DNA of 39,484 nt, from IMG/VR virus record IMGVR_UViG_3300046689_000328, positions 1 to 39,484 of that record. One strand, given 5' to 3'. This document shows, piece by piece, positions 1 to 39,484 of the stretch. The notes under the pieces were generated by a model that saw only the letters and a list, made by a program, of their open reading frames with translations, did not search any database and was not told the DNA's origin. Every line of letters begins with the position of its first letter. Position 1 is the first letter of the stretch. The stretch is from a virus. The position numbers and the translations under genes were made by a program.

Positions 1-2
1 TG

Positions 3-209
3 GCGGAGAAGGCCATGCGTGCGGATCGGGCGGCGGCGGCGCGCAACGGCACCAATAAGCAAACGGCGCCGCCTCCCCGGGTGCAGCCGCCCGGCACCAA
101 ACAACGCTCGGATACCTCAGCCAGCCAACGCCGCAACAATAAACTCGCAGCTCTGGAACGCAGCGGTTCCGAGAAGGACGCGGTCGCGTACCTGCTCGAG
201 ATCCTCTGA
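3..209 (+). CDS. C-terminal end of a scaffold-like head protein (partial)
   Basis: The reading frame is open to the left edge, so only the last 68 residues are seen. They are Ala/Arg/Gln/Pro-rich and disordered-looking until a short helical end (LERSGSEKDAVAYLLEIL). A charged low-complexity protein ending in a helix directly before the major capsid gene is the usual position and style of a head scaffolding protein, which would be inferred to guide capsid assembly and leave before packaging. A second frame (19-216) is also open but reads as a serine/arginine shadow. The scaffold call is inference from position. Confidence 0.55.
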   Translation, partial: AEKAMRADRAAAARNGTNKQTAPPPRVQPPGTKQRSDTSASQRRNNKLAALERSGSEKDAVAYLLEIL

Positions 210-216
210 AGCCTAG

Positions 217-233
217 GTCAGTTGGCAACTGAC
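217..233 (+). other. Hairpin between scaffold-like gene and capsid gene
   Basis: GTCAGTT and AACTGAC form a perfect 7-bp stem with a 3-nt GGC loop eight bases after the scaffold-like stop. There is no T-run, so it is not a standard terminator; it could be an RNA processing or stability element that lets the capsid message be handled separately. Nothing else is visible between 234 and the capsid ribosome site GGAG at 308-311. Confidence 0.35.
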
Positions 234-322
234 TATCTGACACCGCCCTAAACGCCGCCTGGGCAGCGGCGCCCGCCAGCGCTGGGAAGCGCCGGCATCC
301 CTCTGATGGAGCCTATTTTATC

Positions 323-1279
323 ATGGCAATAATTCCTGGGACCGCCCTGACCTATACGGGACAACCTGGACTCCAAGGTTTGCGCGAGGATCTCTCCAAC
401 ATGATCTACATGATCAGCCCGGAGACGACGCCGTTTCTCAGCAACATCGGCCGCGAGACGTGCGACGCGGTGCTGACCGAATGGCAGACCGACGCGCTCG
501 CCGCCGCCGATGTCGGCAACGCCCAGTTCCAGGGCGACGATATCGCCACTTTCAGCGCCGCGAGCGCGACCGCGAGGCTCGGCAACCGCACCCAGATCAT
601 GCGCAAGACGGTGATCATCTCGGGCACGGTCGACCGGGTTAACAAGGCCGGCCGCAACACCGAGCTGGCGCTGCAGCTCACCAAACGCGGGAAGGAGTTG
701 AAGATCGACACGGAGTCTATCCTCCTCAACAACCAGGCGAAGGTCACCGGCGCCGTTACTACCGCGCCGACCATGGCGGGCGTGCCCGCCTGGATCAAAA
801 CCAACACTAATCACGTCGGCACAAACCCGGTCGGTGACGGCAGCAATATCAGGGTCGACGGTACGCCACGGGCCTTTACCGAGGTGATGCTGAAGGACGC
901 GCTGAAGCAGATATGGACAAATTCGTCCGAGGAGCCGGATGTGCTGATGTGCGGCGGTAGCAACAAATCTGTTGCTTCGTCGTTCACCGGCGGCGCGCAG
1001 AAAACGGTGGATGTCGCTACCAAGAAACTTACGGCGACCGTCGATATCTATGTCGGGGACTTCCACACGATCAACATCATCTCCAATCGCTGGCAGCGCC
1101 CGCGTGACGCTTTTATCTTGAACTGGAACTACTGGGCTGTCGCCTGGCTGCGGCCCACCAGCCAGGTGCCGCTCGCCAAAACCGGCGACGCCGAGAAGCG
1201 GATGCTGATCCAGGAATGCACGTTGATCAGCAAGAATGAAGCAGCGTCTGCGGGCATCTACGACCTCACAACACCATGA
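323..1279 (+). CDS. Major capsid protein, SU10-like (DUF5309 type)
   Basis: This 318-residue protein should form the icosahedral shell. The N-terminal pattern (LREDLSNMIYMISPETTPFL, then an RETC segment), a central stretch in which conserved N-R-T-Q residues precede VIISGTV, and the C-terminal half with DVLMCGG and an NWNYWAVAWLRP segment near the end match what I know of the DUF5309/SU10 major capsid family, and the length is normal. The ATG at 323 has GGAG at 308-311. It follows a scaffold-like gene and is closed by a strong terminator at 1348-1379, as expected for the most heavily expressed virion gene. Family assignment is by eye. Confidence 0.85.
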   Translation: MAIIPGTALTYTGQPGLQGLREDLSNMIYMISPETTPFLSNIGRETCDAVLTEWQTDALAAADVGNAQFQGDDIATFSAASATARLGNRTQIMRKTVIISGTVDRVNKAGRNTELALQLTKRGKELKIDTESILLNNQAKVTGAVTTAPTMAGVPAWIKTNTNHVGTNPVGDGSNIRVDGTPRAFTEVMLKDALKQIWTNSSEEPDVLMCGGSNKSVASSFTGGAQKTVDVATKKLTATVDIYVGDFHTINIISNRWQRPRDAFILNWNYWAVAWLRPTSQVPLAKTGDAEKRMLIQECTLISKNEAASAGIYDLTTP

Positions 1280-1283
1280 CCGC

Positions 1284-1312
1284 TTGGTATTAACTATCGC
1301 AGCCTGTATACT
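1284..1312 (+). promoter_or_regulatory. Sigma70-like promoter after the capsid gene
   Basis: TTGGTA (1284-1289) and TATACT (1307-1312) are separated by exactly 17 bases, close to the sigma70 consensus. Transcription would begin near 1319, only about 30 bases before the terminator stem at 1348. It either makes a short RNA or supplies readthrough to the downstream tail genes. Confidence 0.45.
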
Positions 1313-1318
1313 CCCGTT

Positions 1319-1379
1319 ATAGCGTCATTACCACGCTAAACCAACCAGGGCGGTCCATCGCGGGCCGCCCTTTTCTTTT
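1319..1379 (+). ncRNA. Candidate ~60-nt two-hairpin small RNA
   Basis: Between the predicted start site and the terminator T-run, the sequence folds into a 5' hairpin (TAGCGT 1320-1325 with ACGCTA 1333-1338, 7-nt loop) and the terminator hairpin (1348-1370). A promoter, a 5' hairpin beginning at the start site and a Rho-independent terminator with no reading frame between them form a small-RNA layout. It could equally be an attenuated leader for 1393-1827. No expression evidence is available. Confidence 0.35.
1348..1379 (+). terminator. Intrinsic terminator downstream of capsid gene
   Basis: A 9-bp stem, GGGCGGTCC (1348-1356) with GGGCCGCCC (1362-1370) including one T-G pair, has a 5-nt loop and is followed directly by TTTTCTTTT. 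This is the clearest Rho-independent terminator in the window and separates the capsid transcript from the tail genes. Confidence 0.85.
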
Positions 1380-1392
1380 GGGACACGCGGCG

Positions 1393-1827
1393 ATGATGAA
1401 TGTGCTGGACCTCCTGAACTATCGCCTGAGCGCCCAAGGCCGGAGCTTTGCCGACATTGATCCGGCGGTGCGGGAGATGATCCAGGGCAGCTCGCCGGGA
1501 TTTCAAACGCCACCAGGAGTATCGCCCAGCCTGCCCTTGGTGGTGCAGGACTCCATCGGCAACCGGCCCAGCTACGGCGAGGGGGAGATCATGGCGCCGT
1601 CGCAATGGTGGAACCCAGCGGTTGGCGGGCAGCTTAAGATGAGCGGCCCGCAGCGTGAGGAGCACTTGTCGTTTGATCTGTCCGATACCCGCGATAAAGG
1701 GAATTGGCCGGTTGTGCGCGAGGGCGAGTACGCATCAAGGCGCCCCCCGGAATTCTCGCCATTTGCCGATCCGCTTAACCAACTGCTGACGCGGCTCGGG
1801 CAGCGGGCCCCGCTCGCGCTCTACTAA
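1393..1827 (+). CDS. Hypothetical virion-region protein
   Basis: A 144-residue protein, mostly polar with several Pro/Gly-rich stretches, no membrane segment and no motif that I recognise. A TTG at 1378 is possible but lies in the terminator T-run; ATG 1393 (or 1396) is preceded by GGGA at 1380-1383 and is preferred. It lies between the capsid gene and the head-tail adaptor, so a minor head or neck role is possible, but that is position only. Confidence 0.6.
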   Translation: MMNVLDLLNYRLSAQGRSFADIDPAVREMIQGSSPGFQTPPGVSPSLPLVVQDSIGNRPSYGEGEIMAPSQWWNPAVGGQLKMSGPQREEHLSFDLSDTRDKGNWPVVREGEYASRRPPEFSPFADPLNQLLTRLGQRAPLALY

Positions 1828-1837
1828 CGAGGAAGTC

Positions 1838-2161
1838 ATGCCGATCCTGTTCGACACCGACCCCGAATACGGGGCCTACGAGACATTCGATTACGACAAC
1901 GACAATGGCCGCGTCACGATCCGCCGGATCTGCGACGTGCAGCCGATCATCGACCGCAACAAGGAATTGCAGAACCACAGCGATTGCTGGAACGAGGCGA
2001 AAGACATGCGCCTGGCGGCCAGCATTCCGAACGAGGTGGCGCTGATGTGGCTCAATGACTACGGCATCAACTGCTGGCGCAAGGAACACTGGCCGGCGGT
2101 AAAAAAGCTATTAAATTCAAACGAGTGGAAGTATTTACGTACGAATACGTTTTACCTATGA
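1838..2161 (+). CDS. Hypothetical neck-region protein
   Basis: A 107-residue protein with a good ribosome site (AGGAAG 1830-1834). It is rich in Asp/Asn and Trp and ends in a motif with HWPAVKKLLNSNEWKYLRT, a pattern that I associate with small conserved proteins near phage capsid genes but cannot name. Its stop overlaps the next start (ATGA at 2158-2161), so the two are translationally coupled. Function unknown. Confidence 0.7.
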   Translation: MPILFDTDPEYGAYETFDYDNDNGRVTIRRICDVQPIIDRNKELQNHSDCWNEAKDMRLAASIPNEVALMWLNDYGINCWRKEHWPAVKKLLNSNEWKYLRTNTFYL

Positions 2162-2352
2162 AGCCCGACACCAACAAACACCGCCTCTACAACGCGCTGA
2201 AGCGGCTGGTGACCGAGGCGGAACACGATCTGCCGCAGGATAACATTCCGAACGATGTCCTGTTGTGCGTGATCCCGCTGGCGGCGATGGAGGAGGCTTA
2301 CGCCGCGCTGCGCTCTGCCCGCCTCAACCGACGAGACCCCGATGCCGCTTGA
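2158..2352 (+). CDS. Small hypothetical protein
   Basis: A 64-residue, probably helical protein. The frame is open further upstream (to 2125), but ATG 2158 forms an ATGA overlap with the preceding stop and is the likely start. It overlaps the adaptor gene by 11 bases. There is no recognisable motif; it contains NALKRLVTEAEHDL and two hydrophobic helices' worth of Leu/Val/Ala. Role unknown, within the head-tail connection cluster. Confidence 0.6.
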   Translation: MKPDTNKHRLYNALKRLVTEAEHDLPQDNIPNDVLLCVIPLAAMEEAYAALRSARLNRRDPDAA

Positions 2353-3025
2353 CACCTATGACGGCCTGAAGACGGCAGTGCTGGAGTGGCTGGGCCGCCC
2401 GGCCGACCGGCTGCTGGTCGATCACGTCCCCGATATGGTGACACTTTTCGAGGCCGAAGCCCGCCCGCGGCTGCGCACGATCGGCGGCGAGGGGATGGAG
2501 ATCCTCTACACCTCGCCCGGCTATCCGGATCTGGCGATGCCGGCGGACTTCGCCGAATTGCGCCACGCGATGCTGGTGGATCTCGCGGTGCCGCTCGATT
2601 TCATGGCTCCCGTGGAGGCGGCGCGCTATGTCTGCGTCGCCGGCATCCCGCAGTTCTATACGATCTACGGCAGCACCGACGATTCGGTACCCTGCTCGCC
2701 AGGCGGCAGCAACATCCAGATGCGCCTCACTCCACCACCCGACAGCAGCTACACCGTCAGCGTCACGTACCTGCGTGGCTTGCCGGCGCTATCGGCGGCC
2801 AACCCGAGCAACTGGCTGCTGAAAGCCTCGCCCACGGCATACCTGTTCGGGACCCTCTTGGAGGCCGCGGCCTTTATCGGCCACGACGAGCGCGTGCCGC
2901 TATGGGCGCAGCGCCGCGAGGCGGCGTTCGCGGCCCTGGAGCGCGCCGACATCAAAGCGCGCTGGGGCGGGCCATTGCAGGTGCGGCCGGACATGGCGAT
3001 GCGCGTGCGCGGCGGGACGCTGTGA
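2342..3025 (+). CDS. Head-tail adaptor protein (SU10 adaptor-like)
   Basis: A 227-residue protein. The N-terminal helix-rich part (YDGLKTAVLEWLGR, then a VTLFEAEARPRLR segment), the middle with YPDLAMPADFAELRHAML, and an AYLFGTLLEAAAFIGHDERV helix near the end match the adaptor family found in SU10-like and related short-tailed phages. The adaptor binds the portal ring and provides the platform for the tail nozzle. Its stop overlaps the next start (GTGA at 3022-3025), linking it to the nozzle-like gene, which fits. The family match is by eye. Confidence 0.75.
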   Translation: MPLDTYDGLKTAVLEWLGRPADRLLVDHVPDMVTLFEAEARPRLRTIGGEGMEILYTSPGYPDLAMPADFAELRHAMLVDLAVPLDFMAPVEAARYVCVAGIPQFYTIYGSTDDSVPCSPGGSNIQMRLTPPPDSSYTVSVTYLRGLPALSAANPSNWLLKASPTAYLFGTLLEAAAFIGHDERVPLWAQRREAAFAALERADIKARWGGPLQVRPDMAMRVRGGTL

Positions 3026-4617
3026 CCATCGTCCCGTTCCCCGAATGGCTGCCGGACCAGCCGGATTTCGCCAGCGCGGGCGCGCCGGTCATCAAGAACT
3101 GCGTGCCGGCGACCAAGGCCTCTTATGGCCCGATGCCGACGCCGCAGCCCTACTCGACCAACACGCTGGCTGGGCGCTGCCAGGGCAGCTACGTCATCCG
3201 CGACGTCACCGGCGCGCCCTACATCTACGCCGGCGACGCCACCACGCTGTACCGGATGCCGCCGGCCGACAACGCCTTTGCCAATGTCAGCCGGACCAGT
3301 GGCGGCGCTTATAACACCCCACCCCCGAGCGCCGGCGGGTTCTGGTCGATGACCGCTTTCGGCAACCGCATCATCGCCAGCAATTACACCGACCCGATCC
3401 AGAGCATGCTGCTCAGCGATACCAATTTTGCCGCCCTGTCGCCGGATGCGCCAAAGGCTAAGTTTGTGACGACGGTCAAAGACTTTGTCTTCGCCGCTAA
3501 CGTCTTTAGCTCGGTCGATGGCGCGGTGCCCTATAGGGTGCATTGGTCGGGGCTTGGACAGCCGGATCAGTGGCCACTCCCAGGATCTGTAACCGCGCTG
3601 GAGCTGCAGTCTGATTACCAGGATTTGCAGCAACAGGACCTGGGCGCCATCACCGGCATGGTCGCCGGCTTCATCGGCGGGTCCGATGTTGCGATCTTCT
3701 GCGAGAGCGGTCTGTGGAGCGGCAACTATGTCGGCCCGCCGACCCTGTTCAATTTCCGCGTCATTGCCGGCGCCCCGGGGACGATGTCGCCACTCTCGAT
3801 CGTGCCGGGCCGGATGCGGACGGCGGCGGGCAGCGCGGCCCAGGTAGCGATGTATCTCTCCGAGAGCGGTTTTCAGGCTTTCGACGGCGCTGTCGCCATC
3901 CCGTTCGGCGCGGGCAAATTCGATAACGAGTTCTTCCGCGAGCTGAACGGCGCCTGGATCGGCTATGTCCAGGGCGTCGCCGACCCGGGCAGTAACCTCG
4001 TTTACTGGGCCTTTGCCTCCGAGACCTCGACCGACGGCTTGTTCGACCGGCTGCTGGTCTACAACTGGGACCTGGCGCGGGCAGTCATCTGTGAACTCGA
4101 GCCCGGCGGTTTGGCCGACCAGCGCAGCGAGTGGCTGACCCGAGGTCTTTTCAACGCCAACGACCACACGCTCGACACGATCGACAGCTTCGGCGACCTC
4201 GACACCGTCCAGCCGCCGTTCGACGATCCGTTCTGGGCCGGCACCACAGCCGGCCGGCTTACGACGTTCGCGCCCGACCACCGCCTCCACACCTGGGTGG
4301 GTCCGGCGATGGCGCCGACCCTGGACCTGCCCGAGACGCAACCGTTTCCCGGCCGCCGCGCCTGGGTGACAAACGCCCGGCCGCTGATCGACGCCGGCGA
4401 CATCGATGACATCGCAACCGTCCAGGTCGGGGTGCGCGAGCGGCTGACGCAACCTGTCGTGTGGTCGGCCCAGATCCCGGTCAACATCCTGGGCGACTGC
4501 CCGCAGCGCATCACCGGGCGCTACGTCCGGATGCGGTTCGCCATGGCGCGGGGCGTTAATTTCCAGGCGTTGCAGGGGCTCGACATCGACGTCGTCCCGG
4601 AGGGCAAGCTGCGTTGA
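3022..4617 (+). CDS. Tail nozzle / tail tubular-like protein
   Basis: A 531-residue protein. The frame is open further left, but the GTG at 3022 overlapping the adaptor stop is the natural start. The opening (FPEWLPDQPDFASAGAPVIK, then a short N-C-V-P segment) and a long beta-rich body with repeated aromatic strands (YIYAGDATTLYRM, FAANVFSSVDGAVPYRVHWS, AIFCESGLWSGNY) are typical of beta-propeller nozzle proteins that close short phage tails and stabilise packaged DNA (the functional place of P22 gp10 or T7 gp12). It directly follows the adaptor. It has no enzyme motif. Confidence 0.75.
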   Translation: MTIVPFPEWLPDQPDFASAGAPVIKNCVPATKASYGPMPTPQPYSTNTLAGRCQGSYVIRDVTGAPYIYAGDATTLYRMPPADNAFANVSRTSGGAYNTPPPSAGGFWSMTAFGNRIIASNYTDPIQSMLLSDTNFAALSPDAPKAKFVTTVKDFVFAANVFSSVDGAVPYRVHWSGLGQPDQWPLPGSVTALELQSDYQDLQQQDLGAITGMVAGFIGGSDVAIFCESGLWSGNYVGPPTLFNFRVIAGAPGTMSPLSIVPGRMRTAAGSAAQVAMYLSESGFQAFDGAVAIPFGAGKFDNEFFRELNGAWIGYVQGVADPGSNLVYWAFASETSTDGLFDRLLVYNWDLARAVICELEPGGLADQRSEWLTRGLFNANDHTLDTIDSFGDLDTVQPPFDDPFWAGTTAGRLTTFAPDHRLHTWVGPAMAPTLDLPETQPFPGRRAWVTNARPLIDAGDIDDIATVQVGVRERLTQPVVWSAQIPVNILGDCPQRITGRYVRMRFAMARGVNFQALQGLDIDVVPEGKLR

Positions 4618-4907
4618 GCGCCAACTCGCCGCCCGCCGCCGTCACCGTATCGGTGGCGCCGAACGATGTGCAAAGCAACTGGTGGTCCTGGCTGCAATCG
4701 ATGGCGGCGGCGATCAATCAGCTCGCTGCCTGGGCCAACCGGCCGCAACTGGTACCCCTCACCGTAGATACGCTGCCGGCGGGTGTGCTCCCCGGCACGC
4801 TGGCTTACGTGACCGACAGCACCACGTCCACGGGGGTGGTCGGGTCGGGCGGCGGCACTACCCCGGTGCTGTGTTGGTTCAACGGCACCGACTGGATCAT
4901 TTTGTGA
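4614..4907 (+). CDS. Small tail protein with C-terminal NGT-W module
   Basis: A 97-residue protein that starts with TTG overlapping the nozzle stop (TTGA). The N-terminal part has a Trp-rich helix (SNWWSWLQSMAAAINQLAAW). The end has a GGG, a PV pair, then CWFNGTDWIIL, which resembles the end of the tailspike-like protein at 37157-38581 (YCNGTNWVAY). Such ends occur on phage fibres and may form a cap or trimerisation fold. It may bridge nozzle and fibres; that role is inference. Confidence 0.6.
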   Translation: MSANSPPAAVTVSVAPNDVQSNWWSWLQSMAAAINQLAAWANRPQLVPLTVDTLPAGVLPGTLAYVTDSTTSTGVVGSGGGTTPVLCWFNGTDWIIL

Positions 4908-5371
4908 GCCTGACCACTTGGGAAACCGGGGCAGCGCCGACAGCGCTCCCCGGCAGGGCGATCGTGCGCCTGCCGCCGGTCGAGGAGCTGGCGCTGCGCT
5001 GGCGCGAGGCCGAGCCGCTGATTGCCAAGGCTACCCGCCGCACCGGCTGTTACGAGCCGATCGACCTCCTCGCTCTCGCCGTCGCCGGCAAGTTCGGGAT
5101 GTGGTTCTGCGAAGCGGTGCCCGGCCAGCTTGATGCGGTGATCGTCGCCGAGGTGGTGACCTATCCCCGCCGGCGGGTGCTCGAGGTGCTGTTCGGCGGC
5201 GGCGGCAACATGCGGACCTGGATCGGCCCGGCGGTGGCGGCGATCGACCGGCACGCGCGGGAATTGGGCTGCACTCACGTCGCCTGCTGCGGCCGCGCGG
5301 GATGGGTCCGCGCGTGGGGCGCCGAATTGACGGGGGACGTGATCATGGTCCGGGAGCTGACGCATGTCTAA
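4904..5371 (+). CDS. GNAT-fold-like internal virion protein
   Basis: A 155-residue protein starting at GTG 4904, which overlaps the preceding stop (GTGA); the frame is open further upstream but that part shadows other genes. The order of a FGMWFCEA strand, a VIVAEVVTYPRRRVLEV strand, GGGGNMRTWIGP followed by a helix, and a final strand with CCGRAGW looks like an N-acetyltransferase fold. T7 gp13 and similar phage proteins in this position also resemble this fold without known activity. It overlaps the next gene by 8 bases. Acetylation of a substrate is not implied. Confidence 0.6.
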   Translation: MSLTTWETGAAPTALPGRAIVRLPPVEELALRWREAEPLIAKATRRTGCYEPIDLLALAVAGKFGMWFCEAVPGQLDAVIVAEVVTYPRRRVLEVLFGGGGNMRTWIGPAVAAIDRHARELGCTHVACCGRAGWVRAWGAELTGDVIMVRELTHV

Positions 5372-7229
5372 GGGCTCGAAGCCCGCCGGCACGACCACCC
5401 AAACCACCATTAACCCGACGCAGCAGGCGCAGCTCCCGTACCTGCAGCAGGGCTGGGGTTCGGCGCAGAATTTATACAATCAGCAGCCGGTGATGCCGTA
5501 CTACCCCGGCGCCACCATGGCACCGTGGAACCCGGCGGTGCAGCAGGGCTACCAAGACATCTACAATACCGGCGCATCGATTGATCAGGGCCTGCGACCA
5601 CAGACAAATGCCGCTTACAACACCGCCGTCACCGGCGGCTACGGGGTGAATAACTCGCCGGCTTACGGCACCTACCAGAGCTTCGCCCAAGGCACCAACC
5701 CCAACCAGCAGAACCTCGCCAACCTGCAGAACACCGCGCTCAACAGCGGCAACTATTACGCCAATGCCGTCGGCGGTTACGCCAACCCGCTGATGGGGCT
5801 CGCCAATGCCGCCGGTGGCGGCAATCTCGGCCTGTCGGCACTGGGAGGGGTCGCGCAGGGGCAGGGCGCCGGCATGCAGCAACTCGCGCAGACGGCAGGC
5901 GGCGCATACCTCAACAGCAACCCCTACCTGGCCGCCATGGTGCAGGCGGCGGCGGACCCGGTGACCCGCAACTACCAGACCGCGACCGCGCCGCTGACCG
6001 ATTACAACTTCGCCAATGCCGGCCGCTACGGCTCCGGCGCGATGCTCGGCGCGCGCAGCACCAACGAGCTGAACCTGGGCAAGACGCTCGCCGATCAGTC
6101 GAGCAACCTCTACGGCCAGAACTACAGCAACGAGCGCGCCCGGCAGGATGCTGCGGCATCGTCTTATGCTGGCCTGCAGGCCCAGGCCGGGCAGGGCTAC
6201 GGCAACCTCTACAACCAGGGTCTCGGTCTCGGAATGCAGGGCGCGCTCAACGCCGCCAACGTCACCAACCAGGCCGGCAACCAGTACAGCCAGGGGCTGA
6301 ACTCGGCGCAGAACGCGATCCAGCAACTGATGGCGAGCCAGCAATACGGCGCGACCGGGTTGCAGGGCGGCTACCAGTCGGGCAACAGCGCCGCTATCCA
6401 GGCGCTGGGTCAATACCCGCAATTCGCCCAGGCGCAGTTCATCCCGGCGCGCTCGGCGCTGGAGGCGGGGCAGGGCCTGACGGCGATGGATCAGGCCACC
6501 ATCGCCGACCAGATGAAGCGCTACTACGGCGAGCAGAACGCGCCGTGGGACACGCTGGCTAAGTACATGAGCAGCATCGGGCAGCCGACGACCGGGTCGC
6601 ACAGCGACACTTCGCCGTATTTCCAGAACCAGACCGCCAACCTGCTGAGCGGCCTCGGCGGCACGCTGGGGATCGGCCAGCAACTGTTCGGCGGCAGCAG
6701 CAGCAGCGGCGGGTTGCTGGGCGGGTTGTTTGGCGGTGGCGGGGCCGCCTCAGCGGCTCCGTGGGCGCTGGATGCGGCTGGGGCCGCGGTCCCACTTGAC
6801 GCGGCGGCGCTGGCCGGCTCGGCGGCGATAGACTTCGGTGGTGGGGCTGCTGCCGCCGCCGCGCCTATGGCTTTCTGGATTATCTGCACCGAGCTGATGC
6901 GCCAAAAGAAGATGCCGAAGCGCTATTGGCTGACGGGGTCGCAGGCGTTTGCCGGCTATCCGGAGGCCGTCAAGCGCGGCTACTACGTCTGGGCAATCCC
7001 GAGCGTGTCCCATCTGCGCCGGCAACCCGACAGCCTTTACTCACGCTTCCTCGGCAAAGTGTTTGGCTGGCGCGCCGAAGACCTGGCCGCCCGGGCCGGC
7101 GTCGTGGGCGCCCGCAAGCTGTGGCGGGGGCGGTCGGTGACGGCGGCGCTGTGGCTGCCGTGCCTGGCGCTGGGAGCGCTCGTCCCCGAACAGGACTGGC
7201 GCTCCGTTTACCGCGAGCAAACCACATGA
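5364..7229 (+). CDS. Ejection / internal virion protein, Gln-Asn-Gly-Ala rich
   Basis: A 621-residue protein. Residues 1-430 are very rich in Gln, Asn, Gly, Ala and Tyr and likely form long helices with few charges. Residues about 440-510 are Gly/Ala/Ser-rich and hydrophobic. The last ~110 residues form a compact domain with WIICTELMRQKKMPKRYWLT, then AYY/YVWAIPSVSHLRR-like aromatic motifs, seen at the end of DNA-transfer or tail proteins of other short-tailed phages. I infer a protein carried in the head or tail and ejected with DNA. The ATG at 5364 overlaps the previous gene by 8 bases. Confidence 0.6.
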   Translation: MSKGSKPAGTTTQTTINPTQQAQLPYLQQGWGSAQNLYNQQPVMPYYPGATMAPWNPAVQQGYQDIYNTGASIDQGLRPQTNAAYNTAVTGGYGVNNSPAYGTYQSFAQGTNPNQQNLANLQNTALNSGNYYANAVGGYANPLMGLANAAGGGNLGLSALGGVAQGQGAGMQQLAQTAGGAYLNSNPYLAAMVQAAADPVTRNYQTATAPLTDYNFANAGRYGSGAMLGARSTNELNLGKTLADQSSNLYGQNYSNERARQDAAASSYAGLQAQAGQGYGNLYNQGLGLGMQGALNAANVTNQAGNQYSQGLNSAQNAIQQLMASQQYGATGLQGGYQSGNSAAIQALGQYPQFAQAQFIPARSALEAGQGLTAMDQATIADQMKRYYGEQNAPWDTLAKYMSSIGQPTTGSHSDTSPYFQNQTANLLSGLGGTLGIGQQLFGGSSSSGGLLGGLFGGGGAASAAPWALDAAGAAVPLDAAALAGSAAIDFGGGAAAAAAPMAFWIICTELMRQKKMPKRYWLTGSQAFAGYPEAVKRGYYVWAIPSVSHLRRQPDSLYSRFLGKVFGWRAEDLAARAGVVGARKLWRGRSVTAALWLPCLALGALVPEQDWRSVYREQTT

Positions 7230-7720
7230 CGCCACTGCCCGAGCCGGCCGGCGATATTCGCGCGCAACTCGCTGCAGCAATGGACTCGGGGCATCCGAAA
7301 CGGGCGGCGTTCCTGGTGCCGGCAAACGCCGTTCGGATGCCGTGCGCGCCGGATGCTCACATCGTGCCGCGCCCCGAGGGTGTGCTCATCACATTGGACG
7401 CAGACCTGGCGCGCACATTCCGGCGCGCTCCAAGCGAGGCCGTCGCCTTCGACCGGGTGATGGCGGCAATCCTCGGCTACCCGGAGGACAAGGCGCTGGT
7501 CGTCTCGCGGTGTGGCGGCAGACCCGTGGAGAACTCGCGCGCGGTCCAGGCGCGTGATGGCAATGGCTGGGTCGTCACTGAGACCTTCGCGAGCCCGGCC
7601 GGTCTTGATGCGGCCCGCAAGGCGATGCAAGAGCACGTCCCTCCGGGTGGCGGACTGGTGGAGCTGACGGCGACCGAGGCGATCAGCCGGCGCGTGCTGC
7701 TGTGGGAGGCGGGGCAATAA
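7226..7720 (+). CDS. Hypothetical virion-region protein
   Basis: A 164-residue soluble protein beginning at the ATG that overlaps the previous stop (ATGA). It has an N-terminal part with GHPKRAAFLVPANA and DLARTFRRAP and a C-terminal part with VQARDGNGWVVTETFASP and PPGGGLVELT. I recognise no catalytic motif. It lies between the ejection protein and the S74 fibre and overlaps the fibre start by one base (TAATG), so it is probably made with them and may be structural. Confidence 0.65.
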   Translation: MTPLPEPAGDIRAQLAAAMDSGHPKRAAFLVPANAVRMPCAPDAHIVPRPEGVLITLDADLARTFRRAPSEAVAFDRVMAAILGYPEDKALVVSRCGGRPVENSRAVQARDGNGWVVTETFASPAGLDAARKAMQEHVPPGGGLVELTATEAISRRVLLWEAGQ

Positions 7721-8883
7721 TGGCAGACATCTCAGCGTGGTCGCCGATCGACGAAAGTAATACATCGGCGCCGCCGGATGGCTGGCCGGAGTTCATGCAA
7801 AATTCCATGGTCAACAACTCCGCCCGCGCCATGATGGGGGCGGTGCGGCGCTGGTACGACCAAGTGCTCGACGGCTCGCTGCATCTGCCATACGTCTCGT
7901 CGACCGGCGGCGGGATGACCGGCGGGCTCACGGTAAACTCCTCGTCCGGCATCAGCGTCATCGGCGGCGGCATCACCGCGTCGGGCCTCATCCAGGGCGG
8001 CAGCCTCTCATCGCTCGGGGCGGCATCGATATCGGGCACGGTGACCGCGGGCAATCTCGGCACCACCGGCACTCTAAACGTCCAAGGCGGTGCCACGATC
8101 GCCGGCAGCGTCACCACCGGCGCATTGCAGGCGACCTCGCTGTCGTCCCTCGGCGCGATCGGCGCCACCGGCACCGTCACTGCCGGCGGCCTCGTCAGCA
8201 CCGGCAACATCTCGGCGAGCAACGATATCTTGGTGGGCAACAACGCCTCGATCCCAGGCACCGCCACAGTCGGCGCGCTCGTCAGCACTGGCGATATCGG
8301 GGCCGCCGGCACGCTGACCGGGGCCATCATCAGCTCGAGCGGCGCCATCAACGCGGCGGGCGCGGTCAACGCCGCGCAATACAATATCCACGGCTTGACG
8401 CTGCTCACCTCGGTCGGCTCCGCGACGTCCATTTATGACGGCAGCGGCGCGCCCAACATCGTGCTCGATAGCGGCGGCAACAATTTCTACCGAGCCGTCG
8501 CCCACTCCATCATGAACCGCCCGGCCACGATCAGCTACGCGGTGTTCAACGCCACCGGCACCTACAACGCCAGCGGTTCCTGGATCGTCATCTCGGACGA
8601 AGCGGCAAAGACCGACGTCGCGCCCTATAGCCGCGGGCTCTCCGCGCTCAGGGCATTGCGTCCGGTGAGCTTCAAGTATGCCTCCGGGCCATTTGCCGGT
8701 GACGAGACTCGCTATGGCTTGGTCGCACAGGACATGCAGACGGTGGTGCCGGAGATGGTCGCCGAGGTTGATTTCGATGGCGAGCGGTTCCTCGGCCTGC
8801 AGCCCGGGATGTTGATTTGGGCCTTGGTGAACAGTTGCCAGGAGCTGGCTGCTCGGGTCGAAGCCCTGGAAGGAGCACCCTGA
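7720..8883 (+). CDS. Tail fibre with C-terminal S74 self-cleaving chaperone
   Basis: A 387-residue receptor-binding fibre. Residues 1-60 have an adsorption-module start (PPDGWPEFMQNSMVNNSARA, then a WYDQ helix) likely to attach it to the virion. Residues 65-230 are repeated short Gly/Ser/Thr units (TAGNL, TTGAL, STGNI, STGDI), expected to form a trimeric beta-helix. Residues about 290-387 are an intramolecular chaperone/peptidase S74 domain: Ser292-Asp followed by Lys297 (SDEAAK), LRALRPVSFKY, then YGLVAQDMQ, with a final coiled-coil helix. In this family the domain folds the trimer and cuts itself off at the Ser-Lys dyad. It starts with TAATG coupling. Confident for the domain. Confidence 0.85.
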   Translation: MADISAWSPIDESNTSAPPDGWPEFMQNSMVNNSARAMMGAVRRWYDQVLDGSLHLPYVSSTGGGMTGGLTVNSSSGISVIGGGITASGLIQGGSLSSLGAASISGTVTAGNLGTTGTLNVQGGATIAGSVTTGALQATSLSSLGAIGATGTVTAGGLVSTGNISASNDILVGNNASIPGTATVGALVSTGDIGAAGTLTGAIISSSGAINAAGAVNAAQYNIHGLTLLTSVGSATSIYDGSGAPNIVLDSGGNNFYRAVAHSIMNRPATISYAVFNATGTYNASGSWIVISDEAAKTDVAPYSRGLSALRALRPVSFKYASGPFAGDETRYGLVAQDMQTVVPEMVAEVDFDGERFLGLQPGMLIWALVNSCQELAARVEALEGAP

Positions 8884-8905
8884 TCGCCGCCGCCTGAACC
8901 TAATC

Positions 8906-9127
8906 ATGCCGCTGGTCCTGGCACTGATGGTGTTGCTGCATCGGGCCGATGGCGGCGAGGTGCTTGTTGCTGGCCCCCAGATCACCAGCATGCACGCGGC
9001 GGCCCCGGGGGGCGGGAACAAAGTAGTAAATTCGGCAGCGCGTTGCGTCGTCTGGCTGACCGACGGGCGGGTGCTGTCCGTTATAGAGACATGCGAGGTC
9101 GTTCGCAGGTTGTTGGATACGCCTTAA
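8906..9127 (+). CDS. Conserved small phage protein, hydrophobic start
   Basis: A 73-residue protein with a short hydrophobic start (PLVLALMVLLHR) and a beta-like body (GGEVLVAGPQITSMHAAAPG, VVWLTDGRVLSVIETCEVV). The pattern of DGGEV, a conserved small strand, CVVWLTDG and SVIETC resembles small proteins that I believe occur near fibre genes of alphaproteobacterial phages, with no known function. The ribosome site is weak. It lies 22 bases after the fibre. Confidence 0.6.
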   Translation: MPLVLALMVLLHRADGGEVLVAGPQITSMHAAAPGGGNKVVNSAARCVVWLTDGRVLSVIETCEVVRRLLDTP

Positions 9128-9143
9128 CCCAGAGGAGAAGACC

Positions 9144-9518
9144 ATGTCTGATTTTGGTGCAGTGCTGGACTACGCGATGAACCTGGAAGCCTCCCTGCCG
9201 GAAGCCGAGATAGCAAAATTTGAAGCTATCAGGCCGGCTGCTATGGGGATGACGGCGCGCCAGCAGGAAGAGGCGACTAAACTTGCGGCCATGTCGCCTG
9301 AAGACCGCGCCAAGGCCGAGGCCGAGATAGCGCGTAAAAAGGAAGAGAACCGCGCCAAGTATGAAGAAGAGGCGGCAAAGCGGCAGCAGCAGGCGGCTGC
9401 TCGCAGGCAACAGCAGGCGGCGCAGCACCCGGCAACGCCCGCCCCGGCGGCCCCGGCTCACGCCACCGCAGCCGCTCCCGCCCACGCCACCGCGGCGGCG
9501 GACGACAAGCGCAAGTAG
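9144..9518 (+). CDS. Coiled-coil protein with Ala-Pro tail
   Basis: A 124-residue protein with a strong ribosome site (AGGAGAAG about 9131-9138). Residues 35-93 are a charged, heptad-like helix (EEATKLAAMSPEDRAKAEAE, then Lys/Glu/Gln-rich). Residues 95-118 are Ala/Pro/His/Thr-rich with a doubled APAHATAA unit. Such helices plus flexible tails suit a small scaffold, tail chaperone or ejection-protein partner; it sits directly before the transglycosylase-type protein. Function unknown. Confidence 0.6.
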   Translation: MSDFGAVLDYAMNLEASLPEAEIAKFEAIRPAAMGMTARQQEEATKLAAMSPEDRAKAEAEIARKKEENRAKYEEEAAKRQQQAAARRQQQAAQHPATPAPAAPAHATAAAPAHATAAADDKRK

Positions 9519-9533
9519 TAAGGGAAACTACCT

Positions 9534-12008
9534 ATGGCGGACTTCCTCGGCGGCCTGCTCAGCGGCGGCGGCGGCGGGCTCTACGACGACCTGCTGACGC
9601 CGCAGCAGCAGAGCCAACTGTCGGGCCGGGGGCTGCTTGCCATGGCCGGGGCCTTTGCCGACGCCGGGATGCCGAGCCGCCTGCCGATACCGCTCGGCGC
9701 GGCAATCGGCAAGGCGGCGGCGGCGATGGGCACGGGCCGTGACCAGGCGGCGCTGTCGCTCCTGAAGGCCGGGATGACAGTGCAGGAGCTAAAAGCTCTG
9801 CAGCAGAAAATGAAGCTCAATGAATCGCTGACGCCGTTTTTACAGCGCCTCGCTGCCGGCGGCGGCGGTGGCGTGCCGACGCCGACCGAGCCCGCTGAAA
9901 CGCCTGCCTCGGCCGCGCCCATCCCGGCTGCGCCGGTCGCCTCGGCTACTGATTTACCCCCTGGTGGCGTACCCCCCGGTTGGCCCGGTCCAGGCGCTAT
10001 TATCTTGGACGCCGGCGGATACGGCATGCCGCCTAGGCCAAAGCCCCTCCCTTGGACGGGCCTTACGCCTAGCGGCCCGGCTGCGTCACCGGCACTATCT
10101 GGCCCGCCAACGGAGGCCGAGCGTCAGGCGTGGATACAAAGTCGCGTGCAAGGCGGCCAAGACACCATCGAGGATTTTGTCGCGCGGTTTCGCGCTGGCG
10201 GCGGCACCGGGAAAGCCCCGACCGGGCTCCTGGGCCCCGCCCCGCCACTACCGGCGGGTGACGCGCCGCCACCGGATGTCCCGGGGGCCGGCGCCAGTCT
10301 CGGCGGCCTGCTGTCGACGGCCAGCTATGGAGGCGGCGCAAACGGCACGCCCCCTTTCGACCCTGGAGCGGGTGGGGATGACGAGGTCGGCAGCGGCGGG
10401 GGCGACACCAGCAGCCCAGAGTATCTCACTCGCCGAGCGCAGGACCTGGCGCTGGTGCGAAAATACGAAAGCGGCGACCGCAACATCATGCAGAACGTGG
10501 TCGGCCCACAGGGCGGCTATAACCCGAGCGTCGGGCGGGTCACCGGACCATCGAGCGCCGGCGGCTATTACCAGATGATCGACCCAACCTGGCGATCTGC
10601 CGCCAGTTCTGCCGGCATCGACACGGCAAAATACCCGAGAGCGATCGATGCGCCGCCCGAGCTGCAGACGAAGGCGGCGGAGGCGCTGTACGACAAAAGG
10701 GGGCTCGCCGATTGGGCGCCCTACAACAAGGTGCTGGCACGCAATGCGGGTTGGTCGGGTCCAATGGGGGACGGCGGCGGCTCCGGTGGTGGCGCTGCAC
10801 CCTTGGCAACCCCGCCCGGCGCCGGGGCGGCCCTGGCAACCCCACCCGGCGGTGGCATCATCCCTGGCACGGGCATGACGCCGCAGCAACTGGGCGCGCT
10901 CAACGCATTGATGAAGATGGGCGGGCTGGGTGACCCGTTTAACTCGCTGCTGGAGACCTATTACAAGTCGCCGGGGTATCTGGGGGAGGCGGCTGGAGCC
11001 TCGAAGCGTGGCGAACTAGGCGTAGAGCTTGAGCTTAGGCCGAAACTGGAAGCCGCCATCGCCTGGGCAAAGATCGATCCGAATATTAACGAGGCGGAGC
11101 GCAAGGCGCAGATCGACCGTTACTCCAAACTGTTGGAACAAACAACCGCCGCTCAAACCACCACGATAAAGGATGTGCCTGTCCTCGATCAAAACGGACA
11201 AACCGTTCTTCAGAATATGCTGCAGTCTGAAGTAACCCAAAACCGTGCCGACCGAGCAGCGCGCGCCGCCCGCGGCGACACGACGCCCCGCCCCGGCGAC
11301 ATCGTCGGAACGCCTTTTGCGCTTGGCACCACCCCGCCCGGTTACGAGTACCGGACGACGCCGCAAGGCACCCTTGCAGCGCAGCCGGTGCCTGACACAC
11401 CGGCCGCGCGAGAGGCCCAGGATGTTCTCAGGAGGCAAAAGCAGTCCGATCTGCAATTACAGGTTTCACGCGACATTGTGATGCAGAATAGCGACCGCAT
11501 CGAAAACCTAGTGCAAAACTCTGCCTTGCCGACCACGGGGGCGGGTGGCGCATGGCTGTCGAGACTTGGCGGCACCGCGGCCAACGATGTCCGGGTTATG
11601 GTCGAAACCCTCAAGGCTCGCTCATCCCTTGATGCGCTTAACCAGATGCGGCAGAGCAGCCCGACCGGCGGGGCCTTGGGCAACGTCAGCAATGCGGAAG
11701 GGGATCGCCTCGCCGCCGCCTTGTCTAATCTCGACCAATCACAGAGCCAGGGGCAATTCCTGTTCAACCTGCGGCGCGCCAAGCAGGCCTACGTTGATGC
11801 GGTACACGGCCCAGGTGCTTATTCGGCGCTGTCCGATGCGCCTGCCCTTAAGGTGCCGAACGCAGGCGCTGGGGCAGTGGCGCGTCCGGAAGGCTCAACT
11901 GACGCGACGCTGCGGTCCGAGGCTGCGGCGGCTATCGCCGGCGGCAGATCGCGCGCGGCCGTGATCGAGCGGCTGCAGAAAATGGGCGTCAGCGCGGAGG
12001 GCCTCTAA
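9534..12008 (+). CDS. Internal virion protein with lytic transglycosylase-like domain
   Basis: An 824-residue protein. The first ~110 residues are small-residue-rich with predicted helices (LTPQQQSQLSGRGLLAMAGA). Residues 130-300 are Pro/Gly-rich linker. Residues about 305-410 resemble lysozyme/transglycosylase folds: KYESGDRNIM with candidate catalytic Glu312, then SAGGYYQMIDPTW and a WAPYN motif near the end. Residues 480-824 are helical with coiled stretches. This design fits an ejected protein that opens peptidoglycan during DNA entry, as in T7 gp16 or P22-type ejection proteins. It overlaps the next gene by one base. Confidence 0.75.
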   Translation: MADFLGGLLSGGGGGLYDDLLTPQQQSQLSGRGLLAMAGAFADAGMPSRLPIPLGAAIGKAAAAMGTGRDQAALSLLKAGMTVQELKALQQKMKLNESLTPFLQRLAAGGGGGVPTPTEPAETPASAAPIPAAPVASATDLPPGGVPPGWPGPGAIILDAGGYGMPPRPKPLPWTGLTPSGPAASPALSGPPTEAERQAWIQSRVQGGQDTIEDFVARFRAGGGTGKAPTGLLGPAPPLPAGDAPPPDVPGAGASLGGLLSTASYGGGANGTPPFDPGAGGDDEVGSGGGDTSSPEYLTRRAQDLALVRKYESGDRNIMQNVVGPQGGYNPSVGRVTGPSSAGGYYQMIDPTWRSAASSAGIDTAKYPRAIDAPPELQTKAAEALYDKRGLADWAPYNKVLARNAGWSGPMGDGGGSGGGAAPLATPPGAGAALATPPGGGIIPGTGMTPQQLGALNALMKMGGLGDPFNSLLETYYKSPGYLGEAAGASKRGELGVELELRPKLEAAIAWAKIDPNINEAERKAQIDRYSKLLEQTTAAQTTTIKDVPVLDQNGQTVLQNMLQSEVTQNRADRAARAARGDTTPRPGDIVGTPFALGTTPPGYEYRTTPQGTLAAQPVPDTPAAREAQDVLRRQKQSDLQLQVSRDIVMQNSDRIENLVQNSALPTTGAGGAWLSRLGGTAANDVRVMVETLKARSSLDALNQMRQSSPTGGALGNVSNAEGDRLAAALSNLDQSQSQGQFLFNLRRAKQAYVDAVHGPGAYSALSDAPALKVPNAGAGAVARPEGSTDATLRSEAAAAIAGGRSRAAVIERLQKMGVSAEGL

Positions 12009-14131
12009 TGGGCGTCTTCGACGATCTGCCGATGGAGGGGAGGCCGGCTGGCGCTTTTGATGATCTGCCGATGGAAAAGGGCGGGCTCAACCAGCGCGCC
12101 GGAAGTTTTGCTACCGGAGCCAACGCGGCTATCGCGGCAACCCTGGGCGCGCCGTTCGATCTTTCGGCGTGGCTGGGTAATCAGGCTGCCAAAGGCATTA
12201 ACGCGATCACCGGCAACCAAACAGTAGCGCCGGTTACCCGGCCTTGGTTGGGCTCTGAGAACATCAGTGATTGGCTGCACGGCGCGGTCGGCGAGACCAA
12301 ACCCAAGGACGAGATCGATCGCCTCCTGTACGGCGCGGGAGTCGGAGCCGGATCGGCCGTCTCCGGCATGGGCATCGGCGGTGCTTTAGGTGCGGCCGGT
12401 AGGGCGCCTGCCCTGGCTCGCATGCTGATGGGCGGCGAGGCAAGCCTTCCGACCGCGCTCGGTAATGTTGCAACCGGAGCTGGAGGCGGGGCCGGGTCAG
12501 TGGCTGGCGAGGACGCGGCCGAGGCTGTGGGCGGTGGCCCGCTCGCTCGTTTTCTCGGGGGCACGGCAGGCGGCCTTTTGGGCGGCATTACCGCCGCCAC
12601 GGTTCCGACTATCCCCGGTAATCTCTACAAGGCCGGACAGGCGGCGGTTAGACCGTTCACCGAAGAGGGCCAGCGCAACATTACTGGGCGTCTCCTAAAC
12701 GAGAGCGCCACCTATGGCGTACCGGACCCGTTAACGCCGCCTCTTGGCATCAATCCGACCTTGGGGCAGGCCAGCAATGATCCGGGGCTTTTGTCGTTGG
12801 AGCGTAGCGTCCAACAATTAAGTCCGGGTGTTTCCGGGAGATTTGCCGATCAAGCCACCCGAAACAATCAAACAATACTCGAAGCGTTCGACCAACTGGG
12901 CCAGCCGGGGCAACGACGCCCTTACGAAATCTCGCAGCAGGCTGCTGCCGGATTGGAGGCCAATCGAGCGGCCGGCCGAGCAACGGAACGGCAAGCCTGG
13001 GAGGCTATTGATCCCACACGGTCGGTTAATATCCCGATGCAGCCGATCCGGGATCGGATGAATGCTTACATCGATGATCTGACCATGGCTCGCCGGCCTT
13101 TGGTGCCGGACGACATCATGGCGATGATCAGCCGCGGCAACGCCGATACGTTGCCGATGCGGGAAGTGCAGGACATCCGATCAGCTCTGACGACGCGCGA
13201 GAGGATCGCCCGCCGGGCCGGGGAAGTTAACCAGGCCGACGTCCTGCGAAACCTGGACGAGGCTTTGTTCCAGCGTCTGCCGGAAGGCCAGATCCAGATG
13301 CCGACCGCCGATCAGGCCGCGACCCTGCGCTACCAGAACGCCCTGGACGCCTCCCGGCAATACAACCAAACATTCAACCGGCCACCTATCAGTAACATCT
13401 TCAAGGTCGAGGGGACGCCCGATAGTGCCGTCCTAGATAAAATGTTGTCCCCTGGCGCGGGGCAGTCGGAGCGGGTCGGGCAGTACGTCGCAGCAACAAT
13501 GCAGAACCCGGAATTGCTGCAACACGGGCGGGATTGGTTCACTGCCAAAATGCACGAGGCATTGTCGGGGGCACGCCAAGATGCCCAGGGGGATCAGTTC
13601 ATTCTGGGCGACAAGATGCGAAAATTTGTCGATAGCAACAGCGCCCTGCTCGACAGCCCACTGTTCACCCCCGACCAGCGGCGGGTGGTCAATGAGTTGG
13701 TCGATGCCGCAACCATGGTCGAGCGCACCGGGCGAGCGGGCGCGCAAGGCGGCTCTGACACGGCAGCCAAACTGGCCGGGAAAAACTACATTCAAACAAT
13801 GGTCGGAAGTTGGTTCCAGCCGGTGCGGGCGGCAGAGGCGATCGGTGCGGGCGCCGGCTTGATGACGCAAGGCGGATGGAAGGGCGCCCTTGGCGGCTTC
13901 GCTGTCGGCAACCGCGCCGGCACTTGGGCGGCAGATCAGGCTTATGCGGGAGCGCGCGACAAGGTGACGGCGCTCTTGGCGGAGGCTATGCAGGACCCGG
14001 CTTTTGCTGCGGAACTCATGCGAAGCGCGCAAGGACAAAACGCCCAGTTCGCCAGCCCCCGCATGAAGAATTTCTTGGCCACAATGCCGGCTGCTGGATG
14101 GACAACAATGCAGATCCCAGGCTCGCCCTAA
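12008..14131 (+). CDS. Large DNA-ejection (internal virion) protein
   Basis: A 707-residue protein starting with a doubled FDDLPME motif (residues 4-10 and 17-23), a signature that I have seen at the N-terminus of phage DNA-injection proteins. Residues ~105-200 contain Gly/Ala-rich hydrophobic stretches (GAGVGAGSAVSGMGIGGALG, GGTAGGLLGGI) that could insert in a membrane. Residues 230-600 are helical and charged. The last part has another Gly/Ala segment (AAEAIGAGAGLMTQGG). I infer formation of a channel across the host envelope for DNA entry. Coupled by TAATG to the preceding gene. Confidence 0.7.
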   Translation: MGVFDDLPMEGRPAGAFDDLPMEKGGLNQRAGSFATGANAAIAATLGAPFDLSAWLGNQAAKGINAITGNQTVAPVTRPWLGSENISDWLHGAVGETKPKDEIDRLLYGAGVGAGSAVSGMGIGGALGAAGRAPALARMLMGGEASLPTALGNVATGAGGGAGSVAGEDAAEAVGGGPLARFLGGTAGGLLGGITAATVPTIPGNLYKAGQAAVRPFTEEGQRNITGRLLNESATYGVPDPLTPPLGINPTLGQASNDPGLLSLERSVQQLSPGVSGRFADQATRNNQTILEAFDQLGQPGQRRPYEISQQAAAGLEANRAAGRATERQAWEAIDPTRSVNIPMQPIRDRMNAYIDDLTMARRPLVPDDIMAMISRGNADTLPMREVQDIRSALTTRERIARRAGEVNQADVLRNLDEALFQRLPEGQIQMPTADQAATLRYQNALDASRQYNQTFNRPPISNIFKVEGTPDSAVLDKMLSPGAGQSERVGQYVAATMQNPELLQHGRDWFTAKMHEALSGARQDAQGDQFILGDKMRKFVDSNSALLDSPLFTPDQRRVVNELVDAATMVERTGRAGAQGGSDTAAKLAGKNYIQTMVGSWFQPVRAAEAIGAGAGLMTQGGWKGALGGFAVGNRAGTWAADQAYAGARDKVTALLAEAMQDPAFAAELMRSAQGQNAQFASPRMKNFLATMPAAGWTTMQIPGSP

Positions 14132-14217
14132 TCGTCGAAAAGTTTGCTCATGAGATTGCTTAACGCCCCCGTCATTATCAGGACGACGATAACCGCAGCC
14201 CAAAAAACCCATTCCAT
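14128..14217 (-). CDS. 29-residue membrane micro-protein
   Basis: A short minus-strand frame encodes a single hydrophobic helix, MEWVFWAAVIVVLIMTGALS, then a short polar end with Lys and two Asp. It has GGTGAT-like bases 5 nt before the ATG. It lies downstream of the Bro-N gene on the same strand and overlaps the end of the ejection gene by four bases on the other strand. It could be a small holin- or toxin-like membrane peptide, or be untranslated; no conservation check was possible. Confidence 0.4.
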   Translation of the reverse strand: MEWVFWAAVIVVLIMTGALSNLMSKLFDD

Positions 14218-14251
14218 CGCTATCACCCTACCGTGATCACCACCCGCGAGG

Positions 14252-14839
14252 TCAGTGCATGCTGCCGTTGCTGTCATCGTCGAGCGGCAATGTGCCCTGC
14301 GGCGGTTCGACGGCGTCTAGATTGATGCCGAATGGCGCATATAATCCAGGGGCTGCGGCCGATGCTGCCCGCACGCCCTGGATTAGGCGAATTTCCTGCA
14401 ATGTCCGGGTCGCTGCCTGCATTTCGTTAACGCGCGCCTGCCGCGCGGCAAGAGCTGCCCGCGCCGCCCGTTCCTCCGCTGATAATGCCTGTCGCCGCTG
14501 CGGCCGATATGAGCCGGTCTTGCGGAGCGTCGGCAGCACTTCAGACGTGACCCATTTGCGGAATTTAATTGCGGACGGCTTTCGCGAGCAAAAGATCAGC
14601 GCATAAAGGCCGCTTTCGGAGATGACCAAACGGCCCTGATCGCCCCCTTCGCTACTCGTTTCTGAGTAGGCTTTCTCGTCGTCCTGAAGCCTACGGACCG
14701 CATTTGGTGCGTCCCGATATCCCAAAACACGCGCCACATCACTCGCAACGAACCAGGGGTCGCCGCCGCGTACGACAACGCGCGTCAGAGTCTCCCCCTC
14801 AAACAAGAACGGGACGATGCTATTAGATTGCTTAGCCAT
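14252..14839 (-). CDS. Bro-N family antirepressor-like protein
   Basis: A 195-residue protein. Residues 8-110 match a BRO N-terminal DNA-binding domain: PFLFEGETLTRVVVRGGDPW, FVASDVARVLGY, a DDEKAY motif, then GLYALIFCSRKPSAIKFRKW and VTSEVLPTLRKTGSY. Residues 112-165 are a basic Ala/Arg-rich helix, followed by a Pro/Asp tail; a KilAC-type domain is not evident. BRO-N proteins in temperate phages often act as antirepressors or regulators. It stands alone on the minus strand at the end of the virion module, a common place for a moron or regulatory gene with its own promoter. Confidence 0.8.
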   Translation of the reverse strand: MAKQSNSIVPFLFEGETLTRVVVRGGDPWFVASDVARVLGYRDAPNAVRRLQDDEKAYSETSSEGGDQGRLVISESGLYALIFCSRKPSAIKFRKWVTSEVLPTLRKTGSYRPQRRQALSAEERAARAALAARQARVNEMQAATRTLQEIRLIQGVRAASAAAPGLYAPFGINLDAVEPPQGTLPLDDDSNGSMH

Positions 14840-14878
14840 GATCTGAACACCTCAGACTGTTCGGTTTATGGTTAGGCC

Positions 14879-14902
14879 GGCGGGGCGTTTGCGCGCCCCG
14901 CC
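14879..14902 (-). other. GC hairpin upstream of the Bro-N gene
   Basis: GGCGGGGCG (14879-14887) and CGCCCCGCC (14894-14902) form a perfect 9-bp stem with a 6-nt loop, between divergent genes (Bro-N to the left, membrane protein to the right). Neither side has a T-run, so it is probably a leader structure or protein-binding palindrome and not a terminator. Confidence 0.4.
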
Positions 14903-14941
14903 CGGCTGCCACAGTCTACCCTAGAAAGAGCGCGGTGAGCG

Positions 14942-15172
14942 ATGGGCAATCTGATCGTCGGCTTATTGTGGATACTGCTGGCGATCGTGCTGATCGCCGG
15001 GGTGTTTCTCGCGGTGCTGTGGGTGCTGCGCTACATCGGCCTGCCGATCCCGCCCCAGGTTGATAAATTCGGGCTGCTGATCATCGCGCTGCTCGCGCTG
15101 ATCTGGCTGGTGACGCTGGCAATCGGCGGCGGCGGCGGGTTTCCGGCGCTGGGATTTCACGCGCCGCGCTGA
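14942..15172 (+). CDS. Two-helix membrane protein, holin candidate
   Basis: A 76-residue protein with two strong transmembrane helices (LLWILLAIVLIAGVFLAVLW at about 8-28, and LLIIALLALIWLVTLAIG at about 45-62) joined by a short loop with RYIGLPIPPQVDK, and a short Gly-rich tail. Size and topology suit a class II holin, but similar two-helix proteins of unknown role are common. No endolysin is adjacent, which weakens the holin call. It is followed by a plus-strand terminator at 15336-15376. Confidence 0.6.
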   Translation: MGNLIVGLLWILLAIVLIAGVFLAVLWVLRYIGLPIPPQVDKFGLLIIALLALIWLVTLAIGGGGGFPALGFHAPR

Positions 15173-15205
15173 GTGCCAAACCGTGCGCCCTTGACGAAAG
15201 GAGAA

Positions 15206-15227
15206 GGCCAGCCCTTGCGGACTGGCC
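15206..15227 (-). terminator. Terminator for the minus-strand recombination operon
   Basis: On the minus strand GGCCAGTCC-GCAA-GGGCTGGCC forms a near-perfect 9-bp stem (one mismatch) with a GCAA tetraloop, followed by TTCTCCTTTC. It lies 10 bases after the stop of the micro-ORF at 15238-15315 and probably ends the recombination transcript. Confidence 0.6.
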
Positions 15228-15237
15228 CCCTCCCGGT

Positions 15238-15315
15238 TTACCGATAGATCGTCAGCTTGACGCGCACGCCCAGCAGACCCACTATCAGGACCAGGAGTTT
15301 CCGATGTCTCAGCAT
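15238..15315 (-). CDS. 25-residue basic hydrophobic micro-protein
   Basis: The frame has an ideal ribosome site (AAGGAGA, 5 bases before ATG) and encodes a peptide whose centre is HRKLLVLIVGLLGVRVK: a hydrophobic core with Arg/Lys at both ends. It comes after RecT on the same strand and is followed by a terminator hairpin. A related sequence, HRKLSLIIVVIFRIRVK, occurs at 26110-26160 on the plus strand, also followed by a hairpin, which supports selection on the peptide. It resembles small membrane-active peptides; the function is unknown. Confidence 0.55.
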   Translation of the reverse strand: MLRHRKLLVLIVGLLGVRVKLTIYR

Positions 15316-15335
15316 CGGACTCTCCTTTCGCAGAG

Positions 15336-15376
15336 TGCCGGCTTGGGGCCAATCCCGCAGCCGGCATTTTGCTTTT
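15336..15376 (+). terminator. Plus-strand terminator after the holin-like gene
   Basis: TGCCGGCT (15336-15343) and AGCCGGCA (15359-15366) form a perfect 8-bp stem with a 15-nt loop and are followed by TTTTGCTTTT. It stops rightward transcription from the 14942 gene before it runs antisense into the recT gene. Confidence 0.75.
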
Positions 15377-15379
15377 AGG

Positions 15380-16444
15380 CTATGTCGGCACCTTCTGCCA
15401 CTGCTCGGCGATGATGCGCTCCATCTCGTCGAGGTCGGCCGGCGCCAGCGTGGCGCGCGCTTCTTCTAGATTGCGCTCGTTGGCGCCGAGCAGGTCGGCG
15501 AGTTCGTTGCTGCTGGTGCAGCGCTTCACCTTCGTCCCTAACAGCGCGATTGCCCATGTACGCCAATCGCGTTTGCCGCCCTTCATCGGCGGCGCGATCT
15601 CAAGTCCTGCGCGTGGTGTATCAGCCGGCGGTGGTGGCTCGGCCGGGGCGAGGTGCTCCGGTGGCGCGCCCTCCTCCTCCATTGCTCGCGACGTCGGCAA
15701 CCCGAACGGGTCGTCCGCTGCGCGGGCGGCGCGCTGGAACTCTTCCATGTGCTGCCGGATGCCGTCGCGCTCGGCCGGCGACAGGCCAGCCCAAAACTCG
15801 CGGAATAATACCGTGCCGCCGGCCGCTACCTCGCGCGCCTCGGCGAGTATGTCCCGCTGCGGAAGCGGCTCGGCCTCACCCGTTACCGCGGCGAACTGAT
15901 CGAGGTCGGCGGCGGCGTCGGTCGCTTCCAGCATTGCCGGCATGTCGCGCACTTCCTCGGGCACATAAAAGCCGCTCGTCGCCATCGGGCAGACGGTGCG
16001 CACCCCCTCGCTGACGCAGCGGGAGCGCAGCATCTGGCGGGGAAATTTGCGCCACATATCTTTGCTGGCAAGGCCGGCTTTGGCAGCGCGCGCGGTGTCC
16101 CATATGATGCGGATGGTGCCGCCCTGCGGGTGCGCGAAGGTCGCGTCGGCCACGTCATCCGACAGCGCGTGCCACTCGACCCGGCCGCCGGCATGGATGA
16201 AGTCCCGCATCATCGCCTCGCTGGTCTTGGCCGGCTTCCCCTGGATGATGTTGTAGTCGCGCGCGGCCTCAGCCGGGTGGCGGCCTTCGGCCTGAGATAT
16301 CGCCATTAGGACAAGGGCTTGCTCCTTTGTCGTGATGCCGAACATTCGACTGCGGGCAACCGCCTCGGCAAGTTTTTCGATGTCGGCGATACTGTGTGTG
16401 GCAGCGGGGCGGGGCGGTAGGGTCACCACTTCATTCTGCGGCAT
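15380..16444 (-). CDS. RecT-type single-strand annealing protein
   Basis: A 354-residue protein. The segment from SIADIEKLAEAVARSRMFG through EGRHPAEAARDYNIIQGKPA, then a HAGGRVEWHALSDDVADATF block, TFAHPQGGTIRIIWD and DMWRKFPRQMLRSRCVSEGV matches phage RecT-type recombinases (about residues 20-165). The last half is Pro/Glu-rich with a final helical domain. RecT anneals single strands made by the exonuclease encoded two genes upstream. ATG 16444 has GAGGAT 7 bases upstream; in-frame starts at 16453-16465 lack a site. The stop lies beside a plus-strand terminator. Confidence 0.8.
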   Translation of the reverse strand: MPQNEVVTLPPRPAATHSIADIEKLAEAVARSRMFGITTKEQALVLMAISQAEGRHPAEAARDYNIIQGKPAKTSEAMMRDFIHAGGRVEWHALSDDVADATFAHPQGGTIRIIWDTARAAKAGLASKDMWRKFPRQMLRSRCVSEGVRTVCPMATSGFYVPEEVRDMPAMLEATDAAADLDQFAAVTGEAEPLPQRDILAEAREVAAGGTVLFREFWAGLSPAERDGIRQHMEEFQRAARAADDPFGLPTSRAMEEEGAPPEHLAPAEPPPPADTPRAGLEIAPPMKGGKRDWRTWAIALLGTKVKRCTSSNELADLLGANERNLEEARATLAPADLDEMERIIAEQWQKVPT

Positions 16445-16601
16445 CGGGGGCATCCTCATCATCAAAGTCGGCGAGCTCGATCAGCGTCGTCATGTCTTCG
16501 TCGCTGATCGGCAGGACGTGAACGAACAGGTCGGGGCAGCGCTCGGTGAGCAGGATCAGATCGCGGGCGGCATCGCGCAGCCTGTGGTCAGCCGGCGGCA
16601 T
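16431..16601 (-). CDS. 56-residue acidic protein between exo and recT
   Basis: A perfect AGGAGG lies 6 bases before the ATG, and the frame overlaps the exonuclease stop and the recT start by 14 bases each, so it is clearly part of the coupled operon. The product is acidic and helical (LRDAARDLILLTERCPDLFV, then an Asp/Glu-rich end). No family is recognised. It could be a small partner of the exonuclease/annealing pair; this is position only. Confidence 0.75.
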   Translation of the reverse strand: MPPADHRLRDAARDLILLTERCPDLFVHVLPISDEDMTTLIELADFDDEDAPDAAE

Positions 16602-17490
16602 CGGGGGCCTCCTGTTCCTCTATGGCGCGGACGCGCAAAACGCGGAACGTGCGCTCTGGCAACGTCGTCTCTTTGCGGGTTTGCGGCTTGAACGTTAGCG
16701 ACCAGCCGGGGCACCACGCGGTGCTGGCGGGGCCGAGGCGGTTCTTGATGGCGTAGTCGATTTCGTCGATGCGCTTCTCGGCGTCGCGACGCACCGGCAT
16801 CAGTTCGGCGCGCTCGGCGAGCAGCGAGAGCATCTCGTTGTCGCCGCTGAAATCCCGGTGGGAGCCGTCCGACACCATCTCCGCGAGCCCGGCGGCGGTC
16901 TGCGGCTGCGGCTGCTCGCCCGCATCCCAGCGTTTCCAGAACTCGGCGACGGCATCGAGGATGCGCGCCTCGGCGGCCGGGTGGCGGGGCACGTCGAAAT
17001 AGTGGATGGGATGCCCGGCCGTGCGGATCATCACGGCCAGGACGCCCCAGGCGCGCCCGCACACCAGCATCTCGCACAGGGTCTGGAGGGTGTACGCGAT
17101 CGGGACGGTGCCCCGCCACTTCTCCCATTGCTGGGGTGAGGTGCTCTTCGCTTGTAACAGGCCGTCATCCCCGATCCAGAAGTCCGGGGTGGCGCCGAGC
17201 CGGTGCTCGGGCAACCAGTGGTAGGTGCCGGGTTTCACCAAGTCCCAGGGCTTGCCATCGGCTTTCACGGCGTAGGGGAAGCCGGCTTCGAGGATGTGGC
17301 CATCGCGCATGCTGCTGTTCGGCACTTCACCCGATTGGCCGAGCAGCTCGGCGACGAGGCCGTCGAGCGTCAGGAACGGGTGCAGCTCGAACAGCGCGGC
17401 GACCCGGGATGCGGTGATGTGGTGCCGGCGGCGTTCGAGCCATTCGCCGATGCCGGTTATTGTCCATTGCTCGCGGAATGGCTCGCTCAT
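16588..17490 (-). CDS. YqaJ / lambda-type recombination exonuclease
   Basis: A 300-residue protein. The core has ITASRVAALFELHPFLTLDG, RDGHILEAGF with Glu68, GATPDFWIGDDGLLQAKST with Asp103 and Lys115, and Gln136 in a YTLQTLCEML helix, as in YqaJ/lambda exonucleases that resect double-strand ends for the annealing protein. The usual Asp..Glu-x-Lys active site reads Asp103..Gln113-Ala-Lys115, so the catalytic Glu is replaced by Gln. ATG 17490 overlaps the radical SAM stop (ATGA); the open frame further upstream is not conserved-looking. A C-terminal ~100-residue helical extension is present. Confidence 0.8.
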   Translation of the reverse strand: MSEPFREQWTITGIGEWLERRRHHITASRVAALFELHPFLTLDGLVAELLGQSGEVPNSSMRDGHILEAGFPYAVKADGKPWDLVKPGTYHWLPEHRLGATPDFWIGDDGLLQAKSTSPQQWEKWRGTVPIAYTLQTLCEMLVCGRAWGVLAVMIRTAGHPIHYFDVPRHPAAEARILDAVAEFWKRWDAGEQPQPQTAAGLAEMVSDGSHRDFSGDNEMLSLLAERAELMPVRRDAEKRIDEIDYAIKNRLGPASTAWCPGWSLTFKPQTRKETTLPERTFRVLRVRAIEEQEAPDAAG

Positions 17491-18323
17491 GCCGCCACCG
17501 CATGGATGATGGCGGGCCGTGCCCAGCGGCGCTGAAAGGCGCGCCATTCGGGCGCCGGGCGATGCTTCTCTTGGCTCGGCGTTTCCGGTCGCCACAGCAT
17601 CGCCATCGGGGTAAAGCCGAGGCCGAGGATCTGGCGCAGCCGGCGCTCGGCTTGGATGAAGTCGTCCTTCGGAAAGCCGATCAGGACGTAGCAGCGCAGC
17701 CGGTGGGACTGCGGGGTGAATCCGGCATCGAGCAGGCGGCGAGCCGCGCTCTGCAATGTCTCGAAGGCGTCGCCGGGATCATAGGCGAAGAACATGCTCG
17801 GCCGCGGCGTCAGGCTCGCGAGCAGATCGACCTGATAATCTTCGAGCGAGAGCGCCTCTAACCCGCCGGTAAACTCGCAGCGCCGGTTCTGCCGGCGCAG
17901 CATGGCGAACACCGCCTCGACGTGCTCCCGCGGGCAGGCGAGCAGGTTGTCGTCGAGGATGTTCCAGCCGTCGTAGATCGGCAGCAGGTTCGGCGTCGGC
18001 CATTTCTTCCAGACGCCACAGAACCAGCAGCGGCGTGGGCAGCCGCGCGAGGTGATCGTGTATCCCGGCTTGACGTAGCGGCCGGGAATGAACTCCAGGC
18101 TGTCGTCGCCGTAAGCAACGCCGCCCAGCTTTACCGGCGCCACCCAGCGCCACTGCTCGGCGAGCCGTTCGGCGATCGCCTTGTCATAGGTAAAGGTGAC
18201 GCTGACGTGTACCTCGTCGGCTTCGGCGAACAGATCCGGCGGGCCGACATAGGCGAGCGCGTCGTTGGGCGTCGCTTTGGTGCGCCGCGGGAAGACGCGG
18301 ATAATGCGCGCCGGCTCGCTCAT
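17487..18323 (-). CDS. Phage radical SAM protein of unknown substrate
   Basis: A 278-residue protein with a CX3CX2C iron-sulphur motif (GCPRRCWFC; Cys95, Cys99, Cys102), a GGE-like FTGGLEA segment (151-157) and CYVLIGFPKDDF (211-222), all typical of radical SAM TIM barrels using S-adenosylmethionine. The first ~90 residues (PRRTKATP, ALAYVGPPDLF, EVHVSVTFTYD) look like a small alpha/beta domain. It ends WRAFQRRWARPAIIHAV. It starts at the ATG overlapping the previous stop (ATGA) and overlaps the exonuclease start, so it is made with exo and RecT. A role in DNA or nucleotide modification is possible; the substrate is not shown by sequence. Confidence 0.8.
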   Translation of the reverse strand: MSEPARIIRVFPRRTKATPNDALAYVGPPDLFAEADEVHVSVTFTYDKAIAERLAEQWRWVAPVKLGGVAYGDDSLEFIPGRYVKPGYTITSRGCPRRCWFCGVWKKWPTPNLLPIYDGWNILDDNLLACPREHVEAVFAMLRRQNRRCEFTGGLEALSLEDYQVDLLASLTPRPSMFFAYDPGDAFETLQSAARRLLDAGFTPQSHRLRCYVLIGFPKDDFIQAERRLRQILGLGFTPMAMLWRPETPSQEKHRPAPEWRAFQRRWARPAIIHAVAA

Positions 18324-18571
18324 GGCGGCGCCTGATCGGCGAGCCATTCCCGCGCTAGCTCTAGCTGGCGGCGGGCGAGCACTGTGTCGACGGCCTCGAT
18401 ATAGACAGCGGTGACCACGGTTCGCATGCAGATGTGGCTGCCCCAGTCCGGGTGACTTTTCACCAGCACATCAAAGAGATCGGCAGCCGTCTGGATGCTT
18501 TCCCCCGAGAGCAGCTCGACCAGGATCGCCTCGGCGAGGTCGCGGTCGGCGAGGTCGCGGTCGGCGCTCAT
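18320..18571 (-). CDS. Small helical operon protein
   Basis: An 83-residue, Leu/Ala-rich helical protein with ATGA overlaps to both neighbours. Its start carries a duplicated DRDLA unit from a 15-bp tandem repeat (18532-18561). It has a SIQTAADLFDVLVKSHPDWG segment and no catalytic motif. It is upstream of the radical SAM gene in the same message. Function unknown. Confidence 0.65.
   Translation of the reverse strand: MSADRDLADRDLAEAILVELLSGESIQTAADLFDVLVKSHPDWGSHICMRTVVTAVYIEAVDTVLARRQLELAREWLADQAPP
18532..18561 (-). repeat. 15-bp tandem duplication inside a small gene
   Basis: Two exact copies of CGGCGAGGTCGCGGT (18532-18546 and 18547-18561) give an in-frame DRDLA-DRDLA duplication at the N-terminus of the 18320-18571 product, a recent slippage or recombination event that keeps the frame. 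Confidence 0.8.
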
Positions 18572-18735
18572 GGCGGCGCCTCGATCTGGTCGGCCTCACG
18601 CTCCAACCGCCGCGCCATCTCGATCAACAGCGCATCGGTGCCGTGCCCGCCGTTGGTCGGGATCGCGGCGGCAGCGCGGCACACCGCCGCCCGCGCTCGC
18701 AACGCTTGCACGATGCGCTCAGCGTCGGGCGTCAT
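18568..18735 (-). CDS. 55-residue helical operon protein
   Basis: The frame overlaps both neighbours by ATGA and encodes an Ala/Arg-rich two-helix peptide (ERIVQALRARAAVCRAAAA, then LLIEMARRLEREADQIE). This heptad-like pattern may be a coiled coil. It is a member of the chain of tiny genes preceding the radical SAM/exo/recT genes; no homologue is recognised. Confidence 0.6.
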   Translation of the reverse strand: MTPDAERIVQALRARAAVCRAAAAIPTNGGHGTDALLIEMARRLEREADQIEAPP

Positions 18736-19016
18736 CGCGACCTCGGCAGCAATTCAATGTGGTAGCAGGTGATCGGGCGGTTGACGTGGCCCGGGCCGTC
18801 GAACGGCTTATTTGGCGACGGCCGCCTGCTGTACCGCCACGCCTCGGCTACGCTCGAGAAGCCGATCGCCGCGTCGATCTCGGCGCTGGTGTCGAGCCGG
18901 TAGGCGCCGGCGCGGTCGAAGGTCGGATCGTAGTGGACGATAAATTGCCCATCGACAGGGGTGGGCGTGCCGTCTATCCGGCCGAGGATTTTCAGCACGA
19001 GGTCGGTGTCGCTCAT
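18732..19016 (-). CDS. Hypothetical operon protein
   Basis: A 94-residue protein with ATGA overlap to its downstream neighbour and a four-base overlap upstream. It has a Tyr/Asp-rich middle (GQFIVHYDPTFDRAGAYRLD, then IDAAIGFSSVAEAW) and a basic end (SRRPSPNKPFDGPGHVNRPI). It looks globular and beta-containing. No family is recognised; its membership in the recombination operon is secure from spacing. Confidence 0.65.
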   Translation of the reverse strand: MSDTDLVLKILGRIDGTPTPVDGQFIVHYDPTFDRAGAYRLDTSAEIDAAIGFSSVAEAWRYSRRPSPNKPFDGPGHVNRPITCYHIELLPRSR

Positions 19017-19258
19017 AGCGGCGATGCCCCGGGCATGCGGACCATATTGCGCATGGCGTATCCCAGCCGTTCCAGTTGCGCCAGGAACAGCATGCAGGTG
19101 CCGTGTTCGGCGGCGCGCACGTCCAGCAGGCTGCCGGTCGGGTGCTGCACCGTCATTTTGTAATGGTGCGGTTGCTCTTTAGTCGCGGCTTCAACCACCG
19201 CCACCACCCCGTCTTGCATGCGAGCGATCTGCCCGGTCGTCAGGCGCACTTCGTCCAT
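19013..19258 (-). CDS. Hypothetical operon protein
   Basis: An 81-residue protein, starting at ATG 19258, which overlaps the stop of the zinc-binding-like gene (TGATG). The frame is open upstream but that part is a shadow of the next gene. It contains RLTTGQIARMQDGVVAVVEA and a C-terminal helix LFLAQLERLGYAMRNMVR. No motif recognised. Coupled at both ends. Confidence 0.6.
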   Translation of the reverse strand: MDEVRLTTGQIARMQDGVVAVVEAATKEQPHHYKMTVQHPTGSLLDVRAAEHGTCMLFLAQLERLGYAMRNMVRMPGASPL

Positions 19259-19494
19259 CACGTCATTCCCCAATATTTGCGGCCGTCGCGGCCGATATCG
19301 ACTGAGCCGCATCGCTTCAGTCGCAGCGCCCTGATCGCCGCGGGGTCCGTCAGCCCGTCGTCGTACCAAATGTAAAAACAAGCCAAGCAGATTCGGGGCC
19401 CGCCGTGCCCCCGCAGGTAGCTCGAAGGCACGCCGCAGCAATCGCACGGCTCCAGCGGCATCAGCTCGGGCGGCGCATCGAGATGATCGGTCAT
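19258..19494 (-). CDS. Small zinc-ribbon-like protein
   Basis: A 78-residue protein with two Cys pairs, CDCC (17-20) and CLAC (about 36-39), placed about 16 residues apart with RGHGGPRI between, as in a small zinc ribbon. The rest is DDGLTDPAAIRALRLKRCG and a basic end with RDGRKYW. It may bind DNA, RNA or a protein partner. The ATG at 19494 overlaps the stop of the 24-residue membrane peptide. Zinc binding is inferred from the spacing alone. Confidence 0.65.
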   Translation of the reverse strand: MTDHLDAPPELMPLEPCDCCGVPSSYLRGHGGPRICLACFYIWYDDGLTDPAAIRALRLKRCGSVDIGRDGRKYWGMT

Positions 19495-19565
19495 ATCGCC
19501 AGCGCCCACGCGAGGCCGACCAGCAGCACGCCGAGCAGGAACGCCTCGATGCGCGATGTCATCAT
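19491..19565 (-). CDS. 24-residue single-helix membrane peptide
   Basis: The frame has GAGGAA upstream and ATGA overlaps with both neighbours. It encodes a polar start then one membrane helix (EAFLLGVLLVGLAWALAI) that ends exactly at the stop. The double overlap argues that it is translated. It may be a small membrane regulator or merely keep ribosomes running through the operon. Confidence 0.55.
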   Translation of the reverse strand: MMTSRIEAFLLGVLLVGLAWALAI

Positions 19566-19801
19566 GTCGATTCCTCGTCGGCGAGGATGACGAGCTTGCG
19601 CACGGCGATGCAGTGCAGGGCCAAGAGCTCGGCCCGCAGGGTCTGGGTCGCCTCGGCGTCGTCGGTGCGATGGCCTCGCAGCCAGGTGGCGGTGAGATCG
19701 GCCAGAACGGCGGCTTGCACCATCGGTCCTTTGCCGTTGAGCACGCGGCCGATATAGAGGGCCAGGGGTTCAGCCTGGCGCAGTACGTCATCGTCGCTCA
19801 T
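19562..19801 (-). CDS. Helical hypothetical operon protein
   Basis: A 79-residue, mostly helical protein (LRQAEPLALYIGRVLNGKGP, VQAAVLADLTATWLRGH, LRAELLALHCIAVRKLVILA). It has ATGA overlaps with the genes before and after. The pattern resembles small phage helical proteins of unknown function. Confidence 0.65.
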   Translation of the reverse strand: MSDDDVLRQAEPLALYIGRVLNGKGPMVQAAVLADLTATWLRGHRTDDAEATQTLRAELLALHCIAVRKLVILADEEST

Positions 19802-19959
19802 GCGCCGTTCTCGCGTGCTTGCTCGGCTGCAAATAGCAAAGCCTGCGCAAGCTCGCGCGCTTCATCGTTTGTAAGTCTGATAGTAACTGGATGCGCTCGC
19901 AGCCAGATGTCAGGCCAGTAACCAGCTACATCGCGAGTGATGATCACATCGATTTTCAT
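19798..19959 (-). CDS. First intact gene of the recombination operon
   Basis: A 53-residue protein (MKIDVIITRDVAGYWPDIWL, then an acidic/Ala-rich helix DEARELAQALLFAAEQARE). The start has a poor ribosome site but overlaps the stop of the upstream methyltransferase remnant (ATGA), so translation was probably once coupled to that gene. The stop overlaps the next start. Function unknown. Confidence 0.6.
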   Translation of the reverse strand: MKIDVIITRDVAGYWPDIWLRAHPVTIRLTNDEARELAQALLFAAEQARENGA

Positions 19960-20174
19960 GCTTTTGACATTTCATTTACCGATTGTATTCTTATACCCAG
20001 CCATTTGCATGGCACCGCCATGCTGTTGCCGATGGCGCGGTAGCGCGACGCCGGCTTGCCGCGATACGGCACGTCGGTTGCCGCCGAGAGGGTTTGCCAA
20101 TGCCCCGAAAAACCCTTTATTTTCAATAATGGGGAAGGGGGTGGTTTGCCACGGGTAAGACGTTGATTTTGCAT
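19956..20174 (-). pseudogene. C-terminal remnant of a cytosine-C5 methyltransferase
   Basis: The last ~40 residues read VPYRGKPASRYRAIGNSMAV followed by Pro and a WLGIRI helix, the motif X end of DNA cytosine-C5 methyltransferases. A KGFSGHW stretch upstream resembles the GFP..W block that precedes it. The catalytic Pro-Cys, SAM-binding motifs and the target region are absent; upstream lies only repeat-rich DNA and the integrase. The stop overlaps the start of the 53-residue gene, the coupling used throughout this operon, suggesting that a full dcm-like gene headed the operon before a deletion or insertion event. Confidence 0.65.
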
Positions 20175-20273
20175 TGGTGTTGGGCTTCAGGTTGATCGGC
20201 AACGTCGGAATTTATCCCGGCGTTTCCAATAGGTTGCGGCAGGTTTGCCAATTTGGTTTTGGCAGGTTTGCCA
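20091..20273. repeat. Four GGTTTGCCA repeats; candidate attP arm sites
   Basis: Four same-direction copies of GGTTTGCCA occur at 20091-20099, 20143-20151, 20242-20250 and 20265-20273. The last two belong to a longer direct repeat GGCAGGTTTGCCAATT (20238-20253 and 20261-20276, 23-bp period), and one sits in the inverted repeat TTGGCA-ggtt-TGCCAA. They lie between the integrase stop and the methyltransferase remnant in AT-richer DNA. Integrase arm sites or excisionase sites would look like this. No tRNA end or core crossover can be identified. Confidence 0.5.
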
Positions 20274-20285
20274 ATTCGGTTCCGC

Positions 20286-21332
20286 TCACGTTCTGCCAAA
20301 CGCCTTGCTGACAGTTGCCATTGCCGCCTTCGCCATGCGTCCACGATCTGCGGCATCGGCATAGCGCTGCACTTCGGCGAGCGTCTGGTGCCCGGTGATA
20401 GACGCGATCTCGTGCGCCGAGCATCCGGCCTCGGCGAGCCGGCGCGCCTGCGCCTTGCGCAGCCCGTGCAGCGAGCAACCGGGTATCCCCGCATCGCGGC
20501 ACCATTCGCGGAAACGGTTGCCGAGCCCATCCGGCGAGAACTGGGTGCCGGTGCTTGTCACGAGGAACAGTGCGTTCGTCGGTGAGGCGGCGAGCACGGT
20601 GAACAAGTCGGGATGCACCGGCATCGCGACGGGCGAGCCCGTCTTCTGTTGGGTATATGTAAACAGCCCGTTGCGGATGTGCTGCGGCCCGATCTTGATC
20701 AGATCGCTGCGGCGGGCTGCGGTGTTCAGCGCCAGTTCGAGCGCGAGGCGGGCCGTCGAGCCGACAGCGTGGAAAGCCCGATAGGCGGCAATCTCATCCT
20801 CAGTCCACGAGTGGATGCCGTCCGACTTGCCGCCGGTCTTGCGTGGCGGCTTCAGCGCGGCGGCCGGATCATCGGCGATCAATCCCGTGAGTGCCGCAAA
20901 GTGGCAGAGCGCCTTCAGCGCGTAGAGCATCTGACGAGCCGAGCCCGGCTTCATCCCGGCGAGAATGCTATTGATGTGCTGCGGGCGCAGCGCGGCGATC
21001 GGCTTGGTGCCGTGCTCTTTCCTAAACAGTTCGAGCGACTGCCGGCGGGTGTCGCGTGAGGTGCGCGCCAGCGAGGTAAAGCTCTCGTGCCCGTACCAAC
21101 CCACTATCGCGGCGTCGATGCTGCCTGAGAGCGTGCGCGTGGCCCCTATGGGCCTTTTCGCTGCGGGAGTTGCAATGCCATCGAGCGCCGCGTGATATGC
21201 CGCCATGAACTCAGCCGAGCCGGGCCGCCCGTGCAGCGGGATGCGCTGGCCGCCGGGCAACCGCACATAGCGGCGCACCTTGCCGTGGCGGTCGGCGAAC
21301 TCGTGAACGTACTTCAAGCGAATTTGGGTCAT
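20286..21332 (-). CDS. int: Tyrosine site-specific integrase
   Basis: A 348-residue tyrosine recombinase. The N-terminal part is basic (residues 1-60), a SAM-like core-binding domain spans about 70-165, and the catalytic domain has Arg207 (TAARRSDL), Lys230 (QQKTG), His289/Arg292 (LHGLRKAQARRLAEAG), His315 (TGHQTLAEV) and nucleophile Tyr324 (QRYADAADR). All five catalytic residues are present. It should integrate and excise the phage. ATG 21332 overlaps the stop of the preceding small gene (ATGA). Repeat-rich DNA follows the stop, where attP is expected. Confidence 0.92.
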   Translation of the reverse strand: MTQIRLKYVHEFADRHGKVRRYVRLPGGQRIPLHGRPGSAEFMAAYHAALDGIATPAAKRPIGATRTLSGSIDAAIVGWYGHESFTSLARTSRDTRRQSLELFRKEHGTKPIAALRPQHINSILAGMKPGSARQMLYALKALCHFAALTGLIADDPAAALKPPRKTGGKSDGIHSWTEDEIAAYRAFHAVGSTARLALELALNTAARRSDLIKIGPQHIRNGLFTYTQQKTGSPVAMPVHPDLFTVLAASPTNALFLVTSTGTQFSPDGLGNRFREWCRDAGIPGCSLHGLRKAQARRLAEAGCSAHEIASITGHQTLAEVQRYADAADRGRMAKAAMATVSKAFGRT

Positions 21333-21523
21333 CGGGTCAGGACTTCATCCCACGGGTTGGCCGGCGTGGTCGGCGGCGGGTCGGTTGGTGTGCCGATCTC
21401 TACCTCGATATCGCCGTCATGGCTGATGCGGACCCGGCGCACCGGGTGCCCGCTGGCTTCGACAGCCTTGACGGCGGCGGTAACGTCGCGTTGACGAAAT
21501 CGCGAAGGGGCGCGCGACATCAC
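21329..21523 (-). CDS. Small protein coupled to integrase
   Basis: A 64-residue basic protein (RAPSRFRQRDVTAAVKAVEA, then a beta pair VRRVRISHDGDIEVEIG and a Pro-rich end). ATGA overlaps connect it to the HTH gene and the integrase. Short proteins of this style commonly precede integrase genes in alphaproteobacterial prophages, in my recollection; a directionality or accessory role is possible but unproven. Confidence 0.65.
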   Translation of the reverse strand: MMSRAPSRFRQRDVTAAVKAVEASGHPVRRVRISHDGDIEVEIGTPTDPPPTTPANPWDEVLTR

Positions 21524-21906
21524 CCTTTATCCTTGACCGTAGAGTTTGCTGCGCAACGTGCCGATCGCGGCGGCCGCTTCTGGCGCTGCGAGCCGGCGAT
21601 TAGCCGCGCCCGCACTGCGTCGAACTTGGCTTTGTTATTGGTCAGGTAATTGGACGGTGCCCGGGATTTGGAGGGCATCGCCATGACGGTCGGCGCATTG
21701 GTAGACTGAGAGCGACGCCGCAGTACCGCATAAAGCGCCTCAAGTGCGTGGTCATCGAACCGGATGTGCCGTCCGGTGCTGAGCACCGGGACGTGGTGCT
21801 TGCGCACGATCTGGCGCACTGAGCGGGGGGTGACGCCGAGATGCTCCGCGACATCCTCGATGGTCGGTAGCCGGTCGGTGGGGAGAGGCATCGGGGGGCC
21901 TGCCAT
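21520..21906 (-). CDS. Excisionase-like HTH protein
   Basis: A 128-residue protein. Residues 12-62 form a winged HTH of the MerR/excisionase type (LPTIEDVAEHLGVTPRSVRQ, then GRHIRFDDHALEALY). Residues 70-128 are basic and Ser/Arg-rich, likely a flexible DNA-contacting tail. Its place two genes before int and on the same transcript suggests an excision or integration-direction factor. It is longer than typical excisionases. The stop overlaps the next start. Confidence 0.7.
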   Translation of the reverse strand: MAGPPMPLPTDRLPTIEDVAEHLGVTPRSVRQIVRKHHVPVLSTGRHIRFDDHALEALYAVLRRRSQSTNAPTVMAMPSKSRAPSNYLTNNKAKFDAVRARLIAGSQRQKRPPRSARCAANSTVKDKG

Positions 21907-21918
21907 TCCAGGGGAAAT

Positions 21919-22209
21919 TTAAGCGTCGTCGATTTCGATCGTCTCTCCCGGCATCGGCGTAAAATGCGTCGGGTCCAGGCGTTCGCCGCGCTGCCCGAGC
22001 CAGACGCCGGCGGCGCTATCCCAACGGCCGATTGCCCAGACCGGATTTAAATGGCGAACCACCAGCAGAACTAGGCCGCGGTGCCGGTCTTTGGGATAGC
22101 GCTCGATCGGGGCGATATCCCAGCGGTCCTCCCGCTCAGCCCGTTTGCGCTTCTCAGGATCATAGAAATCGGCGATTGGCCGGGGCACGCCGCCACGCAA
22201 AATGGTCAT
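21919..22209 (-). CDS. Hypothetical protein at head of int operon
   Basis: A 96-residue protein with a basic N-terminal part (DPEKRKRAEREDRWDIAPIE) and a beta-rich second part (LVLLVVRHLNPVWAIGRWDS, AAGVWLGQRGERL). It is the most upstream gene of the minus-strand int transcript. The pattern W..GRWD...W resembles small phage proteins of unknown function. No regulator motif seen. Confidence 0.6.
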   Translation of the reverse strand: MTILRGGVPRPIADFYDPEKRKRAEREDRWDIAPIERYPKDRHRGLVLLVVRHLNPVWAIGRWDSAAGVWLGQRGERLDPTHFTPMPGETIEIDDA

Positions 22210-22366
22210 TCGCGTTCACCTGCTATTTCGGGCAGGTTAGCGATATTAAAATCGCGCGTCTAGCGAGACTTTAGGCTTTTTCGATGATCGCCCTTGCGTC
22301 GCATGCGCGGCTCTACGTAACCTAACCGTAATAAGGCCGATCCACAAATCTAGGAGAGGTTCTGGA
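22210..22366. promoter_or_regulatory. Divergent promoter region of int operon and 22367 gene
   Basis: This 157-bp non-coding stretch lies between genes pointing away from each other and must hold promoters for both. It is AT-richer than its neighbours. CCTGC-tatttcg-GCAGG (22217-22233) is a small inverted repeat near the left gene. A strong ribosome site, AGGAGAGG (22352-22359), precedes the right gene. I cannot assign -35/-10 boxes with confidence. Confidence 0.45.
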
Positions 22367-22621
22367 ATGGGGAAATGCCCGATGCTGCTGCTCGATTTTC
22401 GGCCGATCGAGGACCCCCCGCCGGTGCGGCCGGGTGTCCGTTTTCATACGGTTTACGTGATGCTCGCAGACGATGATCGCGTCTATATGGCGGATTGGGA
22501 CGGCGTCGGTTGGGTTAATCGTTGGGGCGACCCGATCGAGCCGTGCTGCTGGGCCGAACCGTTTGAGATTATCGATCCCATGACGGTTGGCCGTCTCAGG
22601 CTCAGGTCGTCTCTTCCCTGA
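22367..22621 (+). CDS. Hypothetical protein convergent with the repressor
   Basis: An 84-residue protein with an excellent ribosome site. It contains several Trp/Asp residues (VYMADWDGVGWVNRWGDPIE, CCWAEPFEI) and resembles small beta proteins. It runs tail-to-tail with the repressor gene and overlaps its end by 20 bases. Its position in the immunity region suggests expression in lysogens or early infection. No family recognised. Confidence 0.65.
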   Translation: MGKCPMLLLDFRPIEDPPPVRPGVRFHTVYVMLADDDRVYMADWDGVGWVNRWGDPIEPCCWAEPFEIIDPMTVGRLRLRSSLP

Positions 22622-23135
22622 AATCTTCCATGTCCATCCGCAGCGCGGCTGCGACTTTGTCCAGATCGGCGTCTGGCCGGTTCAACGTCAGCGCCAGAAA
22701 TAGCCAGCGGTCGGCATGGCGCAGGACGGTCATTAAGGCCGCTTCCGAAATCATGCGCGGATCGAGCGCCGGGGTTGACGCCGCTCCCAGCTCAAGCGGC
22801 TCAGGCGGCCGGTTCTTCAACCCCAGTACCTCTTCGGTCGGAACCTCGAAGTACTTCGCGATCGCCATCAACTGGTTGATGCCACGCGAGTCCTGTGCCT
22901 TGTAAGTGTAGTCGACGGCCAACCCGGCCCCCAACATCGCCTCGCGCACCGTCACGCCCCTCCGTTTAGCAAGCTCTGCGACCCGCTGCCGAAAGGCTTC
23001 GTCGTCCCAAAATTGCTGTCGCCGACGCCGCCTCGGTTCCGGCGGTGTCTCTTCGGGGTCATCCGGCGGCGGCGGCGGAAGATCTTCTGCCACGCTCTGC
23101 ACTCCCATAACTGATAATGCTCCATTTATAACCAT
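22602..23135 (-). CDS. CI-like phage repressor (HTH_XRE)
   Basis: A 177-residue protein. The first 40 residues are Pro/Glu-rich and then strongly basic (PRRRRRQQFWDDEAF). Residues ~45-105 form a cro/CI-type HTH domain (FRQRVAELAKRRGVTVREAM, YTYKAQDSRGINQLMAIAKYF, then a VPTEEVLGL end). The last 50 residues are helical. No Ser-Lys LexA-type protease is present, so RecA-mediated self-cleavage is not expected; induction may need an antirepressor such as the Bro-N protein. ATG 23135 is the longest start; the in-frame ATG at 23108 is possible. It is divergent from the Cro-position gene. Confidence 0.75.
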   Translation of the reverse strand: MVINGALSVMGVQSVAEDLPPPPPDDPEETPPEPRRRRRQQFWDDEAFRQRVAELAKRRGVTVREAMLGAGLAVDYTYKAQDSRGINQLMAIAKYFEVPTEEVLGLKNRPPEPLELGAASTPALDPRMISEAALMTVLRHADRWLFLALTLNRPDADLDKVAAALRMDMEDFREETT

Positions 23136-23264
23136 ACACCGAGAAAAAAATCTCTCTAACGCTAGCGTGTCATCGGCACTTTGCCTAGCGATATTCGCTT
23201 AAATCATGTAACTCGATTTACATCCTTGCGTAGGCGACCAAAATATCGGTAGCCTGCTCCCGTC
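23136..23264. promoter_or_regulatory. Immunity control region with three inverted repeats
   Basis: Between repressor and the rightward early genes lie three inverted repeats: the palindrome ACGCTAGCGT (23159-23168), AGCGA-tat-TCGCT (23187-23199) and ATGTAA-ctcgat-TTACAT (23206-23223). They differ in sequence; the first two share the AGCG half-core, while the third could be a site for a second regulator. This is where divergent repressor and early promoters and their operators must lie. Exact -10/-35 boxes are not clear. Confidence 0.6.
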
Positions 23265-23579
23265 ATGCTCGACAGTGCATCCCTTCTCAAACTCGCGCTG
23301 GCCTATTCGGCAGCCACCAAAATCACCTTGACCGGCATCGGCAAGCGCGCCGCGGCGAACGACAAAGCCTTTCTGCGTCTAGAGCGCGGCCAGACCATCA
23401 CCCAACGCACCGCTGAAGTTGCCGAGCGCTGGCTGCGCACCAACTGGCCGGAAAACGCCGAATGGCCGAAAGGCATACCCGGTAAGCCGAGGACCTTTGT
23501 CCCGGCCTTTACCTCGCGTCATGCCCGCCGCCGCTGCCCAGAGCGAGAGCGCAACGGGACGCCCACCACCGCCGCCTAA
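23265..23579 (+). CDS. Cro-position DNA-binding-like protein
   Basis: A 104-residue protein at the start of the rightward early transcript. Residues 1-65 (LKLALAYSAATKITLTGIGK, then NDKAFLRLERGQTIT and TAEVAERWLRTNWP) have a helical pattern similar to small phage regulators that I have seen in Cro positions of alphaproteobacterial phages. The C-terminal 30 residues are basic and unstructured. Likely an early repressor or activator; this rests mainly on location. Confidence 0.6.
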   Translation: MLDSASLLKLALAYSAATKITLTGIGKRAAANDKAFLRLERGQTITQRTAEVAERWLRTNWPENAEWPKGIPGKPRTFVPAFTSRHARRRCPERERNGTPTTAA

Positions 23580-23609
23580 CGAACCAACCCAACCGGAGAG
23601 GAAATTCCC

Positions 23610-24044
23610 GTGGCCCAATCCTTGTCGTCAGCCGCCGAGCACAATCCCCTCTCCAACAGCGCCGCCCGCGCCGACACCATCCGCGCCGCGGTGCGCTGGC
23701 TCGCCGAGCACGAGGCCGAGGTCAAGGCGATCAACGCCGAGATCAACGAATACCGGGCGAAGCACATCAAGCGCGATTTGGGTTTCAAGCTGTCGGATTG
23801 GAACGCGATCTACCGGGTGTCGCAGCTTGAGATCGAGGACCGCGACACGCTCCTCGAAACTATCCGCGAAGGGTTCGCCGCACTGAATATCGGCGGCGTC
23901 ATGGATTGGGTGGCGGCGGCGGAAACCGCGCAGCGGCGGAGCGGCAACGACCACGCGAACGGCGCGGGGGAAACGGCGCCCAAGCGTGGCCGCGGCCGGC
24001 CGCGCAAGCAGCCGCACGAAGCCGAGGCCGCCGCGGAGTTTTAA
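23610..24044 (+). CDS. Early helical protein with AT-hook
   Basis: A 144-residue protein that starts with GTG after GAGAGGAAA. Residues 20-110 are helical with coiled-coil character (WLAEHEAEVKAINAEINEYR, KLSDWNAIYRVSQLEIEDRD). Near the end is an AT-hook, PKRGRGRPRKQP (residues about 124-135), a minor-groove DNA-binding motif. I infer a small nucleoid-like or replication-associated DNA-binding protein. It is 3 bases upstream of the 24048 gene. Confidence 0.7.
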   Translation: MAQSLSSAAEHNPLSNSAARADTIRAAVRWLAEHEAEVKAINAEINEYRAKHIKRDLGFKLSDWNAIYRVSQLEIEDRDTLLETIREGFAALNIGGVMDWVAAAETAQRRSGNDHANGAGETAPKRGRGRPRKQPHEAEAAAEF

Positions 24045-24047
24045 GCC

Positions 24048-24617
24048 GTGGCAAAGCTCCGCATGGTCAATGCTCGCACCGCCGAGCAGTGGGCCGAAAT
24101 AATCCAAGCACAGTGGCAGGACAGCGTGAAGGGCATCATGGATGTCGGGCTGTCTCTGCACAATGCACACGAAGAATTGGGAGCGGCTGAATTCCAGAAG
24201 ATGGTTCGCGAGAAGCTTAATTTCTCGAAAGGAACCGTGAGCGCACTTAAGCGGGTGGGCACCGATCCAAAGCTTATGGAAGTTTTGCATGCAAAACTCC
24301 CGGCAAGTTGGGTCACGCTATATGCGCTTGCCCGCCTCACCGACGAGCAGTTCCAGCGGGGCCTCGACACCGGCGTCATCCACGCCGGCATGGAGCGCAA
24401 GGATGTCGCGCTACTGAAACCGCCAAAGGACGAGCCGCGGCCGAAAACAGAGCCGGCATTAACCGGGCGGGAGCTGATCGAGCGACGCACCCTCGAAACC
24501 CGCAAACTGATCGTGACCGTGCTGCATGAGCTAAATCCCTCCGAGCAGTTGGAGTTTATTGCTCTACTTCGCTTCCAGTTAGACGACCTGGAGAGCTCTA
24601 GACAGAAGGCGGCATAA
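24048..24617 (+). CDS. DUF3102-like early protein
   Basis: A 189-residue protein starting at GTG 24048. Residues 10-60 (WQDSVKGIMDVGLSLHNAHE, ELGAAEFQKMV) and 60-110 (NFSKGTVSALKRVGTDPKLM, LPASWVTLYALARLTDEQF) look like a HTH-containing DUF3102/ParB-linker fold that recognises DNA or a partner. The rest is charged with a helical end. It immediately precedes the GHKL ATPase gene and may be its partner. The family call is tentative. Confidence 0.55.
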   Translation: MAKLRMVNARTAEQWAEIIQAQWQDSVKGIMDVGLSLHNAHEELGAAEFQKMVREKLNFSKGTVSALKRVGTDPKLMEVLHAKLPASWVTLYALARLTDEQFQRGLDTGVIHAGMERKDVALLKPPKDEPRPKTEPALTGRELIERRTLETRKLIVTVLHELNPSEQLEFIALLRFQLDDLESSRQKAA

Positions 24618-24621
24618 ACCC

Positions 24622-26019
24622 ATGAAGAAAATGAATATTGGGCCGAAGTCGCGATATCTTTTTTCGGTTCGTGCCGAGCGAGGGGACATCGTGCGGCTTT
24701 GCAGCGAGGCTGCGGATAACTCGCTAGATGCAATGGCGCAAAATATCCATATCGAGATCAGCGACACTGAAATCAAAGTCACAGATGATGGCGTTGGTGT
24801 TCTACTGAAATACGTCCCGGCATTATTTACGCTTGGTGACCACGCCCAACTAAAAAGCACAAAGCTCGGCCGCTTCGGAGTTGGCATTACCAATCAAGCG
24901 ATTAACGCGGCCGACGTGATGGAGGTACGATCCGTCTCGGCTGATGGTTGCTTCCTCTGCCGGGTGAATTGGCGTGACGTGTTGCGGGAGGGCTGGGAGG
25001 TCGATGTTCCAGTGAGATTGCCAATGGTGGTTGGAACGCCGACTGGCACGGTAATCAAGCTCTCGATATTACGGAAGCTGAAGCAGTTCACCATCGACAG
25101 AGTCGTCGAGGATCTGGCGCAGAGTTTTTACCCGGCAATCGCAGAAGGGCGAACAATACGGGTGAACGATGTTACGGTGCCACTGCTTGCCGACCCACCG
25201 ATGGTCGACATTGTGGAGCATCGGTTCGAATTTTCAGACGGCCGGTTTGCTACCCTGCACGCTGGGCTGCTTGCGCAGCCGTCGAAGGTTAACCGGGTTC
25301 ACGTTGGCTTCGGGCACCGCGTAATAATGCCGAGCAGCACTCTGGGTTGCGGCACTTATACCGGGCTCTCGAATATGTTCGCGCGCGTGCAACTAGGTGG
25401 CGCGCGTTGGGCTCTCGCTACATTCAAAAACGACATCACCGACGAAAATCAACGCGAGGAGCTGGAAGACGCAGTCGAAGCCGCGATGACTCCGATATTG
25501 ACGAAATGCGGTAATGTTTCAATGGAGGCGCGGGTAGCTGCGATCGGCGAATTGGTCAACAGCATGCTGCCGGAGGAGTTGGCGGCAGCGCGCCCGCATC
25601 ACGGAAAGAAAGAAGGCAAAAATCCCGGCAATAAATCCAGCAACAAGCAGGGGATTACCGATATAGAGAGGTCCGATCCGGCTGACGGCCCAGCAAAGGC
25701 GCGACGAGCGCCGCAGAAGGACCGACTGCTCATTACCTTCGAGGGCCGCGACAAGGATCACGGCATTGGGTGGTTCGATCCCGGGCGCACAAACCGCGTA
25801 CACCTTTCGCGAGATAACCCGCAGATAGCACAACTGTTCCAGCAACGAGATGACAGGTTTGTCGCTAAGGCGATCGTAGTCATTGCGCTGATGTTGTTTG
25901 AACAGGGGCGTGAGGAGGCAAACCCACAGCTAGAATTTAAGCTGCAATCCTTTGGCCTGCGTGTTGCGCACCATTTGGCGATGGATAACGTCGCGAGAAT
26001 GCCGAAGCAGGCCGGATGA
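24622..26019 (+). CDS. Stand-alone GHKL ATPase (MORC/MutL/Hsp90-like)
   Basis: A 465-residue protein with a full GHKL ATP-binding site: motif I Glu29...Asn33 (EAADNSLDAMA), motif II DDGVG (Asp55, Gly57, Gly59), motif III LGRFGVGIT (Gly83, Gly86, Gly88) and motif IV TGTVIKL (143-149). Residues 150-310 resemble the second, transducer domain. A Lys/Pro-rich linker (325-365) precedes a ~100-residue C-terminal domain. There is no kinase H-box or MutL endonuclease motif. Such proteins bind ATP with dimer closure to clamp DNA or partners. The gene is visibly more AT-rich than its neighbours. It overlaps the 26016 frame by ATGA. Confidence 0.8.
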   Translation: MKKMNIGPKSRYLFSVRAERGDIVRLCSEAADNSLDAMAQNIHIEISDTEIKVTDDGVGVLLKYVPALFTLGDHAQLKSTKLGRFGVGITNQAINAADVMEVRSVSADGCFLCRVNWRDVLREGWEVDVPVRLPMVVGTPTGTVIKLSILRKLKQFTIDRVVEDLAQSFYPAIAEGRTIRVNDVTVPLLADPPMVDIVEHRFEFSDGRFATLHAGLLAQPSKVNRVHVGFGHRVIMPSSTLGCGTYTGLSNMFARVQLGGARWALATFKNDITDENQREELEDAVEAAMTPILTKCGNVSMEARVAAIGELVNSMLPEELAAARPHHGKKEGKNPGNKSSNKQGITDIERSDPADGPAKARRAPQKDRLLITFEGRDKDHGIGWFDPGRTNRVHLSRDNPQIAQLFQQRDDRFVAKAIVVIALMLFEQGREEANPQLEFKLQSFGLRVAHHLAMDNVARMPKQAG

Positions 26020-26227
26020 CCCGCACCCTCGCCATCGACGGCGCCGCGGTTGCCGCTAAAATGAAACGCCGGGCGTTGTGGGCCCGGCGCTTCGGAGGAG
26101 GATGCGAAGCATCGCAAACTCTCGCTGATTATCGTGGTGATCTTCCGCATCCGCGTCAAGATCGTCCGCTAATCAGCGAGGACGGTCAACCCGGCTTGCG
26201 TCGGGTTGGCCTCCCCCGGAGCCGGCC
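26016..26227 (+). other. Remnant ruvC-like start plus hairpin-rich insert
   Basis: An ATG coupled to the GHKL stop begins TRTLAIDGAA, nearly the same as RVLAIDGAATAG at the start of the intact gene at 26228, but after codon 13 the frame runs through structured non-coding-like DNA. Three hairpins follow: CGCCGGGC/GCCCGGCG (26067-26089), an 11-bp CTCGCTGATTA/TAATCAGCGAG (26121-26180) and a 10-bp GGTCAACCCG/CGGGTTGGCC (26184-26211). AGGAGG (about 26096-26101) precedes a start-less frame with HRKLSLIIVVIFRIRVK. It looks like a mosaic junction carrying an RNA element. Confidence 0.5.
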
Positions 26228-26917
26228 GTGATTCGCGTGCTGGCGATCGACGGCGCGGCGACCGCAGGCTTTTGCCTCGGCGGCACCGGCGCGGAGCCGC
26301 GCTTCGGCAGCCGGTGCTTCACCGGCAGCGGTGCCAGTGGCGAAGTCGTGGCGCGGTTCTCGCGGTTCCTGCGCGCTACCATCGAGCGCGAGCAGCCCGA
26401 CGTCATCGCCTACGAGGCGCCCTATTTCCCGATGGGGTTCCGCCGCGGGCCTCCCGCTAACGCGAAGACCCTGCGGCGGCTGCTCGGCCTCGCCGAGATC
26501 ATCGATGCTGTCGCCTGGGACTACCGGGAAGTTGTCCACCGGGGCTGCTACCAGGCGACCGCGGGCGAGGTTACTTCGTACCTGACCGGCAAATCGAATT
26601 GGGGCGGCCGCGCGCCGAAGAAGGCCGCCACGATCGCCGCAGCGCGAGCTTGGGGCTGGGCCGTCAACACCGACGACGAGGCCGACGCCTGCGCCGTCTG
26701 GGCATACGCGGAAAGCATCCTCGACCCGATTGCCGCCGCCCAGCGGCGCGCCCGGCTAGGGCTGGAACTGGCGCTACACCCGCCAGACGAGGACACCCCG
26801 CAGCGACGAACTGCGGGGCGCCGGGGGTCGTCAACCACAAGACCAAGGGGGGCAAGGTCTCATGCTCGAAAAGCAAATACGACAGCCCCCGGCGAATTTC
26901 AATTCACCGCCGGATGA
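26228..26917 (+). CDS. RuvC-like / RNase H-fold junction resolvase
   Basis: A 229-residue protein starting at GTG 26228 with GGAG upstream. Residues 1-165 have an RNase H-type resolvase layout: Asp8 (LAIDGAATAG), Glu63 (IAYEAPYFP), LAEIIDAVAW, Lys-rich region and Asp149/150/153 (NTDDEADACAVW). It would cut Holliday junctions formed in recombination and replication before packaging. Residues 175-229 are a basic, disordered tail (QRRTAGRRGSSTTRP) unusual for the family and containing an 8-bp hairpin at DNA level (26796-26818). The last 56 bases overlap the next gene. Confidence 0.75.
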   Translation: MIRVLAIDGAATAGFCLGGTGAEPRFGSRCFTGSGASGEVVARFSRFLRATIEREQPDVIAYEAPYFPMGFRRGPPANAKTLRRLLGLAEIIDAVAWDYREVVHRGCYQATAGEVTSYLTGKSNWGGRAPKKAATIAAARAWGWAVNTDDEADACAVWAYAESILDPIAAAQRRARLGLELALHPPDEDTPQRRTAGRRGSSTTRPRGARSHARKANTTAPGEFQFTAG

Positions 26918-27050
26918 TTTTTCCCTCGTCGAGATAGAGGCGGCGCGCGGCCCGCAAAAGACCCGGCTCGAACATGTCTCGATCCCGCTGCGTCGGGTGC
27001 TGGCGCGGGCGCTGTCGCGCTACCGCGACCGGATCGGGAACGGGCCGTGA
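26862..27050 (+). CDS. Small hypothetical early protein
   Basis: A 62-residue protein (RQPPANFNSPPDDFSLVEIE, then a basic RVLARALSRYRDRIG helix). The start lies inside the tail of the resolvase gene and no other start is available. Its stop overlaps the next gene's GTG (GTGA). No family recognised. Confidence 0.55.
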   Translation: MLEKQIRQPPANFNSPPDDFSLVEIEAARGPQKTRLEHVSIPLRRVLARALSRYRDRIGNGP

Positions 27051-27211
27051 CGCCATCCGGCCGAGCCGTGCTGGCCGACGACGGCGAGCGGATCGTGCTG
27101 ACGAACTACCGCGGCACCGCTCGCACCGCCGTCGAGCTGAGCCCGCGGCTGGCGCTCGCGCTGGCGCAGGAGCTGCTGGCGGCGGCGTTGCTGCGGCTGC
27201 CGCCGCCATGA
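27047..27211 (+). CDS. 54-residue early protein
   Basis: A short frame starting with GTG that overlaps the preceding stop (GTGA) and ending in ATGA with the next gene. It encodes a beta hairpin-like start (GERIVLTNYRG) then a Leu/Ala-rich helix (LSPRLALALAQELLAAALL). The double coupling supports translation. Function unknown. Confidence 0.6.
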   Translation: MTPSGRAVLADDGERIVLTNYRGTARTAVELSPRLALALAQELLAAALLRLPPP

Positions 27212-27438
27212 ACCGGCACAAACACGGCCCGGCCAAAGCCTACAGCGCGGCCGAGATCGAGCGGTTCGCCGAATACCGCGAAAAGCGCGCCCACCGCACC
27301 CCGAGCGAGTGCCACCAGGGCGAGATGTGCTGGGTCGCGGCCGGGCCGCCGGCGATCGGGCCTACCTGCCACTGCCTCGGCTGCGGCGGCACCCCTACGC
27401 GGTTCCTTTCGGGCCGCGACCCGGGCCCGTGGCGCTAG
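27208..27438 (+). CDS. Small Cys-rich zinc-binding-like protein
   Basis: A 76-residue protein starting at the ATG overlapping the prior stop. It has a basic helix (AYSAAEIERFAEYREKRAHR) then Cys residues in ECHQGEMCW and CHCLGCGG, enough for a zinc site. The frame is open upstream but that part shadows other genes. It sits just before dnaB. Function unknown. Confidence 0.6.
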   Translation: MNRHKHGPAKAYSAAEIERFAEYREKRAHRTPSECHQGEMCWVAAGPPAIGPTCHCLGCGGTPTRFLSGRDPGPWR

Positions 27439-27448
27439 CGATGATCCC

Positions 27449-28900
27449 ATGACAAATGTCTCACCCTTGCGCCCGCGCGGGATCGACCAGGCCGCCTTCG
27501 AGGTGCTGCAGCACCTCGTCAACCATGAGGCCGAGCAGGCATTGCTGGGTACGATCCTCCTCAACAACCGCGCCTATGACGTAGCGTCGGATGCTCTCGC
27601 CTTCGACGATTTTGGACACCCGCTGCACGGCCGGATTTATGCGACGATCGGTTCGATCATCGCCGGCGGCGGCATCGCCAACGCGGTGACGCTTCACGCC
27701 TATTTCGCGCAGGACCAAGATGCTGGTTTCGGTGGCAACCCGGCCGGTTATATCGCCCGGCTGGAGATATGCGCGGTCACTGTCCTCAACGTCGCGTTTT
27801 ATGCAAAAACCATTCGCGGCCTGGCGCTCAGGCGGCGCCTGATAGAGGCGACACAGGTAATTATAACCGATGTCACTGACGTGGAAGCCGAACGCGACGC
27901 CGAAGCGGTGATCGACGACGCTCAGCAGTTGCTGCACGACATCGGCAGCACCACGACGATCGGCCGGCCGCAGCCACTCAGCGCGGTAGTAACGCGCACC
28001 CTGGAGGCGATAGAGGCAGCCTACCAACGCGCCGAATGCGGCACCTCGGGCGCGTTCGTCGTCGATACCGGGATAGGCGCCGTGGACCAGATCATCCGCG
28101 GCATGGGAGCGGGCGACCTCGTCGTGCTGGCCGGTCGCCCCGCGATGGGCAAGACCGCCGCCGCCGGTACAATCGCCATCAACGCCGCCGATCGTGGCAA
28201 AGTCGTCGCGTTTTTCTCCCTGGAAATGACCGCCGAGCAACTAGCGATGCGGTGGATCGCCGGGCATACCGGCATCTCGACCGACAAGCAGCGCCACGGC
28301 GAACTTCACCAGGCCGATTGGCCGGCGCTGATAGGAGCCCGGGACTACATCGCGCGACTGCCAATTCACGTCGATGACCAACCGCGATTGTCGGTCGGGC
28401 AAATTCGCCAGCGCGCCCGCCGCATCCGCCGCCAGCACGGGCTCGACCTCGTGGTGATAGATCATTTACAGCTGATGCGCCAAGGGGTTAGGCAAGAAAG
28501 CCGGCGCATTGAAATTGGTGACATAACAAGCTCTTTAAAGGCGGTCGCCAAAGAATTGGAAGTGCCAATTATATTGGTGTCACAACTCAACCGGGCACTC
28601 GAAAGTCGCGATGACAAACGCCCCACAATGGCCGACCTGAAAGAGTCGGGTGACATCGAGCAAGACGCCGATAGCATCATCTTCGTACACCGCGACGCTT
28701 ACTACCTCGAGCGGGGGCAGCCGAAGCGGCAGGCGCGGCAGAGCGAGGAGGATCACGCCAACGCAATCAACGCGTGGCATGATCTGCTGGATGCCGCCAT
28801 CGATCGGGCCGAGCTGATCGTCGGGAAAAACCGCCAGGGCCGAACCGGCACCGCCCATGTCGGCTGGGACGCCCAGCGCCAACGGTTCGAAGACCGATGA
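27449..28900 (+). CDS. dnaB: Replicative DnaB-type helicase
   Basis: A 483-residue ring helicase. The N-terminal domain (about 1-165, EAEQALLGTILLNN start) is followed by a linker and RecA-like motor: Walker A GRPAMGKTA (229-237, Lys235), a FFSLEM motif (255-260), Walker B LVVIDHLQL (334-342, Asp338), SQLNR (378-382) and the DLKESGDIEQDADSI segment (396-410). It unwinds DNA at the replication fork and recruits host primase. A middle part (about 28480-28640) is more AT-rich than the rest. ATG 27449; its stop overlaps the following ATG (ATGA). Confidence 0.92.
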   Translation: MTNVSPLRPRGIDQAAFEVLQHLVNHEAEQALLGTILLNNRAYDVASDALAFDDFGHPLHGRIYATIGSIIAGGGIANAVTLHAYFAQDQDAGFGGNPAGYIARLEICAVTVLNVAFYAKTIRGLALRRRLIEATQVIITDVTDVEAERDAEAVIDDAQQLLHDIGSTTTIGRPQPLSAVVTRTLEAIEAAYQRAECGTSGAFVVDTGIGAVDQIIRGMGAGDLVVLAGRPAMGKTAAAGTIAINAADRGKVVAFFSLEMTAEQLAMRWIAGHTGISTDKQRHGELHQADWPALIGARDYIARLPIHVDDQPRLSVGQIRQRARRIRRQHGLDLVVIDHLQLMRQGVRQESRRIEIGDITSSLKAVAKELEVPIILVSQLNRALESRDDKRPTMADLKESGDIEQDADSIIFVHRDAYYLERGQPKRQARQSEEDHANAINAWHDLLDAAIDRAELIVGKNRQGRTGTAHVGWDAQRQRFEDR

Positions 28901-29796
28901 GCCAGGCGCCCTACATGCCATTGTTCACCGACGCGCTGCTCGGCGACACCCTGCATCTGTCGGCCGAGGAGTTCGGCGCGTATTGCCTGATCCTGTTTGC
29001 AACCTGGAATAATCATGGACAGCCGCTTCCCGACAGCGACGCCGAACTCGCCCAGGTGTGCAGAATTTCACGACATAAATGGAAAAAGGTCCGTCAAAAA
29101 TTAACGGGGTTTTTTGATATTTCTTCTGGCTTCTGGCGCCAGAAACGGCTCGAAAAGGAATGGGCCTACGTCCAACAGCGCGCTGATGAACAACGGAAAA
29201 AATCAGTTAAGGGCGGTCTTGCCAGCGCCGCCAAACGCAACCACAGGCTCGACGGTGAGGCAACCACAGGTGCACCACCTAAACCTATACCTAAAAAGAA
29301 AGAAGAAGATACCCCCCCTCCTCCCCCCCATCCGGCGCAGGCGACGGGGCGCTCGCCTCACGGCGAGCGGGATGAGGAGGGAGAATTCGAGGAATTTTGG
29401 AAGGCCTATCCGCGACGGGTCAACCGGGTTCGCGCCTATGCGGCCTTCGTCCTCGCGCGCAAAACCGCGAGTTTTGAGCAGCTTATTGCCGCCGCCAGAC
29501 GTTTTGCGGTCGAAAACAGCGGCAAGCAGCTGCGGCACGTCGCCCGGCCCGAAAATTGGCTCGGGGATCAGCGATGGCTCGATGATCCTGAGAATGCCAC
29601 AGTCGGGGACGGCGACGGCTTCGCGTTCCAGTCGCCAGACCACTGGAGACACCGAATGCGAATCTGGTTCGACGAGGAACATGGCGGGCCAACCCGAAAA
29701 AACTGGCCGAAAGCTTGGGGACCGCCGCCGGGAGAGCCGGGCTGCAACGTCCCCCACGAGGTGTTAGCCGAATTCCACGGGGAGCCAGGGAAATGA
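28897..29796 (+). CDS. DUF1376 / YdaU-type replication protein
   Basis: A 299-residue protein. Residues 1-90 match DUF1376: APYMPLFTDALLGDTLHLSA, EEFGAYCLILFATW, then a HKWKKVRQKLTGFF segment; a basic linker with Pro runs (PPPPPHP) follows and the C-terminal part (FEEFWKAYPRRVNRVRAYAA onward) resembles the C-terminal region of replication initiators. Such proteins work with DnaB as phage origin recognition or loader. It follows dnaB with ATGA overlap. The origin is not visible, though the AT-rich stretch near 29040-29130 inside the gene is a candidate. Confidence 0.75.
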   Translation: MSQAPYMPLFTDALLGDTLHLSAEEFGAYCLILFATWNNHGQPLPDSDAELAQVCRISRHKWKKVRQKLTGFFDISSGFWRQKRLEKEWAYVQQRADEQRKKSVKGGLASAAKRNHRLDGEATTGAPPKPIPKKKEEDTPPPPPHPAQATGRSPHGERDEEGEFEEFWKAYPRRVNRVRAYAAFVLARKTASFEQLIAAARRFAVENSGKQLRHVARPENWLGDQRWLDDPENATVGDGDGFAFQSPDHWRHRMRIWFDEEHGGPTRKNWPKAWGPPPGEPGCNVPHEVLAEFHGEPGK

Positions 29797-29969
29797 CCGA
29801 AACCGAGCGCATCCTGCGGCAGATCCACCGCGCCGCCGGGATTGACCCAGACGGACCACGGCTCGTGCCAATGGGACAACCGCAGCGCCGCGAGGACATC
29901 CGCCGCGCCAGCGACGCCGCCACCCGCGACGCCATGCTGCGCCGCGCGCTCGGCTACGCCGGCCCATGA
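29793..29969 (+). CDS. 58-residue early protein
   Basis: A small helical protein (TETERILRQIHRAAGIDPDG, then RREDIRRASDAATRDAML) starting at the ATG overlapping the preceding stop (ATGA) and overlapping the next start (ATGA). No motif recognised. Likely made with the replication proteins. Confidence 0.65.
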   Translation: MTETERILRQIHRAAGIDPDGPRLVPMGQPQRREDIRRASDAATRDAMLRRALGYAGP

Positions 29970-30307
29970 GCCCCGCCCCCCTCGCGCGCGCGGGGCTGCA
30001 CGTCACGAACCTGGAATTTAATATCCACGGCAGTGTCGACCTCAGCGAGGCGCTGCCAGAGGAAGGAGGCCGGACGTATTTGCTCTCGGAAGAGGACGCC
30101 GAAGACGTCAACCTAGATATCGGGCACTGCACCGACCCCGATATTCGGGATACGCTCGGCTACTTCATCGAATTGAGCGTCTATCATCGCAAGAACCCCG
30201 AGACCAACCGGGTGTTCCACGCAAACATGACCGTGCACCCGACCCGCGGCGATATTGTCCGCCTGCGCGACTTCCTCGACTTCCTGCTCCGGCAACCCGA
30301 TGAGTAA
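29966..30307 (+). CDS. Hypothetical early protein
   Basis: A 113-residue acidic protein of mixed strands (LHVTNLEFNIHGSVDLSEAL, FIELSVYHRKNPETNRVFHA) and a C-terminal helix (IVRLRDFLDFLLRQPDE). It starts at an ATG overlapping the preceding stop and overlaps the next gene by 8 bases. No family recognised. Confidence 0.65.
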   Translation: MSPAPLARAGLHVTNLEFNIHGSVDLSEALPEEGGRTYLLSEEDAEDVNLDIGHCTDPDIRDTLGYFIELSVYHRKNPETNRVFHANMTVHPTRGDIVRLRDFLDFLLRQPDE

Positions 30308-30836
30308 CCCCCTCGCGCGCGCGGCGAATGTGCTTGACGCATGTCACATTCCGGGAGTACCCGCAGAGGCAGGCTGGCCGAAGCGCCAGCCATGGGACCA
30401 GGAGTCCGTGCGCGATCGGCTGCGCGAGGCCGCCTGGACCATCCAACGCCTGCCGATGCCCCGCAATGGACGCCCAGAGGATTACCGCGTCGCCTGGCCC
30501 GATGTGGTCTACGATTGGCTCGCCTACGGCTGGCTCCCGGCACGCGCCCCACGCATTCCGCCAACCCCGCAGGAGATCACGAGATGCGACGAAGCCCTCG
30601 GCTGGTTGTTCCTGCTGACACGCGACCAGCGCCTGGTGCTCTGGGCCCGGTCGCAGCCACACCCCTGGGCGTGGCGCAAGCTGGAGGCGCTGGATGAACT
30701 CGAACGCCACGGCCGCGGCCGCGGCCGCGCGCAGCTCCGCCGCATCATGCACGACGCCGAACACCGGATTATCAGCCACCTCAACGGAACCCCCGCCCGC
30801 ATGCGGGTCGACAGCGGCGGCTACCGTGCCCGGTGA
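30300..30836 (+). CDS. DUF6362-like HTH protein
   Basis: A 178-residue protein. Residues 30-110 (WDQESVRDRLREAAWTIQRL, DYRVAWPDVVYDWLAYGW) and 110-155 (WLFLLTRDQRLVLWARSQPH, then RKLEALDEL) resemble a phage protein family that I know as DUF6362, with a sigma-like HTH end. It may be a late-gene activator, because it comes just before the terminase genes; that is inference. The GGCCGC run at about 30712-30729 encodes an RGRGR patch. ATG 30300 is preferred over the longer frame. Confidence 0.65.
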   Translation: MSNPLARAANVLDACHIPGVPAEAGWPKRQPWDQESVRDRLREAAWTIQRLPMPRNGRPEDYRVAWPDVVYDWLAYGWLPARAPRIPPTPQEITRCDEALGWLFLLTRDQRLVLWARSQPHPWAWRKLEALDELERHGRGRGRAQLRRIMHDAEHRIISHLNGTPARMRVDSGGYRAR

Positions 30837-31044
30837 CACACGAGCCCTGTTGGAGGCAATAGCGAGCCTGCGACAAGGACCAGGGCCATTTCCGCCGCTG
30901 CATGTGACGACAGACGCACCCCACCGCGAGCACATCAGCAGCCCCCATTGCTGGTGTCACCCCGCGCCGATCCAGGATGAGCCCACCGTCTGGCTCCACC
31001 AGGAACCCGATGTCTGGATACACAGCGAACGCATGCCCCAATGA
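30826..31044 (+). CDS. Small hypothetical protein with CWC motif
   Basis: A 72-residue protein starting at GTG 30826 (11-base overlap with the previous gene; the open frame further upstream is low complexity). The second half has HREHISSPHCWCHPAPIQDE and VWLHQEPDVWIHSERMP. The pattern HCWC...W.H is seen in small phage proteins that I cannot name. Metal binding through His/Cys is possible. Confidence 0.55.
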   Translation: MPGDTRALLEAIASLRQGPGPFPPLHVTTDAPHREHISSPHCWCHPAPIQDEPTVWLHQEPDVWIHSERMPQ

Positions 31045-31448
31045 CCGTAAAAGACTGGATCGAGCGGTTGAGCGAATTCCCCCCTCACTGGCAAGTGCAG
31101 GTGGCAACCCCAGCAGGCGGACCGATCGCAATAGAGCACCGCGAAATATACGGTAATCCCGTTGTAGCCGTGTTCGGCAGCAACGGCGGCCGGTTTGGAG
31201 AAAACCCCCTGACCGAAGCAGAATACAAAAAACAATCCCAGAACTTTATCCGGAAAATGAACAACGGGTATATTCATACCACAATACACGGCGATCACAG
31301 ATTGTACCGGCCAACCGGCCGTATAAACGACACTTGCTACGGAGAGCACTTCGACGAGCGCGTTATAAATAGAATGCACGCCGACGGCCTATTGCAGGAC
31401 AATTACCAACCGACGCAGCACGCCGCGCTCCAGGGCGAGGACGCCTAA
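31041..31448 (+). CDS. Hypothetical protein before terminase
   Basis: A 135-residue soluble protein (KDWIERLSEFPPHWQVQVAT, then NPLTEAEYKKQSQNF and a Gly/His/Tyr-rich middle). It is visibly more AT-rich than the genes before it. ATGA overlap with the previous stop. No family recognised. Confidence 0.6.
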   Translation: MTVKDWIERLSEFPPHWQVQVATPAGGPIAIEHREIYGNPVVAVFGSNGGRFGENPLTEAEYKKQSQNFIRKMNNGYIHTTIHGDHRLYRPTGRINDTCYGEHFDERVINRMHADGLLQDNYQPTQHAALQGEDA

Positions 31449-31453
31449 CGCCG

Positions 31454-31936
31454 ATGGCTGCTAAGCTGCGCCGTGGCGGGCGTAACGGCTCGCAGCCGGT
31501 GTATACGCAGGCGCTTGCTGATGAGATTTGTGATAGGTTGGCGGATGGTGAACCGCTGAATGTCATATGCAAGACGCCCGGTATGCCGTGCTTTAAGGCG
31601 GTGCTCAACTGGGTTAGGGACGAGAAGAGGGCGCCAGGGTTCGGTCAGAGCTACGCACGCGCAAGGTCGATCGGTTACGAGCGAATTGCCGATGAGGTGC
31701 TTGCGATCAGTGACACCGATTGCCTCGGCCCGAACGGTTATGTGGACAATGCTGCCGTTCAGCGTGCCAGGCTGATGGTGGAGAGCCGTAAATGGATGCT
31801 CTCAAAGATGCTGCCTAAGATATATGGCGACAAGATAGAACTCAGCGGTGACGCATCGGCGCCACTGCTGACTCGCATCGAGCTGGTGGCGGTGCGGCCG
31901 AAACAGATCACGATCGATGGGTCTGATGATGGGTAA
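31454..31936 (+). CDS. terS: Terminase small subunit (Sf6-type)
   Basis: A 160-residue protein. Residues 15-75 form an HTH-containing DNA-recognition domain (YTQALADEICDRLADGEPLN, VICKTPGMPCFKAVLNWVR) and residues 75-130 a central helical oligomer region (YARARSIGYERIADEVLAIS, RARLMVESRKWMLSKMLP, then KIYGDKIEL), as in Sf6-like small terminases. It recognises the packaging site and activates the large subunit. Unusually, the large subunit gene is about 6.8 kb downstream. Confidence 0.8.
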   Translation: MAAKLRRGGRNGSQPVYTQALADEICDRLADGEPLNVICKTPGMPCFKAVLNWVRDEKRAPGFGQSYARARSIGYERIADEVLAISDTDCLGPNGYVDNAAVQRARLMVESRKWMLSKMLPKIYGDKIELSGDASAPLLTRIELVAVRPKQITIDGSDDG

Positions 31937-32229
31937 TAGCGGCGCACTGGCCTAAACCCCAGCATTTCTGCGGCACGGCGGCGGATGGGATATCCGCCTC
32001 GCCCCTCGCGTACGCGTATAGAAGACAGCCGCCGTCCGACACCCTCAAACGGATGGTTCCATACTGGCGGCGGCGTGGGCCCCACCCACCCCCACCTTCA
32101 CCCCACCCCACCCGAATATTTTTTTTTGCAGCGCAGCACAAGTCGCCGCAACCCTGGCGTGTCCGGGCGCTTCCTTTATATACCGCGCGCTGCGCACACC
32201 CGCGCGCGAGACCCTAATGAGAGAGCCGC
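31937..32229. promoter_or_regulatory. Non-coding region with strong G-quadruplex motif
   Basis: 293 bases without a convincing gene. At 32080-32113 the plus strand has C-runs of 4, 3, 5, 4, 4 and 3 separated mostly by single A bases, so the minus strand carries six closely spaced G-runs, a strong G-quadruplex motif. Nine T bases follow at 32119-32127. A GC-alternating stretch with GCGCGC lies near 32185-32210. It may be a packaging start, replication pause or promoter element. No terminator hairpin is linked to the T-run. Confidence 0.55.
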
Positions 32230-32586
32230 ATGAAACCTGGTCTTTTGGTATTCGCTGCGCTCATGCTGTGTCTTATGGCGCTTCCTGCCTCCGCGCAGAA
32301 CGCATTCGCCCCCGGCGGCCCCACGGTATCGCTGGCGGTAACCGGCATCACCGGCCGCGTGCAGGTGCAGACGGCAGCCAACAGCCCGCACATGCGTATA
32401 TATAATAGCGGCACGGTAGCCGCCTTCGTCGCCTGCGGGGACGTAACCGCCGCAGCCACCCTCGCCACCGGCATGCCGGTAGCCCCGGCATCCGTCGAGG
32501 TGATCGGCTGCACCCAGCAGTACATTGCGGGCATCTCGGCCGGCACCGCGGCCACGATCTACATCACGCCGGGGGATGGGCTGTAG
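32230..32586 (+). CDS. Small exported protein with Sec signal peptide
   Basis: A 118-residue protein with a textbook signal peptide: KPGLLVFAALMLCLMALPAS with likely cleavage after Ala-Ser-Ala at about residue 22. The mature part is a beta-rich domain of ~95 residues with two Cys (VACG, VIGC) and repeats of small residues (ATLATGMPVAPASVEV, TAATIYITPGDG). An export signal is unusual for a phage structural protein. It heads a cassette of signal-bearing proteins between terS and terL. Confidence 0.75.
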   Translation: MKPGLLVFAALMLCLMALPASAQNAFAPGGPTVSLAVTGITGRVQVQTAANSPHMRIYNSGTVAAFVACGDVTAAATLATGMPVAPASVEVIGCTQQYIAGISAGTAATIYITPGDGL

Positions 32587-32589
32587 GCG

Positions 32590-34239
32590 ATGCGCCGTCG
32601 CTGGTTTCTGGCGGGGTTGGCGGCGGCGATAGCCACGGTCGGTGTATCGGCCGACGCCCGGATGCACGCGCCGTATCGGGGCCACCGGATAATCCCGGCG
32701 AATGCAGCCCCCCTGGACGGGTTCACGACCCCCTCCGGCGCATATTCTTTCCGGAAGCTGCGCAGCACCTATGCCGGTCCGGCGGTAAAGCTGCAGCGCG
32801 TGGACACCACGACGAGCGATATCGGTTTTACCGCCACCGGCGACTTCGACACGGCAGCCGCCACCGCTTTCTGCACCACGGCGTGCACGGTAACGACGTG
32901 GTACGACCAATCCGGCAACGCCCGGCACCTGACGCAATCAACCGCGGCGAACCAGCCGGCTTACGTGGCCAACTGCAGCGGCAGGCTGCCGTGTCTGCGG
33001 GTGACGTCCGGCACGATAACTCTGGCGACGACCGGCAGCACGACGCCGGCGACCGGCAAGATGAGCTTTAGCGCGGTTGGCAACCGGAGTGCCGGGACGG
33101 CGCAGTGTTATTGGCTGATCGGCAATTTCGGCGGCACCAGCAACCGGATCACCTCGGCCAATGCGGCGGCGCAGTGGAGCGTGCTCGACGGGACGCTGGG
33201 CGTTAACGGCGCCGCCGCCAACGCGGCGTGGCACGCGGCGACGGGGGCGCTGAACGCGGCGGCGAGCTACATCAACATTGACGGCGCGGTCGCCTCCGGC
33301 ACGACCAACAGCAACAACGTGGCGGCGGGGACTGGGGTTATCACCGGCACGGCGGCGACGACGTGTGACGAGAGCGAGGCGGTGCGCTGGGACAATTATA
33401 TATTGACGGCGCCGGAGGCAGCGGCGCTGGTGGCGAACCAGCGCGGGTACTGGGCGGCGTTGCCGCTGGATATGCTGACCCAGCCGAGCGGCGCTTACGG
33501 AATGCGCAAGCTGCTCTCGGGTTATGCCGGCAGCGCGATCCGCCTTCGGCGGGCCAGCGACCAAGCGGAGCTTGATATCGGCTTTGTCGGCTATGTGCCG
33601 GGCCTCGGCAGCCCGGTAGATGTAGCCGCGGCGAACGCGCACTGCGCGAGCACCACCTGTTTTGGCTCCAAATGGTACGACCAGAGCGGCAACGCGCGTG
33701 ATCTGGTGCAGGCGACGGCAGCCAACCAGCCGCAGCTCATATTCAACTGCCAGGGCACTTTGCCGTGCTGGCAGTACACCGCGAACACGCAGGTGTTGCA
33801 GGCCTCCGCCACGATCACCCCGGCCACCGGCACGGTATCCTTTAGCGCGGTCGGGCAGCGTAGCGGCGGTATCGGGAGTTTCAGCCTGATCTCCGAGAAC
33901 GCCGCCGCCGGCAACCGCGTCGCGATGGCGGGCACCACCGACACCTGGGGGGTGTTTGGCGGCAGCAGCGGCAACGTGACGGCGGCCGGGGCGACCGAGG
34001 GTGCCTGGCACGCACTCAATGCCGTGCTGGCCGGCGCTTCGAGCGTGATCAGCATCGATGGTGTGGAAACAACCGGCACGGCAACGGGCTCTGTCACGGC
34101 GGCCCTGCCGCGCATCACCGGGGCGCCGTCGCCGACGATAGCCAACGAGGTCGAGGCGGTGTTCTGGGACAATTACAGCCTCACCCCGGCCGAGCGCGCG
34201 GTGCTGGTGAATAACCAGCGCGGGTTTTGGGGCTTTTGA
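32590..34239 (+). CDS. Exported tandem arabinofuranosidase-B-like protein
   Basis: A 549-residue protein starting RRRWFLAGLAAAIATVGV, a Tat- or Sec-type export signal with cleavage near residue 22. Two ~255-residue repeats follow, each with YAG.A..L.R, a DIGF strand, a Cys pair, KWYDQSGNARDLVQATAANQ or the equivalent, and SFSAVG. They match the catalytic-domain fold of alpha-L-arabinofuranosidase B (GH54, concanavalin-like) as I know it. Each repeat has conserved Cys pairs (NCSGRLPC, NCQGTLPC). Binding or cutting of an arabinose-bearing polysaccharide is inferred. No virion-attachment domain is visible. Confidence 0.65.
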   Translation: MRRRWFLAGLAAAIATVGVSADARMHAPYRGHRIIPANAAPLDGFTTPSGAYSFRKLRSTYAGPAVKLQRVDTTTSDIGFTATGDFDTAAATAFCTTACTVTTWYDQSGNARHLTQSTAANQPAYVANCSGRLPCLRVTSGTITLATTGSTTPATGKMSFSAVGNRSAGTAQCYWLIGNFGGTSNRITSANAAAQWSVLDGTLGVNGAAANAAWHAATGALNAAASYINIDGAVASGTTNSNNVAAGTGVITGTAATTCDESEAVRWDNYILTAPEAAALVANQRGYWAALPLDMLTQPSGAYGMRKLLSGYAGSAIRLRRASDQAELDIGFVGYVPGLGSPVDVAAANAHCASTTCFGSKWYDQSGNARDLVQATAANQPQLIFNCQGTLPCWQYTANTQVLQASATITPATGTVSFSAVGQRSGGIGSFSLISENAAAGNRVAMAGTTDTWGVFGGSSGNVTAAGATEGAWHALNAVLAGASSVISIDGVETTGTATGSVTAALPRITGAPSPTIANEVEAVFWDNYSLTPAERAVLVNNQRGFWGF

Positions 34240-36107
34240 TGCGGCGCTGGCTTGCCCTCGCAGCCGGCCTGCTGCTGGCGAGCCCGCCGGCGGCGGCGGA
34301 TATGTTTCAGGACGCCACCAACGCCAAATTGCCGGATGCCCGCTACAACCTCAACCTCGGCACGGCCGCGACACCGCTGGACTTCGATCCGCTGTGCGAC
34401 GGCAGTGCGGCCAATGCAACGCACGACTGCAGCGCGGCGATTGCGCAGGCGTTGACTGTCACCCGGAACGGCCAGGCGGTGAACGTGTACCTGCCGGCCG
34501 GGCGGTACTACGTGAAGAACCCGATAACCATCGTCGATGGCCGGTGCCTCTCCGGCGACAGCCGCCGCAACACGTTTCTGCACATCGATCAGACCTTCAG
34601 CCCGGCGGCGACCGGGGTGGTAAACCTGAACTACCCCCAGGTCGGCGACGGGTTTGCCAAATACACGCCCTGCGTCAAGGATCTGGCGTTTGAGTTCGAC
34701 CAGCCGAGCACCCAGGGCACGAGGGCGAACTTCGCGGTCTTGGGGTCCTGTACGAGTGGCGCTGGCGGCACTGGGTGCAAATATCCACCGGCGATTTATC
34801 AGCCGGTGGCCCCGGCAGCGGGCGGCATGACGATCCAGAATATTCGGATCGAGCGGGCCTGGGACGGTATCAACCTGCAGCACGCCAGCAGCATCGACAT
34901 CGAGAACATCGAGGAGTCGAGCCTCAACGTCGGGCTGACCTTGGAGAACGGGCACAATTTCGGCCACGTCTCGCATTGGGTGCATTACGGCTGGGGAATT
35001 GACGGCGCCAGCGCGCTTTATACCGGGGTATACGAGGACGGCAACGCCTACGCCGCCAAGATCGGCGCGTTGGATGGCGGGGTGATCGACGATTTCCGCA
35101 CCTGGGAGGGACGGGTTGCGCTGACCGCCGGGTTCAGTTGGGGATTGGTCAGCAATCTGGCGCTGGACGGCAAGAACTCGACATTGGAGGTAGCGCACAC
35201 CAGTGCCGGGATTGGGTTGATAGCATCCAACGTGTACGCAACCGGCAGTGCCGTGGGTGCGAACACGCATTGCCAGATCGACATTGCCTCGGGCTCGCAA
35301 GCGGTGACGATCAACAATCTCGTGGCTGGCACGGCGAACAATGCTGGCCCGTCGGCGGTGTGCGTGGCCGGCGGGGTTGTGCAGATCGCTGGCGGGTTGA
35401 TAGGCAACGGCTCGACCGGGGCGCCAAGCGTCAAGGTGACCGGCGGGCAGGCCAAGTTGACGGGGCTAGTGTTCAACAGTCTCAACCAGACCTATACCGC
35501 GCCGCTGATCAGCGTGGCGGGCGGCAGCATCACGGCGACCGGCAATACGATCAAGGACCTGCCTTTCAATGCCGCCAATCAGTGGATCAACATCGCGACG
35601 GACAATGCGCTGAATTACGTCGAGGGCAACCAGTCGAGCGGCTGGGCGGCGGCTTTAGGGTTCGCCACGGCGCTTGGGTACTACGATTTCGGCGCTTACA
35701 AATTCACCGACATGGTGGTGACGCCGGGTTTTGCGACGCCGGGAGATTTTGCCCCGACCAGCGTCTCGACGGGCGGGTGGTACTACCGACGCGGCAACTA
35801 TGTTGAGTTTTTGCTGACGAGCACGTTCAACGCCAATGCGTACACGACGGCGAGTGGCGCGTTCAGCCTGGCTTATACCGGCATGCCGGGGGCACAGGGG
35901 CCGGCTGGGTTTAACAGTTGCACGCTCAATTTTGTCGATAAGGTCACGTTTACCGGGTTTCTGACGTGCAGTGTGCTTAGCAGCTCGATCGCGCCATCTA
36001 CCAACCTTACGGGCGCGCTGCACGGCAGCTTGACGACGACGGGTGTCCCGGCCGGGACGACGGCGGTAAAGTTCGGCCTGTCGGGCCGGTACATGGTGCG
36101 CGGATGA
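34239..36107 (+). CDS. Exported pectate-lyase-like beta-helix protein
   Basis: A 622-residue protein starting with a signal peptide (RRWLALAAGLLLASPPAAAD, cleavage after AAA). Residues 40-110 have a pectate-lyase-superfamily start (FDPLCDGSAANATHDCSAAI, VNVYLPAGRYYVKNP), then long beta-helix rungs of short Asn/Gly/Ile/Val-rich strands (IQNIRIERAWDGINLQHASS, IDIENIEE). The C-terminal ~150 residues form a separate beta domain. A polysaccharide depolymerase or adhesin function is inferred. It overlaps the previous stop by one base (TGATG). Cys pairs (CDGSAANATHDC, CTSGAGGTGC) suit an oxidising compartment. Confidence 0.65.
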   Translation: MRRWLALAAGLLLASPPAAADMFQDATNAKLPDARYNLNLGTAATPLDFDPLCDGSAANATHDCSAAIAQALTVTRNGQAVNVYLPAGRYYVKNPITIVDGRCLSGDSRRNTFLHIDQTFSPAATGVVNLNYPQVGDGFAKYTPCVKDLAFEFDQPSTQGTRANFAVLGSCTSGAGGTGCKYPPAIYQPVAPAAGGMTIQNIRIERAWDGINLQHASSIDIENIEESSLNVGLTLENGHNFGHVSHWVHYGWGIDGASALYTGVYEDGNAYAAKIGALDGGVIDDFRTWEGRVALTAGFSWGLVSNLALDGKNSTLEVAHTSAGIGLIASNVYATGSAVGANTHCQIDIASGSQAVTINNLVAGTANNAGPSAVCVAGGVVQIAGGLIGNGSTGAPSVKVTGGQAKLTGLVFNSLNQTYTAPLISVAGGSITATGNTIKDLPFNAANQWINIATDNALNYVEGNQSSGWAAALGFATALGYYDFGAYKFTDMVVTPGFATPGDFAPTSVSTGGWYYRRGNYVEFLLTSTFNANAYTTASGAFSLAYTGMPGAQGPAGFNSCTLNFVDKVTFTGFLTCSVLSSSIAPSTNLTGALHGSLTTTGVPAGTTAVKFGLSGRYMVRG

Positions 36108-36769
36108 CCCCTGGCAGTTACGACCTGTGCATCTACCGGGGCGACACCGGGCGCTGGCGGTTTATCTGCTGGCAGGACGCGGCCAAGACCATGCCATCGG
36201 ACTTTACCGGGGCGAGCGCCGCGGCGCAGATCCGCGACCGGCCCGGGGGCAACATGGTGACCCAGCTTTATTGCGGCGTCACCGCGCCCAACACGGTGGA
36301 TGTGGCGGTATTGGCGGTCGACAGCGCGCTCTTGCCGCCGCGTGGGGTGTGGGACCTGCAGTTGACCTACGCCAGCAGCGACATTCGCACCCTGGTGGCG
36401 GGCAAGGTGCTGGTGACGGGCGACGTGACGCAAGCGCCGGTATCGGCCGGCATTGCCGCGCCGGCCCCCGCCGGCCCGGTCCGGGTGGTGTACCCGGTGA
36501 GCGGCGAGACCATCATCATGGGGTCGGAGGTGGCATTGCATGTCGCCACCGGCCCGCTGGCGGCGCTGACGATACGGTTGCCACCAGGCCCGGCGCTCGG
36601 GGTCCTGGTCGAGATCTCGTTTGCCTTGCCGGTGACGGCGCTGACGATCGAGGACGCGGCCGGGCACCCGGTGGCGGGTGCCCCCGATAGCGGTTACGGC
36701 CCGGGGGCGGCGCTGGAGATGCGCTACCTTGAAGGCCCGCCCGGTATCGGCTGGGTATCCTGGAAATAG
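36104..36769 (+). CDS. Fibre/baseplate-like beta-sandwich protein
   Basis: A 221-residue protein without a signal peptide. The first ~110 residues (YDLCIYRGDTGRWRFICWQD, FTGASAAAQIRDRPGG, VWDLQLTY) resemble N-terminal Ig-like domains of phage tail appendage proteins (BppU_N-like). A Pro/Ala linker leads to a second beta domain (ALTIRLPPGPALGVLVEISF). Such proteins usually connect fibres to the tail. It overlaps the preceding stop (ATGA). Confidence 0.6.
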   Translation: MTPGSYDLCIYRGDTGRWRFICWQDAAKTMPSDFTGASAAAQIRDRPGGNMVTQLYCGVTAPNTVDVAVLAVDSALLPPRGVWDLQLTYASSDIRTLVAGKVLVTGDVTQAPVSAGIAAPAPAGPVRVVYPVSGETIIMGSEVALHVATGPLAALTIRLPPGPALGVLVEISFALPVTALTIEDAAGHPVAGAPDSGYGPGAALEMRYLEGPPGIGWVSWK

Positions 36770-36770
36770 A

Positions 36771-37157
36771 ATGGCCGACACCGTAGCGATCGACATCGTC
36801 GCAACGCCGACGCCGGTGATCGAGGTCATCGCCGGGGTCGGGCAGCAAGGCCCGCCGGGCCCGGCTTGGCAGCCGGGGTTCACCAGCGTGACCGGCTCGG
36901 GCGTTCTGCCGGCCGGGACCAACGGGCTGGTGCTGGTCGACACCACGGCGGCGCCGCATACCGTGACGTTGCCGCCGGCGCCTGCCCTTGGCCAGTCTCT
37001 GACGATAAAGGACGCCAACGGGTTTGCCGGCAGCGGCAACCCGATCACCGTGGCGGGCGGCGGTTTTACCATCGAGGGGGCGCTGAGCCTGGTGATCGCC
37101 GCCAATTACGGCTGGGTGCAGCTTGCTTTTGCTGGCTCTGCCTGGGTTCAGGTCTGA
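36771..37157 (+). CDS. Collagen-like phage appendage protein
   Basis: A 128-residue protein starting at ATG 36771, one base after the previous stop; the open frame further left shadows that gene. Residues 24-30 hold a short collagen-like GQQGPPGPA stretch, followed by a beta domain (TLPPAPALGQSLTIKDANG, GGGFTIEGALSLVIAANYGW). This is the style of short phage fibre parts. It overlaps the next start by one base (TGATG). Confidence 0.6.
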   Translation: MADTVAIDIVATPTPVIEVIAGVGQQGPPGPAWQPGFTSVTGSGVLPAGTNGLVLVDTTAAPHTVTLPPAPALGQSLTIKDANGFAGSGNPITVAGGGFTIEGALSLVIAANYGWVQLAFAGSAWVQV

Positions 37158-38581
37158 TGTCGCTGGGGAGTGCCCTCGCCGCGCTCCTGCTGTTCGCTGC
37201 GCTCACGCCGGCACTGGCGCAGCAGGTGCCCAACCCGATGAGCCGGGACGTCGAAAAAGTCTATTACCCCTATGATTTTGGCGCCAAGTGCGACGCCACG
37301 GCGCAAGCTGGCGGCGGCGCCGACGACACCGCGGCGCTGAACGCGATGTTCGACGCCATCCGCACCGCGGCGCAGCCGTTCCGGGTGGCGGCGGCCGGCA
37401 AAACCTGCCGCATCTCGTCCACGCTCAACGCCACCAGCTTGCGCCAGGTCGGCGACCAGAACCGCAGCCCGAGCACGATTCAGTTGCGGCTGTACTGCGC
37501 CACCGGCGGCACCCCGTGCATCGACGCGCTCAACACAAGGTTTATCACCTGGGAGCACCTGTACATCAACGGTGCGGCGACGGGCTCGCCTAGCATCGGC
37601 ATTCAGTTCGGCCGCAGCGCCGGCCTGGCCAACGCCGACATGAATGTATTTAACCAGCCCTACATTACCGGCACGTTCACCAAGGCTGGGGTTTACAACT
37701 ACGCGGCGGAGCAGACGACGATCGTCGGCCCGTTTGTCTCCAACGCGGCGACCACGGTCGGCAGCTATGGCTGGATGGAGGACGCCTGCAACAGCGTGCC
37801 GCTGACATCGGCCTTTGCTGCCGCGCCGGCGGCAAACACCTGTGCCAGCCACAATAGCACCACCTTTGTCGGCGGGTGGCTTACCGGCGATGTCCCGCTC
37901 TTCCTCAGTGGCACGCAAGGCAGCAAATTCATCAATTCTTATCTCTATACGACGGGGAATTTGTGCGCCGCGGCGATCTATCAAAACGGCGCTACCTTTA
38001 GCCGCGGCCTTGATCTCGACCTGATCCTCGAGATCAACCCGGCGAGCTTTATTTGCCTGCGGTCATCGACCAGCAGCATCAAATTGCAAGGATTGAAGCT
38101 GAAGAGCTTTGTCGTGCCGGCGACCGGAAGCGTGTTTAACACGGCGGCGGGGATCACCTCCGTCGTTGCTCGCGATCTCCATCTGAACCTCTCCGAGGTC
38201 TATCCGGGGCTGGTGTTGTTTTCCAACCCCGCCTTGTGGACCGTTAGCGGGCTCAGCGGGTTCCTCAGCGGCGACATGACGTATAACGGCTTGCCACCGA
38301 GCCTCAGCGGCAATCTCTGCCTGCAGAACGATGCCAGCGGCATCGACAAGTGCATCGCGTATTCGCGCGGCGTCGGTTGGCAGGGGGTGGACGACATCCT
38401 GGCTTATGTGATCCCGCGCACCGTGGCGCAGCTCGCCGCGGCGCATCCCTGCGCCACCAGCGCCGGCTCGACCAGCATGGTGTCGGACGCCCTGGCCCCG
38501 GCCTGGCACGCCGCGGTGGTTGGCGGCGGGGCGGTGCTGACGCCGGTTTACTGCAACGGCACCAACTGGGTGGCGTATTGA
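37157..38581 (+). CDS. Exported beta-helix tailspike-like protein
   Basis: A 474-residue protein with a signal peptide (SLGSALAALLLFAALTPALA, cleavage before QQ). Residues 35-110 carry a pectate-lyase-superfamily start (YYPYDFGAKCDATAQAGGGA, DDTAALNAMFDAI), then beta-helix rungs to about 400. The last ~50 residues hold DALAPAWHAAVVGGGAVL and YCNGTNWVAY, related to the end of the tail protein at 4614-4907. It has many Cys residues. Fits a depolymerase or spike, but the export signal is atypical. TGATG at 38579-38583 couples the next gene. Confidence 0.7.
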   Translation: MSLGSALAALLLFAALTPALAQQVPNPMSRDVEKVYYPYDFGAKCDATAQAGGGADDTAALNAMFDAIRTAAQPFRVAAAGKTCRISSTLNATSLRQVGDQNRSPSTIQLRLYCATGGTPCIDALNTRFITWEHLYINGAATGSPSIGIQFGRSAGLANADMNVFNQPYITGTFTKAGVYNYAAEQTTIVGPFVSNAATTVGSYGWMEDACNSVPLTSAFAAAPAANTCASHNSTTFVGGWLTGDVPLFLSGTQGSKFINSYLYTTGNLCAAAIYQNGATFSRGLDLDLILEINPASFICLRSSTSSIKLQGLKLKSFVVPATGSVFNTAAGITSVVARDLHLNLSEVYPGLVLFSNPALWTVSGLSGFLSGDMTYNGLPPSLSGNLCLQNDASGIDKCIAYSRGVGWQGVDDILAYVIPRTVAQLAAAHPCATSAGSTSMVSDALAPAWHAAVVGGGAVLTPVYCNGTNWVAY

Positions 38582-38754
38582 TGAGCGAGGACGCGCATTT
38601 GGCGCTGTCGGAGGCGGCGGTGTTGCGCACCCAGCGCAATAACCTGCTGGTGCGGGTGCTGGATCTCGAGGTCGAGGTGGCGTTGCTGCAGGACGAATTG
38701 AAACGGCTGCGGCGCTGGCCGGAGCGGCCGGAACGCCTGGCGGCGGTGGAATGA
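38581..38754 (+). CDS. 57-residue coiled-coil protein before terL
   Basis: A charged, Leu-rich helix (LSEAAVLRTQRNNLLVRVLD, LEVEVALLQDELKRLRRW) with a clear heptad pattern, likely a coiled coil. The ATG overlaps the previous stop and the stop overlaps the terL start (ATGA). It may multimerise or assist packaging or fibre assembly; unknown. Confidence 0.65.
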   Translation: MSEDAHLALSEAAVLRTQRNNLLVRVLDLEVEVALLQDELKRLRRWPERPERLAAVE

Positions 38755-39484
38755 GCACGGCGCGCGTTCGGCGTGACGCCGTGCACCAGGCCGGCCGCAT
38801 CGAATTGCCGGAAAAACTGGTTAACATCTTCGACGGCCCGGCGCTCTACCGCTGCGCTTTCGGTGGCCGGGGCTCCGGAAAAAGCCGGGGCTTCGCAACC
38901 ATGGCGGCGGTGCACGGGCTGCGCTGCGCCCAGGCCAACGAAACCGGGGTCATTTTGTGCGCTAGGGAGTTTCAGAACTCGCTGGACGAAAGCAGCATGG
39001 CCGAGGTTAAGGCGGCGATCGAGACCCAGGCGTGGCTGGCCGCGCAGTATGAGGTTGGCGAGAAATACATCAGAACCCGCGACGGCAAGATCGAGTTTGT
39101 TTTCGCGGGATTGCGCCGCAACATCGAAAGCGTGAAGTCGACGGCGCGGATACGGCTGCTGTGGGTCGATGAAGCGGAGCCGGTTAGCGAAGTCGCCTGG
39201 ATGAAAGCCGTCCCCACCGTGCGCGAGGAGGGCGCTGAAATCTGGGTGAGTTGGAACCCGGAGCGCCGCCAGTCGGCGACCAACAAGCGGTTCCGGATCA
39301 ATCCGCCGGCCAATAGCAAGCTGGTGGAGCTGAATTGGCGCGACAACCCGTGGTTTCCGAGTGTCCTGCAGCAGATCCGCCTGGAAGACAAGGAGAAGAG
39401 GCCGGATCAGTACGAACACATCTGGGAAGGCGCTTACGCCAGCGCCCACGCCGGCGCCTACTACTCCAGCCACCTGGCGGAAGC
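38751..39484 (+). CDS. terL: Terminase large subunit, N-terminal part
   Basis: The first 244 codons, cut by the window edge. Walker A GGRGSGKS (38-45), Walker B LLWVDEAE (136-143; Asp140, catalytic Glu141) and a WVSWNPER coupling motif identify the packaging ATPase of the Terminase_3/6 type. The C-terminal RNase H-like nuclease lies outside the window. It powers DNA packaging through the portal. The ATG overlaps the coiled-coil gene stop (ATGA). Confidence 0.9.
   Translation, partial: MSTARVRRDAVHQAGRIELPEKLVNIFDGPALYRCAFGGRGSGKSRGFATMAAVHGLRCAQANETGVILCAREFQNSLDESSMAEVKAAIETQAWLAAQYEVGEKYIRTRDGKIEFVFAGLRRNIESVKSTARIRLLWVDEAEPVSEVAWMKAVPTVREEGAEIWVSWNPERRQSATNKRFRINPPANSKLVELNWRDNPWFPSVLQQIRLEDKEKRPDQYEHIWEGAYASAHAGAYYSSHLAE

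Follow-up and report, generated by a model that had tools for sequence, protein, structure and literature searches.

The window analysed here is an entire virus record of IMG/VR, 39,484 bases long. It belongs to a temperate phage, with an integrase, a minus-strand repressor-like gene and a rightward early operon. Genes are referred to by their first base, and the early operon runs in the order 23265, 23610, 24048, 24622, RuvC-like 26228, DnaB 27449 and DUF1376 28897. The three ORFs on which the initial annotation centred (23610–24044, 24048–24617 and 24622–26019) are all present. A leftward gene group contains RecE-like, RecT-like and anti-repressor genes. The minus-strand gene at 17487–18347, which adjoins the RecE-like gene, matches phrog_9298 (annotated as a radical SAM domain protein) with E 4.5e-15. 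The features discussed below are as follows.

15178–15378 (−): structured RNA element, diverged copy 2, flanked by the RecT-like and anti-repressor genes of the leftward group
22602–23135 (−): repressor-like regulator, weak phrog_8 match
23265–23579 (+): opens the early rightward operon, divergent from the repressor-like gene; phrog_7669
23610–24044 (+): conserved backbone gene whose tail resembles an AT-hook; bounds the variable slot on the 5′ side and lies outside the cassette
24048–24617 (+): partner, 189 aa, DUF3102-like, with a predicted helix-turn-helix (HTH) at about residues 46–71 and a C-terminal helical hairpin
24622–26019 (+): GHKL ATPase with an S5-like module, 465 aa; a charged linker leads to a family-specific C-terminal domain
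26056–26232 (+): structured RNA element, copy 1, directly after the ATPase and before the RuvC-like gene
26228–26917 (+): RuvC-like resolvase, phrog_159; bounds the variable slot on the 3′ side

A variable slot in the early operon

Homologues of 23610 are present in seven contigs (the window, G001 and G004–G008), and the RuvC-like gene lies downstream of the homologue in all seven. What stands between these two genes differs: two contigs (the window and G001) carry the 24048–24622 pair, three have other content, and two are empty. The slot of G004 holds a two-gene cassette (258 aa and 306 aa), that of G007 an HNH gene, and that of G008 one ORF of 148 aa partly overlapping the structured RNA element, while G005 and G006 have only a few bases there. 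Because the flanks are kept in the seven contigs while the content between them changes, we regard 23610 as backbone and the pair as cargo. At locus L014, the cassette consists of 8586–9362 (258 aa, weak HTH match) and 9375–10295 (306 aa, matching phrog_5931, of unknown function).

The GC contents of the ATPase (0.554) and 24048 (0.577) are below those of 23610 (0.678) and 26228 (0.694), confirming the AT-richness noticed earlier. The cargo in the window and G001 is 7–14 points under 23610 and the RuvC-like gene, and the GC of the G004 and G007 cargo is also under both flanking genes; the G008 ORF has a GC of 0.635. The pair at locus L004 is not AT-rich (0.662–0.674, locus 0.642). An AT-rich pair in a slot with changing cargo supports the earlier suggestion that it was acquired, here as a cassette. 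The AT-hook assigned to 23610 fared unevenly: the Pfam match (12.7 bits) is under the cut-off of 17.4, whereas the tail RGRPRK is kept in all six aligned homologues.

The structured RNA element at the 3′ end of the slot is about 180 nt long, folds with −94.8 kcal/mol (z −5.8) and has copies with 80–88% identity in four other contigs. A covariance model built from the window sequence 26056–26232 and these four copies detected the minus-strand copy at 15178–15378 (37.6 bits, z −6.5), together with an identical-sequence copy in G004 and a copy in G002 (49.9 bits). Copies are present in five of the eight other viral records. Across eight copies (seven distinct), 34 of the 59 pairs changed on both sides, compared with a mean of 9.0 in shuffles and 2–7 in slid versions; because the copies were aligned to the model itself, this count is biased towards the structure. 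TAAAAT or TATAAT stands at the start of the element in six of the eight copies. In the 501 bases scanned, no Rfam family scored as high as its gathering threshold, and there were no matches to the element in the phage and plasmid collections. The two copies, one per transcription direction, resemble the put antitermination sites of HK022 in this respect; the element could act as an antitermination RNA of the put type or as a small RNA. Ahead of the element lies a 75% repeat of the first ~32 bases of the RuvC-like gene (26017–26048 vs 26229–26260), and at L014 the ORF ahead of the RNA copy begins like the other RuvC type. From these two observations, it looks as if the RNA element was swapped along with the gene that follows it.

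The ATPase and its partner

The protein encoded by 24622 was initially described as a stand-alone GHKL ATPase with an intact ATP site, and the profile searches agree. All four motifs are present, and PF13589 (HATPase_c_3) matches at 37.4 bits (cut-off 25, E 3.1e-9), which places the protein in the GHKL superfamily; PF02518 matches at 26.7 bits (cut-off 26.4). The columns invariant in an alignment of the window, L003, L004 and Mycobacterium phage Bobby proteins are E29/D32/N33 (N box), D55-D56-G57-x-G59, G86-V87-G88, T143 and K269, the last in the S5-like half. No S5 model matched; homology to Bobby gp96 runs through residues 5–308, which take in the ATPase and the S5-like region, with K269 invariant. 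Within the family, the final ~100 residues are conserved, and the C-terminal domain showed no relation to the C-termini of the Bobby protein or of MzaB. An alternative start at ATG 24631 agrees with the MN/MH-IGP start of the relatives. The AlphaFold model of the ATPase from three sequences has a pLDDT of 32. In three pairwise comparisons, dN was 0.205, 0.288 and 0.291 against dS of at least 1.2; 24622 is clearly under purifying selection, with dS saturated.

No kinase or Toprim model matched 24622, consistent with the reported absence of a kinase or endonuclease motif. The only restriction-enzyme-type matches, REase_II and BbrUII, involve the ATPase residues alone and are weak or far under cut-off. 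PADLOC defence profiles gave nothing significant (only REase_II for the ATPase, E 0.049, and none for 24048 or 23610). When a profile of the three close copies and Bobby gp96 was used, the top PDB matches were MutL N-terminal domains (E 7e-4).

By profile or motif, we reject membership of 24622 in the MutL, RIIA, MzaB and MORC families. The MutL model TIGR00585 gave 21.5 of 180 bits, over residues 29–63 only. No RIIA PHROG profile matched at E ≤ 1, and the hhalign probability with rIIA was 1%. The NCBIfam MzaB model scored 17.9 bits, with a cut-off of 850 that the comparison proteins of R. etli (421.6 bits) and R. leguminosarum (444.3 bits) also fail to reach. Prokaryotic MORC and paraMORC proteins, as described by Iyer, Abhiman and Aravind (2008, PMC2292703), share with 24622 the GHKL and S5-like architecture and a conserved basic residue. 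They differ in the S5 motif GhXhhpXXRhl, which 24622 does not keep, and in an SF2 helicase or nuclease neighbour, which 24622 lacks. By eye, the equivalent stretch of 24622 is RVHVGFGHRVI, which keeps R233 but not the glycine or the h/p positions; in R. etli MzaB, it is GFYVYRGDRLV. By the published S5 motif, 24622 is not a MORC protein.

The DUF3102-like label of 24048 is probably right, a DUF3102 protein being at rank 2 for the 24048 model in a viral fold library (E 0.61, not significant), but weak, since PF11300 (DUF3102) matches at 12.8 bits with a cut-off of 24.4. The predicted fold has a helical domain with an HTH at 46–71, further helices and a C-terminal helical hairpin. The model (mean pLDDT 60.8) is confident only at about residues 10–75 (block means 70–91), and Foldseek found nothing at E ≤ 0.001 in either library. 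Residues 7–72 can be superposed on the ParB DNA-binding domain 6s6h (Z 5.4, 59 residues, 3.3 Å), a match tied with unrelated helical proteins and under the level deemed safe for helical bundles; no ParB sequence match was found. As the ParB-domain match is tied with unrelated chains, we infer DNA binding by 24048 rather than observe it. The protein is not detectably related to rIIB or Bobby gp95. Another protein (L013, 9072–9998), called a DUF3102 relative by eye, shows neither a DUF3102 match nor similarity to 24048 by profile.

Pairing and relatives in known systems

An IMG/VR scan starting from the partner found two relatives, each with the ATPase directly behind it, and a scan starting from the ATPase alignment reached the same two contigs. 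Whole-record profile searches of eight viral records detected the ATPase in two and the partner in the same two. Among the window and the eight related viral contigs, the two genes are thus together in three and apart in none, and the conservation of the ATPase with its neighbouring gene holds. They are closely spaced, with a 4 bp gap in the window, 0 bp in L003 and a 4 bp overlap in L004. At the last of these loci (record G002), the pair is set in a different phage background and preceded by an HNH gene, and the record contains no match to the 23610-like (A6) or RuvC-like (A5) profiles. The close pairs number three only, all from uncultured viral contigs, so the co-occurrence rests on few independent events. 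The initial annotation also placed 23610 in a three-gene system, which we reject because 23610 homologues occur without the pair in five of seven contigs and the G002 pair occurs without 23610; co-conservation extends to 24048 and 24622 and stops there.

At E ≤ 0.01, the ATPase had relatives in one of 50,697 phage records and in none of 72,556 plasmid records. With the L004 ATPase as the query and E ≤ 1, four phage and 22 plasmid records matched; no plasmid match spanned more than 45% of the query. Four of the 22 plasmid matches and one of the three unannotated phage matches were inspected. The inspected plasmid matches include an MzaB-type ATPase of an MZA system and a gene beside DruA, in line with the earlier remark that such ATPases have relatives in defence loci. 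On a plasmid of Roseivivax sp. THAF30 (L021, 4857–8611), an MzaB-like ATPase (83.7 bits, under the MzaB cut-off) lies directly upstream of an annotated Druantia DruA. A first pattern-limited scan of bacterial genome contigs yielded 55 stretches and no ATPase relative. A second, likewise pattern-limited, yielded at least 590 stretches and confirmed at least two, in a Mollicutes MAG and a Bacilli MAG (over residues 21–81 and 4–78 only). No relatives of Bobby gp96 were found in viral contigs, and none of the open-licence papers listed in literature searches named a phage pair like 24048/24622.

Bobby gp96 is a GHKL and S5-like ATPase of similar length to 24622, which it matches in hhalign with a probability of 98.3% over residues 5–308. 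It also lies in an early operon behind the repressor, in the order repressor, HTH gene, gp95 (ParB/HTH) and gp96 (GHKL/S5-like), so that a DNA-binding-type gene stands directly ahead of it. However, the identity is 25%, the C-terminal domain is not detectably shared, and gp95 is a ParB-N and HTH protein not homologous to 24048; it matches HTH models and, under cut-off, a ParB model.

The rIIA and rIIB proteins of T4 are likewise a phage pair of a GHKL ATPase and an HTH protein. T4 rIIA falls just short of the HATPase_c_3 cut-off (22.1 of 25 bits), and rIIB has an N-terminal HTH-like segment. T4 rIIA matches six named RIIA PHROGs and phrog_609, which matches both T4 proteins. It differs from 24622 in belonging to another family by profile and in its length of 725 aa with its own C-terminal region, and T4 is a lytic phage whereas the window is temperate. 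Judged by this analogy, the window pair most likely resembles rIIA/rIIB in its way of working while being unrelated by sequence beyond GHKL. According to the available text of PMC11879866, a knock-down study, divergent rII modules counter RexAB in diverse phages and are not broadly critical on Rex-free hosts; the same text calls the module widespread yet poorly understood, with a specificity still unclear nearly seven decades on. In a survey of jumbo phages, rIIA is listed among counter-defence proteins as one of the GHKL type (PMC7824862).

Two defence proteins also invite comparison. MzaB of the MZA anti-phage systems is of the GHKL type and similar in size to 24622, and the R. etli protein gives an hhalign probability of 92.6% over residues 1–186, where the homology ends. 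The C-terminal parts are unrelated, no MZA partner genes accompany 24622, and Z1/AIPR neighbours of the MZA type are absent among the ten window genes scanned. VcSduA, a Shedu protein with a GHKL domain, is similarly a GHKL ATPase in phage conflict, but it carries a fused PD-(D/E)xK nuclease that the window protein lacks, as far as it is described in the available text of PMC12137116.

Expression context and possible function

The ORFs 23610 and 24048 are 3 bp apart, and a consensus promoter scan found no promoter-like site in 23244–26035; for these reasons, the pair is probably transcribed as part of the early operon. Such a position, in an early lytic operon and without a separate promoter-like site in the scan, points to action shortly after infection or induction, and favours counter-defence or takeover over defence of the lysogen.

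We propose a working model for the pair, built largely by comparison with better-known proteins. The 24622 protein probably dimerises when it binds ATP, as MutL and other GHKL/S5 ATPases do, and the dimer would form a clamp or a switch. Its partner 24048, small and helical and with an HTH that may be ParB-like, probably brings the ATPase to DNA, which would involve contact between the two proteins. The pair would most likely serve early counter-defence or host takeover, as T4 rIIA (GHKL) and rIIB (HTH) counter RexAB. We favour counter-defence because of the early lytic position and because rIIA/rIIB is the closest functional precedent. Our tentative best explanation, held with somewhat less than even confidence, is that 24048 and 24622 form an early accessory two-gene cassette of an ATPase clamp and a DNA-binding partner, most likely for counter-defence or takeover.

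Prophage-borne defence or superinfection exclusion, in which the ATPase and partner sense invading phage DNA and block it, appears unlikely. The inspected bacterial homologues are MzaB-like, one in a locus with Z1 and AIPR and one beside DruA, and variable prophage slots can hold defence genes, as the available text of PMC12137116 states for other prophages. However, the cassette contains no nuclease, protease or other effector, and the pair follows the repressor within the lytic operon, where the scan gave it no separate promoter-like site. We give rather little weight to a role as a replication or recombination accessory, namely a MutL-like ATP clamp working with the downstream RuvC-like resolvase and DnaB. 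The pair is directly upstream of the RuvC-like, DnaB and DUF1376 genes, and MutL N-terminal domains are the best PDB profile matches; against this, the RuvC-like gene is without the pair in five of seven contigs, and the G002 pair has neither an A5 nor an A6 profile match in its record. A transcription or nucleoid regulator without a conflict role, whose HTH-like partner would bind operators while the ATPase remodels or compacts DNA in a MORC-like manner, is improbable despite the HTH-like partner and the adjoining AT-hook-like gene, since contigs that keep the flanking genes may have nothing or an HNH gene in the slot, which is unusual for a core regulator.

The counter-defence reading has a more specific form, which we consider doubtful: the pair may represent a separate rIIAB-type counter-defence lineage in temperate phages, with an ATP-gated GHKL/S5 clamp, exchangeable ParB-like loaders (of the 24048 type, or of the ParB/HTH type of phage Bobby) and a cassette slot in the early operon.

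The slot, with its constant flanks and changing cargo, is a place to seek further early-acting phage genes. Stand-alone GHKL ATPases of phages are mostly unnamed. A small pair of a GHKL/S5-like and an HTH-like protein, whose genes are coupled in each of the few relatives found, would be tractable for asking what these ATPases clamp and which host defence they answer.

Follow-up and report, generated by a model that had tools for sequence, protein, structure and literature searches.

The window, the whole 39,484-nucleotide stretch that we analysed, comes from an uncultivated soil phage group, and the cassette described here lies within the operon for virus particles. The cassette interval is bounded at its 5′ limit by the gene for an Sf6-type small terminase, terS (31454..31936, + strand; PF20901, E 3.6e-33; phrog_1482, E 6e-34), and is followed downstream by terL (38751..39482, +; PF04466, E 3e-25; phrog_3717, E 3.7e-59), which is cut by the contig end. 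All six open reading frames that the initial annotation had placed between them were found where described, all on the + strand; we designate those with predicted export signals S1 to S4 and the two others U1 and U2. The genes overlap at their start and stop codons, on the same strand, through an ORF for a coiled-coil-like protein of 57 aa (38581..38754, +; homologues immediately 5′ of terL in L002 and L007) that joins the cassette to terL. As had been stated, terS and terL are normally adjacent, and the closest isolates, KLEP18-1 and pCB2047-A, have no such cassette between their terminase genes: a single HNH gene separates terS and terL in KLEP18-1, and just small genes lie 5′ of terL in pCB2047-A, none of them annotated there as terS. 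The 293-bp gap before the cassette holds a conserved non-coding element (32050..32145, no strand assigned), ATGGTTCCAT..CTGGCGG..GGCCCCAC..AATATTTTTTTT, which is kept in L002 and L097 and, in looser forms, in L009-L013, L017, L020 and L074, and which is possibly a late promoter, a terminator or a cos/pac site. An Rfam search gave no match, and the cassette DNA had no similarity to any of 50,697 phage records.

About 20 related contigs in IMG/VR share the order terS-cassette-terL, which the initial annotation proposed to seek in related phages. Elsewhere among the relatives, the cassette follows terL or a capsid gene, or lies next to a tail-fibre gene, and sequence comparison identifies it as a recurrent unit at several genome positions. 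One option raised at the outset was lysogenic conversion or superinfection exclusion, in which a prophage would send these proteins to the cell surface, where receptors would be remodelled or masked. The phage does have an integrase gene (20286-21332), and the gap with its conserved element ahead of the cassette would suit such a role. Nevertheless, this option is disfavoured because the translationally coupled cassette continues, via the 57-aa ORF, into terL, so that terL would be co-expressed. Moreover, no sigma-70-like promoter was found across 31400-32700, a search of defence models gave no match, and the cassettes of relatives stand among terL, portal, MCP or tail genes. Judged by gene overlap and the promoter scan, the cassette probably does not have the transcription apart from late genes that marks a moron, and we regard lysogenic conversion as improbable.

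Signals were scored with a home-made predictor (basic n-region, hydrophobic core, −3/−1 rule; cut-off 10). The claim that four of the six proteins combine export signals with cysteines was borne out, with scores of 13.9 (32230), 12.2 (32590), 10.9 (34239) and 10.8 (37157) and with 2, 10, 10 and 12 cysteines, respectively, in the mature proteins, all even numbers; 36104 and 36771 have no signal. The virion genes at 323-14131 differ from these four, as claimed, in that none scores as high as 9. When the N-terminal 45 residues of cassette proteins were shuffled, the cut-off was reached in 8.6% of trials. The Tat label held for 32590 (MRRRWFLAGL), whereas the signal of 34239 (MRRWLALAAG) could be of either the Sec or the Tat type. 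The n-region of 37157 is weak, with no basic residue ahead of the hydrophobic core, but its relatives do have a basic n-region (MRRLAALLLAAG..., MTRALALLLAL...). Among non-redundant relatives, 24/26 for S1, 37/39 for S2 and 26/27 for the S3 motif were signalled at the cut-off, as against 0/70 controls (U1 0/15, U2 0/9, MCP 0/8, terL 0/12, terS 0/22, TF 0/4). A signal peptide is predicted in all 34 members of the S3 motif family, and when proteins were collected by a DNA pattern for the mature motif that is blind to signals, all 25 motif proteins were preceded by a signal, with the predicted cut exactly before DMY in 21 of them. In S1 the signal sequences have diverged (median identity 0.32), whereas the mature parts are conserved (0.63).

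Among mature cassette proteins with at least two cysteines, 109 of 112 have an even count, compared with 128 of 226 controls (Fisher p ~1e-17). S1 homologues without a signal lack C69, S2 homologues without a signal, from Gordonia, Aphanizomenon and Arthrobacter phages, lack the aligned cysteines, and the partner cysteine of S1 is shifted by four residues in L025, L032 and L076. There are thus three independent lines of evidence (signals kept in diverged relatives, the even-cysteine bias, and cysteines in signalled versions only), and because of these we consider it almost certain, as far as sequence can tell, that the cassette proteins are exported and form disulfides. An alternative is that the N-termini are hydrophobic segments for assembly or membrane interaction that are retained on virion proteins. 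Some S3 forms, with a short core ending LLLRADMY and no classical A-X-A site, agree with this idea; however, most members have a cleavage site exactly before the conserved block, the signal sequences vary yet keep their properties, and the even-cysteine pattern would be left unexplained, all of which makes a retained segment very improbable.

S1 (32230..32586, +) has a predicted cut at A22/Q23, followed by a beta domain of about 96 aa with one cysteine pair, C69 and C94. Its model (pLDDT 89) matches many Caudovirales proteins of about 100 aa; matches of the fold to the PDB were weak and likely due to chance, none having E ≤ 0.001, while tblastn against phage records gave no match and a scan of bacterial genomes no relative. 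S2 (32590..34239, +) has a Tat-like signal (A23/R24), 10 cysteines, of which C95, C99, C129 and C135 are invariant, and two tandem ConA/ArabFuran-like domains that appear as an internal repeat with a spacing of 774-777 bp. We rejected an arabinofuranosidase activity (alpha-L-arabinofuranosidase B) because the PF09206 profile is covered in part only, in two stretches of which the best spans profile positions 19-89 of 315, with no full catalytic domain. Homologues of S2 are annotated as minor tail or virion structural proteins; the S2 profile had no match in six genomes with related terL genes. S3 (34239..36107, +; cut A20/D21; mature start DMFQDATNAKLPDARYNL; 10 cysteines) has a pectate-lyase-like beta-helix tailspike body that matches PF12708 above the cut-off (E 6.6e-8) and is 25-26% identical to the annotated tail spikes H18 and H19. 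No further full-length homologue of S3 was found in the viral contigs scanned, and PDB sequence searches with S2 and S3 gave no match. S4 (37157..38581, +; cut A21/Q22; mature start QQVPNPMS; 12 cysteines) has a tailspike-like body with a weak tail-spike match (phrog_20911, E 0.0095), and its mature-start motif is common to many signalled cassette proteins. ARxNLG, a tail-fibre-type motif, comes after the cleavage site, and one mature N-terminal motif precedes swappable, unrelated bodies across cassettes. The bodies of S1-S4 are, by these matches, tailspike- and lectin-like. Homologues without a signal reside in ordinary virion operons, and prophages of Methylobacterium have recognisable tail fibres (Gp53-like_C) with signals.

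The suggestion that the unsignalled proteins are partners of the others gained support. U1 (36104..36769, +) has an N-terminal domain that resembles, in a predicted model, a T5-type fibre-anchoring collar, and a swappable C-terminal tip domain of about 95 aa, which L014 and L018 carry as a fusion with a tail-adaptor-like protein. With a model of moderate confidence (pLDDT 68), Foldseek gave 7qg9_L (E 1.3e-4) and 8hqz_Q (E 2.8e-4), the best PDB matches ranging from E 1.3e-4 to 7.9e-4 with TM of only 0.30-0.45; U1 also matches phrog_3304 (E 0.0032). U2 (36771..37157, +) is a small fibre-like protein with a GPPGP linker that matches tail-fibre and baseplate PHROGs weakly. Only some of the cassettes include U1 and U2.

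Sequence analysis supports the export signals, the site of cleavage, the adaptation to disulfides, the homology to tail proteins and the place in a late operon. Two readings of exported proteins of this kind have to be weighed. The main rival is that S1-S4 are soluble exoproteins, freed at lysis, that loosen capsule or biofilm by binding or degrading glycans and are never part of the virion. The evidence for export and disulfides fits this reading equally well, Tat-exported bacterial trimers of tailspike fold that modify biofilm exist (WceF, PMC7949094), and one Tat-type cassette protein matches WbsX weakly, below the cut-off (E 3.8e-4). However, a complete catalytic domain was not recognised, the ArabFuran match being a small part of the profile. 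S1 is small, non-enzymatic and present in nearly every cassette, and S1-like proteins without a signal adjoin portal or MCP (L131, L162, L140, L143). U1 appears collar-like in its model, and the conserved mature N-terminal motifs ahead of unrelated bodies resemble docking modules. We therefore think soluble release rather unlikely, and lysogenic conversion less likely still.

The other reading, to which we give an even chance, is that the cassette encodes tail appendages that fold in the periplasm and dock on virions at lysis. S1-S4 would be produced late in infection alongside packaging and virion proteins; Sec would export most of them, and Tat perhaps some. The signals would be cut exactly ahead of a short conserved motif, and the mature proteins would fold in the periplasm and form disulfide bonds there. 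U1, with its putative collar fold, and U2 would remain cytoplasmic and be built onto the virion. Upon lysis, periplasmic spikes would meet the particles and dock by their short mature N-termini, DMFQDATNAKLP being the candidate motif by which S3 would dock to U1. Granted export, docking itself could equally well be right or wrong; we infer it together with the timing and the glycan binding or cleavage. The full proposal, that two-compartment receptor-binding spikes combine cytoplasmic virion anchors with disulfide-bonded, periplasm-matured spikes attaching only after lysis, encoded by a mobile cassette in which bodies are exchanged after a constant signal-plus-docking module, falls a little short of an even chance. 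The initial suggestion that infected cells export glycan-binding or tail-like proteins is supported by the signals, the even cysteine counts and the cysteines of signalled versions; the suggestion of tail parts assembled through the envelope is the best fit among the options offered, though unproven. The exported spikes need not be the sole adsorption device, because the window phage has an ordinary S74 tail fibre (7720-8883).

In general, the tails of tailed phages are put together in the cytoplasm, and the adhesins of these phages are regarded as cytoplasmic structures that are complete before the cell lyses. Exported spike-like proteins are unexpected for this reason, and the papers searched held no description of, or precedent for, signal peptides on tailed-phage spikes. 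The "signal sequence" passages on JG068 were set aside, since they deal with an SAR endolysin. If the proposal is true, a virion is partly finished outside the cytoplasm and adsorption is linked to the Sec/Tat and Dsb systems of the host; alternatively, phages would have a set of glycan-active proteins that they secrete when the cell lyses. Both outcomes would alter the annotation of such genes and the production of recombinant spikes (periplasmic, oxidising). The signalled tail fibres of Methylobacterium prophages point to hosts that can be cultivated; one such Gp53-like fibre is that of L139, a prophage of Methylobacterium oxalidis NBRC 107715.

The known tailspikes are produced and put together inside the cytoplasm. 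Like the beta-helix tailspikes of the P22 gp9 type, S3 matches a pectate-lyase-like beta-helix family and annotated tail spikes, S4 having a weak PHROG match only; unlike them, the cassette proteins bear cleavable export signals, seen in 34/34 motif proteins and 25/25 of the signal-blind set, and paired cysteines. The minor tail proteins of Gordonia, Arthrobacter and Aphanizomenon phages share the WYDQSGN domain with S2 at roughly 30-50% identity, but none has an N-terminus scoring at least 10 and the aligned cysteines are absent. T5 is a siphophage, and we know of no export of its fibres. Its side fibres are grafted onto the collar, probably via about 50 N-terminal residues (PMC10038345), and the p132 collar/BppU N-terminal domain is the best fold match of the modelled N-terminal domain of U1, the extra C-terminal tip domain being U1's own. 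WceF of Pantoea stewartii is a protein of tailspike fold, exported by a signal peptide, that acts on exopolysaccharide (PMC7949094); unlike the cassette proteins, it is bacterial, stands outside any phage late operon, and is without a phage-type docking motif or cassette partners. The MAT fibres of Bdellovibrio are signal-bearing, phage-fibre-like adhesins with a conserved module right after the signal and variable tips (PMC10769870). Although these belong to a predatory bacterium and are not encoded beside terminase or virion genes, they have the same layout as the cassette proteins: a signal, then a conserved module, then a variable part.

All six proteins that the initial annotation had placed between terS and terL were found at their coordinates: the four described as signalled, S1 (32230-32586), S2 (32590-34239), S3 (34239-36107) and S4 (37157-38581), and the two without a signal, U1 (36104-36769) and U2 (36771-37157). 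With a simple home-made predictor (basic n-region, hydrophobic core, -3/-1 rule; cut-off 10), the N-termini of S1-S4 scored 10.8-13.9 as signals, and the virion genes all scored below 9. The earlier description of Sec- or Tat-type signals agrees with predicted export for all four proteins, with Tat convincing in S2 only; the weak point of the S4 signal is an n-region with no basic residue. After removal of redundancy, the cut-off was passed by 24 of 26 S1 proteins (the two others being the signal-less homologues L131 and L132), by 37/39 S2 proteins, by 26/27 proteins with the S3 motif, a conserved mature start (DMY...) directly after the predicted cleavage site, and by 0/70 U1, U2, capsid, terminase and tail-fibre proteins. 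When the threshold was lowered to 8 or 9, all S2 (39/39) and S3-motif (27/27) proteins passed, and so did one or two U1 proteins and one capsid protein. All remaining genes gave 37 signals in 514, and those of at least 150 aa were, by inspection, mostly further cassette members. A signal-blind search with a DNA pattern for DMY[QP]D..NAKLP, which ignored whatever precedes it, returned 25 distinct proteins, every one signalled, with the predicted cleavage exactly before DMY in 21. In S1 the median identity was 0.32 in the signal sequence versus 0.63 in the mature part, and the signal property was nonetheless kept. Sequence comparison thus supports the predicted export and cleavage site of the cassette proteins.

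The number of cysteines was even in 109 of the 112 mature cassette proteins with at least two (counts span 2-18), versus 128/226 controls of at least 150 aa (Fisher p about 1e-17, which overstates independence because the sequences are related, yet the count varies widely with parity kept). The corresponding figure for U1 and U2 together with capsid and tail-fibre proteins was 5/12. All aligned S1 members with a signal have C69, which none of the three signal-less homologues has, and three S1 relatives (L025, L032 and L076) carry Ser at the C94 position and a new Cys four residues downstream. The aligned cysteines are missing from signal-less S2 homologues of Gordonia, Aphanizomenon and Arthrobacter phages. 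Predicted signal and paired cysteines go together in two unrelated families, S1 and S2, as expected for proteins relocated to an oxidising compartment, and a disulfide adaptation of the cassette proteins is supported by sequence.

The S1 model (pLDDT 89) gave 91 BFVD matches at E <= 0.001, and most of those listed are uncharacterised phage proteins, about 85-140 aa long. S1-like proteins without a signal are encoded next to a portal or capsid gene in L131, as well as in the Methylobacterium/Methylorubrum prophages L162, L143 and L140. S2 is an internal tandem duplication (spacing 774-777 bp), many of its relatives being single-copy (~290 aa), and its domain also occurs in annotated minor tail proteins. 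S3 is a tailspike-like beta-helix with which most other S3-type proteins have only the first 45-65 residues in common, their bodies being different. Their common mature start, DMYQDASNAKLPEARxNLG, includes ARxNLG, an element known from tail fibres. The top structural neighbours of U1 were tail-tip and baseplate chains of the T5 family, and L014 and L018 carry its C-terminal domain as a fusion with a tail-adaptor-like protein. The T5 collar, p132, on which the side fibres are grafted, is related to BppU (PMC10038345); we infer from chain length and the phrog_3304 match of U1 that chain 7qg9_L is p132. Homology of the cassette proteins to tail proteins is supported at the sequence level.

The 39,484-base IMG/VR record carries capsid, virion and tail genes at 323-14131 (including the phrog_1328 major head protein and, at 7720-8883, an S74 tail fibre), an integrase (20286-21332), a DnaB-type helicase (27449), terS (31454) and terL (38751 to the record end). 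Because terL is truncated and no portal gene was recognised, the record probably represents an incomplete genome of a temperate podovirus-like phage. The isolates nearest by TerL (62-67% identity), Sulfitobacter pCB2047-A/C, Paracoccus KLEP18-1 and Microcystis Mae-JY35, lack the cassette upstream of terL. Among bacterial genome records the nearest TerL is that of Bradyrhizobium pachyrhizi (63%), and an alphaproteobacterial host is our guess. In the early region, a 465-aa protein (24622-26019) carries a domain of the Hsp90-like ATPase type (HATPase_c_3, E 3.1e-9). No endolysin or lysis gene was recognised among the window proteins tested; the virion protein at 9534-12008 contains a weak transglycosylase-like match.

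Viral contigs were scanned with TerL and with an S1 profile, which brought together more than 100 loci. The terS-cassette-terL order, which the initial annotation had proposed to seek in related phages, is present in about 20 contigs, as terS, a gap of ~300-900 bases, S1, S2, more signalled proteins and then terL; other contigs with similar TerL have no cassette and a terS-terL distance of ~1 kb. The S1-S2 block is recurrent at several genome positions, since it also lies downstream of terL (L100, L087, L046, L041), downstream of a capsid gene (L112) and beside tail-fibre or U1/U2 homologues (L125, L127, L129). In the after-terL variant, S1 is preceded by a signalled protein of ~220 aa with mature start DTIITFGQ and four Cys (L100:9264-9935, L087:2478-3149, L046:3577-4239, L041:3297-3968). 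Tat-type cassette proteins of ~390 aa with mature start QTTGVTPIF (L007:5816-6991, L032:8647-9840, L048:7407-8570, L083:14609-15784), one with a weak WbsX match below cut-off, are possibly glycan-active. In the window, the terS-S1 gap holds a strongly conserved non-coding block at 32050-32145 (ATGGTTCCAT, GGCCCCAC, AATATTTTTTTT), possibly a late promoter, terminator or cos/pac site.

At the level of sequence, a coupling of the cassette to late genes is supported. Lysogenic conversion, one reading offered earlier, is disfavoured because of the coupling to terL. In the reading we favour, the cassette would be expressed late in infection and its exported proteins, which would bind glycans, would use their short mature N-terminus to dock on particles at lysis, U1/U2 serving as the cytoplasmic anchor. 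The main rival to such docking, plausible on sequence grounds, is that the exported proteins are set free in soluble form at lysis.

A cultivable test system may be provided by Methylobacterium prophages with signalled Gp53-like_C tail fibres. As an independent case, the M. oxalidis NBRC 107715 prophage encodes, in its virion gene cluster, a 657-aa signalled protein (L139:11487-13460) that combines fibre repeats and two Cys with a Gp53-like_C tip. The Methylobacterium genus search turned up a comparable Gp53-like protein with a signal in a second genome (L244), whereas most other Gp53-like proteins from this search lacked one.

The cassette components are of known kinds, and we found no description of signal-bearing spike cassettes of tailed phages in the open-access papers searched; if docking were shown, virions would be assembled in a new way. 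Exported proteins of tailspike fold or fibre type are known in bacteria, as in WceF (PMC7949094) and the MAT fibres of Bdellovibrio (PMC10769870).
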